Shown: positions 1-64,000, counted from the stretch's first letter. The stretch is 64,000 nucleotides of DNA from Bacillus ndiopicus (GCF_000612805.1 NZ_HG964403.1:496001-560000), one strand, 5' to 3'. The notes: generated by a model not told the origin, from the sequence alone. Numbers and translations: made by a program.

Positions 1-727
1 GGTAGGTATTGAAGACTTGCATGATATTGCAGATGGGTATAATCAGGATGTATATCAACAAACAAACTTAACATTAGAAGAACGTTTAAAAAATGAAAGA
101 GCTGAAATTTCAGTGAATGCTGAATACAGTGAAGATAAAATTATAAAATATAAAAATCAATTACAAAGAATTGATATCTATTTAGAGAGTTTATACCATT
201 ATTTAGAAAAAAATCATCAAAATGATGATGTTTATGTTACCATTATTGCAGACCATGGGCAAGGGTATATAGAAAACTCCGAAAACTTCCTTCATGATGG
301 GCGGAGAAAAGTACCTTTTATATTTAAAGGTCCAACTGTTCCAAATAAAATTAGTAACGAACTAATGTCTATTACAGACTATTTTCCAAATATGCTTGTT
401 GCATTAGGTGATGTTAAGGGTACTGATAGTGAAAATGATGCAGTTATTTTGAAGGATTTTGGTGGACAGGGTAGAGCTAGTGTGATAACGGAAACGTTTC
501 ATCCTAAGGCGCCTTATCATATTGTAATAACTGATGATAAGTTTACTTTTTCATTAAAAACAAAAAAACATGTTGAGGATGATGGATTGATTAACTTTGA
601 TGAAGTTAAAATACAATTACTTCATAATGAGAATCAAGAGGATATTACAGAAGTAAATGTAGAAAAAGTTAAAGAGTATATAACCTTTGTCACAGAGCGC
701 GTAATACATTATCAGTATATCCAATAG
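1..727 (+). CDS. AlkP-superfamily (sulfatase/phosphotransferase-like) enzyme, 5' end outside window
   Basis: The frame is open from base 2, so the gene is cut by the window edge; an internal TTG at 17 is not a credible start. About 240 C-terminal residues are visible. The block IIADHGQG followed by FLHDGRRKVPFIFKGP is the C-terminal metal-site region of the alkaline phosphatase/sulfatase superfamily, where the Asp-His pair and the later His bind metal. Members include sulfatases, lipoteichoic acid synthases and phosphoethanolamine transferases. It sits 15 bp before the PEP mutase start, so a role in transferring or removing a phosphonate or phosphate group on a glycan is attractive. That is inference: the N-terminal half with the nucleophile is not visible and the substrate cannot be read. 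Confidence 0.7.
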   Translation, partial: VGIEDLHDIADGYNQDVYQQTNLTLEERLKNERAEISVNAEYSEDKIIKYKNQLQRIDIYLESLYHYLEKNHQNDDVYVTIIADHGQGYIENSENFLHDGRRKVPFIFKGPTVPNKISNELMSITDYFPNMLVALGDVKGTDSENDAVILKDFGGQGRASVITETFHPKAPYHIVITDDKFTFSLKTKKHVEDDGLINFDEVKIQLLHNENQEDITEVNVEKVKEYITFVTERVIHYQYIQ

Positions 728-742
728 AAAAGAGTGGTCTTA

Positions 743-2341
743 GTGAAGAAAACAACGAAATTAAAACAAATGCTAGCTTCTGGTGAATTAGAATTTTTAA
801 TGGAGGCGCATAACGGTCTTTCAGCAAAAATTGTAGAAAATGCAGGCTTTAAAGGAATATGGGCAAGTGGATTGTCTATTTCAGCAGCATTAGGGGTACG
901 AGATAATAACGAGGCATCATGGACACAAGTTTTAGAAGTAATTGAATTTATGAGCGATGCTACTGATATACCAATTCTTTTAGATGGTGATACAGGCTAT
1001 GGGAATTTTAATAATATGCGTCGTTTAGTTCGTAAGCTTGAGCAACGTGGAATTGCGGGGGTTTGTATTGAAGATAAGCTATTTCCAAAAACAAACTCAT
1101 TTATTAATGGTGAAGCGCAACCTTTAGCTGATATTGATGAGTTTTGTGGAAAAATTAAAGCTGCTAAAGATGCTACGATAGACCCTGATTTTGTTGTAGT
1201 AGCACGTGTTGAGGCATTTATAGCGGGGTGGGGATTAGAAGAAGCGGTTAAACGAGCTGAGGCATATCGTCAAGCAGGAGCGGATGCAATTCTAATGCAT
1301 AGTAAAAGAGCAGATGCGACAGAAATAAAAGCATTCATGGAAGTATGGAATAATCGCCATCCAGTTATTATTGTACCAACAAAATATTACTCTACTCCGA
1401 CAGAACAATTTAAAGATTGGGGTGTAAGTACGGTTATCTGGGCAAATCATAATGTACGTGCCGCAATCAAAGCAATGGAACAAGTAACTCAAAAAATTTA
1501 TGAGGACCAGAGCTTAATTAATATTGAAGGAAACATTACTTCTGTTAGTCATATCTTTGAACTACAAGGTGCAGACGAACTAAAAGAGGCAGAGAAAAAA
1601 TATTTACCTACATATGGTCAACAAATTTCTGCTATTATTCTAGCCGCTTCAAAAGGCGAAAACTTTAATTCTTTAACAGAGCTGTTACCGAAAACATTAT
1701 TAACGGTTAACAATAAATCAATTTTTGATTCTCAGGTGGAGCTATTTAATGAGGCTGGAATTAAGGATTTAATCGCAGTCCGTGGATTTGGAAAGGAACA
1801 ATTTAAACAATCTAATATTACGTTTATTGATAATGATAAATTTAATGAAACAAAAGAATTATATTCACTCAATTTAGCATTAGAACAGGTGAAAAATAGT
1901 GCAATCATATCCTATGGGGATATAATATTTAAACCTTATGTATTAAATGAATTACTTACATCTACTGCAGATATAACGATTATTGTAGACTCAGATGCGG
2001 AATATGTCCATGATGAATACAAAGACTATATTACAGCAACAGAGAAATACAATAAGAAGAAGTTTAATCAAGAAGTTTATTTAAATACTATTTCTAACAA
2101 CGTTGAACCAACTGAAATTGATGGTGAATTTATAGGTTTATGCAAACTTACACCTGTAGGTATCCTACAATTAAAAGATGCTATTCAAGAGCTGGGCAAA
2201 ACAAAGCCATTGGAAATATTACGTTTTAGTGAGGCGCTTAATTATCTAGCGCAAAATAGTGAAATTGCAATTAAATATATTAGAGGTTCATGGGTTGATG
2301 TGGATAGCATTATTGAACTTCAAAAAGCGGGTGATCTTTAA
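743..2341 (+). CDS. pepM: Phosphoenolpyruvate mutase fused to a nucleotidyltransferase-like domain
   Basis: PEP mutase rearranges phosphoenolpyruvate to phosphonopyruvate, the C-P bond-forming entry step of nearly all phosphonate biosynthesis. Residues 1 to ~285 are the isocitrate-lyase-superfamily barrel with DGDTGYGN at about 81-88 and the diagnostic [10 protein letters not shown] (EDKxxxxxNS) near residue 110. Residues ~295-532 resemble a LicC/RmlA-type nucleotidyltransferase, but its signature loop is eroded: [20 protein letters not shown] lacks the GxGxR pattern while keeping the PK pair and a later GDI. GTG 743 is preferred over GTG 734 because a weak purine-rich site precedes it; no strong RBS is visible. 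The stop abuts the next start. At 532 aa it is longer than single-domain PEP mutases (about 300 aa). Confidence 0.93.
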
Positions 2342-3481
2342 ATGATTTCAATGGAATCGTTTGGTAATAAATTGGGTCAACTAGGATTTAATTTTTATAG
2401 TGGTGTTCCTTGCTCATTTTTAAAACCTATGATTAATTTTGCTATTAATAATGACCAGTTTATAATGGCTGCAAATGAAGGGGATGCTGTAGCTATTGCT
2501 GCTGGCGCCTCTTTAGGCGGCACAAAGAGCGTTTTTCTATGTCAGAACTCAGGGCTTACTAATGCAGTTTCACCATTGACATCATTAAACTATACTTTTG
2601 AAATCCCCGTATTAGGCTTTGTAAGTTTAAGAGGTGAACTGGGCGTTGCAGATGAGCCTCAACATGAATTAATGGGGGCTATTACAGATAAAATGCTAGA
2701 TATTATGCAAGTTCAATATGCTGTTTTATCAATAGATGAAGAAGAAGCACTACGCCAATTAGAGGAAGCTAATATGGTAATTGAAAGTGGGAAATCCTTT
2801 TTCTTTATTGTTAAGAAAGATACATTTACTTCGGTGAAATTAATGAAACAGGAAGCTCCTAACCTTAGAAATGCTCAATTAAATAATAGTATGTCAGATA
2901 CTCAAGATGTAAAACGTATCGAAGCTTTAAAAGTAGTACAAAGTGAGACAGATAAAAATACGGTATTATTAGCTACTACTGGGGTTACGGGCCGAGAGCT
3001 ATTTGAACTTGAAGATAAAAATAACCAGTTCTATATGGTTGGTTCAATGGGCTGTATCAGCTCTCTTGGTTTAGGGTTAGCTTTAGCAAAACCTAATATA
3101 AAAGTGGTTGTGATTGATGGCGATGGATCTTTGTTAATGAGAATGGGATGTCTAGCGACAAATGCATATTATAGTCCTACAAACCTATATCATTTACTGT
3201 TAGATAACGGATTACATGAATCCACTGGTGGGCAGAAAACAGTTTCTTCTCATATCGATTTTATGCAGATTGCTTATGGGGCAAGATATGAAGTTGTAGA
3301 TCAATTAAATAATTTAAGCGATTTAACACAATCTCTGAAAATATGGGGAAATACCCCTAAACTAACATTCGGTTATTTAAAAACGTCAAAAGGTATTAAA
3401 GACAATCTTGGAAGGCCCACAATCACACCTAAACAAGTAAAGGATAGATTTATGAGTTTTGTGAAGGAGTGTCCAATTTGA
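2342..3481 (+). CDS. ppd: Phosphonopyruvate decarboxylase
   Basis: Thiamine-diphosphate enzyme that decarboxylates phosphonopyruvate to phosphonoacetaldehyde, the irreversible step that pulls the unfavourable PEP mutase reaction forward. The 379-residue length fits the family. The N-terminal pyrimidine-binding half has AANEGDAVAIAAG with the conserved Glu. The C-terminal half has VVIDGDGSLLMRMG followed by LLLDN, the GDG...N metal and diphosphate motif. The start ATG comes directly after the pepM stop and the stop overlaps the next TTG start, so the genes are probably translationally coupled. Identification as phosphonopyruvate rather than sulfopyruvate decarboxylase rests on the adjacent pepM. 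Confidence 0.93.
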   Translation: MISMESFGNKLGQLGFNFYSGVPCSFLKPMINFAINNDQFIMAANEGDAVAIAAGASLGGTKSVFLCQNSGLTNAVSPLTSLNYTFEIPVLGFVSLRGELGVADEPQHELMGAITDKMLDIMQVQYAVLSIDEEEALRQLEEANMVIESGKSFFFIVKKDTFTSVKLMKQEAPNLRNAQLNNSMSDTQDVKRIEALKVVQSETDKNTVLLATTGVTGRELFELEDKNNQFYMVGSMGCISSLGLGLALAKPNIKVVVIDGDGSLLMRMGCLATNAYYSPTNLYHLLLDNGLHESTGGQKTVSSHIDFMQIAYGARYEVVDQLNNLSDLTQSLKIWGNTPKLTFGYLKTSKGIKDNLGRPTITPKQVKDRFMSFVKECPI

Positions 3482-4185
3482 AAACAGTAGTCATTGTCGC
3501 AGCAGGTTTATCAAGTCGCTTATATCCGTTAACGAAAACAAGTCCAAAATGCTTATTGCCATTAGGTACTGAAAACATACTACAGCGAAATTTAAGATTG
3601 TTAGAGAATAATGGTTTTGAACGAATTATTATTATTACAGGTTATTTAAAAGAAATGATTGAGCACACAGTTGAATCTAGGGCAGTAACATTATTTAATC
3701 CGTTTTATAAATTTTGCAATAATATGGGGTCGTTATATTTTGCAAAAAATCTTGTTGGTCGAGAGCCGTTTTTATACTTACATGGGGATGTTGTATTTAG
3801 TGAGCTTCTGTTACAACAATTCCTTAACAATATCGATGAGCAGCATTTTATAGATTTAGCTGTTGATTTTAAAGAAGCTGATGAAGAAGCGATGAAGGTA
3901 CAAATAAATGAGGAATTTTATTTAATTCGCTCTAGTAAAGATATTACTTTAGAAGATAGTAAAGGTGAATGGATTGGTTTAGCGGCTATTCATCGCCCGG
4001 AGAAGTTATTTAAGGAAATAGAAAAGCAACTAGTTGCTGAAAATATGAATGTTTATGATACGTATGCTTTTACAGAATTGGCTAAAAACGATGAAAGAAT
4101 AAAATGTTTACCAATTTACGATGAACCTTGGGTAGAAGTTGATTTTATAGAGGACTATGAAAAAGCAAAGGAATTATTTGAATGA
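3478..4185 (+). CDS. LicC/PntC-like cytidylyltransferase, probably activating a phosphonate
   Basis: 235-residue stand-alone nucleotidyltransferase. It starts with an intact signature, VAAGLSSRLYPLTKTSPKCL, and contains HGDVV (metal-binding Asp) and NNMGSLYFAK, resembling the NN-x-SL motif of phosphocholine cytidylyltransferase LicC and of the AEP cytidylyltransferase PntC. It likely couples CTP to 2-hydroxyethylphosphonate (or 2-aminoethylphosphonate) to give a CMP-phosphonate donor. TTG 3478 is chosen because AAGGAG at 3464-3469 lies eight bases upstream; the TTGA overlap couples it to the decarboxylase. A sugar-1-phosphate substrate cannot be excluded from sequence alone. Confidence 0.82.
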   Translation: MKTVVIVAAGLSSRLYPLTKTSPKCLLPLGTENILQRNLRLLENNGFERIIIITGYLKEMIEHTVESRAVTLFNPFYKFCNNMGSLYFAKNLVGREPFLYLHGDVVFSELLLQQFLNNIDEQHFIDLAVDFKEADEEAMKVQINEEFYLIRSSKDITLEDSKGEWIGLAAIHRPEKLFKEIEKQLVAENMNVYDTYAFTELAKNDERIKCLPIYDEPWVEVDFIEDYEKAKELFE

Positions 4186-5267
4186 GAAATGAATTTTATA
4201 ATCCTGTCAAAATTGAATTTGGTCATAATTCGTTAGATTTTTTACCTAGATATATAAATGGACGAAAAGCTCTTCTCGTTACATCAAAAAGCTTTGTTAA
4301 TAGAGGGATTGTCAAAGAAATTGTAAGTAATAATCCGACTATTATGCAAGTTATTTCAAATATTCAGCCTAACCCAACCATTAATCAAATACTTGAAATT
4401 CGAAGTCAATTGGATTATGAGAATTTTGAAATGATTATTGCATTAGGCGGTGGTAGTGTTATTGATGCAGCGAAGGCAATAGCACCAATGGATTCATCAA
4501 ATAATCTGCTGGAACTTTTAAATAAAGGAATCCCTAGGGAAATGGATATAAAACCGATTGTTGCTATTCCTACAACAGCAGGTACTGGTTCAGAAGTAAC
4601 AATGTGGGGAACAATTTGGGATGATATAAATAAAAAGAAATATTCTATTATGGATGAACGATTATATTGTGAGGTTGCAATATTAGATCCAGTTTTACAT
4701 TTGACTTTACCTTATGACATAACAGTTCAAACTGGGTTAGATGCACTTTCGCACAGTTTGGAAAGTATTTGGAATAAAAATAATAATGCTATATCTACAT
4801 TGTATGCCAAACGTGCTATTAGTGAAATTTTTGAAACTCTTCCCTTGTTAGCAAATGATTTAGGAAATATTTTATACCGTGAAAAGATGCTACTAGCTTC
4901 ATATTATGCCGGAATTGCTTTTTCTAATACACAGACAGCTATTGCCCATGCTATGTCTTATTATTTGACGTTAGAAAAAGGAATTCCTCATGGTATTGCT
5001 GCAAGTATTACTTTACCAATAATAATGGATGTTTTCTTAAAAGATGCTACCGATGAAAATATCTTTGGAATGTCAAATACCAATTCTGTAGAAATTCTTA
5101 AAAGATTGTTTTCAGATTTAAATATATCATTAAATTTAAAAGACTATAATTTAACAGTAAAAGATATTGATAATATTCAAAGCTCCTTAGAGTCTAATAA
5201 TCGAGCACAAAATAGCAATTTAGATACTCGGAAGGTACTCATTATGTTAAGGGAGTATCTGCAATGA
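4182..5267 (+). CDS. Iron-containing alcohol dehydrogenase, likely phosphonoacetaldehyde reductase
   Basis: 361-residue group III (Fe-dependent) alcohol dehydrogenase. ALGGGSVIDAAKA is the NAD(P)-binding loop, PTTAGTGSEVT is the family signature, and His residues in DALSHSLE and KGIPHGIAAS are the usual metal ligands. In phosphonate pathways this family (PhpC, FomC, DhpG) reduces phosphonoacetaldehyde to 2-hydroxyethylphosphonate. It overlaps the cytidylyltransferase by four bases (ATGA) and no AEP transaminase is present nearby. The expected product is therefore HEP rather than AEP. Enzyme class is clear; the substrate is inferred from the operon. Confidence 0.87.
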   Translation: MRNEFYNPVKIEFGHNSLDFLPRYINGRKALLVTSKSFVNRGIVKEIVSNNPTIMQVISNIQPNPTINQILEIRSQLDYENFEMIIALGGGSVIDAAKAIAPMDSSNNLLELLNKGIPREMDIKPIVAIPTTAGTGSEVTMWGTIWDDINKKKYSIMDERLYCEVAILDPVLHLTLPYDITVQTGLDALSHSLESIWNKNNNAISTLYAKRAISEIFETLPLLANDLGNILYREKMLLASYYAGIAFSNTQTAIAHAMSYYLTLEKGIPHGIAASITLPIIMDVFLKDATDENIFGMSNTNSVEILKRLFSDLNISLNLKDYNLTVKDIDNIQSSLESNNRAQNSNLDTRKVLIMLREYLQ

Positions 5268-5284
5268 TAAGAGGGGATTTTAAA

Positions 5285-7483
5285 GTGAAAAAAAGAAATA
5301 TTTTAATAAATTTAATGACTGATAAATTGCAAGAACAAGACTTTAAAGAAATAAGTAAGCTTTATAAAAAAAACTTTGAGATTTTTAATTTTCAATTTTG
5401 TGTAGAAGAAGTATTTCCAGATATTTTAGGAGCAATTTTAAAAGAATTAGAAAGTCAATCTAAAGTAAATATTAAAAATGATATTATTTTTTTTCAAACA
5501 AATATAGCTGATTTAGCGCATTTTTCAATGAAATTTTATTCAGAATATATTGATGCGGTTATTGTATATCCAAAAAAGGTAGACTTTTTGATTAACTATG
5601 ATAAGAGTAACTTAATGATTATTCCAATAATCCAAACACAAACTGACATGTTGAGGTTAACAAAAGTATATACGCATTTTATACCTACAATGGATGCAGA
5701 ATACTTAGTGTTCTTAAATGATTTTTCATTATTTAATGATATAGAGATTGTAGAGAGGTTTGAACTACCTACATCATTAAAAATGTCTAATAATCTTAAT
5801 TATAAATTTGATGATGCAGAAATTCTTAACGAAATACCAGGTGTGGCGAAGTATATAGAAATTAATATACAAATGAACGAGAAAAAAATAGAGGGATATG
5901 ACTATTTACAAACATTTTCGTCATTTTTAATGGCAATTCAATATAATATGAAAGCCAATTTAAACAGCATTGTTAAACAAAACAATTTTGCTAATATAAT
6001 TAGCAGCTTGAGAAAAGCCACTAGTATTATTCAGGATTTTAGTGTATATATTTATCGATATTTAAATATAAATCAGGATAAACTCCCTCTTAATGAATTT
6101 GCAACGTTAAATTATATAACAATACTGTTTAAAGATTCTGAAGCTTATAGAAGACAGTTTGAGTATTTGAAAAAAAATATAAATAATATAGATATTATGC
6201 AAGCTCATGCGCTGATTACTAATAGTCATTTTTATGAAAGTAAAATGGGCGTTAAACGGTATAGTAATTTATTTAAAGATCGCATGGAGATACGTGAAAA
6301 AATTATTCAGAAGGTGCGTAGCAACATAGATATTCCTCAAGCTGTTTATAGAGAGAAAAACAATATAGCCATAATAGCTGGACAACTGTTAAATACAATG
6401 CACTCACCTACTAAGTGGGTGTTAGATTATGCTAATAATTTGAAGAAATTTAATCCGCAATTAAATATAAAGATTTTCGTTGAAGATTGGGCAAATTATT
6501 CGCCAAATGAGTTAGTTTGGAACATATCCTTTTCCTCAGTATTTTCATCATCTGTGGCTGATGTTCATAAGGAGTATTTAGATTCTTCTATTGAAGTGTA
6601 TTATTCAGATGCAACTTTAGCTAGAGAAGAAAGAATTCAAAAAGATATTTTAGAAATATGTGAATTTAAGCCAAGTCTAATATATAAACTGGGATCTAAA
6701 TATAATATTGCTATAGATTTATTATATCCTTATTTTCCAATTGTGAGTCAAACAATATATGGAGCAGAAGACAACCAATTTACAGATATATTTACAGGTG
6801 GATTTACCCTAGAAAATATTGATTACTTATACAAAGAACAAAATATGTTCAATGTATCTTATATGCCACACCATGTCGGTATTGAAAATATAGAAAGTAA
6901 AGTTGTTAGAACAAGAGAGAGCTTTGACTGGACAGAAGAAGATTTTTTGCTAGTCTCTGTAGGAAATAGGCTTGATGTTGAAATGACTGAAGAGTTTATT
7001 GATACAATGATAAATATTTTAAGTAAAGATGATTCTGTAAAATGGTTAATAGTTGGGGCTAGTAGTATCAAATATATTAATGATCAATATTCTTATTTAG
7101 TACAAGAACAACGTATTAAGTATCTTAGTTATGAGAGATATTTATTTGATTTATATAAAATGTGTGATGTTTATGTAAATCCTCTAAGAAGAACAGGTGG
7201 GCACAGTGTGGCGATAGCAATGAAAGCTGAATTACCAGTAGTTGCTGCTGATAAAACTTCGGATGTTGCAGGATTCATAGGACCAGAAAATTGCATTACA
7301 TTAAGTGAATTTGCTAGGGAAGTTTTTGAATTAAAAACTAATCCTCAATATTATAGAGAAAAATCCAATATGCTGTTTGAACGTATTAATAAAGAATTTT
7401 CATTTGAAAAAACTAATAAAGATTTAATAAAAATATTTGAACTCTCGGAATCTAAATTCGTTGAAAGGAATCAAACCAATTGA
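5285..7483 (+). CDS. Large glycosyltransferase with GT4-like C-terminal domain
   Basis: About 732 residues. The C-terminal ~370 residues carry glycosyltransferase family 4/GT-B features: a VSVGNRLDVEMTEEF segment, then CDVYVNPLRRTGGHSVAIAM and LPVVAADKTSDVAGFI, the donor-binding region. The N-terminal ~340 residues show no domain I recognise and are rich in Asn, Ile and Lys. GTG 5285 has GAGGGG eight bases upstream; ATG 5264, overlapping the dehydrogenase stop, also has a possible AAGGGAG site, so the start is ambiguous. It is coupled to rmlA at the 3' end. Given the context it may build the glycan that receives the phosphonate, or transfer a sugar to flagellin or another surface protein. The acceptor is unknown. 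Confidence 0.75.
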   Translation: MKKRNILINLMTDKLQEQDFKEISKLYKKNFEIFNFQFCVEEVFPDILGAILKELESQSKVNIKNDIIFFQTNIADLAHFSMKFYSEYIDAVIVYPKKVDFLINYDKSNLMIIPIIQTQTDMLRLTKVYTHFIPTMDAEYLVFLNDFSLFNDIEIVERFELPTSLKMSNNLNYKFDDAEILNEIPGVAKYIEINIQMNEKKIEGYDYLQTFSSFLMAIQYNMKANLNSIVKQNNFANIISSLRKATSIIQDFSVYIYRYLNINQDKLPLNEFATLNYITILFKDSEAYRRQFEYLKKNINNIDIMQAHALITNSHFYESKMGVKRYSNLFKDRMEIREKIIQKVRSNIDIPQAVYREKNNIAIIAGQLLNTMHSPTKWVLDYANNLKKFNPQLNIKIFVEDWANYSPNELVWNISFSSVFSSSVADVHKEYLDSSIEVYYSDATLAREERIQKDILEICEFKPSLIYKLGSKYNIAIDLLYPYFPIVSQTIYGAEDNQFTDIFTGGFTLENIDYLYKEQNMFNVSYMPHHVGIENIESKVVRTRESFDWTEEDFLLVSVGNRLDVEMTEEFIDTMINILSKDDSVKWLIVGASSIKYINDQYSYLVQEQRIKYLSYERYLFDLYKMCDVYVNPLRRTGGHSVAIAMKAELPVVAADKTSDVAGFIGPENCITLSEFAREVFELKTNPQYYREKSNMLFERINKEFSFEKTNKDLIKIFELSESKFVERNQTN

Positions 7484-8352
7484 AAGGTATATTACTTGCG
7501 GGAGGAACTGGATCAAGATTGTCTCCTCTAACTAAATCAATTTCTAAACATTTATTACCTATTTATGATAAGCCTATGATCTATTATCCTCTCTCCGTAT
7601 TAATGCTAGCAGGGATTAAAGAAATATGTATCATTAGTACAGAGCATGATTTACCGCTTTATAAAAAGTTACTGAAAGATGGTAGCCAGTTGGGAATTTC
7701 TATTGAATATAGAATTCAAAAGAAACCAAATGGAATTGCTGAAGCCTTATTATTAGCAGAAGATTTTATAGATAATAGCTCTGTGTGCTTAATATTAGGA
7801 GATAATATTTTTTATGGACAAGGTTTTACTCCTATTTTGAAAAAAGCTACTAAATTAGAACAGGGAGCAATTATTTTTGGTTACGGGATAAAGGATCCAG
7901 AACGTTTTGGTGTAGTAGCTTTTGATTCCAATAATAAGGTAGTTTCAATTGAAGAAAAGCCCGCTAAACCTAAATCTAATTATGCGATAACTGGTTTGTA
8001 TTTTTATGATAATAATGTTGTAAATATAGCGAAATCAATTACTCCCTCTAGTCGTGGGGAGTTAGAAATTACAGATGTGAATAAGGAATATTTAAAAAAT
8101 AATGCTCTACAAGTAGAATTGTTGGGTAGAGGATTTGCTTGGTTAGACACTGGAACTTTTGAAAGTTTGCTAGAATCTGGACAATTTGTGGAAACGATAG
8201 AAAAGCGGCAAGGTTACAAAATAGCTTGTCTAGAAGAAATCTCTTTTAAACAAGGATGGATTACAGAAAAACAGTTACTAGCATTGGCCAATAGCTATAA
8301 AAATAATAGTTATGGTGATTATTTAATAAAGATAGTTGAAGAGGGCATATAA
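7480..8352 (+). CDS. rmlA: Glucose-1-phosphate thymidylyltransferase
   Basis: Makes dTDP-glucose from dTTP and glucose-1-phosphate, the first step toward dTDP-6-deoxysugars. The 290 residues match the short RmlA form. The N-terminus ILLAGGTGSRLSPLTKSISK is the full nucleotide-binding signature, LLPIYDKPMIYYPLSVLM follows as in RmlA, and GDNIFYGQG and EEKPAKPKSNYA are further family blocks. It starts with TTG 7480, overlapping the glycosyltransferase stop. Glucose-1-phosphate would come from pgcA about 14 kb downstream. The next dTDP enzyme recognised is the aminotransferase at 9030; a dTDP-glucose 4,6-dehydratase is not seen in the window. Confidence 0.95.
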   Translation: MKGILLAGGTGSRLSPLTKSISKHLLPIYDKPMIYYPLSVLMLAGIKEICIISTEHDLPLYKKLLKDGSQLGISIEYRIQKKPNGIAEALLLAEDFIDNSSVCLILGDNIFYGQGFTPILKKATKLEQGAIIFGYGIKDPERFGVVAFDSNNKVVSIEEKPAKPKSNYAITGLYFYDNNVVNIAKSITPSSRGELEITDVNKEYLKNNALQVELLGRGFAWLDTGTFESLLESGQFVETIEKRQGYKIACLEEISFKQGWITEKQLLALANSYKNNSYGDYLIKIVEEGI

Positions 8353-9029
8353 AGATATTTTCAGAAGTGAAATTATTCAAAAGTATGTAAAAAAGCTTAA
8401 CATACATTGAATTAAATTACATATATAAGCAGGGGAATTTTAGTTTTAACTATTTAATTGAAATGGATAAAATTTAAGGTTAAATTAACTAGAAGCTTAA
8501 TAATACTGATGTTAAGGTAATTAAACTTTAGGAAGTTATTTGAGACATAATAATTTATTAATGCGAGACGAGCTAATATTAAGTGTCTCGCAATTTTTTT
8601 TAAAAGAACAAAAAATAAAACATATATTTTGGTAGTAAGTGCTGCTTATAAAACACTAAAGAATGATAATAAAATTCTAACTGGTAGAATTATTGCATTT
8701 GATTAAAAAGCCAAGTTTACCAAACAATTAGATTTAGATATTATGTTTTTATTCTGTTTAATTATACTTAGTCACTTTAGTAGATGGGTTACTCAGTCTA
8801 GTTTAGTATTGACAGACCAATCAATTATTTGCAAAATGAAACTAGTTAAAGTATTGAAAAATTATTTGCAATTAGTAACATTTCGGCTGAGGGGAAAAAA
8901 GCTAAAAGTCTATATAAGCACTCTCTTGAATAAATGATTAAGTTGCTAAATTTGAAGATATTGATAAGAATATCTATAGACGATATTTGTTAGACTTAAA
9001 TCAAATAATAATGGAAGAAGGTTATCACC
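8353..9029 (+). other. Intergenic stretch with decayed coding sequence
   Basis: No intact gene. Several short stretches look like eroded protein-coding sequence in shifting frames: an open stretch ending near 8705, a 64-codon frame at 8743-8937, a SNISAEGKKAKSLYKH-like stretch near 8876-8935, and EDIDKNIYRRYLLDLN just before the next gene. They would fit one deleted and frameshifted gene between rmlA and the aminotransferase, but I cannot name the family. A terminator sits inside the stretch at 8562-8600. Confidence 0.45.
8562..8600 (+). terminator. Intrinsic terminator downstream of rmlA
   Basis: TGCGAGAC pairs with GTCTCGCA across a short AT-rich loop and is followed by a run of T. It lies about 210 bases after the rmlA stop and probably ends the phosphonate/rmlA transcription unit. 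Confidence 0.75.
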
Positions 9030-10151
9030 ATGATTCCTTTTAACAAACCACCTGTAATTGGAAGGGAAATAGAGTATATACAAGATGCTATAGAAAATGG
9101 TCATCTTTGTGGTGATGGAAAGTATACGAGGCTATGTCATGAATGGCTAGAAAAAAATACAGGAGCAAAGAAAGCTTTATTAACAACGAGCTGTACACAC
9201 GCGTTAGAGATGACAGCTTTATTATTAAATATTCAACCTGGCGATGAAGTGATTATGCCTTCTTATACATTTGTATCTACCGCTAATGCTTTTGTATTAC
9301 GGGGAGCAAAAATAATATTTGTTGATATTAGGCCAGATACTATGAATATTGATGAAACAAAAATTGAAGCTGCTATTACTAGTAAAACTAAAGTAATCGT
9401 TCCAGTTCACTATGCAGGCGTTGCATGTGAAATGGATACTATAATGGAAATAGCTGATCGTTATAATTTATTTGTCGTAGAAGATGCTGCCCAAGGTTTA
9501 ATGGCAAAATACAAAGGGAAAATGTTGGGAACAATCGGACATTTAGGAACGTATAGCTTCCACGAGACAAAGAACTTTGTTTCGGGAGAAGGAGGAGCAC
9601 TTTTAATAAATGATAAGAGATTTATTGAACGTGCAGAAATTATTCGAGAAAAAGGGACGAACCGTTCGCAGTTTTTCCGAGGGCAAGTAGATAAATATAG
9701 TTGGCAAGATGTTGGATCTTCTTATTTGCCAAATGAACTAACTGCAGCGTATTTGTTTGCACAATTTGAGAATATTCAAATGTTACATAAAGAACGTCTG
9801 GAAATTTGGACTAGTTATTATGAGGAATTAAAGAATATAAAACAATTTGAATTACCTTTTATTCCAAATGAATGCGAACATAATGGGCATATTTTTTACC
9901 TTAAAGTAAGAGATTTGGAAGAAAGAACAAAATTGATGAACTATCTAAAACAAAATGAGATTCAAAGTACGTTTCATTATGTCCCATTACATTCAGCAAA
10001 TGCTGGTTTGAAATATGGAATATTTAGAGGAGAAGATAATTTTACAAGTTCTGAAAGCGAAAGGTTAGTAAGGCTTCCTTTATATTTTGGTTTAAGTGAA
10101 TTTAAAAATATTATAAAAGTATTGGAGAAATACTCAAATGAGAACCAATAA
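9030..10151 (+). CDS. DegT/DnrJ/EryC1/StrS sugar aminotransferase, WecE/RffA-like
   Basis: 373-residue PLP-dependent aminotransferase converting a 4-keto-6-deoxy nucleotide sugar to a 4-amino sugar. The sequence starts IPFNKPPVIGREIEYI and continues GHLCGDGKYT, close to WecE/RffA, which makes dTDP-4-amino-4,6-dideoxygalactose. VVEDAAQG carries the PLP Asp and YSFHETKN carries the Schiff-base Lys. ATG 9030 follows AAGAAGG. The gene overlaps the next by 14 bases. Activity on dTDP-4-keto-6-deoxyglucose fits the upstream rmlA but needs an rmlB from elsewhere. Confidence 0.92.
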   Translation: MIPFNKPPVIGREIEYIQDAIENGHLCGDGKYTRLCHEWLEKNTGAKKALLTTSCTHALEMTALLLNIQPGDEVIMPSYTFVSTANAFVLRGAKIIFVDIRPDTMNIDETKIEAAITSKTKVIVPVHYAGVACEMDTIMEIADRYNLFVVEDAAQGLMAKYKGKMLGTIGHLGTYSFHETKNFVSGEGGALLINDKRFIERAEIIREKGTNRSQFFRGQVDKYSWQDVGSSYLPNELTAAYLFAQFENIQMLHKERLEIWTSYYEELKNIKQFELPFIPNECEHNGHIFYLKVRDLEERTKLMNYLKQNEIQSTFHYVPLHSANAGLKYGIFRGEDNFTSSESERLVRLPLYFGLSEFKNIIKVLEKYSNENQ

Positions 10152-10872
10152 TATGGATTTAAATAAATTTTCACAAGCATATGACAATGATTTTCCTTAT
10201 GCATTAGATAATGAGTTAATACTAAATTGGTATCCTAAAAGAGTAATTGAAAAAACCTCTATGGGAAAATCTTTGTTAGAACTAGGAATAGGGCACGGTT
10301 ATACATCGATTTCGTTTTCTAAACATTTTTCAAGACATGTAGTGATTGATGGATCTGAGGAAATAATATCTAAATTCAAACAAAATCATGATACAAGCCA
10401 GATTGAAATTATATATTCCTATTTTGAGGATTTTGAAACTACCGAAAAATTTGATGTAATTGTCATGGGATTTATTTTAGAGCATGTAGATAATCCAGAT
10501 ATGATATTAAATAAATTTAAAGAATTTTTAAAACCGAATGGAAAAGTATTCATTGCTGTACCTAATAGTGATTGCTTGAACAAAAGAATAGGACTAGAGG
10601 CGGGTCTTATTTCTGATATGAAGGAGTTAACTACAGCAGACTTAGCATTGGGACACCAAAGAATCTATGATGTGGATTCACTTAAAAATTTATGTGTAAA
10701 ATGTGGATTTATTATCAAATCTATTGAAGGAGTTTTTTTGAAGCCAATTACTACAAGCCAAATTAAAGAATTGAAACTTTCAGAAGAAATTTTAAATGCA
10801 ATGTTAGTAGTGGGAGTGAATTACCCAGAGCTTTCGGCAGCTATCTTAATGGAGATAAGTTTAAATAATTAA
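10138..10872 (+). CDS. Class I SAM-dependent methyltransferase
   Basis: 244 residues with a Rossmann methyltransferase core: LLELGIGHGYTSISF is motif I (the E/D-x-G-x-G SAM loop), VIDGSEEII is motif II, and FDVIVMGFILEHVDNPD is the post-motif typical of UbiE/Methyltransf_11-type enzymes. ATG 10138 lies inside the end of the aminotransferase gene with GGAG about 11 bases upstream. It probably O- or N-methylates the sugar or its acyl substituent. The exact target cannot be read from sequence. Confidence 0.85.
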   Translation: MRTNNMDLNKFSQAYDNDFPYALDNELILNWYPKRVIEKTSMGKSLLELGIGHGYTSISFSKHFSRHVVIDGSEEIISKFKQNHDTSQIEIIYSYFEDFETTEKFDVIVMGFILEHVDNPDMILNKFKEFLKPNGKVFIAVPNSDCLNKRIGLEAGLISDMKELTTADLALGHQRIYDVDSLKNLCVKCGFIIKSIEGVFLKPITTSQIKELKLSEEILNAMLVVGVNYPELSAAILMEISLNN

Positions 10873-10894
10873 TAGTAGGAAGTATAAGACACAT

Positions 10895-11758
10895 ATGAAT
10901 ATATTAGTAGTTGGTAATACCTCAATTGTTGGAAAAAGAGTTATTGAACAATTAAAAAAAAATACAAAATGTATAGTTTATGTTACTGGCAGGAATAAAA
11001 AAGCTGATATATTTTTTGATTTAGAAAATGAGCAGTTAGAGGATAATGTTAAAGGATATAATTTTGATGTAATTATTAATTGTGCAGCTAGTTTTGATGA
11101 TGACAGCATTAAAGGGTCTTTGAAAAATTTGAAAATTAACACTATGGGTGCTGTTAAAATAGTCGATTTAGCATTAAATACAAAATGTCGAAGAATAATA
11201 AATCTCTCAAGTATATCTATGTACTCAAATAAAGAAAATGAATACTATAATTCATATGGTATTTCTAAAAGTTTTGCAAGTGAATATTTTAAATTACTTT
11301 GTAAACAATATAATATTGATTTTTGTGAATTGCTTCCTAGTCAAATTTATGATGAAGCAGGTGAACAAAAAAAGCATCAGGGGCTACTATATTCTATCAT
11401 TGACCAAGTAAGTAAAAAAAGCGAAATTACTTTCTGGGGAAATCTTGATGTAAAACGTAATTACATATTTATTAAGGATTTAGTTAATATTATAGAAAAG
11501 GTAATATTCTCTGATATTACAGGCTCATACCCGTGCTGTTATATTAAAAGCTACACGCTTAGTGAAATTGTAAAAATTGCCTCAAAAGTTTTTGAACAAA
11601 AAATTCAATATACTTTTGATGCTAAGAAAGAAAGCTTGAAAACGATTTATATACCTGAAACAAGCTATGAATTATATGAACAAATTAATTATACACCACA
11701 AGTCGATTTAGAAAAGGGATTGAAGTTAATTAAAAAGACCTTATATGTAAAGGAATGA
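10895..11758 (+). CDS. NAD-dependent epimerase/dehydratase (SDR)
   Basis: 287-residue extended short-chain dehydrogenase. The N-terminus ILVVGNTSIVGKRVI is a Rossmann loop variant (GxxxxxG rather than strict GxxGxxG). INLSSISMYS supplies the catalytic Ser and YNSYGISKSFASE the YxxxK pair. NYIFIKDLVNII is the usual segment before the substrate-binding region. It may be a 4-ketoreductase or epimerase acting on the nucleotide sugar. It is short for a 4,6-dehydratase such as RmlB (about 340-350 aa), so I do not call it that. Confidence 0.82.
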   Translation: MNILVVGNTSIVGKRVIEQLKKNTKCIVYVTGRNKKADIFFDLENEQLEDNVKGYNFDVIINCAASFDDDSIKGSLKNLKINTMGAVKIVDLALNTKCRRIINLSSISMYSNKENEYYNSYGISKSFASEYFKLLCKQYNIDFCELLPSQIYDEAGEQKKHQGLLYSIIDQVSKKSEITFWGNLDVKRNYIFIKDLVNIIEKVIFSDITGSYPCCYIKSYTLSEIVKIASKVFEQKIQYTFDAKKESLKTIYIPETSYELYEQINYTPQVDLEKGLKLIKKTLYVKE

Positions 11759-11765
11759 CGACAGA

Positions 11766-12737
11766 TTGTATAAAATATTAGTTACAGGTGTTGGCGCAAT
11801 TATAGGCTATGGAATAATACAGTCTTTAAGACAATCGAAATATGATGTTACTATAATAGGCACTGATATATATGATGATGCAATTGGAAGAGAGTGGTGC
11901 GATATTTTTGAGCAAGGAGTACTTGCTAATTCTAAAGAATATCCACAATTTTTGAAGAATCTTATAATGAAATATGATATAGATTTAATCATTCCAGGCA
12001 TTGAACAGGATATCAATAGGATTGTTCGTGAGTATGATTACTTTAGTACATTAGATACTAAATTTGCAATAAACAATCGACAACTGATTGAAATCGCAAA
12101 TGATAAATGGTTAACGCATTTAATGTTAGTTAAAAATGGTTTTCCAGTAATACCTACCTACATAGATGGTGAATTTGATGAAGTGAAATTAGCTTTAGAT
12201 ATCCCAATGTTAATGAAGCCTAGGAATTCATACGCTTCTAAAGGGATACATCAAATTGATACTCCTGAAGATTTTAATTATTGGAAAAATAAATTAGAAA
12301 AAGAATTTATGGTCCAAAAAATTGTTGGGGATGCGGATTCAGAATATACTGTCGCAGCTTTTGGATTAGGTGATGGTACATGTTCACAAAAAATTTCATT
12401 AAAAAGAAAATTAGGTGCAGATGGAGCTACATCTAAAGCTAATGTAGTTATTAGTACCCAGTTAGATACAATAGTTGACCGATTAGTAGCAAGTTTCAAA
12501 CCAATTGGTCCTACTAATTTTCAATTTATATATCATAAAGGGGAATTTTTATTATTAGAGATTAACCCTAGAGTATCTTCATCTACTTCAATAAGAAATG
12601 CCTTTGGATATAATGAGGCAGAAATGTGTATTGATTATTACTTGAAAAATCAAATACCTAAAATAAGAGAAGTGAAAAGAGGCTCTGCTATTAGATACAT
12701 AAAGGAAAAAATTTATTATGATAGCGATTATATCTGA
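11766..12737 (+). CDS. ATP-grasp ligase (carbamoyl-phosphate-synthase-like)
   Basis: 323 residues. The N-terminal part has a Rossmann-like fold start (ILVTGVGAIIGYGIIQSL). The ATP-grasp fold follows with PMLMKPRNSYASKGIH (the ATP-binding Lys and flexible loop), FMVQKIVGDADSEYTV, and the metal site FLLLEINPRVSSSTS. Such enzymes form amide or ester bonds through an acyl phosphate. Next to a sugar aminotransferase and a WbqC protein, attaching an amino acid or acyl group to the 4-amino sugar is a reasonable hypothesis. TTG 11766 follows AAAGGA; the 3' end overlaps the next gene by 20 bases. Confidence 0.85.
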   Translation: MYKILVTGVGAIIGYGIIQSLRQSKYDVTIIGTDIYDDAIGREWCDIFEQGVLANSKEYPQFLKNLIMKYDIDLIIPGIEQDINRIVREYDYFSTLDTKFAINNRQLIEIANDKWLTHLMLVKNGFPVIPTYIDGEFDEVKLALDIPMLMKPRNSYASKGIHQIDTPEDFNYWKNKLEKEFMVQKIVGDADSEYTVAAFGLGDGTCSQKISLKRKLGADGATSKANVVISTQLDTIVDRLVASFKPIGPTNFQFIYHKGEFLLLEINPRVSSSTSIRNAFGYNEAEMCIDYYLKNQIPKIREVKRGSAIRYIKEKIYYDSDYI

Positions 12738-13410
12738 TATTCATGGAAATTATGCTGCGTTAAAAGCTGTTTTGGAAGATATTGATGGAAGAGGTATAGA
12801 TAACATCATATGCTTAGGTGATACGGCAGGATATTACTGTATGATAAATGAGTGCATAGAAGAACTCAAAGAAAGAAATATTTACTCACTTCAAGGAAAT
12901 CACGATTATTACTTAATAAGTGGACAAAGATGTTTAAGATCAAATTCAGCTAATAAATGTCTTGAATTTCAACATACTGTCTTGACATCTTCCAATAAAA
13001 AATGGTTAGAAGATTTAACTTCTAGCTCACTAGTTTTTAACAATATGAATTTTGTACATGGTGGCTGGAACGATAACCTAGATGAGTACATATATAGTAT
13101 CTCGACTGACTATTTTGAAACAATAAAAGGCAGATATTTTTTTTCAGGACATACGCATGTCCCTATAATTTATGATATGGGAAATAAACTATACTGTAAT
13201 CCAGGGGCGGTTGGGCAACCGCGGGATGGAAAATCGGCCGCATCATATGCAATCTTCAAAAATGGATTAGTAGAAAATATAAGAGTGGCCTATGATATTG
13301 ATTTGATTGCCTTTCATATGAAAAAAAATGGATTTGATAATTATTTTTTTGAAAACCTTTATTTAGGGCAGAGAATTGGTGGAGGAATATCTTCTACAGT
13401 TATTATGTGA
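12718..13410 (+). CDS. Metallophosphoesterase, YfcE/MJ0936-like
   Basis: 230 residues with all calcineurin-like phosphoesterase motifs: ISDIHGNYAAL (DxH), CLGDTAGYY (GD), LQGNHDYYL (GNHD), FVHGGW and FSGHTHVP (GHxH). These coordinate two metal ions. Such proteins hydrolyse phosphomonoesters, phosphodiesters or cyclic nucleotides. A copy inside a glycan island, sharing 20 bases with the ATP-grasp gene, probably acts on a phosphorylated intermediate of the pathway. The substrate is unknown. Confidence 0.87.
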   Translation: MIAIISDIHGNYAALKAVLEDIDGRGIDNIICLGDTAGYYCMINECIEELKERNIYSLQGNHDYYLISGQRCLRSNSANKCLEFQHTVLTSSNKKWLEDLTSSSLVFNNMNFVHGGWNDNLDEYIYSISTDYFETIKGRYFFSGHTHVPIIYDMGNKLYCNPGAVGQPRDGKSAASYAIFKNGLVENIRVAYDIDLIAFHMKKNGFDNYFFENLYLGQRIGGGISSTVIM

Positions 13411-13438
13411 TAATGAATTATTAGAAAGGGTTTTCTAA

Positions 13439-14137
13439 TTGAAAAAAGTAGCAATTTCACAATCAAATTATATTCCTTGGAAGGGATATTTTGATTTAAT
13501 ATCGACTGTAGATATATTTGTTATATATGATATTGTCCAGTATACAAAAGATGACTGGAGAAACAGAAATAAAATTATTACTTATAATGGTGTAAAATGG
13601 GTGACAATTCCTACGGAAAAAAAAGATTGTTTAAATAAAAAAATTAACGAGATTAAGATTTCCAAAAGAGATTGGTATGTTAATCATTTAAATCAAATAA
13701 AAGAGTCATACAGAAAAGCACCATTTTATGAAGAAGTGATAAATTGGCTTGAAAATATATACTTTGAATGTAAAGAATATATCTACCTATCACAAGTAAA
13801 TAAACATTTTATATTAGCGATTAACGAAGTTTTGGAAATTGTCACAAAAATTATTGATTCAGAGAATTTTGAAGTGGGAAACGAGAGAAATCAAAGATTA
13901 ATAGATATTTGTTTAGCATTAGATGCAACAAATTATGTATCAGGTCCGGCGGCAAAGAAATATTTAGATGAATATTTATTCAATAGCAATGGGTTAGTTG
14001 TTGAATGGATGAATTATGAAGGGTATCCTAAATATCCACAGTTGTCCGATGCTTTTGAGCCAGCAGTTAGTATTATAGACTTGCTGTTTAATGTTGGATT
14101 AAAAGAAGCGAAATTTTATATTAAAAAGGCTTTTTAA
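13439..14137 (+). CDS. WbqC-family protein
   Basis: 232 residues. The N-terminus VAISQSNYIPWKGYFDLI and the block VIYDIVQYTKDDWRNRN are typical of the WbqC-like family; FVSGPAAKKY-like (here YVSGPAAKKYLDEYLF) and YPKYPQL segments follow. The family is named from an O-antigen cluster whose repeat carries a 4-(N-acetylglycyl)amino-4,6-dideoxy sugar (from memory), and it has been linked to amide decoration of amino sugars. That fits the upstream 4-aminotransferase and ATP-grasp genes. I know of no firm biochemical assignment. TTG 13439 follows GAAAGGG. Confidence 0.85.
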   Translation: MKKVAISQSNYIPWKGYFDLISTVDIFVIYDIVQYTKDDWRNRNKIITYNGVKWVTIPTEKKDCLNKKINEIKISKRDWYVNHLNQIKESYRKAPFYEEVINWLENIYFECKEYIYLSQVNKHFILAINEVLEIVTKIIDSENFEVGNERNQRLIDICLALDATNYVSGPAAKKYLDEYLFNSNGLVVEWMNYEGYPKYPQLSDAFEPAVSIIDLLFNVGLKEAKFYIKKAF

Positions 14138-14185
14138 TAAATGATTTTCATTTTTTTATAATACTAAAAAATGTGAGGTTAATAA

Positions 14186-15163
14186 ATGAAAATTTTAGTG
14201 ACTGGTGCTGGAGGTTACATAGGAACTGTATTAGTTCCTAAGCTTATAGAAAATGGACATGAAGTAGTTGCTGTAGATTACTATTATTTTGGGGAAGAGA
14301 AATTAGATTTGCATGAAAAACTTACAAAAGTAAAGTTAGATGTTCGACATTTTGATGTTAATCTTCTTCAAGGAGTAGATGTTGTTATTGATTTAGTAGC
14401 GATATCGAATGATCCGAGTGGAGAGGCATTTAAAGAAATAACTTACGAAGTCAATTATAGAGCACGTGTAAAAATTGCGGAGTATTCCCGAAAATTAGGA
14501 GTGAGTCGTTATATTTTGCCTTCATCTTGTAGTATTTATGGTTTTCACGAGGACGAAATATTACTAGATGAAAATTCTCCAATAAATCCACTGACGACCT
14601 ACGCAAAAGCGAACCGTATGGCAGAGCAAGAAATTTTAGAGTTAGCAAGTGAAGATTTTTGTGTAACAATAATGCGACAGGCAACTATTTATGGGGTTTC
14701 CAAAAGGATGCGATTCGATTTAGCGGTAAATGCGATGGTTTATGAAATTTGGAAAAATGGTAAACTCCCGTTAATGCGAGATGGAAAACAGTGGCGGCCA
14801 TTTTTACATATTGAAGATACAACTGATTGTATGATGTATTTAATGAATACTGAAAAACAGAAGATAAATGGGGAAATTTTTAATATTGGATCAAATGAAG
14901 AGAATTATCAGATTATTGAAGTGGCGAATGTAATAAAAAATACTGTTAATCCTGAAAGTATCATTGAATGGTATGGTGATCCAGATCATCGTTCTTACAA
15001 AGTCGATTTTTCAAAAATAAAAAGAATGATAGGATGGGCTCCCAAAAGAACAATTGCTACTGGTGCGAAAGAAATCTTAGAAAAATTGGAAAAGAACGAA
15101 ATAAATAAAACGGAAGATACTATAACATTAAATTGGTACAAAAAAATAGGTATAGATATCTAA
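14186..15163 (+). CDS. NAD-dependent nucleotide-sugar epimerase/dehydratase (SDR)
   Basis: 325-residue extended SDR. ILVTGAGGYIGTVLV is the GxxGxxG cofactor loop, LPSSCSIYG carries the catalytic Ser, and WRPFLHIEDT is the conserved substrate-domain block. The catalytic Tyr segment reads TTYAKANRMAEQE, so the position of the Lys in YxxxK is Asn; this may be a subfamily trait. The MRFDLAVNAM stretch is shared, as I recall, by a particular group of polysaccharide-cluster epimerases. ATG 14186 follows a GTGAGG-type site. It is the last gene of the island and is followed by a terminator. The reaction is unassigned. Confidence 0.85.
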   Translation: MKILVTGAGGYIGTVLVPKLIENGHEVVAVDYYYFGEEKLDLHEKLTKVKLDVRHFDVNLLQGVDVVIDLVAISNDPSGEAFKEITYEVNYRARVKIAEYSRKLGVSRYILPSSCSIYGFHEDEILLDENSPINPLTTYAKANRMAEQEILELASEDFCVTIMRQATIYGVSKRMRFDLAVNAMVYEIWKNGKLPLMRDGKQWRPFLHIEDTTDCMMYLMNTEKQKINGEIFNIGSNEENYQIIEVANVIKNTVNPESIIEWYGDPDHRSYKVDFSKIKRMIGWAPKRTIATGAKEILEKLEKNEINKTEDTITLNWYKKIGIDI

Positions 15164-15240
15164 TCAAACTATTAAATGCTTATTTATATTTGATTACTTA
15201 AAATAACAAGTATAATTTTAGGATGTATATATGGGATAAA

Positions 15241-15274
15241 AGCCAATTCGTAATGCTGCGAATTGGTTTTTCAT
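15241..15274 (+). terminator. Intrinsic terminator ending the sugar island
   Basis: AGCCAATTCG pairs with CGAATTGGTT across the loop TAATGCTG, followed by a T run. It is placed ~80 bases after the SDR stop. Confidence 0.8.
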
Positions 15275-15682
15275 TTATATTGAAGCTGAATTATATATCA
15301 ATGTAGGGACTGAGGGGAAGGGTACATTAAAAGGTATAAATTTAATTAATGATGAAGCGATATTAATAATATTTTCAAGAGTTTATATGTAGCGGTAAAG
15401 CATATGAAGATACATGTTGTGCGGGCTGGAAAATCACAATTAGTAAAGAAATGCATTAGAAATATCAAAAAACAAAAAGAAGCCTTATTCGAAAGAGATT
15501 AAAGAGGTACACCAAGCGTAATAAAAAGCAAAATGATGAAAGAATTAAGCCCAATTTATTTTGAATGATTAAAAACAATGTTAAATGATGCTAGAAGATG
15601 GACTTTGAGGCATTCACAAGGAGCCAGATGAGGTGGTAGACTAGTTTCTTTCTGGTGAAATAATAGCTGAATCAGAATATCA
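15275..15682 (+). other. Gene-free stretch with possible decayed coding fragments
   Basis: No intact ORF of interest. A short frame at 15404 reads MKIHVVRAGKSQLVKK, which loosely recalls the start of LysM spore-coat proteins but is broken after ~30 codons. A second fragment near 15605-15700 has codon-like character. I cannot assign either with confidence. Confidence 0.3.
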
Positions 15683-15712
15683 AATAGTAATATTAAGATA
15701 TTACTATTTTTT
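15683..15712 (+). terminator. Intrinsic terminator upstream of flaG
   Basis: AATAGTAATA pairs with a TATTACTATT arm around a 5-6 nt loop and is followed by T7. It insulates the flagellar operon from upstream transcription. Confidence 0.75.
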
Positions 15713-15751
15713 TACTGAAATTTAAACTTTAACAACGTTTCATAAAAAAAC

Positions 15752-15778
15752 TGAAATTCTCATTTTTTCAACCGATAA
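15752..15778 (+). promoter_or_regulatory. SigD-type flagellar promoter
   Basis: TGAA, a 15-base spacer and ACCGATAA match the SigD consensus TAAA-N15-GCCGATAT at most positions, including the invariant CCGAT core. It lies 43 bases before the flaG start, and flaG-fliD-fliS operons are late, SigD-dependent flagellar genes in Bacillus. Confidence 0.75.
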
Positions 15779-15821
15779 GAGTAGTAAGGATATCTGTATT
15801 AGATTCAAGGAGGATGAAAAT

Positions 15822-16211
15822 ATGCGTATTACAGGGAATGCAGATACAAGTGCAGTTGCTCTTAATAAATCAATAGCTTCAAGTACACCAAAAGTAGAAG
15901 ATGTAGCAAAGCAAGGAAGCGAAGCTACAATGCACAAGAATGTACTTAATATTGAGCAAGTCCAACAGCCAAGTACTGATGAAGAGATAAAAGTAAAAGT
16001 GCAAGAAGCAGTTGAAACAATGAATAAAATGCTAGAGATTCATAATAATGCTGCTAAGTTCATGTATCATGATGGTTTAGATCGCTATTATATAACCGTA
16101 GTAGACCGAGACACGGAGGAAGTAATAAAAGAAATTCCGCCGAAGAAGCTTTTGGATGCTTTTTATGAAATGCAAAAGTTGTTCGGTATGATTGTAGATA
16201 AGAGAATATAA
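15822..16211 (+). CDS. flaG: Flagellar protein FlaG
   Basis: 129 residues. The C-terminal half has the FlaG core: MNKMLEIHNNAAKFMYHDGL, then YYITVVDRDTEEVIKEIPPK and LDAFYEMQKLFGMIVDKRI. The N-terminal ~45 residues are variable, as is usual. FlaG influences filament length in several bacteria. ATG 15822 has AAGGAGG at an ideal distance and the gene follows a SigD-type promoter. It is the first gene of flaG-fliD-fliT-fliS. Confidence 0.93.
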   Translation: MRITGNADTSAVALNKSIASSTPKVEDVAKQGSEATMHKNVLNIEQVQQPSTDEEIKVKVQEAVETMNKMLEIHNNAAKFMYHDGLDRYYITVVDRDTEEVIKEIPPKKLLDAFYEMQKLFGMIVDKRI

Positions 16212-16238
16212 TAGAACGAGAATATGGAGGAATAAATT

Positions 16239-18605
16239 ATGGTAATGCGAATTGGCGGATTAGCGTCAGGTATGGATATTGATGAGTTAGTAAAAAAATT
16301 AATGACAGCAGAAAGAGCACCGCTGAACAAGCTTTTACAAAGTAAACAACGCTATGAATGGCAACGTGATGCTTATCGTGATGTCAATAAAAAATTAAAA
16401 ACATTTGATACGTATATTGCCGATAATTTAGTATTGAAATCTTTAAATACTAAAACAGCATCAAGTTCAAATTCAAGCTTAGTTTCAGCAAGTGCAACTA
16501 GTAAAGCGACTGGGACTCTTTCCATTGAAGGTGTTTCACAATTAGCACAAGCAGCTCGCATCACAGGATCACAAGTTAGTGCAAATGGTTCAACAAAGAT
16601 GAATGAATTAGGCGCTACAGGAACAATTGAGCTAAAAGCCATTCAAAGTGATGGGACAATGGCAAAGGAAGCTACAAAAATTGAAATTACATCTGATATG
16701 ACAGTAGACGCTTTTGTGAAAAAAGTGAATGAGAGTGGAGCTGGTGTATCAGCAGTGTTTGAAAATGGTCGTTTCTCATTTACTGCGAAAAACACTGGAG
16801 ATAACAAATCAGGTGATGAAATTGAAATTACAAGTGGACAAGCAATTTTTGATCAATTAGGTTTTTCAGTAAATGATACTATTGATAAAGTTGAGGGGAA
16901 AAATGCGGTTTTCCAAATAAACGGTATCGCAACAGAGCGCTCAACAAATACGTTTTCAATTAATGGATATAGTATTACTTTAAAGTCAACTTTCAATGGA
17001 GCACAGGCAACTGCTATACGCTACAACGCAGCGCATGAAGAATGGAAAAATACAACAACAGCAGAATATAATCAAATGATTGCTGATAAATTAGCTGCGA
17101 AAAATGCAGCTGGTGATGCATATACAACGGCGAAAAATAGCTATGATGATGCTAAAAATGCATTATTTGGTACAGTAGAGCTAACAAATGCTAATAAAGT
17201 AGCATTTGATAAAATTAGTAATCCACAATTTGCACGTAATTTATCAGAAGCAGAAGTGCAAACGATTTCTGGGAAAACATTTGCCGATAAAACGGAATAT
17301 GAAGCTTGGTTAAATGATAATTCTACAGATGCTGATTTAAAAGCCAAATTAAAGGGTGCAAATATTAATTTTGATCAATTTAAAGCGATCGGCTCTTTAG
17401 ATTATGAAAAAATTCAAAGTTTATCGGCTCAGTCAGTATATAATACATTAGGTCGCTCGTTCTTAAACGGTTTAACAGATGAAGAAAAAGGCTTAGTCAA
17501 AGCTTTACCTTCTACAAAAGAAGATTTTGATAATCAAATTAATGCTTGGAAGGAAAATGGCACTGTCGAAGAGAAAGCTTTAGCTGAAAAGTTATCGAAG
17601 CTGAGCGAAAAGCAAAAGGAAACATTGCGTCAAACTTCAGATTCAGATTTTGATAAACTAACAGCTTTAGCAACGGCACAAACAGACCACGATGCGAAGT
17701 TAAAAGAAAAAACAGCAGCAGAAAATGCTTATCAAGCACTTGTTGACCGTCAAGCGAAGGCGGAAGTTGACTTTAAAGATGCTTATAAAAATCAATTTGG
17801 CACTGATTATACAACTGGTGATCCAGGTAAAGTGAGCAATGTGCCTGGAGCAACAGAAAGCCCTGTTACACTAACTTCTACTACAAACGTAGATGAGATG
17901 ATGAATAAAATTAAAGATTTTGTTAACACCTATAACGGTTTAATTAAAGAGTTAAAGGATCAAACGACTGAAGCGAAATATCGTGACTATACTCCATTAT
18001 CGCCAGACCAAAAAGAAGAAATGAAGGAAAGTGAAATTAAGCTTTGGGAAGAAAAGGCAAAGAGTGGTTTATTACGCAATGACGAATTAATTAACAATGG
18101 ATTATCTAAAATGCGCGCACTTATTTATGAATCGAATCCAGGCTTAGAGGATTCGAAATTTAAAACTCTCTTCAGTATCGGTATTACAACCTCTAAAAAT
18201 TATAATGAGGGTGGCACATTAGAAATTGATGAAGCGAAACTGCGTAAAGCGTTAGAGGAAGATTCGGACGCAGTGGAACGTCTATTTAATAATTCAGACG
18301 GTAAAAAAGATGCAGTAATTGATGGGAAAACAGTTGATACACGCGGCTATCTTGATAAATTACGTGACTCAATGAAGTCATTCGAAATTTCTATTGAGAA
18401 AAAAGCTGGTCGTGCTACGATGACAGATAACCAATATTTAATTGGTAAGAGCTTGCAAGATACTGAGAAGCGCATTTCCACATGGCAAGATAAACTAAAA
18501 ATGATTGAAGCTCGCTATTGGAAACAATTTGGCGCAATGGAGGCAGCTATTAATAAAGCAAACCAACAATCTGCAATGTTATTCCCAGGTATGGGACAAC
18601 AATAA
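16239..18605 (+). CDS. fliD: Flagellar filament cap protein FliD, with large insertion
   Basis: Cap protein (HAP2) that folds and inserts flagellin at the filament tip. The N-terminus RIGGLASGMDIDELVKKLM is a textbook FliD start, and the C-terminal FliD_C domain (about residues 540-780) includes MNKIKDFVNTYNGLIKELK and ARYWKQFGAMEAAINKANQQ. At 788 residues it is ~290 longer than B. subtilis FliD (498). The extra material is an Ala/Lys/Asp-rich, mostly helical-looking stretch at about residues 270-530, in the solvent-exposed middle of the protein. ATG 16239 follows GGAGG with an 8-base gap. It precedes its chaperone-like partner fliT by 12 bases. Confidence 0.95.
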   Translation: MVMRIGGLASGMDIDELVKKLMTAERAPLNKLLQSKQRYEWQRDAYRDVNKKLKTFDTYIADNLVLKSLNTKTASSSNSSLVSASATSKATGTLSIEGVSQLAQAARITGSQVSANGSTKMNELGATGTIELKAIQSDGTMAKEATKIEITSDMTVDAFVKKVNESGAGVSAVFENGRFSFTAKNTGDNKSGDEIEITSGQAIFDQLGFSVNDTIDKVEGKNAVFQINGIATERSTNTFSINGYSITLKSTFNGAQATAIRYNAAHEEWKNTTTAEYNQMIADKLAAKNAAGDAYTTAKNSYDDAKNALFGTVELTNANKVAFDKISNPQFARNLSEAEVQTISGKTFADKTEYEAWLNDNSTDADLKAKLKGANINFDQFKAIGSLDYEKIQSLSAQSVYNTLGRSFLNGLTDEEKGLVKALPSTKEDFDNQINAWKENGTVEEKALAEKLSKLSEKQKETLRQTSDSDFDKLTALATAQTDHDAKLKEKTAAENAYQALVDRQAKAEVDFKDAYKNQFGTDYTTGDPGKVSNVPGATESPVTLTSTTNVDEMMNKIKDFVNTYNGLIKELKDQTTEAKYRDYTPLSPDQKEEMKESEIKLWEEKAKSGLLRNDELINNGLSKMRALIYESNPGLEDSKFKTLFSIGITTSKNYNEGGTLEIDEAKLRKALEEDSDAVERLFNNSDGKKDAVIDGKTVDTRGYLDKLRDSMKSFEISIEKKAGRATMTDNQYLIGKSLQDTEKRISTWQDKLKMIEARYWKQFGAMEAAINKANQQSAMLFPGMGQQ

Positions 18606-18617
18606 GGGGTTTAATAA

Positions 18618-18977
18618 ATGGATAAACTTCAACAACTTCTCCAAGTATCAGCGAAGCTATATCAGCATTTAACAGAAATTTCTTCAGGGGAAGAACGGGA
18701 TGAATATATCGAGCAAATCGATAGTTTACTTGAGGAACGAGGTGCTTGTATGCAAGGCTTGTTAGCTGATGGCTTTAAATTTGATAGTGCAAATCGCGCT
18801 CATCAAATGCTAGCTGAGCTTGATAAAGGTATCCGTGAACGACTGAATAAGGTAATGGAAGCTGTGAAAGAAGATATGAAAGATTTAAACAATGCCAAAA
18901 AGAATGAGAAGCAATATATCAATCCATATGCAAGTGTTAGTACGATGGATGGGCGTTATTACGATAATAAGCAATAA
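18618..18977 (+). CDS. fliT: Flagellar chaperone FliT-like protein
   Basis: 119-residue helical protein between fliD and fliS, the position of fliT in Bacillus-type operons. The C-terminus NPYASVSTMDGRYYDNKQ is characteristic of Gram-positive FliT. The family keeps FliD soluble and export-competent. Predicted helices cover residues 1-90 and include an acidic EEISSGEERDEYIEQID-like region. Confidence 0.85.
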   Translation: MDKLQQLLQVSAKLYQHLTEISSGEERDEYIEQIDSLLEERGACMQGLLADGFKFDSANRAHQMLAELDKGIRERLNKVMEAVKEDMKDLNNAKKNEKQYINPYASVSTMDGRYYDNKQ

Positions 18978-19002
18978 CTAAAGCATTAAAGGAGTGTCGT
19001 GA

Positions 19003-19407
19003 TTGACAGCACAAATGAACGCTTACAATGCATACAAACAAAATAGTGTAACGACTGCCTCACCAGGTGAATTGACGTTAATGCTGTACAATGGTTGTAT
19101 TAAATTTCTAGGGAAAGCGAAAGTAGCTATTGAAGAAAAAAATATTCAAGATAAAAACACAAATATTCAAAAGGCCCAGGCAATAATTGCTGAGCTGATG
19201 GCTACATTAAACATGGATATTGAAATTTCTAAGCAAATGTTGCCATTGTATGAATATATGAATCGTCGCCTAGTTGAAGCAAACATCCAAAATAGTACTG
19301 TGATTATTGGCGAGGTAGAAGGTTTAGTAATGGAGTTCCGTGATACATGGAAGGAAGTACTAAAAATTACCCGTCAGCAGCAATATGGTGGCACACAGCA
19401 AATATAA
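19003..19407 (+). CDS. fliS: Flagellin export chaperone FliS
   Basis: 134-residue FliS, which binds the flagellin C-terminus and prevents premature polymerisation. It begins NAYNAYKQNSVTTASPGELT and contains LMLYNGCIKFL, the family core. The C-terminal RDTWKEVLKITRQQQYGGTQ is repeated almost exactly in a 3' fragment at 23453 and, more diverged, in the second fliS at 24737. The start is TTG 19003, shared with the paralogue. A terminator follows directly. Confidence 0.96.
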   Translation: MTAQMNAYNAYKQNSVTTASPGELTLMLYNGCIKFLGKAKVAIEEKNIQDKNTNIQKAQAIIAELMATLNMDIEISKQMLPLYEYMNRRLVEANIQNSTVIIGEVEGLVMEFRDTWKEVLKITRQQQYGGTQQI

Positions 19408-19419
19408 TAAATGAATATG

Positions 19420-19461
19420 ACCGCATAGATGTGATGGAATTCTAAGTCTATGCGGTTTTTT
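19420..19461 (+). terminator. Intrinsic terminator after fliS
   Basis: ACCGCATAGA pairs with TCTATGCGGT, followed by T6. A similar hairpin follows the fliS remnant at 23584, showing that the terminator was duplicated with the gene. Confidence 0.85.
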
Positions 19462-20247
19462 CTATATAATGGGTAGCTTGATTGGTGAATTAAAATGCAA
19501 AATACATATACTTTTCGGCTGTATCATCAGGTATGATAAACTTATGAAAAATCAAATTGAACAAAGCAGAGTTATCATTGTTAGCTGTATGGCAAGGTTT
19601 GTGTAGCTTGCAATTGTTGCCAATTGGTGCAGAGGGAATACTGTGGAAACGATGTGATGTGGGGCTTTCTTCAGACTCAATAATTGTTGCCGATAAACAT
19701 AGAAAGATAAAAATTTATACAGATGCCTTAGGTGTCACAGATAATTTAGGCTGAAACAAATAAGTTTCACGTAAACTTAATAGTAGATTTTTTGTTGATT
19801 TACAACTTGAGGGTATGGAAAAATAGAAGGGTTAAAGTAGCCTAAAGTGAGTGTTTAAACATTTGGCTGTATGGAATAGAGGAGCTAATGCATTGAAACC
19901 TTCACCTATACAATAATTATGATTAGATATACATATGGAAGAATTATTTATTCCACGATGGTGTAAAACTTGGCAAAGGAAGCATTTTAAGCAAATTGTT
20001 TAAAGGGAGATATTTCTTTGGAACCGCATAAAGCAAGTTATGATAAAGTAAGTGAATCGTGACTATTAGTATTTAGCTCTTCTGAGAGTGAAGTGACAAT
20101 GGATTTTTGGGGATTTTATAGGTTCTTAGTTATAAAATTACTTCATTTGAAATTGTCGTTATTCTATTAATTTGTGAAGAAGCGAAAATTAATAATTGTA
20201 TTTCAATACTATAGTGATAATGTAAAAAAATAACACGGATTCAGGGG
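19462..20247 (+). other. Gene-free stretch before pgi
   Basis: About 790 bases with many stops. One 65-codon frame (19557-19754) has no recognisable domain and no convincing RBS; it may be debris from the rearrangement that duplicated fliS. No RNA gene recognised. Confidence 0.4.
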
Positions 20248-20283
20248 GAATGTACACTACAAACATATTTGCGAATGTACACT
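20248..20283 (+). promoter_or_regulatory. Direct repeat, possible operator of pgi-pgcA
   Basis: GAATGTACACT occurs at 20248-20258 and again at 20273-20283, a 25-base periodicity. Each copy contains the palindrome TGTACA. The pair is enclosed by TTCAG and CTGAA and lies 76 bases before pgi. No known regulator is identified. Confidence 0.4.
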
Positions 20284-20359
20284 CTACTCTGAAATATCTG
20301 ATAAATGTATTAACTAATGAAGCTTATTATATGTCAATATAGAAACTGAGGGTGAATTT

Positions 20360-21634
20360 ATGAACGCATTATCCCTTTATTCTAAAATAAGTAATGATGA
20401 TATACTAATTTATAGAGAACAAGTGGAAAAAATCCATCACACATTATTAAAGCATCAGGCAACTGGTTGGATTGGTTTCCCATTCCAAAATCAAGAAAAC
20501 TTAATCAATTCTATTAATTATGTTGCGAGCGAAATCAAAGCTTGTGCAGATGTGCTTGTTGTTATTGGTGTTGGTGGTTCATTTTTAGGCGCACGAGCGA
20601 TTCAAGAAGCATTAGCACCGTATTTTGGTTTGCCCAAAGGTGGCATTGAGATTGTCTACGCTGGGTTGAATATGAGTGGTGCTTATATCAAGGAGTTGCT
20701 GGCATATCTAGATGGTAAACAGGTGTATGTGAATGTCATTTCAAAATCAGGTGGGACGATGGAGCCTGCGCTTGCTTTCCGTGTATTACGCTTATATATG
20801 GAAGGGCGTTATGGGGATAAAGCTGTAGAGCGTATTATCGTAACGACAGATGAGAAGAAGGGTATTTTAAAGGAAATTGCAGATAAGACGGGGTATCGAC
20901 AGTTTGTCATTCCAGATGATGTAGGAGGGCGCTATTCTGTTTTAACAGCAGTCGGTCTATTGCCTGTAGCTATAGCTGGTATTGATATTCAAGAATTAAT
21001 GGATGGGGCACGCCATGCTGCGACAGAGCTTGCAGAGAAGGATTTAGCGTTTAATGATGCATATAAGTATGCAGTTATGCGTCATATGTTGTATGAACAA
21101 GGCTACACAAATGAGCTCCTTGCTTCGTTTGAGCCTGGATTAAGCAAGTTTCATGAATGGTGGAAACAATTATTTGGTGAAAGTGAAGGGAAAGACCATA
21201 AAGGGCTGTATCCTTCAACAGTGACGTTTTCAACTGATTTACATGCGATTGGACAGTATATTCAAGACGGTCGTCGTATTTTATTTGAAACCTTGCTTCA
21301 TTTCCATGAAATTGAAGGTGATATGGAAGTGCCTTATGATGTGCGTGATGAAGATGGCTTAAACTACTTAGCAAATCGCACATTTAATGAGATTAATGCG
21401 ATTTCAAAACAAGGGACGGCATTAGCCCACGCAGAGGGGGATGTACCAGTAATTCAAATTGAACTACCAAAGCTAGATGCGTATCATCTTGGCTATTTAA
21501 TTTACTTCTTTATGAAAGCTTGTGCAATGAGTGCTTACTTATTAGAAGTAAATCCTTTCAATCAACCAGGGGTAGAGGCGTATAAACGTAAAATGCTAGA
21601 ATTATTGCAAGAAGAAAAGGCGGTAACGGAGTGA
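20360..21634 (+). CDS. pgi: Glucose-6-phosphate isomerase
   Basis: Interconverts glucose-6-phosphate and fructose-6-phosphate. VIGVGGSFLGARAIQEAL, VISKSGGTMEPALAFR (the sugar-phosphate SIS loop) and NPFNQPGVEAYK near the C-terminus are standard Pgi signatures; GRYSVLTAVGLLP is the second PROSITE-type block. At 424 residues it is slightly shorter than B. subtilis Pgi (about 450). The stop overlaps the pgcA GTG start. Together with pgcA it links central metabolism to glucose-1-phosphate for RmlA and UDP-glucose synthesis. Confidence 0.95.
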   Translation: MNALSLYSKISNDDILIYREQVEKIHHTLLKHQATGWIGFPFQNQENLINSINYVASEIKACADVLVVIGVGGSFLGARAIQEALAPYFGLPKGGIEIVYAGLNMSGAYIKELLAYLDGKQVYVNVISKSGGTMEPALAFRVLRLYMEGRYGDKAVERIIVTTDEKKGILKEIADKTGYRQFVIPDDVGGRYSVLTAVGLLPVAIAGIDIQELMDGARHAATELAEKDLAFNDAYKYAVMRHMLYEQGYTNELLASFEPGLSKFHEWWKQLFGESEGKDHKGLYPSTVTFSTDLHAIGQYIQDGRRILFETLLHFHEIEGDMEVPYDVRDEDGLNYLANRTFNEINAISKQGTALAHAEGDVPVIQIELPKLDAYHLGYLIYFFMKACAMSAYLLEVNPFNQPGVEAYKRKMLELLQEEKAVTE

Positions 21635-23337
21635 GCGTAAACAATTTATATAGACAATGGACACAGCAATTATTGCCTAGATACTTAGCCGATGAACTAG
21701 TAGAGATTGCTTCAGACGAGCAGGCGATGGAGGATCGATTTTATCAATATGTATCGTTTGGTACAGGAGGAATGCGTGGCGTGCTTGGTGCTGGTACAAA
21801 TCGTATGAATATCTATACAATTCGCCGTGCAGCAGAGGGGCTTGCGCGTTATGTAGCGGCAAATGGGGAGGCTGCAAAGGCTCGCGGTGTAGTCCTTGCA
21901 TATGATACACGACATTTTTCGTATGAGTTTGCTTGTGAAACGGCGCGTGTGTTAGGTGCACATGGCATACGGGCTTATGTTTATCAAGAGCCACGTCCAA
22001 CACCACAGTTGTCGTTTACTGTACGTGAACTAAATGCTTTTGCAGGTGTTATCATTACAGCAAGCCATAATCCCAAGCAGTATAACGGCTTTAAGTTGTA
22101 CGGCGAGGATGGTGCACAATTAACACCGCAGACTGCAAATGAGATTATACAACATATGAACAGCATCGAGGATATTTTTGCAATTGAAGTAGCAGAAGTG
22201 TCAGCGCTTGAAGAGCAAAGTCTTCTTACATGGTTATTGGCAGAATTGGATGCGTCATATTTGAAGCAGCTTATTACATTAAAGGAGACACGGGAAGTCG
22301 CATTGGATATGAAGCTTGTCTATACACCGTTACATGGTGCAGGGTTAGCACCTGTAAGAGAAGGTTTGCGAGCGTTTGGTTTTACGGATGTAGCAATTGT
22401 TGAGGAACAAGTAGTGCAGGATGGCGCATTTCCAACAATCCCTTATCCAAATCCAGAGGAAGCAGCTGCATTTACATTAGCAATGGCGCAAGGACAACAA
22501 ATCGGAGCGGAGCTCTTATTAGCAACAGATCCTGATGCGGATCGTTTAGGTGTTGCTGTGTGGAACGGTGTCCGTTATGAACTATTAACAGGGAATCAGT
22601 TAGGCGCATTATTATTGCATTATTTATTAACAACGAAGCAGCAAAATGGTACATTACCTAGCAATGGTATAATAGTCAAAACGATTGTGACAGCGGAGCT
22701 CGGTGCGAAAATCGCCGAAAGCTTTAATGTAATGACGGAAAATACATTGACAGGTTTTAAATACATCGCTGAAAAAATTGCTCAATATGAAGCAACAGGC
22801 GAGCACACCTATTTATTTGGTTACGAGGAAAGCTACGGCTATTTAATCGAAACATTTGTACGCGATAAGGATGCAGTGCAAGTGGCATTAAAAGTAGCAG
22901 AAATGGCGGCATTCTATGCATTACAAGGCGAGACGTTATTAGATCAATTAGAATATCTATATCAAAAATTTGGCTATTACCAAGAAACACTTATATCTCA
23001 GATATTTGAGGGCAAAAATGGACAAGAAGAAATGCAAGCAATTTTACAGTGTTTACGTCAAAGTATCCCGAATGAGATAGCAGGCTTGGCTGTACAATGT
23101 GTAGAAGATTATTTAACAGGCAAAGCAACCTTAGCAAATGGTGAGACAGAGAACCTCACATTACCAAAGGAAAATGTGCTGAAGTTTATTTTAGCAGACG
23201 GTACATGGATTGCAGTTCGTCCATCTGGTACAGAACCGAAATGTAAGTTTTATATTGGCGTTGTGGATGAGACGATGGAGGCAGCGCAGGATAAATTGGA
23301 GATAATGGTGCAGGCTGTGTTGAAGTTGGTTAAATAA
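21631..23337 (+). CDS. pgcA: Phosphoglucomutase / phosphomannomutase
   Basis: 568-residue alpha-D-phosphohexomutase of the PgcA type. FGTGGMRGVLGAGTNRMN is the N-terminal substrate loop, VIITASHNPKQYNGFK carries the phosphoserine, LLATDPDADRLGVAV is the Mg-binding DPDADR loop, and VRPSGTEPKCKFYIG is the phosphate-binding loop. GTG 21631 overlaps the pgi stop (GTGA). It produces glucose-1-phosphate, used by RmlA in the upstream island and for glucosylated polymers. Confidence 0.95.
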   Translation: MSVNNLYRQWTQQLLPRYLADELVEIASDEQAMEDRFYQYVSFGTGGMRGVLGAGTNRMNIYTIRRAAEGLARYVAANGEAAKARGVVLAYDTRHFSYEFACETARVLGAHGIRAYVYQEPRPTPQLSFTVRELNAFAGVIITASHNPKQYNGFKLYGEDGAQLTPQTANEIIQHMNSIEDIFAIEVAEVSALEEQSLLTWLLAELDASYLKQLITLKETREVALDMKLVYTPLHGAGLAPVREGLRAFGFTDVAIVEEQVVQDGAFPTIPYPNPEEAAAFTLAMAQGQQIGAELLLATDPDADRLGVAVWNGVRYELLTGNQLGALLLHYLLTTKQQNGTLPSNGIIVKTIVTAELGAKIAESFNVMTENTLTGFKYIAEKIAQYEATGEHTYLFGYEESYGYLIETFVRDKDAVQVALKVAEMAAFYALQGETLLDQLEYLYQKFGYYQETLISQIFEGKNGQEEMQAILQCLRQSIPNEIAGLAVQCVEDYLTGKATLANGETENLTLPKENVLKFILADGTWIAVRPSGTEPKCKFYIGVVDETMEAAQDKLEIMVQAVLKLVK

Positions 23338-23452
23338 GTGAATGTAACAGTAATTTTGTGATTTTTACAAAGTTATTATTTTGTAGTTTAAGTTGTAGGA
23401 CTTAAGGTTTAACAAAGCTTTTTCGGTCAATAATATTTAAAAAACATCTATC

Positions 23453-23572
23453 CAGAACAGTGTATCGATTATTGGCGAGATAGAAGGTTTAGTAACGGAG
23501 TTCCGTGATACATGGAAGGAAGTACTAAAAATTACCCGTCAGCAGCAATATGGCGGCACACAGCAAGTATAA
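23453..23572 (+). pseudogene. 3' remnant of a duplicated fliS
   Basis: An open frame of 39 codons plus stop reads IIGEIEGLVTEFRDTWKEVL and then KITRQQQYGGTQQV, matching the last third of the upstream fliS (19282-19407) nearly base for base. Everything 5' of about codon 95 of fliS is gone. The following hairpin resembles the fliS terminator. This is a decayed third copy, not a gene. Confidence 0.9.
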
Positions 23573-23583
23573 TCAATTTAATT

Positions 23584-23627
23584 TACCGCATGGAATCAAT
23601 AAAAAATTGAATCTATGCGGTTTTATT
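23584..23627 (+). terminator. Intrinsic terminator after pgcA / fliS remnant
   Basis: TACCGCAT and ATGCGGT(T) arms with an AT-rich loop and T-rich tail; probably serves pgi-pgcA now. Confidence 0.65.
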
Positions 23628-23977
23628 TTGTCTAATTTTGAAAGCTTTTGTCGATTTATAGATATTTTAATAAAACATGTGGACATACTAGGTACAATGG
23701 TATAGTATATAGAAAACTTGTATAAATATTACATTATTTTACTTTTAGTGTGACCGATTTTCTGTAGATTTCTACTAACAACAGTCACAAGATAATTGTA
23801 GAGGGGGAGAGCATTAAATAATTTCAAAACAAATGATTTAATAGTATTTTTAATTTAGCAAGTGTCTTTTGTTAGCCAAGATGTAATGGATGAAAGTTAT
23901 ATCTTTCAAAACTTTTGATGCAATATATACCAATTTTTATGGTGCATTCCTTTTGCATAAACTTAAGGAGGGGTATT

Positions 23978-24523
23978 ATGGATGTATTGAAAAACTATAT
24001 TTTTACTACTGAAACAGCAATGTTAGCTGAGGGGACAAATGAGTTTGGAGAATATTTTTCCATCGTTATTGAAAAGGATTGTATTTTATACGTAGCTATG
24101 TCGAAGCAGAAGTTAGTGGAGTATAATTTAAAGCATTTTGGGTCGAGCTATCGGGGAGCAAGGGACGGATCACGAGCGGTTCTAGGAAATGTTCATATGT
24201 ATCCGATTGCGATTAATCCAGCACAAAATATTTATTGGTTCCCAAGTGAGTCAATTACTTCTCCATCAAGTGTGTGGATTGCGTTACATTGTTTAAGTCA
24301 CTTTGAAGATGATGGAAATAGGAGAACAAAAATTATTTTAACAAATGGAAGAAGCTTTATCGTACCTGTATGCTTTAAAGCATTTACAAAGCGTGTGGAC
24401 CATGCGCATTTATTAAGGGCAAAAATGGAGCAGCGTGCACAACATATGTCTTCAATTGTTTTAGAGCGTTTATCGGAATATGAAACAATCGATTTAAAAG
24501 CAGGAAACCCACTTCTTATTTAA
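23978..24523 (+). CDS. comK: Competence transcription factor ComK
   Basis: 181-residue ComK homologue, the master activator of DNA-uptake genes in Bacillus. VIEKDCILYV, HFGSSYRGARDGS, INPAQNIYWFPSESI and LTNGRSFIVPVCFKAF align with the B. subtilis blocks IIEKDCVFYV, FFGSSYAGRKAGT, VDPSNQIFLFPT and FSNGKTMELP. ATG 23978 follows AAGGAGGGG at an ideal distance; an in-frame ATG at 23915 adds 21 residues of poor character and no RBS. It lies between the fliS remnant and the second fliS, an unusual site. A second ComK-like gene is on the - strand at 31607. Confidence 0.88.
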   Translation: MDVLKNYIFTTETAMLAEGTNEFGEYFSIVIEKDCILYVAMSKQKLVEYNLKHFGSSYRGARDGSRAVLGNVHMYPIAINPAQNIYWFPSESITSPSSVWIALHCLSHFEDDGNRRTKIILTNGRSFIVPVCFKAFTKRVDHAHLLRAKMEQRAQHMSSIVLERLSEYETIDLKAGNPLLI

Positions 24524-24736
24524 GTTAATTACAATTTTCCTAATCTGCGTTGAGGTGTAATAGATTAGAGGATCGTATCCACTTTCTGCTTCTTAATAAT
24601 CAAAAATATTTTAAAAATAAAGGTAAATCATCCTGACTATTTCACAAAAACGTTGCTTTTCTACTAATTAATGCTATCCTTTATAGTATAAAATAATAAT
24701 AAATAGAATGTAATTTAAAAAAGGGGATGTCAACCA

Positions 24737-25141
24737 TTGTCAGCACATACATCTGCATTTAATGCATATAAACAAAATAGCGTTACAACAGCATCGCCAG
24801 GTGAGCTAACACTTATGTTATATAATGGTTGTTTAAAATTTTTAGTGAAGTCAAAAAGGGCGATTGAAGAAAAAAACTTCGAAGAAAAAAATAAGAATAT
24901 TTTAAAGGCGCAGGCTATAATTGCTGAATTAATGTCAACTTTAAATATGGATATTGAAATTTCCAAGCAAATGCTACCATTGTATGAATATATGAGTCGT
25001 CGCTTAATTGAAGCAAATACAAAAAATGATACAGCTATTATAGTGGAAGTTGAAGGCTTAATGACAGAATTCCGTGATACATGGAAAGAAGTATTGAAAA
25101 TTACACGTCAACAACAGTACAATAACACGCAGCAAGTATAA
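24737..25141 (+). CDS. fliS: Second FliS paralogue
   Basis: 134 residues, same length as the first FliS, mostly identical in the core (NAYKQNSVTTASPGELTLML and EFRDTWKEVLKITRQQQY) with substitutions concentrated in residues 30-55 and 95-115. It starts with TTG and has GGGG upstream. It is separated from other flagellar genes by pgi-pgcA and comK, so it is likely expressed independently. It may serve a different flagellin or be a redundant copy. It shows no frame damage. Confidence 0.93.
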   Translation: MSAHTSAFNAYKQNSVTTASPGELTLMLYNGCLKFLVKSKRAIEEKNFEEKNKNILKAQAIIAELMSTLNMDIEISKQMLPLYEYMSRRLIEANTKNDTAIIVEVEGLMTEFRDTWKEVLKITRQQQYNNTQQV

Positions 25142-25148
25142 CTTACCA

Positions 25149-25185
25149 ATATCCACAAGGCGATGAGTGCGCTTTGTGGATATTT
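25149..25185 (+). terminator. Hairpin after second fliS
   Basis: TATCCACAAGGCG pairs with CGCTTTGTGGATA around ATGAGTG; the following T run is short. Likely terminator. Confidence 0.6.
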
Positions 25186-25319
25186 ACATATTATTCAATG
25201 TAATTATTTCACTATATTATAGTCTTTTTTATTTGGGTATAAAATACTATTATCTGTACTTGTAAAATAGTGATAAAGATGATAGACGACTATTAGAGCT
25301 TCGTGAATAATGAAAGTAG

Positions 25320-25496
25320 GATAAAGCGAAACTTCAATCAGTGGGGTTTTTCCTCATCCTCAATGATTATTAGCTTTCACCAATCGGGCTTTTACGGACA
25401 ACTATCCTTTTGTTTTTCTCAAGTCTTGAAGAGGACGTCTTAATTTTGTGATTACTAATTGCAGTAAAAACTACTGTCCGTTAATGCGGGATAAAA
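25320..25496 (+). repeat. Dispersed repeat family B, copy 1
   Basis: Begins GATAAAGCGAAACTTCAATC and ends CGTTAATGCGGGATAAA, 27 bases before the PilZ start. An internal decayed unit, TGTGATTACTAATTGCAG at about 25447-25464, corresponds to the hairpin unit that is doubled in copy 4 and quadrupled in copy 2. Confidence 0.65.
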
Positions 25497-25522
25497 GCTT
25501 GCATGTGTTTAGGAGGGGTTAT

Positions 25523-25912
25523 ATGTTTTTTAAAAGACAAGAAAGCTTTCGTTTTTCATTTGATGAGCCAATACAAGCAAAAGTAAAAGTGCTTATAAAT
25601 GGTCAGTCAGTTGTGAAGGATAATGTTGAAATTTTTGATGCGAGCATACTAGATATAAGTCCACATGGTATTAAAATGTTTGCGGAAACAAATTTTAATG
25701 ATATTGGCAATAAAATTCCACTTCTTGAAGTTCAATTTGTCTTAGATTCTAGTGAAATTGTTGGAATTGGTGAGATTGTTTGGACTAAAGCATTTGGGAA
25801 AGGAAAGCAGTATGGGATTGTATTCCAAGAGCAAGCAGCTATTGAGAGTTTAATTATCAGTGAATTAAAAATGCGACGAAGAAAAGAAGTGTTTAAACCA
25901 AAAAACACATAA
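25523..25912 (+). CDS. PilZ-domain protein
   Basis: 129 residues. The N-terminus FFKRQESFRFSFDEPI followed ~35 residues later by ILDISPHGIKMF is a single PilZ domain: the second motif fits D/NxSxxG, which contacts c-di-GMP. The first motif should read RxxxR; here the first Arg aligns with Gln (QESFR), with an Arg one residue earlier. Binding to c-di-GMP is therefore plausible but not certain. ATG 25523 follows AGGAGGGG. It is close to flagellar genes, where PilZ proteins such as YcgR-type brakes act. Confidence 0.8.
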   Translation: MFFKRQESFRFSFDEPIQAKVKVLINGQSVVKDNVEIFDASILDISPHGIKMFAETNFNDIGNKIPLLEVQFVLDSSEIVGIGEIVWTKAFGKGKQYGIVFQEQAAIESLIISELKMRRRKEVFKPKNT

Positions 25913-26066
25913 TATGATTTTGTTAATGTAAATAGCTGTTTTCTAAACTTATTTTAAGGGTAATAAAAAAAATGTCGATATTTGAAAAAGAATTTTAAAA
26001 AAAGAAGGAGAATTCTTTACAATGTCGAAACATATTAATATAGCCTTAAATAAAGGAGGAGTTCAT

Positions 26067-26615
26067 ATGCTAAACTTTAATATTCGTGGAGAGAACATCG
26101 AGGTAACTCCAGCGATTCGTGAGTATGTTGAAAATAAAATTGAGAAGGTTGAACGTTATTTCAACGATGATATGAACGCAAGCGCTAACGTTAACTTAAA
26201 AGTGTATAACGATAAACAAACAAAAGTGGAAGTAACAATTCCAATGAAAAATTTAACGCTTCGTGCTGAGGAGCGCAATGGCGATATGTACGCAGCTGTT
26301 GATTTAATCGTCGATAAGTTAGAGCGCCAAATCCGTAAACATAAAACAAAGGTAAATCGTAAATTCCGCGATCGTGAAGGAGCAGGTGTATACTTTGCAA
26401 CTGTCGCACAAAATGAACCTACTGCTGAAGAAGAAGAGTACGCAATCGTTCGTACAAAACAATTTAACTTAAAACCAATGGATCAAGAAGAAGCTATTTT
26501 ACAAATGAACATGCTTGGTCATGATTTCTACATTTTTACAGATGCTGAATCAGACAGTACAAACATCGTTTACAAACGTAAAGATGGTAAATACGGCTTA
26601 ATTGAAACAAACTAA
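26067..26615 (+). CDS. hpf: Ribosome hibernation promoting factor, long form
   Basis: 182 residues. The N-terminal ribosome-binding domain (FNIRGENIEVTPAIREYVEN, about residues 1-100) and the C-terminal dimerisation domain (RTKQFNLKPMDQEEAILQMN and HDFYIFTDAE) define long HPF, which drives 100S ribosome dimers in stationary phase. ATG 26067 follows AAAGGAGGA. An in-frame ATG 26022 with its own GAAGGAG site would add 15 residues, so two starts are possible. The hpf-secA-prfB order matches Bacillus. Confidence 0.95.
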   Translation: MLNFNIRGENIEVTPAIREYVENKIEKVERYFNDDMNASANVNLKVYNDKQTKVEVTIPMKNLTLRAEERNGDMYAAVDLIVDKLERQIRKHKTKVNRKFRDREGAGVYFATVAQNEPTAEEEEYAIVRTKQFNLKPMDQEEAILQMNMLGHDFYIFTDAESDSTNIVYKRKDGKYGLIETN

Positions 26616-26620
26616 ACTTA

Positions 26621-26652
26621 AAAGAGCTGCTAGGAGTTTTTCTAGCAGCTTT
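26621..26652 (+). terminator. Intrinsic terminator after hpf
   Basis: AAAGAGCTGCTAG pairs with CTAGCAGCTTT around a T-rich loop. Confidence 0.8.
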
Positions 26653-26675
26653 ACTATTTCCAAAGGAGGAATGGT

Positions 26676-27565
26676 GTGATTGTTTTACAACGCGGAAAAT
26701 CCGTTAGGGAGGCAATGCTTGCGGCAGCTCGCCGAGGATTTTTCGAATATAATGATGAATTGACTCGTGTGCAACAAGGATTAATAGGAGAATCTTATAT
26801 TGACCGGCAGTGAGACGATATGCAATTAATAGAGCCCTATTTTTTATTCCACGATTTTCAAACTTCTACTTATCAAATGGATACTATTTTTCTTTGTTCT
26901 ATATTCCTGCTCATTTTAGAGATTAAAAACATTACAGGTTCTATTGCGATAGATGATACTACATATCAATTTAAACGTAGGTCGAAGTGAGGGTTTCACA
27001 ATCCATTTAATCAAGTTCAGCGTCATCAGCGGATACTTAAGCAACAAATATCTACACTCCTAATTCTTTGCGTTGTCGTTTTGGCCCATCCAAAACCATT
27101 ATTAAGCGATCGCCACAAAATGCACCGATTATTCATAGTAATGGACTAGAATTTTATGTTCGCAAGCTACTTTCCTCATACCAGCCCTGTGTAACAAGCG
27201 ACCAGCTTGAACCTCTTCTACAACAATTACTTCAAATGAAAGTTTCCAAGCAATCTAAATTAAATATTGATGCTTGTTTGATGCAAAAAGGCGTATTATG
27301 CAGTCAATGTACGGTATAGATGCATTTTAAGCATGGCAATTTTATTTGCATCGCTTGTGCGTTGAAAGGTGATGGGACTTTAATGCAGCAGGCTTTGAGT
27401 GATTATAGTTTGTTAGTAGGTGAGAGGATTTCGAATGAGAAATTTAGAACATTTTTAGGAATTGATTCTATTCACGCGGCGAAGCGTTTTTTAAAAAAGC
27501 TGGGGTTGCTTTATGTCGGGGAGAAAAAGTCTAGAAAATACCATATTAATTGGAATCGCCAATAA
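26676..27565 (+). pseudogene. NERD-domain protein, disrupted
   Basis: A GTG at 26676 with AAAGGAGG opens a frame with in-frame TGA at 26811 and 26988, a frame change near 27090, and TAG at 27317. Joined, the pieces read as one ~295-codon protein. HDFQTSTYQMDTIFL and LILEIKNITGSIAIDD match the nuclease-related NERD domain (the D...EIKN core), and NPFNQVQRHQRILKQQI its later helix. The C-terminal part has CSQC and CIAC, a possible zinc-binding pair, and a helical tail. The gene is clearly inactivated. It lies between hpf and secA. Confidence 0.8.
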
Positions 27566-27729
27566 AATAAGAAAAAGCGCCAATTAATCCCGATAATTTC
27601 CAATGGAATGAAATGAATCCTTCGAAATGGGGTGTTAAGTATCGACTTTTTATAATACACGAATGTTTGCACCACCTCTATAGATAATGCTAAAATGAAG
27701 CTTAGAGAAAATACAGGAAGTGAAAACAA

Positions 27730-30237
27730 ATGTTAAATATATTAAATAAAATGTTTGACTTTAATAAAAAGGAATTAAAACGTTTAGAGAAAAAGGCGGA
27801 TGCTGTTGAAGCATTAGCTAGTCAAATGGAAGCATTATCTGATGATGCATTAAAGGCGAAAACGGAAGAATTTAAATTGCGCTTCCTAAAAGGTGAAACG
27901 CAGGAGGATTTATTGCCAGAAGCGTTTGCAGTTGTGCGTGAGGCGGCCCGTCGTGTCTTAGGCATGTATCCATTCCGTGTGCAAATTATGGGTGCTGCTG
28001 CATTAAACGATGGTAATATCGCAGAAATGAAAACCGGGGAAGGTAAAACTTTAACTTCTACATTAGCCGTTTATTTAAATGCATTAACTGGTAAAGGCGT
28101 TCATGTTGTTACAGTAAACGAATATTTAGCTAGTCGTGATGCAGCTGAGATGGGCGAGCTATTCACATGGTTAGGCTTGACAGTTGGTTTAAATTTAAAT
28201 AGCTTATCAAAAGAAGAAAAACGAGAGGCTTATGCAGCTGATATTACGTATTCCACAAACAACGAGCTAGGCTTTGACTATTTACGTGATAATATGGTGC
28301 TTTATAAAGAGGAGCGTGTTCAGCGTCCATTACATTATGCTGTGATTGATGAGGTGGACTCAATTTTAATTGACGAAGCGCGAACTCCATTAATTATTTC
28401 GGGACAGGCTGGGAAGACAGCGCAGCTTTATGTACAATCAAATGCTTTTGTACGTATGCTAAAGGCTGAAGAAGACTTTAACTATGATGAGTCAACAAAG
28501 GGTGTAACATTAACTGAAAGTGGAATTGAAAAAGCTGAACGTGCATTCGGTATCGATAACTTATTCGATTTAACACATGTCCGTTTAAATCATGCAATTA
28601 ACCAATCTTTAAAGGCGCATGTATCAATGCATATTGATGTTGATTATGTTGTACAAGAAGGAGAAGTTGTAATCGTCGATGGCTTCACAGGTCGTTTAAT
28701 GAAGGGACGCCGCTATTCAGATGGCTTACACCAAGCGATTGAAGCGAAAGAAGGTCTAGAAATTCAAAATGAATCAATGACAATGGCAACGATTACGTTC
28801 CAAAACTATTTCCGTATGTATCAAAAGCTTGCTGGTATGACTGGTACGGCGAAGACGGAAGAAGAGGAATTCCGCAACATTTATAATATGGATGTTGTTG
28901 TTATTCCTACAAATAAGCCAATTGCGCGTGATGACCGACCGGATTTAGTATACGCATCAATGAAAGGGAAATTCGAGGCGGTAGCGGCAGACATCGCAGA
29001 GCGTTATAGAGCAGGTCAACCTGTTTTAGTAGGTACTGTTGCAATTGAAACGTCAGAAATTATTTCTACACTATTAACAAAGCATAAAATTCCGCATAAT
29101 GTTTTAAACGCGAAAAACCATGAGCGTGAGGCAGAAATTATCGCAGATGCTGGTAAAAAAGGTGTTGTAACGATTGCCACGAACATGGCTGGTCGTGGTA
29201 CGGATATTAAGCCTGGTGAAGGTGTACTTGAGCTTGGTGGTTTAGCAGTTATTGGTACGGAGCGTCATGAATCACGCCGTATCGATAATCAGTTACGTGG
29301 ACGTTCTGGACGTCAAGGTAATCCAGGTGTGACACAATTCTACTTATCTTTAGAAGATGATTTAATGCGTCGTTTTGGTTCAGAAAATATGAAATCAATG
29401 ATGACAAGACTTGGGATGGATGATTCACAGCCAATCCAATCGAAAATTGTATCAAGAGCGGTAGAATCAGCGCAAAAACGCGTTGAAGGTAATAACTTTG
29501 ATGCACGTAAGCGATTATTACAATACGATGATGTATTGCGCCAACAACGTGAGGTTATATATAACGAACGTCAAGATGTTATTGAATCTGAAAATATGCG
29601 TGAGCTTGTTGAATCAATGATTCGAGAAGCTATTGAAAATGCAGTAGCAGTTCATACGCAAGGCGAAGAAAAAGATTGGAAGTTGGAGCCGCTTGAAGAT
29701 TATATTGCAGCAAATTTACTTGATGAAGGTAAAGTTACTGTGAGCGATTTCCAAGGAAAAACGCCAGAAGCTATAGTTGAAGTAATTTATGCTGCTGTAC
29801 AAGAGCGTTATAACGAAAAAGAAGAGCAGTTAACACCTGAGCGCATGCGCGAGTTTGAAAAGGTTATTTTGCTTCGATCAATTGATACGAAATGGATTGA
29901 CCATATTGATGCGATGGATCAATTGCGTCAAGGAATTCACTTGCGTGCGTATGGTCAAACAGACCCTTTACGCGAATATCAACAAGAAGGCTTTGCCATG
30001 TTCGAGGATATGGTCGCGGCTGTGCGTGAGGATGTTGCCAAGTATGCAATGAAAGCTGAAATTCGGAACAATTTACAGCGTGAAGAGGTAGCAAAAGGGC
30101 AAGCTATCGACCCGAAAGAGGAGGCAGCACCGAAGAAAAAAGCACCTGTTCGTAAAGTTGAAAACATTGGACGTAATGAACCTTGTCCATGTGGTAGCGG
30201 TAAAAAGTATAAAAATTGTCATGGAGTTGTGAACTAG
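27730..30237 (+). CDS. secA: Preprotein translocase ATPase SecA
   Basis: 835 residues, the usual length for Bacillus-type SecA. It powers export through Sec[20 protein letters not shown] is Walker [20 protein letters not shown] includes the DEAD-like Walker [13 protein letters not shown] and [10 protein letters not shown] are helicase motifs V and VI, and the C-terminus ends with the zinc-binding [20 protein letters not shown] 27730 follows GGAAGTGA. prfB follows, as in Bacillus. Confidence 0.98.
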
Positions 30238-30319
30238 ACAAATGAAGAATGGAAGTCGGGGCATTGCTACCGATTTCCTTTCTTACTTCCTATAGAGGGA
30301 AATTAACGGAGGAATTGAA

Positions 30320-31427
30320 ATGATTGAATTAGCAGAAGCAAGAAATATATTAGAAAATACGGCTGGGAAATTAGCTGATTTTAGGGGGTCTCTTTGACTT
30401 AGAAAACAAAGAGGCACGTATCCAAGAGCTAGATGAATTAATGTTGATGCCTGATTTTTGGAATGACCAGCAGGCAGCGCAAGGCGTTATTAATGAAGCA
30501 AATGGTATTAAAGCAATTGTTAACGAATACAATGATTTACTTTCAACGCATGAGAATTTAGAAATGACATTAGAGCTTTTACGTGAAGAGCCTGATGAAG
30601 AATTACAAATGGAGCTAGAAAGTGAACTAGAGCAATTTAAAGAGAAGATGGAGAATTTTGAATTACAAATGCTACTATCCGATCAATATGATAAAAATAA
30701 TGCCATTTTAGAGTTGCATCCAGGTGCAGGTGGTACGGAATCGCAGGACTGGGGCTCAATGCTACTTCGTATGTACACACGCTGGGCAGAGAAGCGCGGC
30801 TTCAAAGTATCAACGATTGATTATTTACCTGGTGATGAAGCGGGCATTAAATCTGTTACACTTTCGATTACGGGTCATAATGCGTATGGCTATTTGAAAT
30901 CGGAAAAAGGTGTGCATCGTCTTGTGCGTATTTCACCATTCGATTCTTCTGGTCGCCGTCATACATCGTTTGTATCGTGTGAAGTAATGCCAGAGTTTAA
31001 TGATGATATTGAAATTGAAGTGCGTACAGAAGATTTAAAAGTTGATACGTATCGTGCAACTGGTGCTGGTGGACAGCATATTAATACAACAGATTCTGCT
31101 GTTCGTATCACACATACGCCAACTGGTGTCGTGGTGCAATGTCAGGCAGAGCGCTCGCAAATTAAAAACCGTGAGAAAGCGATGCAAATGTTAAAGGCAA
31201 AGCTATATCAATTAGAAATTGAGAAGCAACAAGCACAACTTGATGAAATTCGTGGTGAGCAAAAGGAAATTGGCTGGGGCTCACAAATTCGATCTTATGT
31301 ATTCCACCCGTATTCAATGGTAAAGGACCATCGCACAAACGAAGAAACAGGAAACGTTAGCGCAGTAATGGATGGCGATATTGATGCGTTTATCAATGCA
31401 TATTTACGTTCGCGTATTGCAAAATAA
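30320..31427 (+). CDS. prfB: Peptide chain release factor 2 (programmed frameshift)
   Basis: RF2 recognises UGA and UAA stops. The gene is in two frames: ATG 30320 (after CGGAGG) reads 25 codons to an in-frame TGA at 30395, then a +1 shift continues from GAC 30396 to the stop at 31427, giving 368 residues. [15 protein letters not shown] contains the SPF tripeptide for stop recognition, and [16 protein letters not shown] the catalytic GGQ. The split is the normal autoregulated arrangement, not damage. Confidence 0.97.
30383..30398 (+). promoter_or_regulatory. prfB +1 programmed frameshift site
   Basis: AGGGGG (internal Shine-Dalgarno) TCT CTT TGA C: same architecture as E. coli prfB (AGGGGG TAT CTT TGA C). 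Low RF2 lets the ribosome slip from CTT to TTT, restoring RF2 synthesis. Confidence 0.95.
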
Positions 31428-31472
31428 AATATTGTGAGAGCATAAAGAAGGCTACACATAGTATAAAATATT

Positions 31473-31512
31473 AAGGCCCTCGTATGCTAAAAAGGTATAC
31501 GAAGGCTTTTTT
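31473..31512 (+). terminator. Intrinsic terminator after prfB
   Basis: AAGGCCCTCGTAT pairs imperfectly with ATACGAAGGCTT around a short loop, with T6 after. Confidence 0.75.
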
Positions 31513-31606
31513 AGTTTAGAGGATATAGGAATGATTCTATAAAAAATTTAAATCACTTACACTTTAACTCAACCTATGCTTACGACTTCGTTTTCGCAAT
31601 GATGAA

Positions 31607-32098
31607 TTAAGAAAAATGTGTCCATTTAGATGTTAGATGTTTATGTAACATCGCTGCACTGACATATTGTTTACAAAATGATGTATATTGAATATCTAAT
31701 TTGGAATCTAAAAAATTTTTGAATGTGACGTTAATTTGACCTTCTTGATCTTGGATATTAATTAAGGAGTTAAACGATACCCATACGTTTAAAGGGGATT
31801 TTGGAGACATTAAAGGGAATATTACGCAAGGATCTCCGTAGTTGACTGCGACAACAATGGGAAGTTTATGTTTATTTGCGCCGAGGCACTGTTTGGAAAG
31901 ATCTGTAGCAGATTGATAGCTACTTCCCATTTGCCTGCAAGAGGCGCGAACTATTTTTATAGGACTTTGAGAAACATATAGACAACCAGTTTTATCATAG
32001 ACGAGTGTATGTAACAGCTTGTCTTTTTTAATTGGCAAAAGTAAATAAGTTGCATTTGTAATATAGTAAGACTTTAAATGTTTGATGTCTGTATTCAA
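31607..32098 (-). CDS. ComK-like protein (second paralogue)
   Basis: 163 residues on the minus strand, diverged from ComK but sharing its layout: GCLYVSQSPIKIVRASCRQM then GSSYQSATDL (ComK FGSSY block), VNYGDPCVIFPLMSPKSPLN (D..N.. FP..S..P block), VWVSFNSLINI and a C-terminal helical segment. TTG at 32098 is chosen since GGAGGAG precedes it by eight bases; an upstream ATG would place that site inside the gene. It is the only clear minus-strand gene in the window. Listeria and Staphylococcus also carry ComK variants. Whether it activates competence genes is unknown. Confidence 0.75.
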   Translation of the reverse strand: MNTDIKHLKSYYITNATYLLLPIKKDKLLHTLVYDKTGCLYVSQSPIKIVRASCRQMGSSYQSATDLSKQCLGANKHKLPIVVAVNYGDPCVIFPLMSPKSPLNVWVSFNSLINIQDQEGQINVTFKNFLDSKLDIQYTSFCKQYVSAAMLHKHLTSKWTHFS

Positions 32099-32369
32099 AT
32101 TAAAATCTCCTCCAATCAATTATGCCTTGATTAACTTTAGTTTAGATTTTTTGTACTAATCTACATTATGTAGACCTTCTAAATTAAATATTGTGACATA
32201 AACTGCCAAATAAACATTTGTTTCACTATGTGAATCCTTAGTATCAGTAGCTGCCACTGTAATAAAGATGGAACATTCCATATAACCTCTATATTATCCA
32301 TTATAATACATGAAAGTTAATATAATCAACTATAATCATAATCGGAAAATATATAATTATCAGAAAATA

Positions 32370-32398
32370 TTGCAAATTAATTTTATGTTCTATATAAT
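32370..32398 (+). promoter_or_regulatory. SigA-type promoter for IDEAL-domain gene
   Basis: TTGCAA, a 17-base spacer and TATAAT, 28 bases before the start codon. Confidence 0.7.
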
Positions 32399-32425
32399 AG
32401 AAAAAAGAGCATCGAGGTGATTAAC

Positions 32426-32686
32426 ATGGATAAATTCTATTCATACACTGAGTTTTTACGCACGGTAGGTCAGCAAGGTATTAAAAATCAATGCGAACAA
32501 TTGTTGAGTGACATTTATCTGGACTTATTCTTAAGTAGACTGCAAAGATTACAAAGAATTGAGAAATTAAAAGAGTTAATCGATGTAGCGTTAGATGAAA
32601 GGAATGAACAAGATTTTTATCTTTATACAAATGAATTATGTGAGTTGGAGGAACAACCAAATGAAGAAAGCATTGCCTTTATGTGA
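32426..32686 (+). CDS. IDEAL-domain protein
   Basis: 86 residues. The C-terminal part LKELIDVALDERNEQDFYLY and TNELCELEEQ fits the IDEAL domain, a short helical module of Bacilli seen in small proteins of unknown role and at the C-terminus of competence-related ComK-degradation adaptors only by loose analogy. ATG 32426 follows CGAGGTGA. The N-terminal ~40 residues are helical and hydrophobic-rich (YLDLFLSRLQRLQRI). It has its own promoter and terminator, so it is a monocistronic unit. Function is unknown. Confidence 0.75.
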   Translation: MDKFYSYTEFLRTVGQQGIKNQCEQLLSDIYLDLFLSRLQRLQRIEKLKELIDVALDERNEQDFYLYTNELCELEEQPNEESIAFM

Positions 32687-32717
32687 ATCACTTAAAGGAT
32701 TGCAACACAAATAAGGC

Positions 32718-32755
32718 AGCATGTTAGAAAATTGAAAATCTAACATGCTGTTTTT
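32718..32755 (+). terminator. Intrinsic terminator after IDEAL gene
   Basis: CAGCATGTTAGA pairs perfectly with TCTAACATGCTG; T5 follows. Confidence 0.85.
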
Positions 32756-32916
32756 GTTTGCATTTAAGACAAAAAATTAAAGCTAGATACAGTACAGCAG
32801 GAGTATTAGCTATGTTATTCAGCCGAAATAAGTTCGCTGAAGCCACATTGAAGTAAAGGCAAATCAACGCATTGATTCTACAATTTTTATAAAACGAAAT
32901 GATTTTTAAAGGTTAA

Positions 32917-32930
32917 AGAATATATGTTCG
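32917..32930 (+). promoter_or_regulatory. LexA (SOS) box upstream of uvrB
   Basis: AGAATATATGTTCG matches the Firmicute LexA/DinR box CGAACnnnnGTTCG with one arm change (GAAT for GAAC). It is 74 bases before uvrB, which is SOS-regulated in B. subtilis. Confidence 0.65.
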
Positions 32931-33003
32931 CTTAATTGTCGATATTTGAAAATGAATATGTTAAAATACAACTAACTAGATTGGCAAGAAGGGACGAAAA
33001 AGC

Positions 33004-34986
33004 ATGACGGAAACTTTCGAATTACAATCGACCTATAAACCAAGCGGTGATCAACCAAGTGCTATTCAGGAACTTGTTAAAGGTGTTAGGGAGGGGAAGC
33101 GCCACCAAACGTTATTAGGTGCAACAGGTACAGGAAAAACATTTACAATTTCAAATGTAATTAAGGAAATAAATAAGCCTACACTTGTAATGGCACATAA
33201 TAAAACATTAGCAGGTCAGTTATATAGTGAATTTAAGGAATTTTTCCCGAATAATGCAGTGGAATATTTTGTTAGTTATTATGATTACTATCAACCAGAA
33301 GCGTATGTACCGCAAACTGATACGTATATCGAAAAGGATTCAAGTATTAACGATGAAATTGATAAGCTGCGACATTCAGCAACATCTGCGCTATTTGAAC
33401 GTAATGATGTCATTATTATCGCTTCTGTATCTTGTATTTATGGCTTAGGTTCACCTGAGGAATATCGAGAAATGGTTGTTTCTATTCGAACAGGAATGGA
33501 AATAGAACGCAATGAGCTGCTTCGTCGCCTTGTTGATGTGCAATATGAGCGCAACGATATCAATTTTATTCGTGGAACTTTTCGTGTGCGTGGAGATGTA
33601 GTCGAAATTTTTCCAGCATCCCGTGATGAGCATTGTATTCGTGTGGAGTTTTTTGGAGATGAAATTGATCGTATTCGAGAAGTTGATGCATTGACTGGTG
33701 AAATTTTAGCAGAGCGTGAGCATGTAGCGATTTTCCCAGCATCTCACTTCGTTACACGTGAAGAAAAAATGCTTAAAGCAATAAAAAATATTGAGATTGA
33801 GCTTGATGAACAGTTAACGAAATTCCGCGCTGAGGATAAATTGTTAGAGGCACAGCGTCTAGAACAACGTACAAATTATGATTTAGAAATGATGAAGGAA
33901 ATGGGCTTTTGTTCTGGTATTGAGAACTATTCACGCCATCTAACATTGCGTGAATCTGGTGCAACGCCATATACATTGATAGATTATTTCCCAGAAGATT
34001 TTTTACTCGTTGTTGATGAAAGCCACGTAACATTGCCACAGGTGCGTGGAATGTATAATGGTGACCAAGCGAGGAAATCGGTCTTGGTAGAGCATGGTTT
34101 CCGTTTACCATCAGCCTTGGACAATCGACCTCTGAAGTTTGACGAATTTGATTCAAAAATTAGTCAGGCAATTTATGTTTCAGCGACGCCAGGTCCGTAT
34201 GAGCTAGAGCATACACCAGAAATGGTTGAGCAAATTATTCGTCCGACAGGTTTGCTCGACCCACTAATTGATGTGCGTCCGATTGAAGGGCAAATTGATG
34301 ATTTAATTGACGAAATTCACCAGCGTATTGAACGCAATGAGCGAGTGCTTGTAACGACATTGACGAAAAAAATGTCGGAGGATTTAACTTCTTATTTGAA
34401 GGAAGCTGGTTTGAAGGTAGAGTATTTGCATTCTGAAATTAAGACGCTAGAGCGCATCGAAATTATTCGTGAGCTACGCAAGGGAACATATGACGTGTTG
34501 GTAGGTATTAACTTATTACGAGAAGGGCTTGATATTCCTGAAGTATCGCTTGTTGCTATTTTAGATGCTGATAAAGAGGGCTTCCTCCGCTCCGAGCGTT
34601 CATTGATTCAAACGATTGGGCGTGCTGCACGTAATGCAAATGGGCACGTTATAATGTACGCAGATAAAATAACAGACTCGATGCAAAAAGCTCTTGACGA
34701 AACAAGTCGCCGCCGCTCGATTCAAATGGATTATAATGAGAAACATGGCATTACACCGAAGACGATTATCAAAAAAATTCCTGATGTTATCCGTGCAACT
34801 CAAGTAGCGGAGGAAGAAGAAACATACGTAACGAAAGTGACAAAAGGGAAAAAATTAACGAAGGCTGAAATTGATAAATTGATTACATCACTGGAAACAG
34901 AGATGAAGGAAGCATCGAAAGCGCTTGATTTTGAACGAGCAGCAGAGCTTCGAGATACAATCTTTGAATTAAAGGCAGAAAGGTGA
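33004..34986 (+). CDS. uvrB: Excinuclease ABC subunit B
   Basis: 660 residues, the family norm. UvrB verifies DNA damage and recruits Uvr[11 protein letters not shown] is Walker [11 protein letters not shown] is the beta-hairpin region, [11 protein letters not shown] is Walker B, and the C-terminal UVR domain ([19 protein letters not shown]) binds UvrC. ATG 33004 follows AAGAAGGGA. It is followed by uvrA after 6 bases. Confidence 0.98.
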
Positions 34987-34992
34987 TTCCAC

Positions 34993-37860
34993 TTGAAAAA
35001 TACAGAAATCGTTGTACAAGGTGCCCGTGCACATAATTTAAAAAACATTGATGTGACAATTCCACGCGATCAGCTAGTTGTATTGACAGGACTATCTGGT
35101 TCAGGAAAATCTTCATTAGCATTTGATACAATTTATGCTGAAGGTCAGCGTCGCTATGTTGAATCCTTGTCTGCCTATGCTCGTCAATTTTTAGGGCAAA
35201 TGGATAAGCCAGATGTTGATACAATCGAGGGCTTATCGCCGGCTATTTCAATTGATCAAAAAACTACGAGCCGTAATCCGCGTTCTACTGTCGGAACGGT
35301 AACGGAAATTTATGATTATTTGCGACTATTATTTGCGCGTATTGGTAAGCCTATTTGTCCAACGCATGGTACCCCAATTACATCACAAACTGTTGAGCAA
35401 ATGGTGGACCGTTTAATGGAATATCCTGAACGCACGAAAATGCAGCTACTTGCACCAATGATTGAAGGGCGTAAAGGAACGCATGTAAAGCTATTAGAGG
35501 ACTTGAAAAAGCAGGGCTATGTGCGTGTACGCATTGATGGAGAGCTACGTGATTTAGACGATAACATTGAGTTAGATAAAAATAAAAAGCATACGATTGA
35601 AGTGGTCGTTGACCGTGTTGTTATGAAGGAGGGCATTGCTGCACGCTTAAGCGATTCATTAGAAGCGGCATTGCGTTTGGCAGAAGGGCGCGTACTTGTA
35701 GATGTAATGGAGCATGAGGAACTGCTATTCAGCGAACATCATGCCTGTCCGCAATGTGGCTTTTCTATCGGGGAGCTAGAGCCACGTATGTTCTCGTTTA
35801 ATAGCCCGTTCGGTGCATGTACATCTTGTGATGGGTTAGGCATGAAGCGCGAGGTTGACTTAGATTTAGTCGTACCAAATTGGGATAAAACGTTACTTGA
35901 GCACGCGATTGCACCGTGGGAGCCAACAAGTTCGCAATACTATCCGCAATTATTAAAAGCAGTATGTGATCATTATGGTATTCCAATGGATGTGCCGATT
36001 AAAGATATACCGAAAGCACAAATGGACAAGGTGCTAAAAGGTTCTGGTAAAGAAAAAATTCAATTTAACTATGAAAATGAATTTGGTCATAAGCGTAGCC
36101 AATTAGTCGAGTTTGAAGGTGTATTGAATAATGTAGAGCGCCGTTTCCGTGATACCTCTTCTGACTATGTGCGTGAGCAGATGGAAAAGTACATGGCGGA
36201 GCAGCCATGTCCTGCTTGTAAAGGTTATCGCTTGAAGCCAGAAACGCTAGCGGTGAAGTTAAACGAAAAACATATTGGTGAAGTAACAAAGTTTTCTATT
36301 TCAGAAGCAAATGCTTTCTTTGATGGTTTGAAATTGTCAGATAAGGACCTGAAAATCGCTCGCTTAATTTTACGTGAAATTCATGAGCGATTAGGCTTTT
36401 TAGTGAATGTTGGTCTTGATTATTTAACATTATCACGTGCGGCGGGTACTTTATCTGGTGGTGAGGCACAGCGCATTCGCTTAGCAACACAAATTGGCTC
36501 TCGTTTAACAGGTGTGCTTTATATTTTGGACGAGCCTTCGATTGGCCTACATCAGCGGGACAATGACCGTTTAATTACAACGTTGCAAAGTATGAGAGAT
36601 TTGGGAAATACGCTAATTGTTGTAGAGCATGATGAAGATACAATGTTAGCAGCAGATTATATTATTGATGTTGGACCAGGAGCTGGTGTGCATGGTGGTC
36701 AAATTGTTGCACAAGGGACACCAGCAGAAGTTATGGATAACGAATCTTCATTGACAGGGCAGTACTTAAGTGGAAGGAAATTTATTCCGCTTCCTGTAGA
36801 ACGCCGTAAGCCAGATGGTCGCAAGCTCGTTATTAAAGGTGCGACGGAGAATAATTTAAAGAAAGTGAACGTCGATATTCCACTTGGTGTGTTTATCGCT
36901 GTAACAGGCGTGTCAGGCTCTGGTAAATCAACGCTTATCAATGAGATATTATATAAATCACTTGCTGCTAAATTGAACCGTTCAAAGGTAAAGCCTGGTG
37001 CACATAAATCAGTGGATGGCATCGAGCAGCTAGAAAAGGTAATTGATATTGACCAGTCACCAATTGGGCGCACACCACGTTCAAACCCTGCGACATATAC
37101 AGGTGTTTTTGATGATATACGTGATGTTTTTGCAGTAACAAATGAGGCGAAGGTACGTGGCTATAAAAAAGGGCGCTTTAGCTTTAACGTAAAAGGAGGT
37201 CGCTGTGAGGCTTGCCGTGGTGATGGCATTATTAAAATTGAAATGCACTTCTTGCCAGATGTATACGTGCCTTGTGAGGTATGTCATGGTAAGCGCTACA
37301 ATCGCGAAACGCTAGAAGTGAAGTATAAAGATAAAAATATTGCGGAAGTGCTTGAGATGACAATTGAGGATGCGGTAGTCTTTTTCGAGAACATTCCAAA
37401 GATTCATCGCAAGCTACAAACGATTGTCGATGTCGGTTTAGGCTATATGAAACTTGGTCAGCCTGCAACTACCTTATCTGGCGGTGAAGCACAGCGCGTG
37501 AAGCTAGCATCAGAACTGCATCGACGTTCAACAGGTAAGTCATTTTATATTTTAGATGAGCCAACGACAGGCTTACATGCAGACGATATAGCTCGTTTAC
37601 TAGTTGTGTTACAACGACTTGTTGATAATGGTGATACAGTGCTAGTTATTGAGCATAATTTAGATGTTATTAAAACGGCGGATTATATGATTGACTTAGG
37701 GCCAGAAGGTGGCGACAAAGGCGGTACAATTGTTGCAACGGGTACACCAGAGGAAATTTGTGCTCATGAAGCCAGCCATACAGGGCACTATTTAAAGCCA
37801 ATTATAGAGCGCGATCGTAAACGTATGACACAGCAAATTGAGGCACTAACTAAATCATAA
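34993..37860 (+). CDS. uvrA: Excinuclease ABC subunit A
   Basis: 955 residues, typical for UvrA. Two ABC ATPase modules: [15 protein letters not shown] and [15 protein letters not shown] are Walker A, each paired with LSGGEAQR signatures. Zinc modules CPQCGF...CTSC and CEACRGDG...CEVCHG are intact. It detects distorted DNA and loads UvrB. TTG 34993 follows AAAGGTGA and is translationally close to uvrB, sharing the LexA-controlled transcript. Confidence 0.98.
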
Positions 37861-38040
37861 AGTACGCAAATTTAAGCGATTTTGAAAAATTGTTTAAATT
37901 TGCGGTATCCTAATGGCGAAAATATACTAGTACATTATTTGACTTCTACTTGCAGAAGTCTTTCATCTCTATAGGTAATAAGATTAATGTGTTTACTATG
38001 CCTAGTTCAGCGAGTATCCAAACAACGGCAAGCTTCAAAT

Positions 38041-38076
38041 CGAATCCAGACGCAATTACGCCTTGACGTAATTGAT
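38041..38076 (-). repeat. Dispersed repeat family A, inverted related copy
   Basis: Read on the minus strand it contains GGCGTAATTG...TCTGGATT, related to the family A tail but rearranged. It also forms a perfect 8-bp palindrome, CAATTACG (38053-38060) and CGTAATTG (38067-38074). Confidence 0.4.
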
Positions 38077-38085
38077 TAAAAAAAT

Positions 38086-38111
38086 TGAAACCTTTTTCCT
38101 CCCTTGTCGTA
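38086..38111 (+). promoter_or_regulatory. SigW-type (ECF) promoter of the yvlB-like gene
   Basis: TGAAAC, exactly 16 bases, then CGTA: the SigW/ECF consensus of B. subtilis. It lies 36 bases before the start codon. yvlB belongs to the SigW regulon in B. subtilis, so motif and gene agree. Confidence 0.8.
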
Positions 38112-38147
38112 TTACTTAGTATACAAACCAAAGGGAGGCTTTTTAAT

Positions 38148-39347
38148 ATGCAAAACGAACGTCAACGTATTTTAAAATTAGTTGAAAGCGGAACAATTTC
38201 AGCAGAAGAGGCCATTGTATTATTAGAAGCATTAGGGAAAGGTGAACCTGTACAAGCGACAACACCAATTGCACCTAAAGTAGAGGAACAACAAACTACA
38301 AACGACGACTTTAGTAAAGTTGAAGAAACAGAAAAGCGTAAATCAACAGGTTTTGAAGACCTATTTAATAAAGCATTCAATGATAAAGAAGCAAATCACA
38401 AAATGAATGAATTTATGAATGATTTAAAAGAAGATTTATCCCAATTTAGCAATCGTATGATGGGTCTAATGAATGGAGCCTTTTCAAAGGTAAAGGAATT
38501 CGATTTTGAATTTCCGTTTGGCGAAAAAGTAGAATTTAATAAAACATATGTATATGATGCAGATGAAATAAAAGGTTTCGAAGTGGATTTACCAAGTGGT
38601 AAATTGACGATTGAAAAAGCAACAGATAATAAAGTACTTGTAGAAGCAAACGTAAAAGTAACGAAATCAGATAATAATGAAGAGCAAACTATTGCTAAGT
38701 TTACAAATGACTTTATTACATTGCATGATGGCAAGCTGACGATTGCAACAGCAGCAAAAATGTCTTCAGTTGATTTGCGTATACATGTGCCAGAGAAACA
38801 TTATGATATTTTAATCGTTCGTTTGTTAAATGGTAGCGTTACTGCTAGTGATATTCAATCTACTTTATTAAAATTGAAAACGTACAATGGAGCAATTCGC
38901 ATTGAAAATGTGGAATTCCAACGTGCAGATTTAAATTCTGGCAATGGCATGATTGAAGCTCGTTTAGTAAAGGGTGAAGATTTAGAGGCTGAGTCAGTAA
39001 ATGGTCGCATTTATATCGACGGTGATATTCAAGAAATTGAAGCTGAATCTGTCAGCGGAGCTGTTACATTAACAACAAGCTCTGACAAAGCCCGTAAATT
39101 GAAAGGCTCTGCTGTAGCTGGTACAGTTGAGTTATATGTGCCAAAACACTTAGCGTTAGATGGACGAGTTACGACAAACTTCGGGAAAACAGATGTTGGG
39201 TTACCAGATGTAGCTGTTAGCACAAGCGAAGATCAATTTTTACTGAAAACAGCACATTTTAGCAAAGTAGTTGAAGGAGCGCCAGTTTTAAAATTAGTAG
39301 GCGAAACGCGCACAGGTTCAGTTATCGTCCGCTACCATAGTAATTAA
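38148..39347 (+). CDS. YvlB/LiaX-like DUF4097 envelope-stress protein
   Basis: 399 residues. The N-terminal 35 residues (RQRILKLVESGTISAEEAIV) form the SHOCT-like helical module of YvlB/LiaX; a charged linker follows; residues ~145-395 form a DUF4097 repetitive beta-helix-like domain with SGNGMIEARLV, SVNGRIYIDGD and SVSGAVTLTTS repeats. LiaX senses antimicrobial peptides in Enterococcus, and YvlB is induced by cell-envelope stress in Bacillus. ATG 38148 follows AAGGGAGG; an upstream in-frame start at 38085 would run through the SigW promoter and is rejected. No signal peptide is evident. Confidence 0.85.
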   Translation: MQNERQRILKLVESGTISAEEAIVLLEALGKGEPVQATTPIAPKVEEQQTTNDDFSKVEETEKRKSTGFEDLFNKAFNDKEANHKMNEFMNDLKEDLSQFSNRMMGLMNGAFSKVKEFDFEFPFGEKVEFNKTYVYDADEIKGFEVDLPSGKLTIEKATDNKVLVEANVKVTKSDNNEEQTIAKFTNDFITLHDGKLTIATAAKMSSVDLRIHVPEKHYDILIVRLLNGSVTASDIQSTLLKLKTYNGAIRIENVEFQRADLNSGNGMIEARLVKGEDLEAESVNGRIYIDGDIQEIEAESVSGAVTLTTSSDKARKLKGSAVAGTVELYVPKHLALDGRVTTNFGKTDVGLPDVAVSTSEDQFLLKTAHFSKVVEGAPVLKLVGETRTGSVIVRYHSN

Positions 39348-39364
39348 AAAAAGTTAAACTCTTG

Positions 39365-39411
39365 GGTTGTCCGAAAAGCAGGCTGACGTGCCGCTTTTCG
39401 GGCAACCTTTT
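39365..39411 (+). terminator. Strong intrinsic terminator after yvlB-like gene
   Basis: GGTTGTCCGAAAAGC pairs with GCTTTTCGGGCAACC, then T4. Confidence 0.85.
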
Positions 39412-39849
39412 ACTATTGGATTGAAATGTTAACAAATGTAAGCATTTTTTAAAATGAATCACTAGAGCTAATCCTTACTTTAAATCAAAGGCGATTTCGA
39501 TTTTCTGGACACTTTATTAGCTTAAAACACAATTAAATTAGAGCAAGCTGCGAGCAATTTACACTAAAAATTTTAATTTTAAACAATAAGAGTAAGACAG
39601 TTGATATTAATTTTAAAGCTAAATTGAAATATTTTGTAATATTAATCACAAATATTTAACATGGACTATCGCTATATAAGTGGTGAAGGCCTGTTTGACC
39701 AAATGTTTTTATTAGCTACGGCTTTTGCCGTGTGAAATTCAATCTATATTGACATGAAAATGTAATAACAAGAAGCCTAGACAATGTTATAATGAGGAAG
39801 AGTGAAAAAATTGTCAACTTGTGACATGACGAAATTTAGGTGGTAAAAA
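39412..39849 (+). other. Gene-free stretch before ftsE
   Basis: AT-rich with no ORF of note. TTGACA at 39749-39754 and TATAAT at 39788-39793 are present but 33 bases apart, so they are not one promoter. A weak CGGCTTTTGCCG hairpin lies at 39719-39730. Confidence 0.35.
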
Positions 39850-40536
39850 ATGATTCAAATGAACAACGTTATAAAAAAATATCCAAATGGTGTAGTAGCT
39901 ACTAATGGTATCACTATTGATATAAGACAAGGTGAATTCGTTTATGTTGTTGGTCCAAGTGGTGCAGGTAAGTCTACATTTATAAAGTTAATGTATCGTG
40001 AAGAAAAAGCAACTTCTGGTGATGTAATAGTAAATGGCATAAATTTAACGACTTTAAAGCAAAGCCGCATCCCGAAAATGCGTAGACAGCTAGGGATTGT
40101 CTTTCAAGACTTTAAGCTATTGCCGCGGTTAACAGTGTATGAAAATGTAGCGTTTGCGATGGAAGTTATTGAAGAACAACCGAAAAAAATTCGACAGCGC
40201 GTACTAGAAGTCTTAGAGCTCGTTGGCTTAAAGCATAAAGTGCGTATGTTACCTAGTGAGTTATCTGGTGGTGAGCAGCAGCGTGTAGCAATTGCTCGCT
40301 CTATTGTTAACATGCCGAAAGTAGTTATTGCAGATGAGCCTACAGGAAATTTAGACCCTGAAACGTCATGGGAGATTATGAATATTTTTGAAGAGATTAA
40401 TGCGCGTGGTACAACGATTGTAATGGCGACACATAATCGGGAAATTGTTAATACGATTCGCCGACGTGTTATTGCGATTGAAGGCGGCATGATTGCCCGT
40501 GATGAGTACGGAGGTGATTATGGCTATGAAGGGTAG
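39850..40536 (+). CDS. ftsE: Cell division ABC transporter ATPase FtsE
   Basis: 228 residues. GPSGAGKSTFIKLMY is Walker A, LSGGEQQRVAIARSI the ABC signature and VVIADEPTGNLDP Walker B. FtsE drives conformational change in FtsX to activate a periplasmic or extracellular peptidoglycan hydrolase system. ATG 39850 follows TTAGGTGG. The last 17 bases overlap ftsX. Confidence 0.97.
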   Translation: MIQMNNVIKKYPNGVVATNGITIDIRQGEFVYVVGPSGAGKSTFIKLMYREEKATSGDVIVNGINLTTLKQSRIPKMRRQLGIVFQDFKLLPRLTVYENVAFAMEVIEEQPKKIRQRVLEVLELVGLKHKVRMLPSELSGGEQQRVAIARSIVNMPKVVIADEPTGNLDPETSWEIMNIFEEINARGTTIVMATHNREIVNTIRRRVIAIEGGMIARDEYGGDYGYEG

Positions 40537-41422
40537 AACAATTCGCCGACATTTCCGTGAAAGCTTCAAATCCTTAGGGCGTAATGGTTGGATGACATTT
40601 GCTTCAGTTAGTGCGGTAACTGTAACATTGCTACTTGTTGGTGTTTTTGCCGTTATAATGATGAACTTAAATAAAGTAGCAACGGATCTAGAAAATGATG
40701 TGGAAATACGTGTATATATTGATCTTATCGCAGATGCAGAAGAAGCGAAGATGGCAGAAGATCAGCTTGTGGATGAAATTCATAGCTTACCTGAAGTAGC
40801 TGAAGTTATTTACTCTTCAAAAGAGCAAGAGTTGGATAAGCTTATAAAAGATTTTGGAGAAGAGCTAAGCTTATATGAGCAAAATAACCCATTGCATAAT
40901 GTTTTATATGTAAAGGCTGTCGATCCACACGAAACGGCAAATGTAGCCAAAGCAATTGATAAGTTCGACAATACATATGAAGTGAAGTATGGTGAAGGAA
41001 AAGTAGAGAAACTATTCAACTTTATTAAAATTAGTAGAAATGTAGGTTTAGTATTAATTTTAGGACTACTTTTCACAGCAATGTTTTTAATTTCAAATAC
41101 GATTCGCATTACAATTGTTGCACGAAGAGATGAGATTGAAATTATGAAGCTTGTTGGTGCGACGAATTCATTTGTGCGTATTCCATTTGTTTTAGAAGGT
41201 ATGTGGCTTGGTATTTTAGGCTCAATCATTCCGATGGTTGCTGTATCAGTTGCATATTACAATATTTATCAAATTTTATTGCCACGTTTAAAAGGACAAA
41301 TGCTACAAATTCTGCCTAATACTCCTTTACTTTATCAAGTAAATGGCTTAATTATCACAATTGGTATTCTGATTGGCGTATGGGGCAGCTTTATGTCTGT
41401 GCGTAAATTTTTAAAGGTTTAA
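40520..41422 (+). CDS. ftsX: Cell division protein FtsX
   Basis: 300 residues. Four membrane segments are visible: one at ~28-50 (SAVTVTLLLVGVFAVIMM) and three in the C-terminal half (LVLILGLLFTAMFLIS, WLGILGSIIPMVAV, LIITIGILIGVWGSF), with a large extracellular loop between the first two that contacts PcsB/CwlO-type partners. ATG 40520 follows GGAGGTGA; starts further upstream lie deeper inside ftsE and lack an RBS. Confidence 0.96.
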   Translation: MAMKGRTIRRHFRESFKSLGRNGWMTFASVSAVTVTLLLVGVFAVIMMNLNKVATDLENDVEIRVYIDLIADAEEAKMAEDQLVDEIHSLPEVAEVIYSSKEQELDKLIKDFGEELSLYEQNNPLHNVLYVKAVDPHETANVAKAIDKFDNTYEVKYGEGKVEKLFNFIKISRNVGLVLILGLLFTAMFLISNTIRITIVARRDEIEIMKLVGATNSFVRIPFVLEGMWLGILGSIIPMVAVSVAYYNIYQILLPRLKGQMLQILPNTPLLYQVNGLIITIGILIGVWGSFMSVRKFLKV

Positions 41423-41511
41423 ATTTGGCTTAGGAGAGTAAGAGTTGAATTTTGTCTGAGAACATTGTGTAACGATTGTTGTATTGTCCATAAAGCCTTG
41501 AGCAAGTTCAG

Positions 41512-41549
41512 AAAAAATCTGGACAAGCGTTAGCTGAGGCATAATTGAT
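41512..41549 (+). repeat. Dispersed repeat family A, copy 1
   Basis: AAAAAATCTGGAC then GTTAGCTGAGGCATAATTGA, 27 bases before the PcsB-like start. The same block precedes the genes at 43125, 45471 and 47172. Confidence 0.65.
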
Positions 41550-41575
41550 GAATTTAATTTTGAAGGGAGTTTATC

Positions 41576-42832
41576 GTGTTGAAGTCAACGTCATTTAAAT
41601 GGCTATCAGTCATTTTAGTGTTATTGCTTATCGTACAAATGCCAGCAGTTTCAGCAAATACGTTGAATGACTTAAAAGGCAAAAAAAATGAAGTAGAAAA
41701 GCAGAAAACGGATATAACAAACTCCATTAATGAAACAAAATCTGAAATTAAATCTAACGAAAATAGACAGCAGGAAATACTAGCGCAAATTGAAGCGCTT
41801 GACCAAAAAATTGTGCAAACGAATGATGAAATTGATGCAGTTGTAGCAGATATTAAAGTAGCGAATCAGGAAATTGCAGAGCTTGAGGCAGCGATTGCAG
41901 AACTTGAACAAAAAATTGCACAGCGTGATGAATTGTTGCGTGAACGCATGCGCGCAATTCAGGCTAATGGTGCTGTCTCTTATTTGGACGTGCTACTTGG
42001 AGCAAATAGCTTTGTCGATTTTATTGACCGTTTTTCTGCTGTTAGTACATTAATGGAAGCAGATCGACAAATTATGCGCGATCAAAAGCGAGATATTGAT
42101 AGTTTAGAAGAACAAAAGCTTATTTTAGAAAATAAAAAGAAGAAATTAGAAGAAAATCAAGCTCAACTTGAACGCTTGCGAGCTTCTTTAGATACTCAGA
42201 AAAAGGATAAAAATAAATTAATTGATGAACTTGAGCGAGAGCAAGAGAAGCTGAAAAAAGAAAAACGTTTATTAGAAGCAGAGTATTCAGAGGCCCTGCA
42301 AGTAAGTGAGGACTTACAGAAGCAAATTATCGCAGAACAAAATCGCCTTGCTGAAATTGCTCGTCAGCAAGAATTACAACGTCGACGTGAAATGGCAAAT
42401 AATAATATTCCAGTTGTATCATCGGGAACTTGGACAAAGCCTACAAATGGTCGTTTAACATCTGGCTATGGCTGGCGTAATATTGGTTTTGGTACAGAAT
42501 TCCACTATGGTGTTGATTTAGCAAATGCATCCGGAACACCAGTTGTTGCGGCGACAGATGGCGTTGTTTCGTATGCTGGTCCACTGTCTACATACGGCAA
42601 CGTTGTTATTTTAACACACTCTATTGATGGGCAGATTTTTACAACGGTGTATGCACATTTAAGTGGGTTTAACGTGGGTGTAGGTGAGACGGTAAGTAAA
42701 GGTCAAAGAATTGCTTCGATGGGCAGTACAGGTCGTTCCACAGGACCACATCTGCATTTCGAAATCCATATTGGACCTTGGCGAGGACAAAGCGTAGGCT
42801 CAGTAAACCCTTTACGCTATATTCCACTATGA
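41576..42832 (+). CDS. PcsB/EnvC-like coiled-coil M23 peptidase
   Basis: 418 residues: a signal peptide (residues 1-28, ending VSANT), a long coiled coil (~30-250, rich in Glu, Lys and Gln) and a C-terminal M23 (LytM) domain at ~290-415. The M23 motifs are LTSGYGWRN, FHYGVDLANASGTPVV (HxxxD) and GPHLHFEIH (HxH), so the zinc site looks intact and the enzyme may be active, unlike EnvC. Its place after ftsEX fits the FtsEX-regulated hydrolase role of PcsB or CwlO. GTG 41576 or TTG 41579 may start it after AAGGGAG. Confidence 0.92.
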   Translation: MLKSTSFKWLSVILVLLLIVQMPAVSANTLNDLKGKKNEVEKQKTDITNSINETKSEIKSNENRQQEILAQIEALDQKIVQTNDEIDAVVADIKVANQEIAELEAAIAELEQKIAQRDELLRERMRAIQANGAVSYLDVLLGANSFVDFIDRFSAVSTLMEADRQIMRDQKRDIDSLEEQKLILENKKKKLEENQAQLERLRASLDTQKKDKNKLIDELEREQEKLKKEKRLLEAEYSEALQVSEDLQKQIIAEQNRLAEIARQQELQRRREMANNNIPVVSSGTWTKPTNGRLTSGYGWRNIGFGTEFHYGVDLANASGTPVVAATDGVVSYAGPLSTYGNVVILTHSIDGQIFTTVYAHLSGFNVGVGETVSKGQRIASMGSTGRSTGPHLHFEIHIGPWRGQSVGSVNPLRYIPL

Positions 42833-42861
42833 TTTAATTGAAGAGCATAGGACGAGAAAAG

Positions 42862-42909
42862 GGGCTGCCGAGGAAGTTTTATCTTTCTCGACAGCCCTAT
42901 CTTAATTTT
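42862..42909 (+). terminator. Intrinsic terminator after the PcsB-like gene
   Basis: GGGCTGCCGAGGAAG pairs imperfectly with CTTTCTCGACAGCCC; a T-rich tail follows. Confidence 0.75.
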
Positions 42910-43071
42910 GGAAATCGCAGGTATAAAAGAGAAGTCGCAAATATATTAAAAACCACTGATAAATTATTAAAAAGCGCTTAACCAACAAAATAGATTTTAT
43001 ATCATTGCAGAAGTTCAGTGTTTTCAAACTTTTAAAAAATGTAAGTACTTCTCTAAATGGACAGTGCTTCG

Positions 43072-43110
43072 AAAAATCATCTGGACCAAAGTAAGATGAG
43101 GCGTAATTGA
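43072..43110 (+). repeat. Dispersed repeat family A, copy 2
   Basis: AAAATCATCTGGACCAAAGT then GATGAGGCGTAATTGAC, directly abutting the AAGGAGG ribosome site of the ResA-like gene. Confidence 0.6.
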
Positions 43111-43124
43111 CAAGGAGGGATTTG

Positions 43125-43688
43125 ATGAAAAAAACTATAAGTTTGCTGCTTGTTTTTCTATTAATAACAATTGCTTTAGTGACTTATATAAAAAGGCAAA
43201 TTGAAGATAATCAAAAGATTGCTGAGGCAGCAATTGGACAAGAAGTTGAACTAGTCGGCTTAGATAAAGGGCAATTTGCTCCTAATTTTACACTGCAAAC
43301 ACTTGATGGACAAACAGTGTCATTAGCAGACTATCGAGGAAAAAAAGTGATGATTAATTTTTGGGCAACTTGGTGTCCGCCCTGTAAAGTGGAAATGCCA
43401 CACATGCAAAATTATTATAAAAAGCATGCAGCTATAGATAACGTTGAAATTTTAGCAATTAATTTAACATATCAGGATGGTTCACATAAGCAAATCCAGC
43501 AATTTGTCAAAGGACTTGATGTGCAATTTCCAGTTTTACTCGCTGAATCAAAAGATATTACAGAAACGTATAAAACTATGGCATATCCTACAACTTTTAT
43601 GGTTGATTCAGAAGGTCGCATCCAATATCAAATTACAGGACCACTTGATTTAGAGATGCTACAACAATATGCATCGAAATTAAAATAA
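43125..43688 (+). CDS. ResA/TlpA-like membrane-anchored thiol-disulfide oxidoreductase
   Basis: 187 residues. An uncleaved N-terminal anchor (residues 5-23, ISLLLVFLLITIALVTYI) leads to a thioredoxin fold outside the membrane with INFWATWCPPCKVEMPH: the CxxC active site is WCPPC, as in TlpA/ResA proteins used in cytochrome c maturation or envelope redox homeostasis. The cis-Pro segment AYPTTFMVD is present. ATG 43125 follows AAGGAGG. The gene lies between the hydrolase and the S41 protease. Its specific partner is unknown. Confidence 0.9.
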   Translation: MKKTISLLLVFLLITIALVTYIKRQIEDNQKIAEAAIGQEVELVGLDKGQFAPNFTLQTLDGQTVSLADYRGKKVMINFWATWCPPCKVEMPHMQNYYKKHAAIDNVEILAINLTYQDGSHKQIQQFVKGLDVQFPVLLAESKDITETYKTMAYPTTFMVDSEGRIQYQITGPLDLEMLQQYASKLK

Positions 43689-43748
43689 AACAATGGTACG
43701 TATCATTTCCTTCTAGTATTCATAATTTGTTTAGTAGGAGGTTAGTAG

Positions 43749-45170
43749 ATGCGCAAAAGCCGAATTGTTTTATTATTTTGTGTCGTTGCTATTGTTGGGG
43801 GTAGTTTGTTTTTATGGAACAATGATTTTTTATTTGCTAAAAAGGCGCCGACAGAGGAGTTAGCGGTTGTTGATGAATTGTATACAATTATTTCGCAGCA
43901 ATCTGTTTATGATACAGCGTCGAATGTCTTAGTTGAAGGGGCATTGCGCGGCATGGCGTCAGCAATTAAAGATCCGTATAGCACGTATTATAGCGGACAG
44001 GAGGCTGCGATACATAGACAGTCACTTGCAAGCGAACGAGTCGGTATCGGTGTCGAGCTAGCTGAAACGCATGGTAAATTTGTCATCGTTTCACCTGTTA
44101 AAGACTCCCCTGCTGAGAAAGCTGGTGTACGTCCGTTAGATGAGATTGTACAAATTGATGAGGAGCGCCTTGACGGTAAAACGATGGGAGATGTAATGCG
44201 TTTAATGCAAGGCAAGATTGGTCAAAAAGTGACACTAGTCTTATACAGACCACAAGCAGAGCGTCATATTAAGCTAACGATTGAAAGAGCAGCATTGAAA
44301 AATGAAACAGTGGAAGCTACTGTTATTGAACGTGCAGAGGAATCTTTTGGTTATTTATCACTTAGCATGTTTGGAGAAAAAACAGCAGAAGAGTGGAAAA
44401 ATGCAATTGCTGAAGTAGCAAAGAAAAACGTTGAAGGCTGGATTATTGATGTGCGTGATAATCCTGGAGGTTATTTGCATAGTGTTGCTGAAATTATAAG
44501 TACGCTTGAAAATCGAGAGCGCATTTTTGCTTATATGCAAAACAATGTGGGAGCGCTAGAGCCCCTTGCAACAAAACCTGAGCAAATTGAAGCATTAACA
44601 AAGCCGATTGTCATTTTACAAAATGAAGGTAGTGCTTCGGCGAGTGAAGTATTTGCTGCTGCATTGCAAGCATGGGAACGTGCAACTATTATTGGCAATA
44701 CTAGCTTTGGCAAGGGTACGGTTCAAAAATCTTGGGAGCTACAAAATGGTGGCGAAGTAAAGCTATCAACGAATAAGTGGTTAACGCCAACAAAAGAATG
44801 GATTCATGGTAAAGGAGTTTTACCAGATATAGAAGTAAAGCAACATCCACTCTTTGCACTGGAAATGATGCCGTTAATCGGTACTTTCAAACAGGGTGAT
44901 TTTAGTGAAGAAATTGCTTACGTACAAAATGTATTAAATGAGCTTGGTTATTCAGTTGCACGGCAAGATGGTTTTTTTGATAAGGAAACAGCAGAAGTTG
45001 TGCAACAGTTCCGTAAACGACACAAACTGGTAGCAGGGGAAGAATTGAACGAAGACTTCTTCACAGCATTGCAAGAAGAGGCACTGTCTTATAAAGAAAA
45101 GCCAGAGCATGATTTACAGTTAGAAATGGCAATTAGCTTTTTATTACATGAACTAGATAGCCGTAAGTAA
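43749..45170 (+). CDS. S41 C-terminal processing protease, CtpA/CtpB type
   Basis: 473 residues. A single N-terminal membrane anchor (residues ~5-24) precedes a PDZ domain (~85-175, VGIGVELAETHGKFVIVSPV), the S41 catalytic core with the Ser in NEGSASASEVF and the Lys in SFGKGTVQ, and a C-terminal peptidoglycan-binding-like domain (~385-445, LGYSVARQDGFFDKETAEVV). In B. subtilis ctpB follows ftsEX and cleaves SpoIVFA during sporulation; the local order is the same here. ATG 43749 follows AGGAGG. Confidence 0.93.
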   Translation: MRKSRIVLLFCVVAIVGGSLFLWNNDFLFAKKAPTEELAVVDELYTIISQQSVYDTASNVLVEGALRGMASAIKDPYSTYYSGQEAAIHRQSLASERVGIGVELAETHGKFVIVSPVKDSPAEKAGVRPLDEIVQIDEERLDGKTMGDVMRLMQGKIGQKVTLVLYRPQAERHIKLTIERAALKNETVEATVIERAEESFGYLSLSMFGEKTAEEWKNAIAEVAKKNVEGWIIDVRDNPGGYLHSVAEIISTLENRERIFAYMQNNVGALEPLATKPEQIEALTKPIVILQNEGSASASEVFAAALQAWERATIIGNTSFGKGTVQKSWELQNGGEVKLSTNKWLTPTKEWIHGKGVLPDIEVKQHPLFALEMMPLIGTFKQGDFSEEIAYVQNVLNELGYSVARQDGFFDKETAEVVQQFRKRHKLVAGEELNEDFFTALQEEALSYKEKPEHDLQLEMAISFLLHELDSRK

Positions 45171-45401
45171 AAGCTGTAAGCAGTAGGACGTTTCTTTCCC
45201 TTACTGTCAGCTAAAGCATGACCTTTTACCCACTACAATTTAAGCTACGCAATACTATAGTGTTTTGCTACAATATAAACTAAGAATTCCGAAATTAAGA
45301 GATAAAGACCTCGGTGGAGTCACAGATTTTGAGAAGAGGCTTACACGACGTAGGTCAGTTAACCAATAGCATGTGTAGTGACCGCTTTAGGTATTCAACT
45401 C

Positions 45402-45440
45402 AAAAAAATATGGACTAGAGTTAGCCGAGGCGTGTTTGAT
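45402..45440 (+). repeat. Dispersed repeat family A, copy 3
   Basis: AAAAAAATATGGACTAGAGT then TAGCCGAGGCGTGTTTGATA, 30 bases before the minJ start. Confidence 0.6.
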
Positions 45441-45470
45441 AGAAATAGATGAAGCTTGGTAGGTGAAGTT

Positions 45471-46640
45471 GTGTATATAGATATCATTCTAGAAGTATTA
45501 ATGGCATTTTTACGATTTTTTATGAATCCATTATTGTATATTGCTGCTTTTTTTGCAGTTTATCTTGGCTATCGTCGTGTTAAAAGAGAGCGTCGTTTTT
45601 TTAAAATCCGAATTTTGAATGGTTGGTCAGAGTTAACGAGCTTTTTGAAAATAAGGTGGATTGATAGCATTGTCATATCCATCATTATTTTGGCAGTTGG
45701 TTTAGTGATTCCGAGTGAATTTTTATTACTGTTAACAGCTATAAGCATATTAGCAACTATTGCTTTTATGTACCATTTATTATCACCGATTGTAACATTT
45801 GCAATCAGTTTTAGTGTACTTGCTGGAATGGCTTATTTCGATAAAACCTTTACTATGTTGGATTTTACTTTTGAAGGCTTTTCCTATGAGAATGGTGCTG
45901 CAATAACAGTTACTTTAATAGCTGGAATGCTATTAATACTAGAAGCCCGCTTTATTCGTATTGCAGGACCTAAATTTGCTTCACCAATAATGGAACAAAC
46001 GAAGCGAGGCAGAAACGCTGTCACATATTTAAGTAAAAGTATTTGGGTAGTACCGTTATTTTTCATTGTCCCTGGTGAGGCAATTTCTACTTATTTACCA
46101 TGGTGGCCACAATTTACTTTAGGTGCTGGGAAGTTTTCCTTTGTACTTTTCCCATTTGTTTTTGGATTCCAGCAAATGACAAAGCGAACATTACCCGTTT
46201 ATTTCTATCCAAAATATAGCCGATCTATTTTTATTTTGGCACAGCTGGTATTGATTGGTGGATTGGCTTCGTATTTCATGCCGTTGATTGGTGTAATAAC
46301 ATTAATAAGTGCAGCTATTTTACGTTTACTGATTAGCCTTTATTATAAAATCAAGGAACGTACTGATGCCTATGCAGTTGCTCCTTTATCTAGCGGCGTA
46401 ATTATTGCAGGAGTATTGCCAAATTCGCCAGCTGAAAAGATGGGTTTAGTTGCTGGTGAAGTAATCCGTAAAGTGAATGGAAAGGAAGTATTTACTGAGA
46501 GTGAATTATATGAGGCTCTACAAGTAAATGCTGCCCACTGTCGCTTAGAGATATTGAATCATCAAAATGAAGTTCGTTTAGCGCAACACGTTGTGCACAG
46601 TAATGATCATTATAAAATCGGTTTATTGCTAGTAAATTAA
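45471..46640 (+). CDS. minJ: MinJ-like polytopic PDZ protein
   Basis: 389 residues with about six to seven hydrophobic segments in residues 5-295 and a C-terminal PDZ domain (~305-385, GVIIAGVLPNSPAEKMGLVA). The architecture, length and position after ftsEX-ctpB match B. subtilis MinJ (about 397 residues), which links DivIVA to MinD and is also needed for swarming. GTG 45471 is chosen, with AGGTGAAG close upstream; TTG 45456 is also in frame. Identification rests on architecture and synteny because MinJ sequences diverge quickly. Confidence 0.82.
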   Translation: MYIDIILEVLMAFLRFFMNPLLYIAAFFAVYLGYRRVKRERRFFKIRILNGWSELTSFLKIRWIDSIVISIIILAVGLVIPSEFLLLLTAISILATIAFMYHLLSPIVTFAISFSVLAGMAYFDKTFTMLDFTFEGFSYENGAAITVTLIAGMLLILEARFIRIAGPKFASPIMEQTKRGRNAVTYLSKSIWVVPLFFIVPGEAISTYLPWWPQFTLGAGKFSFVLFPFVFGFQQMTKRTLPVYFYPKYSRSIFILAQLVLIGGLASYFMPLIGVITLISAAILRLLISLYYKIKERTDAYAVAPLSSGVIIAGVLPNSPAEKMGLVAGEVIRKVNGKEVFTESELYEALQVNAAHCRLEILNHQNEVRLAQHVVHSNDHYKIGLLLVN

Positions 46641-46641
46641 A

Positions 46642-46693
46642 AAGGGAGTGCTAGGAAAAGCGGATGTCTATCTGCTTTTGCAGCACTCTTTTT
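46642..46693 (+). terminator. Intrinsic terminator after minJ
   Basis: AGGGAGTGCT pairs with AGCACTCTTT, with an inner AGC/GCT stem, then T5. Confidence 0.8.
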
Positions 46694-47117
46694 GCGTTTT
46701 TTAGCATTTTTTAGCATAGAAAATATAAAAGAAAAGTTGCTCATACAGTGAGGGACGATACATTTGGATTAAATTACATAAAAGTGAAAATTATTAAATA
46801 CTGCGGCTAAAGTTGTTGTTCGCACGTGAAAACGTGGAATTCGCACGCAAGAATAGGAAGCTTGCTCAGTACAGCGAATTTGTGCAAGATATTGGTATCT
46901 ATTATTAATCGCAACTTTACAGTATGTTTTACGTCTAAATTGTGTAAAATATTTATGATATATTTGAGAAAATGACGGCGGAAAATGATGAATAATGTTA
47001 AAAATTAAATGTTAGTTAATATGTTAAAATTAATATAATAAATAAGCTAGTAATGGTACTTTTTATCTTGATTCGGTGGGTATCAGAGATATCGAAAAGT
47101 ATTTTCTATACTCGTTC
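46694..47117 (+). other. Gene-free stretch before the TVP38-family gene
   Basis: No ORF. TTCGCACG occurs twice (about 46819 and 46840) around a CACGTG palindrome. No RNA gene recognised. Family A repeat follows at 47118. Confidence 0.35.
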
Positions 47118-47156
47118 AAAAAATCTAGATTAGAGTTAGCAAAGGCGTAATTGATA
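47118..47156 (+). repeat. Dispersed repeat family A, copy 4
   Basis: AAAAAATCTAGATTAGAGTT then AGCAAAGGCGTAATTGATA, 16 bases before the start codon. Confidence 0.65.
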
Positions 47157-47171
47157 TAGGAGTGATAACCA

Positions 47172-47792
47172 ATGAAAGATTGGTTTACAATAGCGAATTT
47201 GGAAAATTTAATAGAGCAATACCATCTATTGGGTCCGATTTTTGGTGTTTTTTTGACTGCACTTGAAGCTTTTATTCCCATACTACCACTTGTAGTTATT
47301 GTTGTGGCGAATGTTAATGCATATGGGATTGTTATAGGGGTAGCTATTTCTTGGATTGGTGCTGTCGTTGGTGCTTACGGATTGTTTTTAGTATCAAGGA
47401 AATTTGGGAAGCATCCAAAATTGCAAAGATTTGTACTAAATAAACGTGTGCAAACCTTAATAAAATGGGTGGATATGAAAGGACTAGCCCCGATATTAGT
47501 ACTGCTATGTTTCCCATTTTCGCCAGCAGTCATTATTAATATCGTGGCAGGGCTATCGAATATTCGAAAATATTACTACTTAATAGCGCTACTTATTGGT
47601 AAGTTTGTTATGATTGTTGTTACTGGTGGATTGGGCTACGATTTGCGCGCTATTTTAACCGATCCAATAAAACTAACACTGGTTATAATAGGAATTTTCC
47701 TATTGTGGATTATTGGAAAATGGGTTGAAAATAAATTAAATAAACGAGTGGAACGTGATTTACGAGCAGTCAGTAAGGAAAGCCATTCTTAA
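47172..47792 (+). CDS. TVP38/TMEM64-like (VTT-domain) membrane protein
   Basis: 206 residues with about five membrane segments. LLGPIFGVFLTALEAFIPIL and the later GLAPILVLLCFPFSPAVIIN with IVAGLSNI match the VTT (DedA/TVP38) domain, whose re-entrant helices carry FxP-type motifs. Members include B. subtilis YtxB/YdjX-type proteins; some DedA relatives flip lipids such as undecaprenyl phosphate, but TVP38 proteins remain poorly characterised. ATG 47172 follows AGGAGTGA. Confidence 0.82.
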   Translation: MKDWFTIANLENLIEQYHLLGPIFGVFLTALEAFIPILPLVVIVVANVNAYGIVIGVAISWIGAVVGAYGLFLVSRKFGKHPKLQRFVLNKRVQTLIKWVDMKGLAPILVLLCFPFSPAVIINIVAGLSNIRKYYYLIALLIGKFVMIVVTGGLGYDLRAILTDPIKLTLVIIGIFLLWIIGKWVENKLNKRVERDLRAVSKESHS

Positions 47793-47825
47793 AAAAGTAG
47801 CAATAACAAATTGCTACTTTTTTTA
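47791..47825 (+). terminator. Intrinsic terminator after TVP38-family gene
   Basis: AAAAAAGTAGCAA pairs with TTGCTACTTTTTT, loop TAACAAA. Confidence 0.85.
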
Positions 47826-47896
47826 TCTTAAATTTATCGCCAAAGCATCATATACAAAAGACATTCTCCTTACAGGGAGAGATGCAGGACAACTAC

Positions 47897-47935
47897 CAAA
47901 ATATGGACTATAGTAAGACTAAAAGTAATTGTCTA
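47897..47935 (+). repeat. Dispersed repeat family A, weak copy 5
   Basis: CAAAATATGGACTATAGTAA then a degraded AAAAGTAATTGTCTAT, upstream of addB. Shares only the first half well with the other copies. Confidence 0.35.
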
Positions 47936-47940
47936 TGATG

Positions 47941-47952
47941 AAACATGCGTTC
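47941..47952 (+). promoter_or_regulatory. Possible LexA-like box upstream of addB
   Basis: AAACATGCGTTC differs from GAACnnnnGTTC by one base and lies just before TATAAT at 47958-47963. One imperfect match; tentative. Confidence 0.35.
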
Positions 47953-47986
47953 CGTTATATAATAGTAAAAAGAGGAGGGAGTAGAT

Positions 47987-50900
47987 ATGTCTTTACGCAT
48001 TATTTCAGGGAGAGCTGGAACAGGGAAAACAACATTGCTTCAACGAGAAATTGTGCAGTATTTAAAGAATGACCCTTTCGGTACTCCACTATTTATCATT
48101 GTACCTGATCAAATGTCATTTAAAACAGAGCATGATTTAACGAACCGTTATGATATTAGTGGTATGGTACAGTCGCAAGTATTAACATTTAAACGTTTAG
48201 CATGGTTTATTTTGCAGCAAACAGGTGGTATTGCTCGCAATAAAATTGATAGCTTTGGCTACCGTATGTTAATTCGCCGTATTTTGCAGGATAATAAGGA
48301 GCAATTTTCAATATTTACACAAGCAGCTAGTAAGCAAGGATTTACACAGGAAATTGAACAATTATTGCGTGAGTTTAGTCAATATGATGTGACAAGCACG
48401 TCAATTGTTAATTTAATAAATGAGCTTGAAGCATATGGAGCCGCCCATACATTAATTGCAAAAATGAAGGATTTTCAAATTATTTTGCAGCAGTTAGAGG
48501 AAAGTATTGGTGAAAGCTATGTAGATGGGGAAGGATTTTATCCAATTTTAGTGGAGCAATTAAAAAACTTTGAAAAAATACAGCAGTCGGAGATATATAT
48601 CGATGGCTTTACGGCTTTTACAAAAAGGGAGTTTGCAATTATTGAGCAATTATTATTACTTGCGAAACGTGTGACGATTGCGTTACCTTTTGATGATGTT
48701 CAAGATGCAGCAGATTCGCAAGCATTATTTCATCGTGCAGCATTTACATATGATAAGTTAATGGATTTTGCGACACAGCATCATATTGAAGTGGAAAACA
48801 GAGTGCATTTATCAGTAAATCATCGTACAACACAACTAGATTTATTGCATATTGAAAAGAATTTTCATGCCTCTGTGCCAGCAACACAATTAGCAAGTGG
48901 GGCCGTTCAAATTATTGAAGGTACAAATCGACGTGTAGAAATTCAAAGTATTGCACGGGAAATAATGCGTCTTGTTGCTGAGGAACAAATACGTTACAAA
49001 GATATTGGGATTATGTATCGTCAAGCAGATGTTTATGATCCGTTAATTGCAACAATTTTTAAGCAACACGAAATTCCATTTTTCACAAATGAAAAACGAC
49101 CAATGCTACATCACCCATTTATCGAGTTTATGCGTTCTTCTCTAGAGGTTGTAATATCTAATTGGCAATATGAACCTGTTTTTCGTGCAGTTAAAACAGA
49201 TTTATTTTTGCCATTACATGTAGAGGCAACAAAATATAGAGAGCAGCTAGATAAACTTGAAAATTTCGTAATAGCTAAAGGGATTATTGGCAAGCGTTGG
49301 CATGACGATGATGTTTGGCAGTATCGAAGATTTCGTGTATTAGAAAAAATCGGAAGTGTACAAACCGATAAAGAGCTTGAGATGCAAGAAATGTTACAGC
49401 GTGCGCGTGATATTGTACGAGAGCCATTGTTTATGTTAGAGAAAGCTTTAAAAAGGGCAAAAACGGGCTTAGAAATAGGGCGGGCTTTATATGATTATGC
49501 AGAGCGTTTACAGCTTTATGAAAAGTTACAAATAATGAAGGAGTATGAACTTGAAAATGCTGCGTTTGATTTTGCTAGCGAGCATGATCAAGTATGGAAT
49601 GGTTGGGTTAATATACTTGAGCAGTTCGTCTTGATGTTTGGTGAGCAAGAAATAACATTACAGGAAACGGCGCAAATGCTTGATGAAGGCTATGATTCAT
49701 TGCAATTTTCAAATATCCCACCTGCAATTGACGAGGTAACAGTTTCGACAGTGGAATACTCACGTTTTGATAATATGAAGGTAGTATTTATTATTGGTGT
49801 TAATGATGGTGTTTATCCAATGCGTATTGATAAAGAAGGATTGCTTACAGATGCAGATCGTACTTATTTTGAGCAGCTTGATTATGAATTGGCACCAAAT
49901 GCGAAAAGTAAGCTACTACAGGAAGCATTTTTAATTTATCGAGCGCTTACTTCACCAACAGACAAGCTCTATATTACGTTTGCAAGTGCTGATGACGATG
50001 GTAAAAGCTTGCTACCATCGCTTTATATTAATCGTTTGCATAAATTATTTACCATAGAAGAAAAACGTACATTATTGCATACACGAGTTTTTGTAGATCC
50101 AATTGAAGAAATTGATGAAAATAAAATACTACCTTATTTACGTCATCCGAAAGTGTCGATTGCTTATTTAGCAATGCAATTAAAAGAAGCGGAACATACG
50201 AAGTCGCTTTCGGCAGAATGGCGCGCATTACGCGCATTTTATCGCCGTTATCCAGAGTGGGAGCGTATGCTACAGTTTGTGACAAAACCGTTGTATACGA
50301 TTAATAAAGCAGAGCCATTACAGCCGACCATAACTGAAAAGTTATATGGCGAGGAATTACAGGCAAGTGTTTCACGAATAGAAAAATTTTATCGTTGCCC
50401 ATACTCACACTTTGCTACTTATGGTTTGCGATTGGAGGAGCGCGCAGAATATCGTTTAGAAACGTTTGCAATGGGTGATTTATTTCATGAAGCATTGCGA
50501 ACAATTTTAACGAGTGATGGTGTGCCGCCAGCAAGCTATAGAGAATGCCTACAAAAAGCGAGAGGGGCAGTGGAACCACTTGTCCATATATTCTCCTACC
50601 GCATTTTAGAAAGTAATTCGCGTTATTTATATATAAAAGAAAAGCTTATCCGCGTTGTAGCACGTACGTTATTTGCTTTAACAGAACATGCCAAGGTGGC
50701 AAAATTTAAACCAATCGTTCACGAAAAACCATTTGGTAAAGTGGATGATAAAACGACAAAAAAAGGAATAAAGCCACTACCAGCGCTAGAAATTTCACTA
50801 GAAAATAAACGTAAAATGTATTTGCGTGGACAAATCGACCGTATAGATGCTTACGATGAAAATGGCCAATTGCATTTACGAGTTGTTGATTATAAATCAT

Positions 50901-51547
50901 CAAGTCGCGACTTAGATTTAAATGAAGTGTATCATGGGATTTCACTACAGCTATTGACGTATTTAGATGTAGCAGTGAAAAATGCAAAGGAGCTACTTGC
51001 GTTACCCGAAGGGCAGGAAATTTCTGTTACACCAGCAGGGGTATTATATGTGCATGTACATGATCCACTTATTCGCCTAGAGGAATATGTTGATGAGCAA
51101 ATGCGTGAGTTACAACGTCTTGAAAAATACCGGATGCAAGGGCTTTTAACGAATGAAGTCCCAGTATTAGAGGCAATGGATGAAAACTTATTAGAACAAA
51201 AGAAATCACCAATTATTCCTGTAAGCATGACATCGAAAGGGGCAATTGGAGCATACTCCAAAACAGTGGACGTAGAAACGATACCGATTTTACAGGATTT
51301 TGTTATTGAGAAACATAAAGAGGCAGGAAACAAAATATTCACAGGGGCTACCGAGATTTATCCGTATAAATTAAAGAATCGAACAGCCTGTGATTATTGC
51401 GGATTCAAAGCAGTTTGTCAATTTGATCCATCAGATGGGCATCAGCAATATAATAATTTGCCAGTGAAAAAGGTGGATGAGCTGATTTCACGTGTCAGAA
51501 AGGAATGTGGTTATAGTGACATTAATGATACCGAAGAAGCCGATTGA
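47987..51547 (+). CDS. addB: ATP-dependent helicase-nuclease subunit AddB
   Basis: 1186 residues. AddB pairs with AddA to resect double-strand ends and recognise Chi-like sites. ISGRAGTGKTTLLQ is an intact Walker A. The C-terminal nuclease includes RVVDYKSSSRDLDL (D-x-K catalytic). Iron-sulfur cysteines are visible: one in FYRCPYSHFATYGLRL and three in CDYCGFKAVC. ATG 47987 follows GAGGAGGG. It overlaps addA. Confidence 0.96.
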   Translation: MSLRIISGRAGTGKTTLLQREIVQYLKNDPFGTPLFIIVPDQMSFKTEHDLTNRYDISGMVQSQVLTFKRLAWFILQQTGGIARNKIDSFGYRMLIRRILQDNKEQFSIFTQAASKQGFTQEIEQLLREFSQYDVTSTSIVNLINELEAYGAAHTLIAKMKDFQIILQQLEESIGESYVDGEGFYPILVEQLKNFEKIQQSEIYIDGFTAFTKREFAIIEQLLLLAKRVTIALPFDDVQDAADSQALFHRAAFTYDKLMDFATQHHIEVENRVHLSVNHRTTQLDLLHIEKNFHASVPATQLASGAVQIIEGTNRRVEIQSIAREIMRLVAEEQIRYKDIGIMYRQADVYDPLIATIFKQHEIPFFTNEKRPMLHHPFIEFMRSSLEVVISNWQYEPVFRAVKTDLFLPLHVEATKYREQLDKLENFVIAKGIIGKRWHDDDVWQYRRFRVLEKIGSVQTDKELEMQEMLQRARDIVREPLFMLEKALKRAKTGLEIGRALYDYAERLQLYEKLQIMKEYELENAAFDFASEHDQVWNGWVNILEQFVLMFGEQEITLQETAQMLDEGYDSLQFSNIPPAIDEVTVSTVEYSRFDNMKVVFIIGVNDGVYPMRIDKEGLLTDADRTYFEQLDYELAPNAKSKLLQEAFLIYRALTSPTDKLYITFASADDDGKSLLPSLYINRLHKLFTIEEKRTLLHTRVFVDPIEEIDENKILPYLRHPKVSIAYLAMQLKEAEHTKSLSAEWRALRAFYRRYPEWERMLQFVTKPLYTINKAEPLQPTITEKLYGEELQASVSRIEKFYRCPYSHFATYGLRLEERAEYRLETFAMGDLFHEALRTILTSDGVPPASYRECLQKARGAVEPLVHIFSYRILESNSRYLYIKEKLIRVVARTLFALTEHAKVAKFKPIVHEKPFGKVDDKTTKKGIKPLPALEISLENKRKMYLRGQIDRIDAYDENGQLHLRVVDYKSSSRDLDLNEVYHGISLQLLTYLDVAVKNAKELLALPEGQEISVTPAGVLYVHVHDPLIRLEEYVDEQMRELQRLEKYRMQGLLTNEVPVLEAMDENLLEQKKSPIIPVSMTSKGAIGAYSKTVDVETIPILQDFVIEKHKEAGNKIFTGATEIYPYKLKNRTACDYCGFKAVCQFDPSDGHQQYNNLPVKKVDELISRVRKECGYSDINDTEEAD

Positions 51548-54500
51548 TGCGCAATGGACTGATGAGCAATGGAAGGCGATATGGGCGACAGGGCAGGATA
51601 CGCTTGTATCTGCGGCGGCGGGATCTGGGAAAACCGCTGTTTTAATTGAGCGCCTTATCCAGAAAATTATCGCGAAGGATGAACCACTCGATGTAGATGA
51701 GCTACTTGTTGTAACATTTACCAATGCTTCAGCAGCAGAAATGCGTAGTCGCTTGGCCGCAGCATTGGAGAAAGAAATTGCTAAGGATCCACATAACAAA
51801 TTTTTACGACGTCAATTGAGCTTAGTGAATAAAGCGCAAATTTCAACATTGCACTCGTTTTGTTTAGCGATTTGTCGACAATATGCGTACATGATTGATC
51901 TTGATCCTGGTTTTCGTATAGCGAGCCAGGATGAAGTGGCTTTATTACAGGATGACGTACTTTCTACCATACTAGAGCAGGCATATAGCGATGATGGAGA
52001 TTTATCACAATTAGAAGTGTATGAGCTTGTTGATAGCTTTTCTTCAGATCGTCATGACCAAGAAATTGAAGTGTTGTTAGAGCAACTTTACAATATGTCA
52101 CGCGTGCAGCCAGACCCGTATAAGTGGCTTGATACATTAGCGAAAGAATATGATATTGCAGAAGATACGACAATCGATGATCTAGTGTTTACACCGCAAT
52201 TAAAAAATTCAATTTTAAATTCTTTGTACGCTGCTGAAAATAATTTAATAGCAATGCAGCGTTATGCTGAAGGGAATTTTGGCATAGGTGCATATAGCTC
52301 ATTAGCAGTAGAGGAGCTTGCCTTCGTACAAGTAGCGATTGATAAGTTAAAAAATGGCACATGGCAAGATATACATGAGCATCTAGAAAAAGCACAATGG
52401 AGTAGGTTACCAACTTTAAAAAAATCAGACGAGCCAGACCCAATAATAAAGGATATTGCCAAAAATCATCGTGATGAGGCGAAGGATATTGTGAAAACAA
52501 TAAAGGGGACGTTTTTTGTACGCAAGCCTCAATTTTTATTGAATGAAATAAGACAGATGAAGCCGATTATCGAAACGCTTGTGAAGCTTGTGAAAGTTTT
52601 TAGTGAGGCATTTAAAGCGGCTAAGCTAGAACGGGCATTAGTAGACTTTTCCGATTTAGAGCATTACGCCTTGGAAATATTGACTGTAAAAACGGAGACA
52701 GGCATTGAGCCATCAGCAGTGGCAAAGGATTTCCAACAACGCTTTAAGGAAGTACTCGTTGACGAATACCAAGATGTCAATTTATTACAAGAAACGATTT
52801 TACAGCTTGTGAAAAGTAATGATGAGGCAAATGGGAATCTATTTATGGTTGGCGATGTTAAGCAGTCGATATATCAATTTCGATTAGCAGAGCCACGTCT
52901 ATTTTTACGTAAATATAAAGATTTTGCTGAAAATCCGATGAATACAGGTTTGAAAATTGATTTGAACGCTAATTTCCGCAGTCGTCAGGAGGTACTGGAG
53001 GCAACGAACTACATTTTTGAACGAGTGATGGATGAAACAGTTGGTGAGATAAACTATGACGAGCAAGCAGCATTAAAATTCCGCGCTCATTATAATGAGG
53101 CGAATATCCCTGTCGAATTCGTTGTACTTGATCAGTTTAGAGAGCAAGGTGAGCAGGAGCTTGAGCTTGATGAAGAATTAGAGGATTTAAAAACATCTCA
53201 ACAAGAAGCTCGTTATATGATCAAAAAAATTCAGTATATGATTGACAGAGAAATGCCTATATTTAACCCAAAGGATGGCACGACAAGGCCAATTCGCTAT
53301 AGCGATATTGTTATTTTAATGCGTTCAATGGCATGGTCTGCTGATTTTGCTGAGGAATTTAAAGCGGCTGGTATCCCGTTATATGCGGAATCGTCAAAAG
53401 GTTATTTCGATGCGCTAGAAGTAATGATTATGCTAAATGTTTTAAAGATTGTTGATAATCCGTATCAAGATATTCCGCTTGCTTCGGTACTGCGTGCACC
53501 ATTTTTTGGTTTAACGGAAAATGAGCTAGCCGAGGTGCGTTTAGCTAAAGGCAATGTGCCATTTTTTGAGGCTTTGACAACTTTTATGGAGCAACCATCT
53601 AATGCAAAAATTGCAACAAAGCTTGAGTATTTTTTAGCGCTATTAGAAAAATGGCGCCAGTTAGCACGACGAGGCTCTCTTGCGGATTTAGTTTGGATAA
53701 TTTATTTAGATACTAATTATTATGAGCTTGTAGGTACAATGGCGAATGGTAAGCAGCGCCAAGCAAATTTAAGAGCGTTACATGATCGCGCGCTTGCTTA
53801 TGAAAAAACATCGTTTCGTGGTTTGTTTCGATTTTTAAGGTTTGTTGACCGCATGAAATCGCGAGGTGATGATTTAGGTATTGCAAAATCAATTGGGGAA
53901 AGCGATGATGTTGTTCGTTTAATGACTATTCACTCATCAAAAGGTTTAGAATTCCCTGTAGTTTTCGTAGCTGGTATGGCGAGATCCTTCAACCAACAAG
54001 ATTTTAAAGGCTCGTATTTATTTGATCAAGATTTTGGCCTTGCAGTAAAGGCTATTAATACAGAAGAACGCACAATGTTTACATCTTTGCCTTATTTAGC
54101 TACAAAGGAAAAGAAAATTGCGAAACTTAAAGCAGAAGAAATGCGTATTTTATATGTAGCGATGACACGTGCAAAAGAGCATTTAATTTTGCTAGGTACA
54201 GTGAAAAATTGGCAAAAGAAACTTGAGAAATGGGAAGCACTTCAAGACCTACCGCAAAAAAAGTTGCTGCCAAATTATTTGCGGGCTAGTGCTAATTCAT
54301 TTTTCGATTGGATGGCTCCAGCACTTGTTAGTCACCCGGATTTTTTAACACGTGCTGTACAAGATGAGGCACTAGGAGGTAGTGAAGCTACAGGGCTAAA
54401 ACCTTCGTTATGGTCAGTCAAAATATTGTCAGCAGAGCTGTTCCAAAGCCCAGAGGAACAGGAAACATTAGTGCAATTATTAGCTGATGAGGAGGTAGAT

Positions 54501-55214
54501 GAACAACTAGTAGAACAGTTTACAGAACGCTTCACAACAACTTATCTGCATTTACAAGCAACAACGAAAAAATCAAAAACATCTGTTTCTGAAATTAAAC
54601 GCTTTGAAGCACTACAACAAGAAGAGGATATCATGTATAATCCACAGGCAATAAAACAAGCATCACTGGCAAAGCGCCCAAGCTTTATTCAAGCCAAAGC
54701 CTTAACCGCAGCAGAAATAGGAACGGTGATTCACTCAATTATGCAACATGTGCCACAGCAGGGCTTTGCAACACTCGATGAGGCAAATGAGTTTGTAGTT
54801 GGCTTGGTTGAGCGAGAACTATTAACTAAAGATGAGGCAGCTATTGTAAATATGGAGAAAGTATTGGAATTTTTTAGGTCACCTATTGGTATCCGCTTTA
54901 AAAATGCAACGAAACTTCTCCGGGAAGTGCCTTTTACAATTAGTAGAATAGATTCTGAGGGTGATAGTCAAATCGTTCAAGGGGTGATTGATTGCTTGTT
55001 TGAGGAAAATGGGCAATGGATACTATTAGATTATAAAACAGATAAAGTTCGACCTCCATTTGATGTAGAGCCAGCTTTAACGGAAGAGATGACAAAACGT
55101 TATCAATTGCAGCTACAAATTTATAGTGAAGCTATTGAGATGACCTATATCATAAAGATTAAAGAAAAAATACTTTACCTTTATGACATTGGTAAAGCGA
55201 TTGCGTTGGAGTAG
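51516..55214 (+). CDS. addA: ATP-dependent helicase-nuclease subunit AddA
   Basis: ~1232 residues. UvrD-like helicase with AAAGSGKTAVLIERLI (Walker A), LVDEYQDVNLLQE (Walker B), GDVKQSIYQFRLAEP, and the C-terminal nuclease motif WILLDYKTDKV. The motor moves 3' to 5' and the nuclease cuts the 3'-ended strand. Start choice is uncertain: GTG 51516 is 11 bases after AAAGGAA; ATG 51525 and GTG 51492 are alternatives. Either way the start lies inside addB, indicating coupling. Confidence 0.96.
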   Translation: MTLMIPKKPIDAQWTDEQWKAIWATGQDTLVSAAAGSGKTAVLIERLIQKIIAKDEPLDVDELLVVTFTNASAAEMRSRLAAALEKEIAKDPHNKFLRRQLSLVNKAQISTLHSFCLAICRQYAYMIDLDPGFRIASQDEVALLQDDVLSTILEQAYSDDGDLSQLEVYELVDSFSSDRHDQEIEVLLEQLYNMSRVQPDPYKWLDTLAKEYDIAEDTTIDDLVFTPQLKNSILNSLYAAENNLIAMQRYAEGNFGIGAYSSLAVEELAFVQVAIDKLKNGTWQDIHEHLEKAQWSRLPTLKKSDEPDPIIKDIAKNHRDEAKDIVKTIKGTFFVRKPQFLLNEIRQMKPIIETLVKLVKVFSEAFKAAKLERALVDFSDLEHYALEILTVKTETGIEPSAVAKDFQQRFKEVLVDEYQDVNLLQETILQLVKSNDEANGNLFMVGDVKQSIYQFRLAEPRLFLRKYKDFAENPMNTGLKIDLNANFRSRQEVLEATNYIFERVMDETVGEINYDEQAALKFRAHYNEANIPVEFVVLDQFREQGEQELELDEELEDLKTSQQEARYMIKKIQYMIDREMPIFNPKDGTTRPIRYSDIVILMRSMAWSADFAEEFKAAGIPLYAESSKGYFDALEVMIMLNVLKIVDNPYQDIPLASVLRAPFFGLTENELAEVRLAKGNVPFFEALTTFMEQPSNAKIATKLEYFLALLEKWRQLARRGSLADLVWIIYLDTNYYELVGTMANGKQRQANLRALHDRALAYEKTSFRGLFRFLRFVDRMKSRGDDLGIAKSIGESDDVVRLMTIHSSKGLEFPVVFVAGMARSFNQQDFKGSYLFDQDFGLAVKAINTEERTMFTSLPYLATKEKKIAKLKAEEMRILYVAMTRAKEHLILLGTVKNWQKKLEKWEALQDLPQKKLLPNYLRASANSFFDWMAPALVSHPDFLTRAVQDEALGGSEATGLKPSLWSVKILSAELFQSPEEQETLVQLLADEEVDEQLVEQFTERFTTTYLHLQATTKKSKTSVSEIKRFEALQQEEDIMYNPQAIKQASLAKRPSFIQAKALTAAEIGTVIHSIMQHVPQQGFATLDEANEFVVGLVERELLTKDEAAIVNMEKVLEFFRSPIGIRFKNATKLLREVPFTISRIDSEGDSQIVQGVIDCLFEENGQWILLDYKTDKVRPPFDVEPALTEEMTKRYQLQLQIYSEAIEMTYIIKIKEKILYLYDIGKAIALE

Positions 55215-55222
55215 CTTACAGA

Positions 55223-55550
55223 TTTTATCCCGTATTAACGGGCTGTACTTTTGCGACGAGTAATCGCAGGAGCAGATATTTTTTGCGACGAGTAATCGCA
55301 GGAGCAGATATTTTTTGCGACGAGTAATCGCAGGAGCAGATATTTTTTGCGACGAGTAATCGCAGGAGCACCAGTCCCCTGCTTTAAAATATCAGATAAA
55401 ATCGAGATGTTTATGTGGGGAATCAAACAGCTTGTCAAAAAGAGGCCAACATGATGCTGGTCACACAAGCGTTTCCTCAGGATGAGGAGTGATTAGCTTG
55501 TGTTCCTCTGTACTAATCAGTGGGGCATGCTCTGTCAGCTAGCCCCACTT
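55223..55550 (-). repeat. Dispersed repeat family B, copy 2 (inverted, with amplified core)
   Basis: The end near 55223-55242 is the inverse of the CCCGTTnATGCGGGATAAA terminus of the other copies. Four tandem hairpin units follow, then a stretch with CCTCATCC and ATCAGTGGGG-like pieces in a rearranged order. It fills the gap between addA and the DUF418 gene. Confidence 0.6.
55253..55370 (+). repeat. Four-copy 32-bp tandem hairpin repeat
   Basis: GCGACGAGTAATCGCAGGAG recurs at 55253, 55285, 55317 and 55349, an exact 32-base period with almost no divergence. Each unit can fold as TGCGA-CGAGTAA-TCGCA. The same unit occurs twice in inverse orientation at 58800 and 58831. It is a directly adjoining tandem repeat with identical spacers, so it is not a CRISPR. 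Confidence 0.9.
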
Positions 55551-55587
55551 ATGAAATTATTTTAAAAATGAATAAGGAGTCGTGATT

Positions 55588-56760
55588 GTGAAATTTCAAC
55601 CTACATTAATGCATGAACGAGTGCATACAATTGATGTCTTGCGAGGTATGAGCTTACTTGGTATTTTATTAGTCAATATGTTTGGCTTTTATTTGCCGCA
55701 GCCACATATCGATATAGCTTATTGGTTTACCGAAGCAAGGGATATAATGTGGCAGCAAACGCTAGATATTTACGTACAAAGCAGCTTTTATCCATTGTTC
55801 TCAATGCTATTTGGTTATGGATTAGCGATGCAATATTTGAAATCGCAAAAAACGGGTATTAATTTTTACAAATTTGCACCGAAGCGTTTGCTAATTTTAT
55901 TAGCGATTGGTTTACTTCATGCCTTCCTGATATGGTGGGGCGATATTTTAGTAATGTATGCATTTTGTGGTTTCTTTTTAATTGTATTAATGCGCTTAAA
56001 AAGCCCATGGTTAATGACAATTGCGGTAGTATTAAACTGTTTAATGCACGCCTTTATGTTATTTGTATTTGCGATTTTGGGCGTACTAAATCTGGAAATG
56101 GAGCAAATGCCAGTTGATATTGTGATGGTTCAAAATGCTATTACAGCTTATGGCACGGGGACATGGATGGATGCATTTATACAGCGTCTAGCCGACTTGT
56201 CAGTGCAAATGCAGGTAGGTATGTGGATTATGTCACTGTTTACTATTTTACCGTATATGTTAATCGGTGCTGCTGCTGCAAAATGGCGTTTAATCGAACG
56301 GGCGAAAGAGCTTAAATTGATGTGGATTATTTTCGCTGTAATCGGTATAGGCTTAGGATTATTTATAAAAAGTGCACCCTATATGTTTACACGCACTTAT
56401 TTATTAGATTATGTAAAAGTATATGCTGGCGGACCAATTTTAGCAGTTGGCTATATGGCTGCTATTATTGTCATTTGTTTATTGCCTTTTGCAGTGAAAG
56501 TGCTATCACCACTAGCTAAGCTGGGTCGTATGTCTATGACGATGTATATAATGCAATCTGTTGTCGCAACTTTTATTTTCTATAACTTCGGGCTTGGTCT
56601 GTATGGGAAAATGACTGTGCAGATGGGGACATATATAGCGCTAGGTATTTTTGTTGTGCAGCTTATAGTTGCGGAGCTATGGTTGTCGAAGTTTTCACAA
56701 GGACCACTTGAAGCGGGCATTAAAAGATTGACTTACGGTAAAAAATTATCAGAAAAGTAA
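55588..56760 (+). CDS. DUF418 / YeiB-like polytopic membrane protein
   Basis: 390 residues. RVHTIDVLRGMSLLGILLVN at the N-terminus is the hallmark of the DUF418/DUF1624-like (YeiB) family; about nine or ten hydrophobic helices follow, and LGRMSMTMYIMQSVVATFIF is the conserved C-terminal block. The family is related to acyltransferase-3-like proteins and its substrate is unknown. GTG 55588 is chosen since AAGGAG ends eight bases before; GTG 55582 is too close to it. Confidence 0.87.
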   Translation: MKFQPTLMHERVHTIDVLRGMSLLGILLVNMFGFYLPQPHIDIAYWFTEARDIMWQQTLDIYVQSSFYPLFSMLFGYGLAMQYLKSQKTGINFYKFAPKRLLILLAIGLLHAFLIWWGDILVMYAFCGFFLIVLMRLKSPWLMTIAVVLNCLMHAFMLFVFAILGVLNLEMEQMPVDIVMVQNAITAYGTGTWMDAFIQRLADLSVQMQVGMWIMSLFTILPYMLIGAAAAKWRLIERAKELKLMWIIFAVIGIGLGLFIKSAPYMFTRTYLLDYVKVYAGGPILAVGYMAAIIVICLLPFAVKVLSPLAKLGRMSMTMYIMQSVVATFIFYNFGLGLYGKMTVQMGTYIALGIFVVQLIVAELWLSKFSQGPLEAGIKRLTYGKKLSEK

Positions 56761-56789
56761 GGCTTTTTGTCGCATAATGATGTATGATG

Positions 56790-56915
56790 TATAAAATGAA
56801 ACTTCCAACAGTAGATATTTCTTTCCTACTGATAGTTAGTTTTCATTAAACGGGCATTTACAGGCTGTTCGATTTTTTAATAAGAAGAAAGGGCAACCTG
56901 CTAATGCGGATAAAA
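56790..56915 (+). repeat. Dispersed repeat family B, copy 3 (no hairpin core)
   Basis: ATGAAACTTCCAACAGTAG, a CCTACTG hairpin partner, AACGGGCATTTACAGGC and CTGCTAATGCGGATAAA follow the same order as copy 1 but without the internal 31-32-bp unit. It ends 22 bases before yisK. Confidence 0.55.
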
Positions 56916-56936
56916 AGAAGGAGTGCTGACACGATT

Positions 56937-57839
56937 ATGAAACTATTATCATTTAAATTAGACGGACAAGTAAAATTTGGACCGAAAGTAAAAAAAGAAG
57001 AAGCGGTTTGGGATGTATTAGCAATCCAAGAAGCACTACAAGTTTTTCCTTCTTTTCCGTCAACGATTATTGAAGGTATTGCATTAGGCTTTGATTTTGT
57101 AGAAAAAACAAGAAAATTAGTAGATGCCGCGCAAAAAAGTGAGGGTGCGGAACAATTTAAACATACATTTAACGAAATCGAATGGTTAGCACCAATTCCA
57201 CGTACACCGAAAAATATTTTATGTGTAGGTAAAAATTATGATGACCATGCGAAAGAAATGGGAGCAGACGGGGCACCAGAGGATATTATTGTATTTACTA
57301 AATCACCAACGGCTATTGCTGCGGACGAAACAACATTACCTATTCATGCTGATAAAACTTCAATGCTAGATTATGAGGGAGAACTAGCTGTTGTAATTGG
57401 AAAACGTGGCAAAGATATTCCTAAAGGAATGGCTTATGATTATGTATTTGGTTATACAATTGCAAACGATCTTACAGCACGTGACTTACAAGAGAAGCAC
57501 AAGCAATTTTTCTTAGGGAAAAGCTTAGATGGAACTTGCCCACTAGGTCCTTACTTAGTATCAAAGGATGAAATTCCTGATCCACAAGTATTGTCAATTG
57601 TAACGAAAGTAAACGGCGAGCTGCGTCAAAATAGCTCAACAAAAAATATGATGTTTGAAGTAGCAGATTTAATTTCTATCATATCGAAGTACGTTACATT
57701 AGAGCCAGGGGATATTATTTTAACTGGCACGCCAGCAGGAGTTGGAAAAGGCATGAATCCACCAACATTTTTAAAAGCAGGCGATGAAGTAAAAATTTCT
57801 ATTGAAGGAATTGGAACGTTAGCGAATCGTTTTGCATAG
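56937..57839 (+). CDS. yisK: FAH-family hydrolase/decarboxylase, YisK-like
   Basis: 300 residues. ILCVGKNYDDHAKEMG, LDYEGELAVVIG and FGYTIANDLTARDLQ are the fumarylacetoacetate hydrolase fold blocks including the metal-binding Glu and Asp; LTGTPAGVGKG completes the site. B. subtilis YisK is the closest named relative by position: yisL follows, as here. YisK has been reported as an oxaloacetate decarboxylase that affects cell width through Mbl. ATG 56937 follows AGAAGGAG. Confidence 0.85.
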   Translation: MKLLSFKLDGQVKFGPKVKKEEAVWDVLAIQEALQVFPSFPSTIIEGIALGFDFVEKTRKLVDAAQKSEGAEQFKHTFNEIEWLAPIPRTPKNILCVGKNYDDHAKEMGADGAPEDIIVFTKSPTAIAADETTLPIHADKTSMLDYEGELAVVIGKRGKDIPKGMAYDYVFGYTIANDLTARDLQEKHKQFFLGKSLDGTCPLGPYLVSKDEIPDPQVLSIVTKVNGELRQNSSTKNMMFEVADLISIISKYVTLEPGDIILTGTPAGVGKGMNPPTFLKAGDEVKISIEGIGTLANRFA

Positions 57840-57913
57840 TAGAGTTTTTTAGACTAGGTTAATTCCATTAATACTATTGTTTTCAAGTGAAAAACATTGG
57901 TTAAAAGTACGTA

Positions 57914-57962
57914 TGGCTGTCAAGAAATGCAGGTGACAATCTGTATTTTCTGACAGCCTTAT
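57914..57962 (+). terminator. Intrinsic terminator after yisK
   Basis: TGGCTGTCA and TGACAGCCT arms, inner CAGGTG... pairing weak, T-rich tail. Confidence 0.7.
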
Positions 57963-58037
57963 ATATTCATATTCATTGAAACAACTTACCTCACATGATA
58001 GGATATGTCATGAAGAGAAAAAATGAGGTGGGATACG

Positions 58038-58406
58038 ATGAGCTTTTTAACTAGCACGACGCATCTTCATATTACGACATGGGTACTTGCACTTGTATTG
58101 TTTTTCGTTGCAGCATTAGCAAGTAAACCAAACAAAGTTGTACATATGATACTGCGTGTAATGTACATTTTAATTATCATTTCTGGTGGTGCGCTGTTTA
58201 TGGAATGGCGTGGAAAACTTGACGATGCCGGTATGAACTATGATATGAAAGTATTATTTGGCATACTTGTTATCGGCTTTATGGAAATGATTTTAGTGCG
58301 TAAGAAAAAAAACAAGCCAACAACAATGTTTTGGGTATTGTTCGCAATCGTGTTATTAGTAACGCTTTATTTAGGATTATCAACTGGAATTGGTAGTAAT
58401 TTTTAA
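58038..58406 (+). CDS. yisL: YisL-like DUF1516 membrane protein
   Basis: 122 residues with four predicted membrane segments (ITTWVLALVLFFVAALA, VMYILIIISGGALF, VLFGILVIGFMEMIL, MFWVLFAIVLLVTLYLGL). Length and layout match B. subtilis YisL (DUF1516), and the yisK-yisL order is conserved. ATG 58038 follows GAGGTGGGA. Function unknown. Confidence 0.85.
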   Translation: MSFLTSTTHLHITTWVLALVLFFVAALASKPNKVVHMILRVMYILIIISGGALFMEWRGKLDDAGMNYDMKVLFGILVIGFMEMILVRKKKNKPTTMFWVLFAIVLLVTLYLGLSTGIGSNF

Positions 58407-58410
58407 TTAA

Positions 58411-58460
58411 AAAAGGTTGTCCTCAAAGCGGCGCGCTAGCCTGCTTTAGGGACAACTTTT
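58411..58460 (+). terminator. Intrinsic terminator after yisL
   Basis: AAAAGGTTGTCC pairs with GGACAACTTTT; inner AAAGC/GCTTT arms extend it. Confidence 0.85.
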
Positions 58461-58728
58461 GCTGTTTTATTGGAGTTTTCCCATTTAAAAAACATGAAAG
58501 TATTCTTTAAAAAGTTGAAAGCACCCATTTTACAACATTTCCCGAATGAGTAAAAAAGGGTTTTTGGTTGTGTAAAAGGTCATTTGTATTTTCTGAACCT
58601 TTTTTGTTCACTTGTTTGTCGTATTTAGCATTTAATTTACATTATTGTAATAGAAAAAAGGGCGACCGACGTTCGAAAGTTTGGTAAAATGACGATGAAC
58701 TATTTTTTATAGAAAAATCCCTTAGACT
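58461..58728 (+). other. Gene-free stretch after yisL
   Basis: AT-rich; no ORF, RNA gene or convincing promoter seen. It runs into repeat family B copy 4. Confidence 0.4.
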
Positions 58729-58887
58729 GGATAAGAGGAAACTTCAATCAGTAGAGAATTACAGATGCGCAAGACTTGCAAAGGTCGATACAGATATATT
58801 GCTCCTGCGATTACTCGTCGCAGAAAAAATTGCTCCTGCGATTACTCGTCGCAGAAAATAATTGTTGCCCGTTTATGCGGGATAAAT
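58729..58887 (+). repeat. Dispersed repeat family B, copy 4 (two hairpin units)
   Basis: GGATAAGAGGAAACTTCAAT at the left and GCCCGTTTATGCGGGATAAA at the right bracket two copies of TGCTCCTGCGATTACTCGTC (58800 and 58831; 31-base period), the inverse of the units at 55253-55370. It ends 39 bases before the GH13-like gene. Confidence 0.7.
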
Positions 58888-58926
58888 TTAATGAAGGTGA
58901 TAGATTTTGATAGGAGAGAACTTCGA

Positions 58927-60393
58927 ATGAAAATGATGAAATGGGTTTCTGCAATTATCGTGGTAATTTTATTAGCATCTCCATTTTCAGCCGTTAGCTA
59001 TGCGGAAGAAACACGAACAATTGTAGACGAAAGTATATACGATGTACTAGTTGATCGCTATTTTAATAAAACGGCTCAAAATGATATTAACGTAGATAGA
59101 CAAGATGCGGCTCAATTTGCTGGCGGTGATTTTGCTGGTTTAGTAGAGAAGCTTTCTACAATAAAAAAAATGGGCTTTACAATTGCTTCAATCGGTGCGG
59201 TGTTTACAACTGAAACGTATGATGGTCGGACACCTACAAGCTATAATAAATTAGAGCCTCATTTTGGAACTGAGCAAGAGCTAACAGATTTAATTGCTGC
59301 TTATAATAAAGAGGGCATTCAAATAATGGTAGATTTTCCTCTATCAAATGTAAGTGTACATCACGAGTGGGCGAAAGATCCAATGAAGAAGGCATGGGTT
59401 AAATCACAACAAAATGGGCTTGTGCAATGGGATTTAGCAAATGAGGAAGTACAGGCTGCTTTACAAGAAGCTTTAATACAATTCGTTAAGAGCTATAATT
59501 TTGGTGGTATTCGTTTAACGAATATTGGAGGTGCGGATACAGCATTTATAAATAGCTTAATTGAAACAGTAAAGGCACAAAATAGTGCTGTATATGTTAT
59601 TTCAAATGAAGTAAGCGATGCAAATTTTGATGCAAAATTTACTGCGGATGCAGCAGATATATACCGCAATATGTTTAAAAATGTAGATTTACCAACGAAT
59701 GATTTATTAAAGCATATTGAACCATACTTAGCTAATGAGCAAGTAGCACCACAATTAATGATTGACTCATTACAAACGAATCGCTTTGTACTTGATACTA
59801 CGGAGCAAAAAATGTATCCACCAACACGCTTAAAGGGAGCACTATTGCCTATCATGTTCTTACCTGGTGTGCCAGTTGTACAGTATGGTACAGAAATTGC
59901 AATGAATGGTGTAGCAGGTGAGCAAGCGCATCAAATTTATAATTTTAAAACAGATGAAGAGCTTGTTGATTTTATTGGAAACTTACAAGGATTACGAAAC
60001 AAATCTGTTGCGATGCGCCAAGGTGATTTTAAGTTAATTGAAAATGATAACGGATTAATTGCTTTTACTCGTAAATCTGAAAAAGAACAGTGGTTAGTAA
60101 TTGCGAATAATACGAGTAAAACAAAGTCTGTTGTTTTGGCAGAGGAAGAGATTGGTGAAGGTAAAGAGCTTCGCGGTTTATTGAGTAATGAAATTGTAAA
60201 GCAAAATAAAAATGGGGAATATATTGTTGTTCTAGATCGAGAAGTTTCAGATGTTTATCAAATTATAGATAAACGAGGTTGGAATGTCCCATATTTAGTA
60301 GCATTAGGTATTGTTTATGTGTTATTTACAATTTTTGTGATTATGATTGTAAAGCGTGGCCGAAAAAAACGTAGATTGCAAGACGATAATTAA
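58927..60393 (+). CDS. Membrane-anchored GH13-like protein, probably catalytically inactive
   Basis: 488 residues: signal peptide (1-27, ending SYAEE), an alpha-amylase-type barrel (~35-395), a small beta domain, and a C-terminal membrane helix (~458-480) followed by a basic tail. The GH13 fold is recognisable (YDVLVDRYFN, FAGGDFAGLVEKL, PGVPVVQYGTEIAMNG). The catalytic motifs are changed: region II reads GGIRLTNI where GxRxD is expected, so the nucleophile Asp is Thr; region IV reads FVLDTTE instead of NHD; region I lacks its His. The Glu in SNEVSD may remain. ATG 58927 follows ATAGGAGAG; longer starts run through repeat B. A binding or scaffold role is likelier than hydrolysis. Confidence 0.85.
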   Translation: MKMMKWVSAIIVVILLASPFSAVSYAEETRTIVDESIYDVLVDRYFNKTAQNDINVDRQDAAQFAGGDFAGLVEKLSTIKKMGFTIASIGAVFTTETYDGRTPTSYNKLEPHFGTEQELTDLIAAYNKEGIQIMVDFPLSNVSVHHEWAKDPMKKAWVKSQQNGLVQWDLANEEVQAALQEALIQFVKSYNFGGIRLTNIGGADTAFINSLIETVKAQNSAVYVISNEVSDANFDAKFTADAADIYRNMFKNVDLPTNDLLKHIEPYLANEQVAPQLMIDSLQTNRFVLDTTEQKMYPPTRLKGALLPIMFLPGVPVVQYGTEIAMNGVAGEQAHQIYNFKTDEELVDFIGNLQGLRNKSVAMRQGDFKLIENDNGLIAFTRKSEKEQWLVIANNTSKTKSVVLAEEEIGEGKELRGLLSNEIVKQNKNGEYIVVLDREVSDVYQIIDKRGWNVPYLVALGIVYVLFTIFVIMIVKRGRKKRRLQDDN

Positions 60394-60403
60394 GAATAAA
60401 AAA

Positions 60404-60447
60404 TGCCTTATCATCCATTTTACGGGAAATGATAAGGCGCTTTTTTA
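60404..60447 (+). terminator. Intrinsic terminator after GH13-like gene
   Basis: GCCTTATCAT pairs with ATGATAAGGC, followed by T6. Confidence 0.85.
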
Positions 60448-60953
60448 TATTTAAAAATTATTTTTTATAAATTTTTTTAAGGAAAAAATGCTGGGAATGT
60501 ACAGGAATATTGGTTCGACACGCGAAATATAACATATTTCACGAATAATTAAATTGAAAAATATAAAAAATGAAAGGCGAGATTGCCCAAAATTCGTATT
60601 GCTAAGTAATGAGAAAAATATTATTTTTTCATAATTATTTTAATAAGTTGTTTATTCCATATTTTACGGTATTTAGTACCTTCAACTATGAGCGCAAATT
60701 CAGTATAACGCAGATATTGCCAATTCAGAGAGCAATTGTTTGAATATTCTTATATCTAATCTGGTTATATTAAATTATTTTTGTATAATTTATTTCTTGT
60801 AAAAAAATACACAAAATTAGCGTATAATGTAGAATAAAAAGCAATAACTAGCACTTTAAAGTATTGAAGTAAGAAAAAATTAAAAAAAAGCTTGTCAAAA
60901 ATATTATTTAAATTTAGAATCATGTTATGTCAGAATAGCTAAAGATGGACATA
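60448..60953 (+). other. Gene-free stretch before the opp genes
   Basis: About 500 very AT-rich bases with no ORF. A TATAAT at 60823 lacks a well-spaced -35. No riboswitch recognised. Confidence 0.4.
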
Positions 60954-60983
60954 TTGACTTTGAAGATTTACAGAGAGTATAAT
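60954..60983 (+). promoter_or_regulatory. SigA-type promoter of the opp operon
   Basis: TTGACT, 18 bases, TATAAT; 126 bases before the oppD start, leaving a leader that could carry regulation. Confidence 0.7.
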
Positions 60984-61109
60984 GTGAAGCGGTATAGTCA
61001 GCTTTTAAATTATGCCATGAAGAATTAGAAGCCGTTTAGAATAATTGATTTTTTTTGAATAGTAAATTGTCATAATATTCTCAACTGGTTGCTTGAAAGG
61101 AGAAAAAAT

Positions 61110-62120
61110 TTGAAAACGTCAGAGGAGCTTTTAGTAATTAAAGATTTACATACAGGTTTTCGAATTAAAGATACATATTTTGACGCTGTAGATGGTGTAT
61201 CTTTAACATTAAGAAAAAACGAAATCCTGGCGATTGTTGGCGAATCGGGTTGTGGTAAAAGTACATTAGCCACATCGATTATTGGACTTCATGATCATAA
61301 TAAAACGCGAGTGCAAGGTGAGATTTTATTTAAAAATAAAAATCTTGCAAAGTTGGGCGAGGATGAGTTCAACGATGTTCGAGGTATAGATATAGGAATG
61401 ATTTTCCAAGATCCGTTATCTGCGTTAAATCCGTTAATGCGTATTGGGGAGCAAATCGAGGAAGGTTTAATCTATCATACTAAATTAACAAAAGAGCAAC
61501 GTGTAAATCGAGTTTTCGAACTATTAACGCAAGTTGGAATTCCGAATCCACAACGTGTTGCGAGACAATTCCCTCACCAATTATCTGGGGGTATGCGTCA
61601 GCGCGTTATTATTGCGATTGCAATTTCTTGTAAGCCGCAAATCATTATTGCGGATGAGCCGACAACGGCGCTTGATGTAACAATTCAAGCTCAAATTTTA
61701 GACTTACTAAAAGACCTACAAGCAGAAACAGGCTCAGGGATTATTTTAATTACACATGATTTAGGTGTAGTAGCTGAAGTTGCTGATCGTGTAGCTGTTA
61801 TGTATGCGGGTCAAATTATTGAAGAAGCACCGGTAGAGGAATTATTTAATAATCCGAAACATCCATATACTCGTTCGTTGTTTAACTCTATCCCACAGAT
61901 GAACTCAGACGGAAAGAAATTAAACGTTATCGAGGGGATTGTACCATCTTTATTAAAATTACCACGTCAAGGATGCCGTTTCTCACCACGTATTTCTTGG
62001 ATTCCAGAAAGTGCACATGAGAAAGATCCTGTGTTGCATGAAGTAGCACCAAATCATTTTGTAAGATGTACGTGCTATAAAGAATTCTACTTTAAAGGCG
62101 AAGAAGGAGGACGTGCATAA
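61110..62120 (+). CDS. oppD: Oligopeptide ABC transporter ATPase, OppD/AppD type
   Basis: 336 residues. GESGCGKSTLATSIIG is Walker A, QLSGGMRQRVIIAIAIS the signature, IIADEPTTALDVT Walker B. The C-terminal oligopeptide extension has GCRFSPR but the second Cys of the usual CRFxPRC is Ile; two Cys remain further on (RCTCYK). TTG 61110 follows AAAGGAG; the frame extends only 7 codons further upstream. It overlaps oppF by one base and energises peptide or nickel/peptide uptake. Confidence 0.93.
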   Translation: MKTSEELLVIKDLHTGFRIKDTYFDAVDGVSLTLRKNEILAIVGESGCGKSTLATSIIGLHDHNKTRVQGEILFKNKNLAKLGEDEFNDVRGIDIGMIFQDPLSALNPLMRIGEQIEEGLIYHTKLTKEQRVNRVFELLTQVGIPNPQRVARQFPHQLSGGMRQRVIIAIAISCKPQIIIADEPTTALDVTIQAQILDLLKDLQAETGSGIILITHDLGVVAEVADRVAVMYAGQIIEEAPVEELFNNPKHPYTRSLFNSIPQMNSDGKKLNVIEGIVPSLLKLPRQGCRFSPRISWIPESAHEKDPVLHEVAPNHFVRCTCYKEFYFKGEEGGRA

Positions 62121-63070
62121 TGAGCTTTATGCAAATTAAAGATTTGAAAGTCCATTACCCAATTCGCGGTGGATTTTTTAATACAGTAGTTGATAATGTA
62201 TATGCTGTTGATGGCATTTCGATGGAATTTGAAAAAGGAAAAGCCTATGGTCTAGTTGGAGAATCTGGTTGTGGTAAATCGACAACAGGTAAATCAATTA
62301 TTGGTCTTGAAAAAATTTCAGCCGGCTCTATTATTTATGAGGGCGAAAATGTAACGAATAAGCGTCGTGATCGTGCTTCTGCTTATAATCGTGATATTCA
62401 AATGATTTTCCAAGATTCCCATTCAAGTTTAAATCCAAGAAAGCGTGTACAAGATATTTTAGCAGAGCCAATTCGTAACTTTTTGAAGCTTACACCGCAG
62501 GAGGAAAGTCGCAGAATTAATGAGCTTTTAGCAATTGTTGGTATGCCAGAAGATGCAAGATTAAAATATCCACACGAATTTTCAGGTGGTCAAAAGCAAC
62601 GACTTGGTATTGCACGTGCTATTGCAACGAATCCAAAATTAATTATTGCGGATGAGCCAGTTTCTGCTCTTGATTTATCTGTACAAGCACAAGTGTTGAA
62701 CTTCATGAAAGATATTCAAGATGAATATGGTTTAAGCTATTTATTTATTTCACATGACTTAGGTGTAGTAAAGCATATGTGTGACTATATTTCTATTATG
62801 TATAAAGGACGTTTCGTAGAGTCTGGTACGAAAAAAGATATTTACGATAATCCTCAACATATTTATACAAAACGTTTACTGTCAGCAATTCCAGATGTTA
62901 CACCAAATGGCCGTGAAGACCGTAAACTTGAGCGTATTGAAGTAGAGCGCAACTATCAAGCAGAACATAAGCAGTATTTCGATGAAAATGGTCGAGTATA
63001 TGATTTATCACCAATTTCAGACACGCATTTTGTCGCTGCAACTTCTTCAGCACTGAAGGGAGGCAATTAA
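62120..63070 (+). CDS. oppF: Oligopeptide ABC transporter ATPase, OppF/AppF type
   Basis: 316 residues. GESGCGKSTTGKSIIG is Walker A, FSGGQKQRLGIARAI the signature, IIADEPVSALDLSVQAQVLN Walker B and ISHDLGVVKHM the switch His. RRDR..YNRDIQMIFQD precedes, as in OppF. It starts on the TAATG overlap with oppD, so the pair is translationally coupled to give a heterodimeric motor. Confidence 0.94.
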   Translation: MSFMQIKDLKVHYPIRGGFFNTVVDNVYAVDGISMEFEKGKAYGLVGESGCGKSTTGKSIIGLEKISAGSIIYEGENVTNKRRDRASAYNRDIQMIFQDSHSSLNPRKRVQDILAEPIRNFLKLTPQEESRRINELLAIVGMPEDARLKYPHEFSGGQKQRLGIARAIATNPKLIIADEPVSALDLSVQAQVLNFMKDIQDEYGLSYLFISHDLGVVKHMCDYISIMYKGRFVESGTKKDIYDNPQHIYTKRLLSAIPDVTPNGREDRKLERIEVERNYQAEHKQYFDENGRVYDLSPISDTHFVAATSSALKGGN

Positions 63071-63071
63071 T

Positions 63072-64000
63072 ATGTGGAAAACAGTTGTTAGACGTTTTTT
63101 AATTATGATTCCACAATTATTTGTGCTAAGTTTATTAATTTTCATTATGGCTAAAAATATGCCTGGGGATCCATTCACAGGTAAAATTACGCCAGAAACA
63201 GATCCTGCGCGTATTGAAGAATTGCGTGAATTAAATGGTTTAAATGATCCATGGTATGAGCAATATGCACGTTGGGTAGGGAATGCTTTCCAAGGGGAAT
63301 TTGGAAATAGTTATACGTACAAAGTAAAAGTATCAACGTTAATCGGTGAGCGAGCGATGAATACGTTCTGGTTATCGTTGTTAACAGCTGTTATGCTTTA
63401 TGCAATCGCAGTGCCATTAGGGGTATTGGCAGGGCGCTTTCACAACAGTTGGTTTGACAGAGGGGTAGTTTTATATAGTTTTATTAGCTATGCGATACCG
63501 ACATTCGTTCTAGCATTAATTTTGTTATACTTCTTCGGTTATAAATTACAATGGTTCCCAACTACTGGTTCAGTAGACGTTCGTGAAGTACCAGGTTCTG
63601 CGGGCTATTATATAAGTAAAATTTACCATATGATTTTACCTGCATTTACATCGGCAGTACTAGGAACGGTAGCGATTATTCAATATTTACGTACAGAAGT
63701 AGTAGATGCAAAAAGTATGGACTATGTACGTACAGCGCGTGCAAAAGGTGTACCAGCAAATAAAGTATATTCAAAACATATTTTCCGTAACTCGTTATTA
63801 CCAGTAGCGGCGTTTATCGGTTTTACAATTACAGGCTTATTAGGCGGTTCGATTTTCATTGAAACAATTTTCGCATATCCAGGTATGGGACAACTATTTA
63901 TTTCGTCTATTGCATCTCGTGATTATAGTGTTATTACAGCGCTCGTTATGTTATACGGCTTCTTAGCGTTATTAGGTAGTCTATTATCCGATATTATTAT
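63072..64000 (+). CDS. oppB: Oligopeptide ABC transporter permease OppB/AppB type, cut at window end
   Basis: ATG 63072, one base after the oppF stop codon, opens a frame running to the window edge (about 309 codons, no stop). The N-terminus RRFLIMIPQLFVLSLLIFIM is the first membrane helix; AKNMPGDPF and the C-terminal EVVDAKSMDYVRTARAKGV, the EAA-loop that docks the ATPases, identify a BPD_transp_1 permease. Family members are about 310-320 aa, so only a few codons are missing. The D-F-B order resembles the app operon without appA in between. Confidence 0.93.
   Translation, partial: MWKTVVRRFLIMIPQLFVLSLLIFIMAKNMPGDPFTGKITPETDPARIEELRELNGLNDPWYEQYARWVGNAFQGEFGNSYTYKVKVSTLIGERAMNTFWLSLLTAVMLYAIAVPLGVLAGRFHNSWFDRGVVLYSFISYAIPTFVLALILLYFFGYKLQWFPTTGSVDVREVPGSAGYYISKIYHMILPAFTSAVLGTVAIIQYLRTEVVDAKSMDYVRTARAKGVPANKVYSKHIFRNSLLPVAAFIGFTITGLLGGSIFIETIFAYPGMGQLFISSIASRDYSVITALVMLYGFLALLGSLLSDII

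Follow-up and report, generated by a model that had tools for sequence, protein, structure and literature searches.

The 64,000-nucleotide stretch of Bacillus ndiopicus DNA analysed here (the window) belongs to a motile Gram-positive bacterium and carries a four-gene cassette (734-5267) whose genes overlap or abut. We read it as a cassette for tailoring with 2-hydroxyethylphosphonate (HEP) inside a flagellin-glycosylation island, in which an AlkP-superfamily protein would transfer HEP to the flagellin glycan, and we give this reading as a whole a probability of about 0.7. The enzyme families are ordinary, but the arrangement is new and the prediction is testable. A preliminary description made from the sequence alone had reported four coupled genes for a PEP mutase, a phosphonopyruvate decarboxylase, a LicC/PntC-type cytidylyltransferase and an Fe-alcohol dehydrogenase, and profile matches bore out these families and ORFs. 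It had placed them in a "surface-glycan island" without stating the locus; a glycan island it is, but more exactly a flagellin-glycosylation island, located between hag (flagellin) and flaG-fliD-fliS (Table 1).

Table 1 Features of the cassette and of the surrounding island, in window coordinates.
Feature	Position	Strand	Basis
3' part of TPR-AlkP gene, candidate phosphonyl transferase	1..727	+	PF00884, PF01663; neighbours
ppm, PEP mutase with fused C-terminal MobA-like NTP transferase	734..2341	+	TIGR02320; PF12804
ppd, phosphonopyruvate decarboxylase	2342..3481	+	TIGR03297
PntC-type cytidylyltransferase, putative HEP-type subclade	3469..4185	+	PF12804/PF00483; His105 replaces Tde-PntC Glu104
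Fe-alcohol dehydrogenase, predicted phosphonoacetaldehyde reductase	4182..5267	+	PF00465; TIGR03405 best model, below cut-off
Glycosyltransferase, 739 aa, GT group 1 domain C-terminal	5264..7483	+	PF13692; orthologue in L113
rmlA, glucose-1-phosphate thymidylyltransferase	7480..8352	+	TIGR01207 above cut-off
WecE-like dTDP-4-amino-4,6-dideoxy sugar transaminase	9030..10151	+	TIGR02379 638 bits
SAM methyltransferase	10138..10872	+	PF13489
NAD-dependent sugar epimerase/dehydratase	10895..11758	+	PF01370
Remaining island: ATP-grasp protein, YfcE-like phosphoesterase, WbqC-like protein, sugar SDR	11766..15163	+	
flaG	15822..16211	+	sequence, position ahead of fliD
fliD, flagellar cap	16239..18605	+	PF07195 2.8e-44
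fliS	19003..19407	+	sequence, position

Within the cassette, neighbouring genes either abut or share 4-13 nt, and the overlaps carry on to the glycosyltransferase and rmlA. The PEP mutase (PepM; start at 734 or 743, end at 2341) scored 402 bits on TIGR02320, passing the curated cut-off of 319.6, and a ten-residue match to the catalytic motif EDKxxxxxNS was found; the phosphonopyruvate decarboxylase (Ppd) likewise passed TIGR03297 (387 bits, curated cut-off 312.5). While the earlier mutase call was right, it had overlooked a second NTP transferase fused to the mutase (residues ~299-535, MobA-like, with PF12804 covering 300-419), and the cluster holds two such enzymes, one PepM-fused and one stand-alone. 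About one third of PepM proteins are fused to an NTP transferase, and some clusters have an additional one nearby (PMC6697681). The fused domain is atypical in having LAASKG where LAAGxGxR is expected, a trait shared by all aligned homologues; because AEP- and HEP-type clusters do not differ in this signature, it cannot account for the split between them, and the domain is disfavoured as the HEP enzyme. The Fe-alcohol dehydrogenase (ADH), in which the metal ligands DxxxH...H...H are conserved on reading of the sequence, reached 331 bits on the phosphonate dehydrogenase model TIGR03405 (PsrA), below its cut-off of 423.7. Nevertheless, this was the best NCBIfam model by ~150 bits over all others, and orthologues on L004-L006 scored 350-387 bits. 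By these scores the enzyme is a close relative of the phosphonate ADH family, and it is filed as such rather than as a member because it falls below the cut-off.

The closest solved structures to the stand-alone cytidylyltransferase by sequence were LicC (1JYK) and PntC (6PD1), and its AlphaFold model (pLDDT 92) matched product-bound PntC (6PD2) best, with a TM of 0.88. The enzyme has the LicC/PntC fold and the signature AAGxxSRL..LT..PK. In the structure of Treponema denticola (Tde) PntC, Glu104 and Glu196 are positioned to bind the AEP amine (PMC6697681), whereas the window enzyme has His105 and Asp in their places. At the position of Tde Glu104, all 14 AEP-type enzymes (Tde included) have Glu and all eight ADH-linked PntCs have His, the latter each also having Asp at the position of Glu196; the highly divergent enzyme of the relative G215 likewise has His at the first position. 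These residues fit a substrate with a hydroxyl replacing the amine, the relation being one of correlation. ADH-linked enzymes formed one clade in the PntC tree (96/91), separate from those linked to an AEP transaminase (98/94). Being a correlate inside one clade, His105 effectively represents few independent events. The Glu or His at this site could serve as a one-residue sequence marker, telling from a PntC whether AEP or HEP is to be expected.

From the observed identity and order of the genes we infer four reactions, in which PepM would isomerise PEP to phosphonopyruvate, Ppd would decarboxylate this to phosphonoacetaldehyde, the Fe-ADH would reduce the aldehyde to HEP, and the stand-alone PntC would join HEP and CTP into CMP-HEP. 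The preliminary description had preferred CMP-HEP to CMP-AEP after seeing no AEP transaminase (AEPT), the genomic partner of PntC; this absence was confirmed for the cluster and holds for the whole genome, where no match rose above the TIGR03301 cut-off. Of 21 related clusters, the window's included, 13 have AEPT without ADH, eight have ADH without AEPT, and the two never co-occur. Together with the pocket residues, these observations upheld the preference: the phosphonate made is very probably HEP, and we hold with good confidence that the activated product is CMP-HEP. An alternative explanation is that the actual product is CMP-AEP, with AEP coming from an unlinked aminotransferase and the ADH serving another role. 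Tailoring phosphonates are usually AEP (PMC6697681) and class V aminotransferases are present in the genome, but the best aminotransferase candidate has its top score as aspartate-glyoxylate aminotransferase, the ADH stands in AEPT's place in eight clusters, and in the PntC pocket a His in place of Glu104 also speaks against it, which makes this alternative very unlikely. HEP could also be no more than a step on the way to a diffusible natural product of the phosphonate class, since antibiotic pathways commonly pass through HEP and the CMP-HEP of fosfomycin biosynthesis is made by Fom1 (PMC6697681). This appears the least probable of the alternatives, given that no Fom3, HepD, MpnS or similar tailoring gene was recognised within the island, that sugar genes come after the cassette, and that linkage to the flagellin locus is repeated across families.

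This linkage also bears on the acceptor of the predicted CMP-HEP. Upstream of the window (L003) lie flgK, flgL, a FliW-like gene, hag, a gene for a 112-aa protein and the AlkP gene, with the flagellar names taken from sequence reading and from matches in relatives. The genes at 11766..15163, of which WbqC and SDR were assigned by sequence reading, are mostly syntenic in genome G150. Among Bacilli, eight ADH-type clusters had adequate flank, and every one of them was at a flagellin locus: those of G000, G034 (Lysinibacillus cavernae), G150, G232, G215, G297, G408 and Cohnella fermenti, from at least three families; a ninth (L006), on a contig too short to judge, stands outside this count. Of the AEP-type clusters with a PntC, those of Viridibacillus soli and Saccharibacillus are at the flagellin locus, unlike that of G235. 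Within the family, 6 of 7 PepM clusters containing an NTP transferase were within ~26 kb of fliD, compared to 0 of 11 ppm-ppd-AEPT trios free of one (Fisher p = 0.0004, a descriptive value as the genomes are related). The cassette of G215, beside hag, is of another build: PepM is fused to a PF01467 domain as in Fom1, and with it come Ppd, an Fe-ADH, a further NTP transferase and a transferase resembling TagF (PF04464). That HEP cassettes of two distinct designs occupy loci of one kind argues for a flagellin acceptor. Overall, flagellin is probably the acceptor, and its glycan would carry an amino-dideoxyhexose, to judge from rmlA, the wecE-like gene and the methyltransferase. It would alternatively be conceivable that CMP-HEP is made but destined for a cell-wall or capsule polysaccharide, the flagellar surroundings being incidental. 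A HEP-bearing exopolysaccharide reportedly occurs in Glycomyces and Stackebrandtia, and a similar Fom1-like cassette in G985 belongs to a polysaccharide cluster around which no flagellar gene was seen within ~20 kb, so phosphonate modules in general are not tied to flagella. We nonetheless consider a polysaccharide acceptor unlikely in view of the eight Bacilli clusters, of the maf-type flagellin glycosyltransferases found in the corresponding island of relatives, and of the window's island itself, where neither polymerase nor flippase was recognised.

The island has a GC content of 27-34%, mostly lower than that of the sequence beyond fliS, and PepM was found in one of the genus's five genomes and in 19 of the family's 261 (the order-level set comprised the same 261 genomes); both observations would fit horizontal exchange. 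The AEP-type PepM of Viridibacillus nests within the ADH-type proteins of Bacilli in the tree of that enzyme (100/100), whereas the PntC of Viridibacillus is of the AEP type; it seems that the head-group module was swapped at a single locus.

For the transfer step, the preliminary description had named the flanking AlkP-superfamily protein and a glycosyltransferase of 732 aa, which is 739 aa when counted from the first start of its ORF. The latter has a glycosyltransferase group 1 domain only, looks like an ordinary glycosyltransferase and was dropped as a phosphonate transferase, whereas the case for the former was strengthened by its neighbourhood and by the absence of LicD. The gene of this TPR-AlkP starts ~1.3 kb ahead of the window and is cut by the window's start; the full protein (L003:16697-18727) has 676 aa, with PF00884 and PF01663 both above cut-off. 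Residues D296, T335, D440, H442, D519, H520 and H602 are invariant in 13 homologues and, by motif reading, would be the metal ligands and the nucleophile. A structure prediction from two sequences gave a pLDDT of 35 and an unusable model. The protein has no transmembrane segment and is therefore likely cytosolic, the compartment of flagellin glycosylation. TPR-AlkP occurs in 15 of the 261 family genomes, in a flagellar island wherever the flanks reveal its location, and its neighbours are HEP or AEP genes in four genomes, licABC (choline kinase, EamA transporter and a LicC-like protein) in three and, in most of the remaining genomes, a small methyltransferase. AlkP relatives were also seen in eight flagellin islands without an adjacent phosphonate or choline cassette, one of them on a short contig. 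PepM is absent in 11 of the 15 family genomes that have the AlkP, and we rejected the idea of a phosphonate-specific enzyme. LicD (PF04991) was found neither in the window genome nor in any of the 14 TPR-AlkP genomes searched (all but G247). By comparison, it lies next to or near ppm in L. cavernae, G297, G408 and L006, with G297 and G408 having a distinct sulfatase-like protein in addition. Known phosphotransferases of the AlkP superfamily (LTA synthase, EptA) use lipid donors; TPR-AlkP would instead move HEP from CMP-HEP onto a hydroxyl of the flagellin glycan, prior to flagellin export. Its occurrence in flagellar islands with HEP, AEP or choline genes, the absence of LicD, the invariant residues and the likely cytosolic location make it the best candidate for the phosphonyl transferase, an assignment to which we give even odds. 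More tentatively, and with the balance slightly against it, TPR-AlkP may represent a new class of CMP/CDP-dependent phospho(no)transferases for flagellin glycans, which would replace LicD and serve interchangeable HEP, AEP and choline modules through cassette exchange.

Phosphonates contain a C-P bond that is hard to break, and they resist phosphatases while resembling phosphate; for these reasons a phosphonate coat on flagella could influence the adsorption of phages, the charge of the surface or the way in which other organisms recognise it. The complete make-and-activate cassettes inside flagellin islands of several Bacilli families render the maker, the activator and the transferase of a flagellar phosphonate directly testable, with an AlkP-superfamily protein suggested for the transfer step in genomes that lack LicD, and in relatives the predicted HEP tag is replaced at the same site by AEP or phosphocholine genes. 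Our literature search, a weak negative as subscription papers lay mostly outside it, found no phosphonate cassette in a flagellin island, no HEP on flagellin and no AlkP-type phosphonate transferase; flagellin combined with LicD and phosphocholine returned nothing, and flagellin combined with phosphonate or PEP mutase returned a single relevant paper, on C. difficile. The preliminary description knew of no precedent in this Gram-positive group, which agrees with the literature search for HEP; 2-AEP, however, has been published for the flagellin of C. difficile (PMC8861647).

In that system, the one earlier sighting of a phosphonate on flagellin, 2-AEP is carried by the type A glycan (Hensbergen et al. 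2022, PMC8861647), which resembles our prediction of a phosphonate on a flagellin O-glycan. C. difficile has AEP but no PepM, leaving the phosphonate source open (PMC8861647), whereas the window has a full predicted cassette for HEP biosynthesis in the flagellin island. HEP as a surface decoration is a likeness to Glycomyces and Stackebrandtia, where a 2014 study by Yu et al., cited in PMC8931226, is said to have described a HEP-bearing exopolysaccharide; there, the acceptor is a polysaccharide and the organisms are actinomycetes. Fom1 of fosfomycin biosynthesis, an N-terminal PF01467 cytidylyltransferase joined to PepM, shares CMP-HEP as the predicted common product and has its like in the G215 fusion at a flagellin locus, but the cytidylyltransferase of the window comes from another family (PF12804/PF00483), and genes for an epoxidase or a methylase were not recognised. 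The LicABCD system of phosphocholine tailoring likewise places a CMP-activated head group onto a glycan, and related islands of the family pair licABC with the same AlkP; the window genome differs in having no LicD, does not qualify as Lic-type, and has AlkP as the proposed transferase. Phosphonylated glycoproteins have been proposed in marine bacteria (PMC8931226), and CMP activation of phosphonates is already known (PMC6697681): in the Pnt pathway, as predicted for the window, it occurs beside glycan genes, and this pathway also provides the closest solved fold (6PD2). The Treponema denticola system around the Tde1415 PntC-AEPT (Rice et al. 2019, PMC6697681) shares with the window the PepM-MobA-like fusion, Ppd and a second, LicC-like cytidylyltransferase, while the window differs from it by an ADH in place of AEPT, a His in place of Glu104, a genome without LicD and a location at the flagellin locus.

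The NTP transferase domain fused to PepM in the window reads LAASKG where the signature is LAAGxGxR, and lacks the Gly and Arg of this motif. The same two residues were also missing from all aligned PepM-fused homologues, in AEP-type and HEP-type clusters.

In three further flagellin islands of the Planococcaceae, TPR-AlkP, the candidate phosphonyl transferase, was found next to choline kinase, EamA transporter and LicC-like genes, and no LicD was found in the genomes carrying them. The flagellin of these islands is predicted to carry phosphocholine, in the case of L155 from its resemblance to L153. Where islands had neither a phosphonate nor a choline cassette, the TPR-AlkP gene was usually adjoined by a methyltransferase of ~220 aa.

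Outside its flagellin island, the B. ndiopicus genome (G000) encodes a PhnX-like phosphonoacetaldehyde hydrolase, which could drain phosphonoacetaldehyde, the intermediate of the island pathway; no AEP transaminase scored above the cut-off in this genome. Distant from flagellar genes, 11 genomes of the family possess a ppm-ppd-AEPT trio without an NTP transferase, which would put AEP to another use. A Fom1-like cassette, with the cytidylyltransferase fused to PepM as in fosfomycin Fom1, lies within a polysaccharide cluster in G985, a genome of the same phylum, apparently a non-flagellar setting.

Features in the window and in the compared genomes (G) and loci (L)
Feature	Location	Score
PepM-fused NTP transferase domain	window 1628-2338	
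Choline kinase, EamA transporter and LicC-like genes, adjoining TPR-AlkP	L153:5357-8621	
Same	L154:6117-8753	
Same	L155:116-3353	
Methyltransferase, neighbour of TPR-AlkP	L149:7806-8471	
Same	L150:8184-8843	
Same	L152:11251-11916	
Same	L157:7865-8527	
PhnX-like hydrolase	G000:C4:220030-220629	235.7 bits (cut-off 220)
NTP transferase-free trios	L115-L121, L123-L126	
Fom1-like cytidylyltransferase-PepM fusion, Ppd, NTP transferase and Fe-ADH	G985, L161:14464-19901 and L162:1-713
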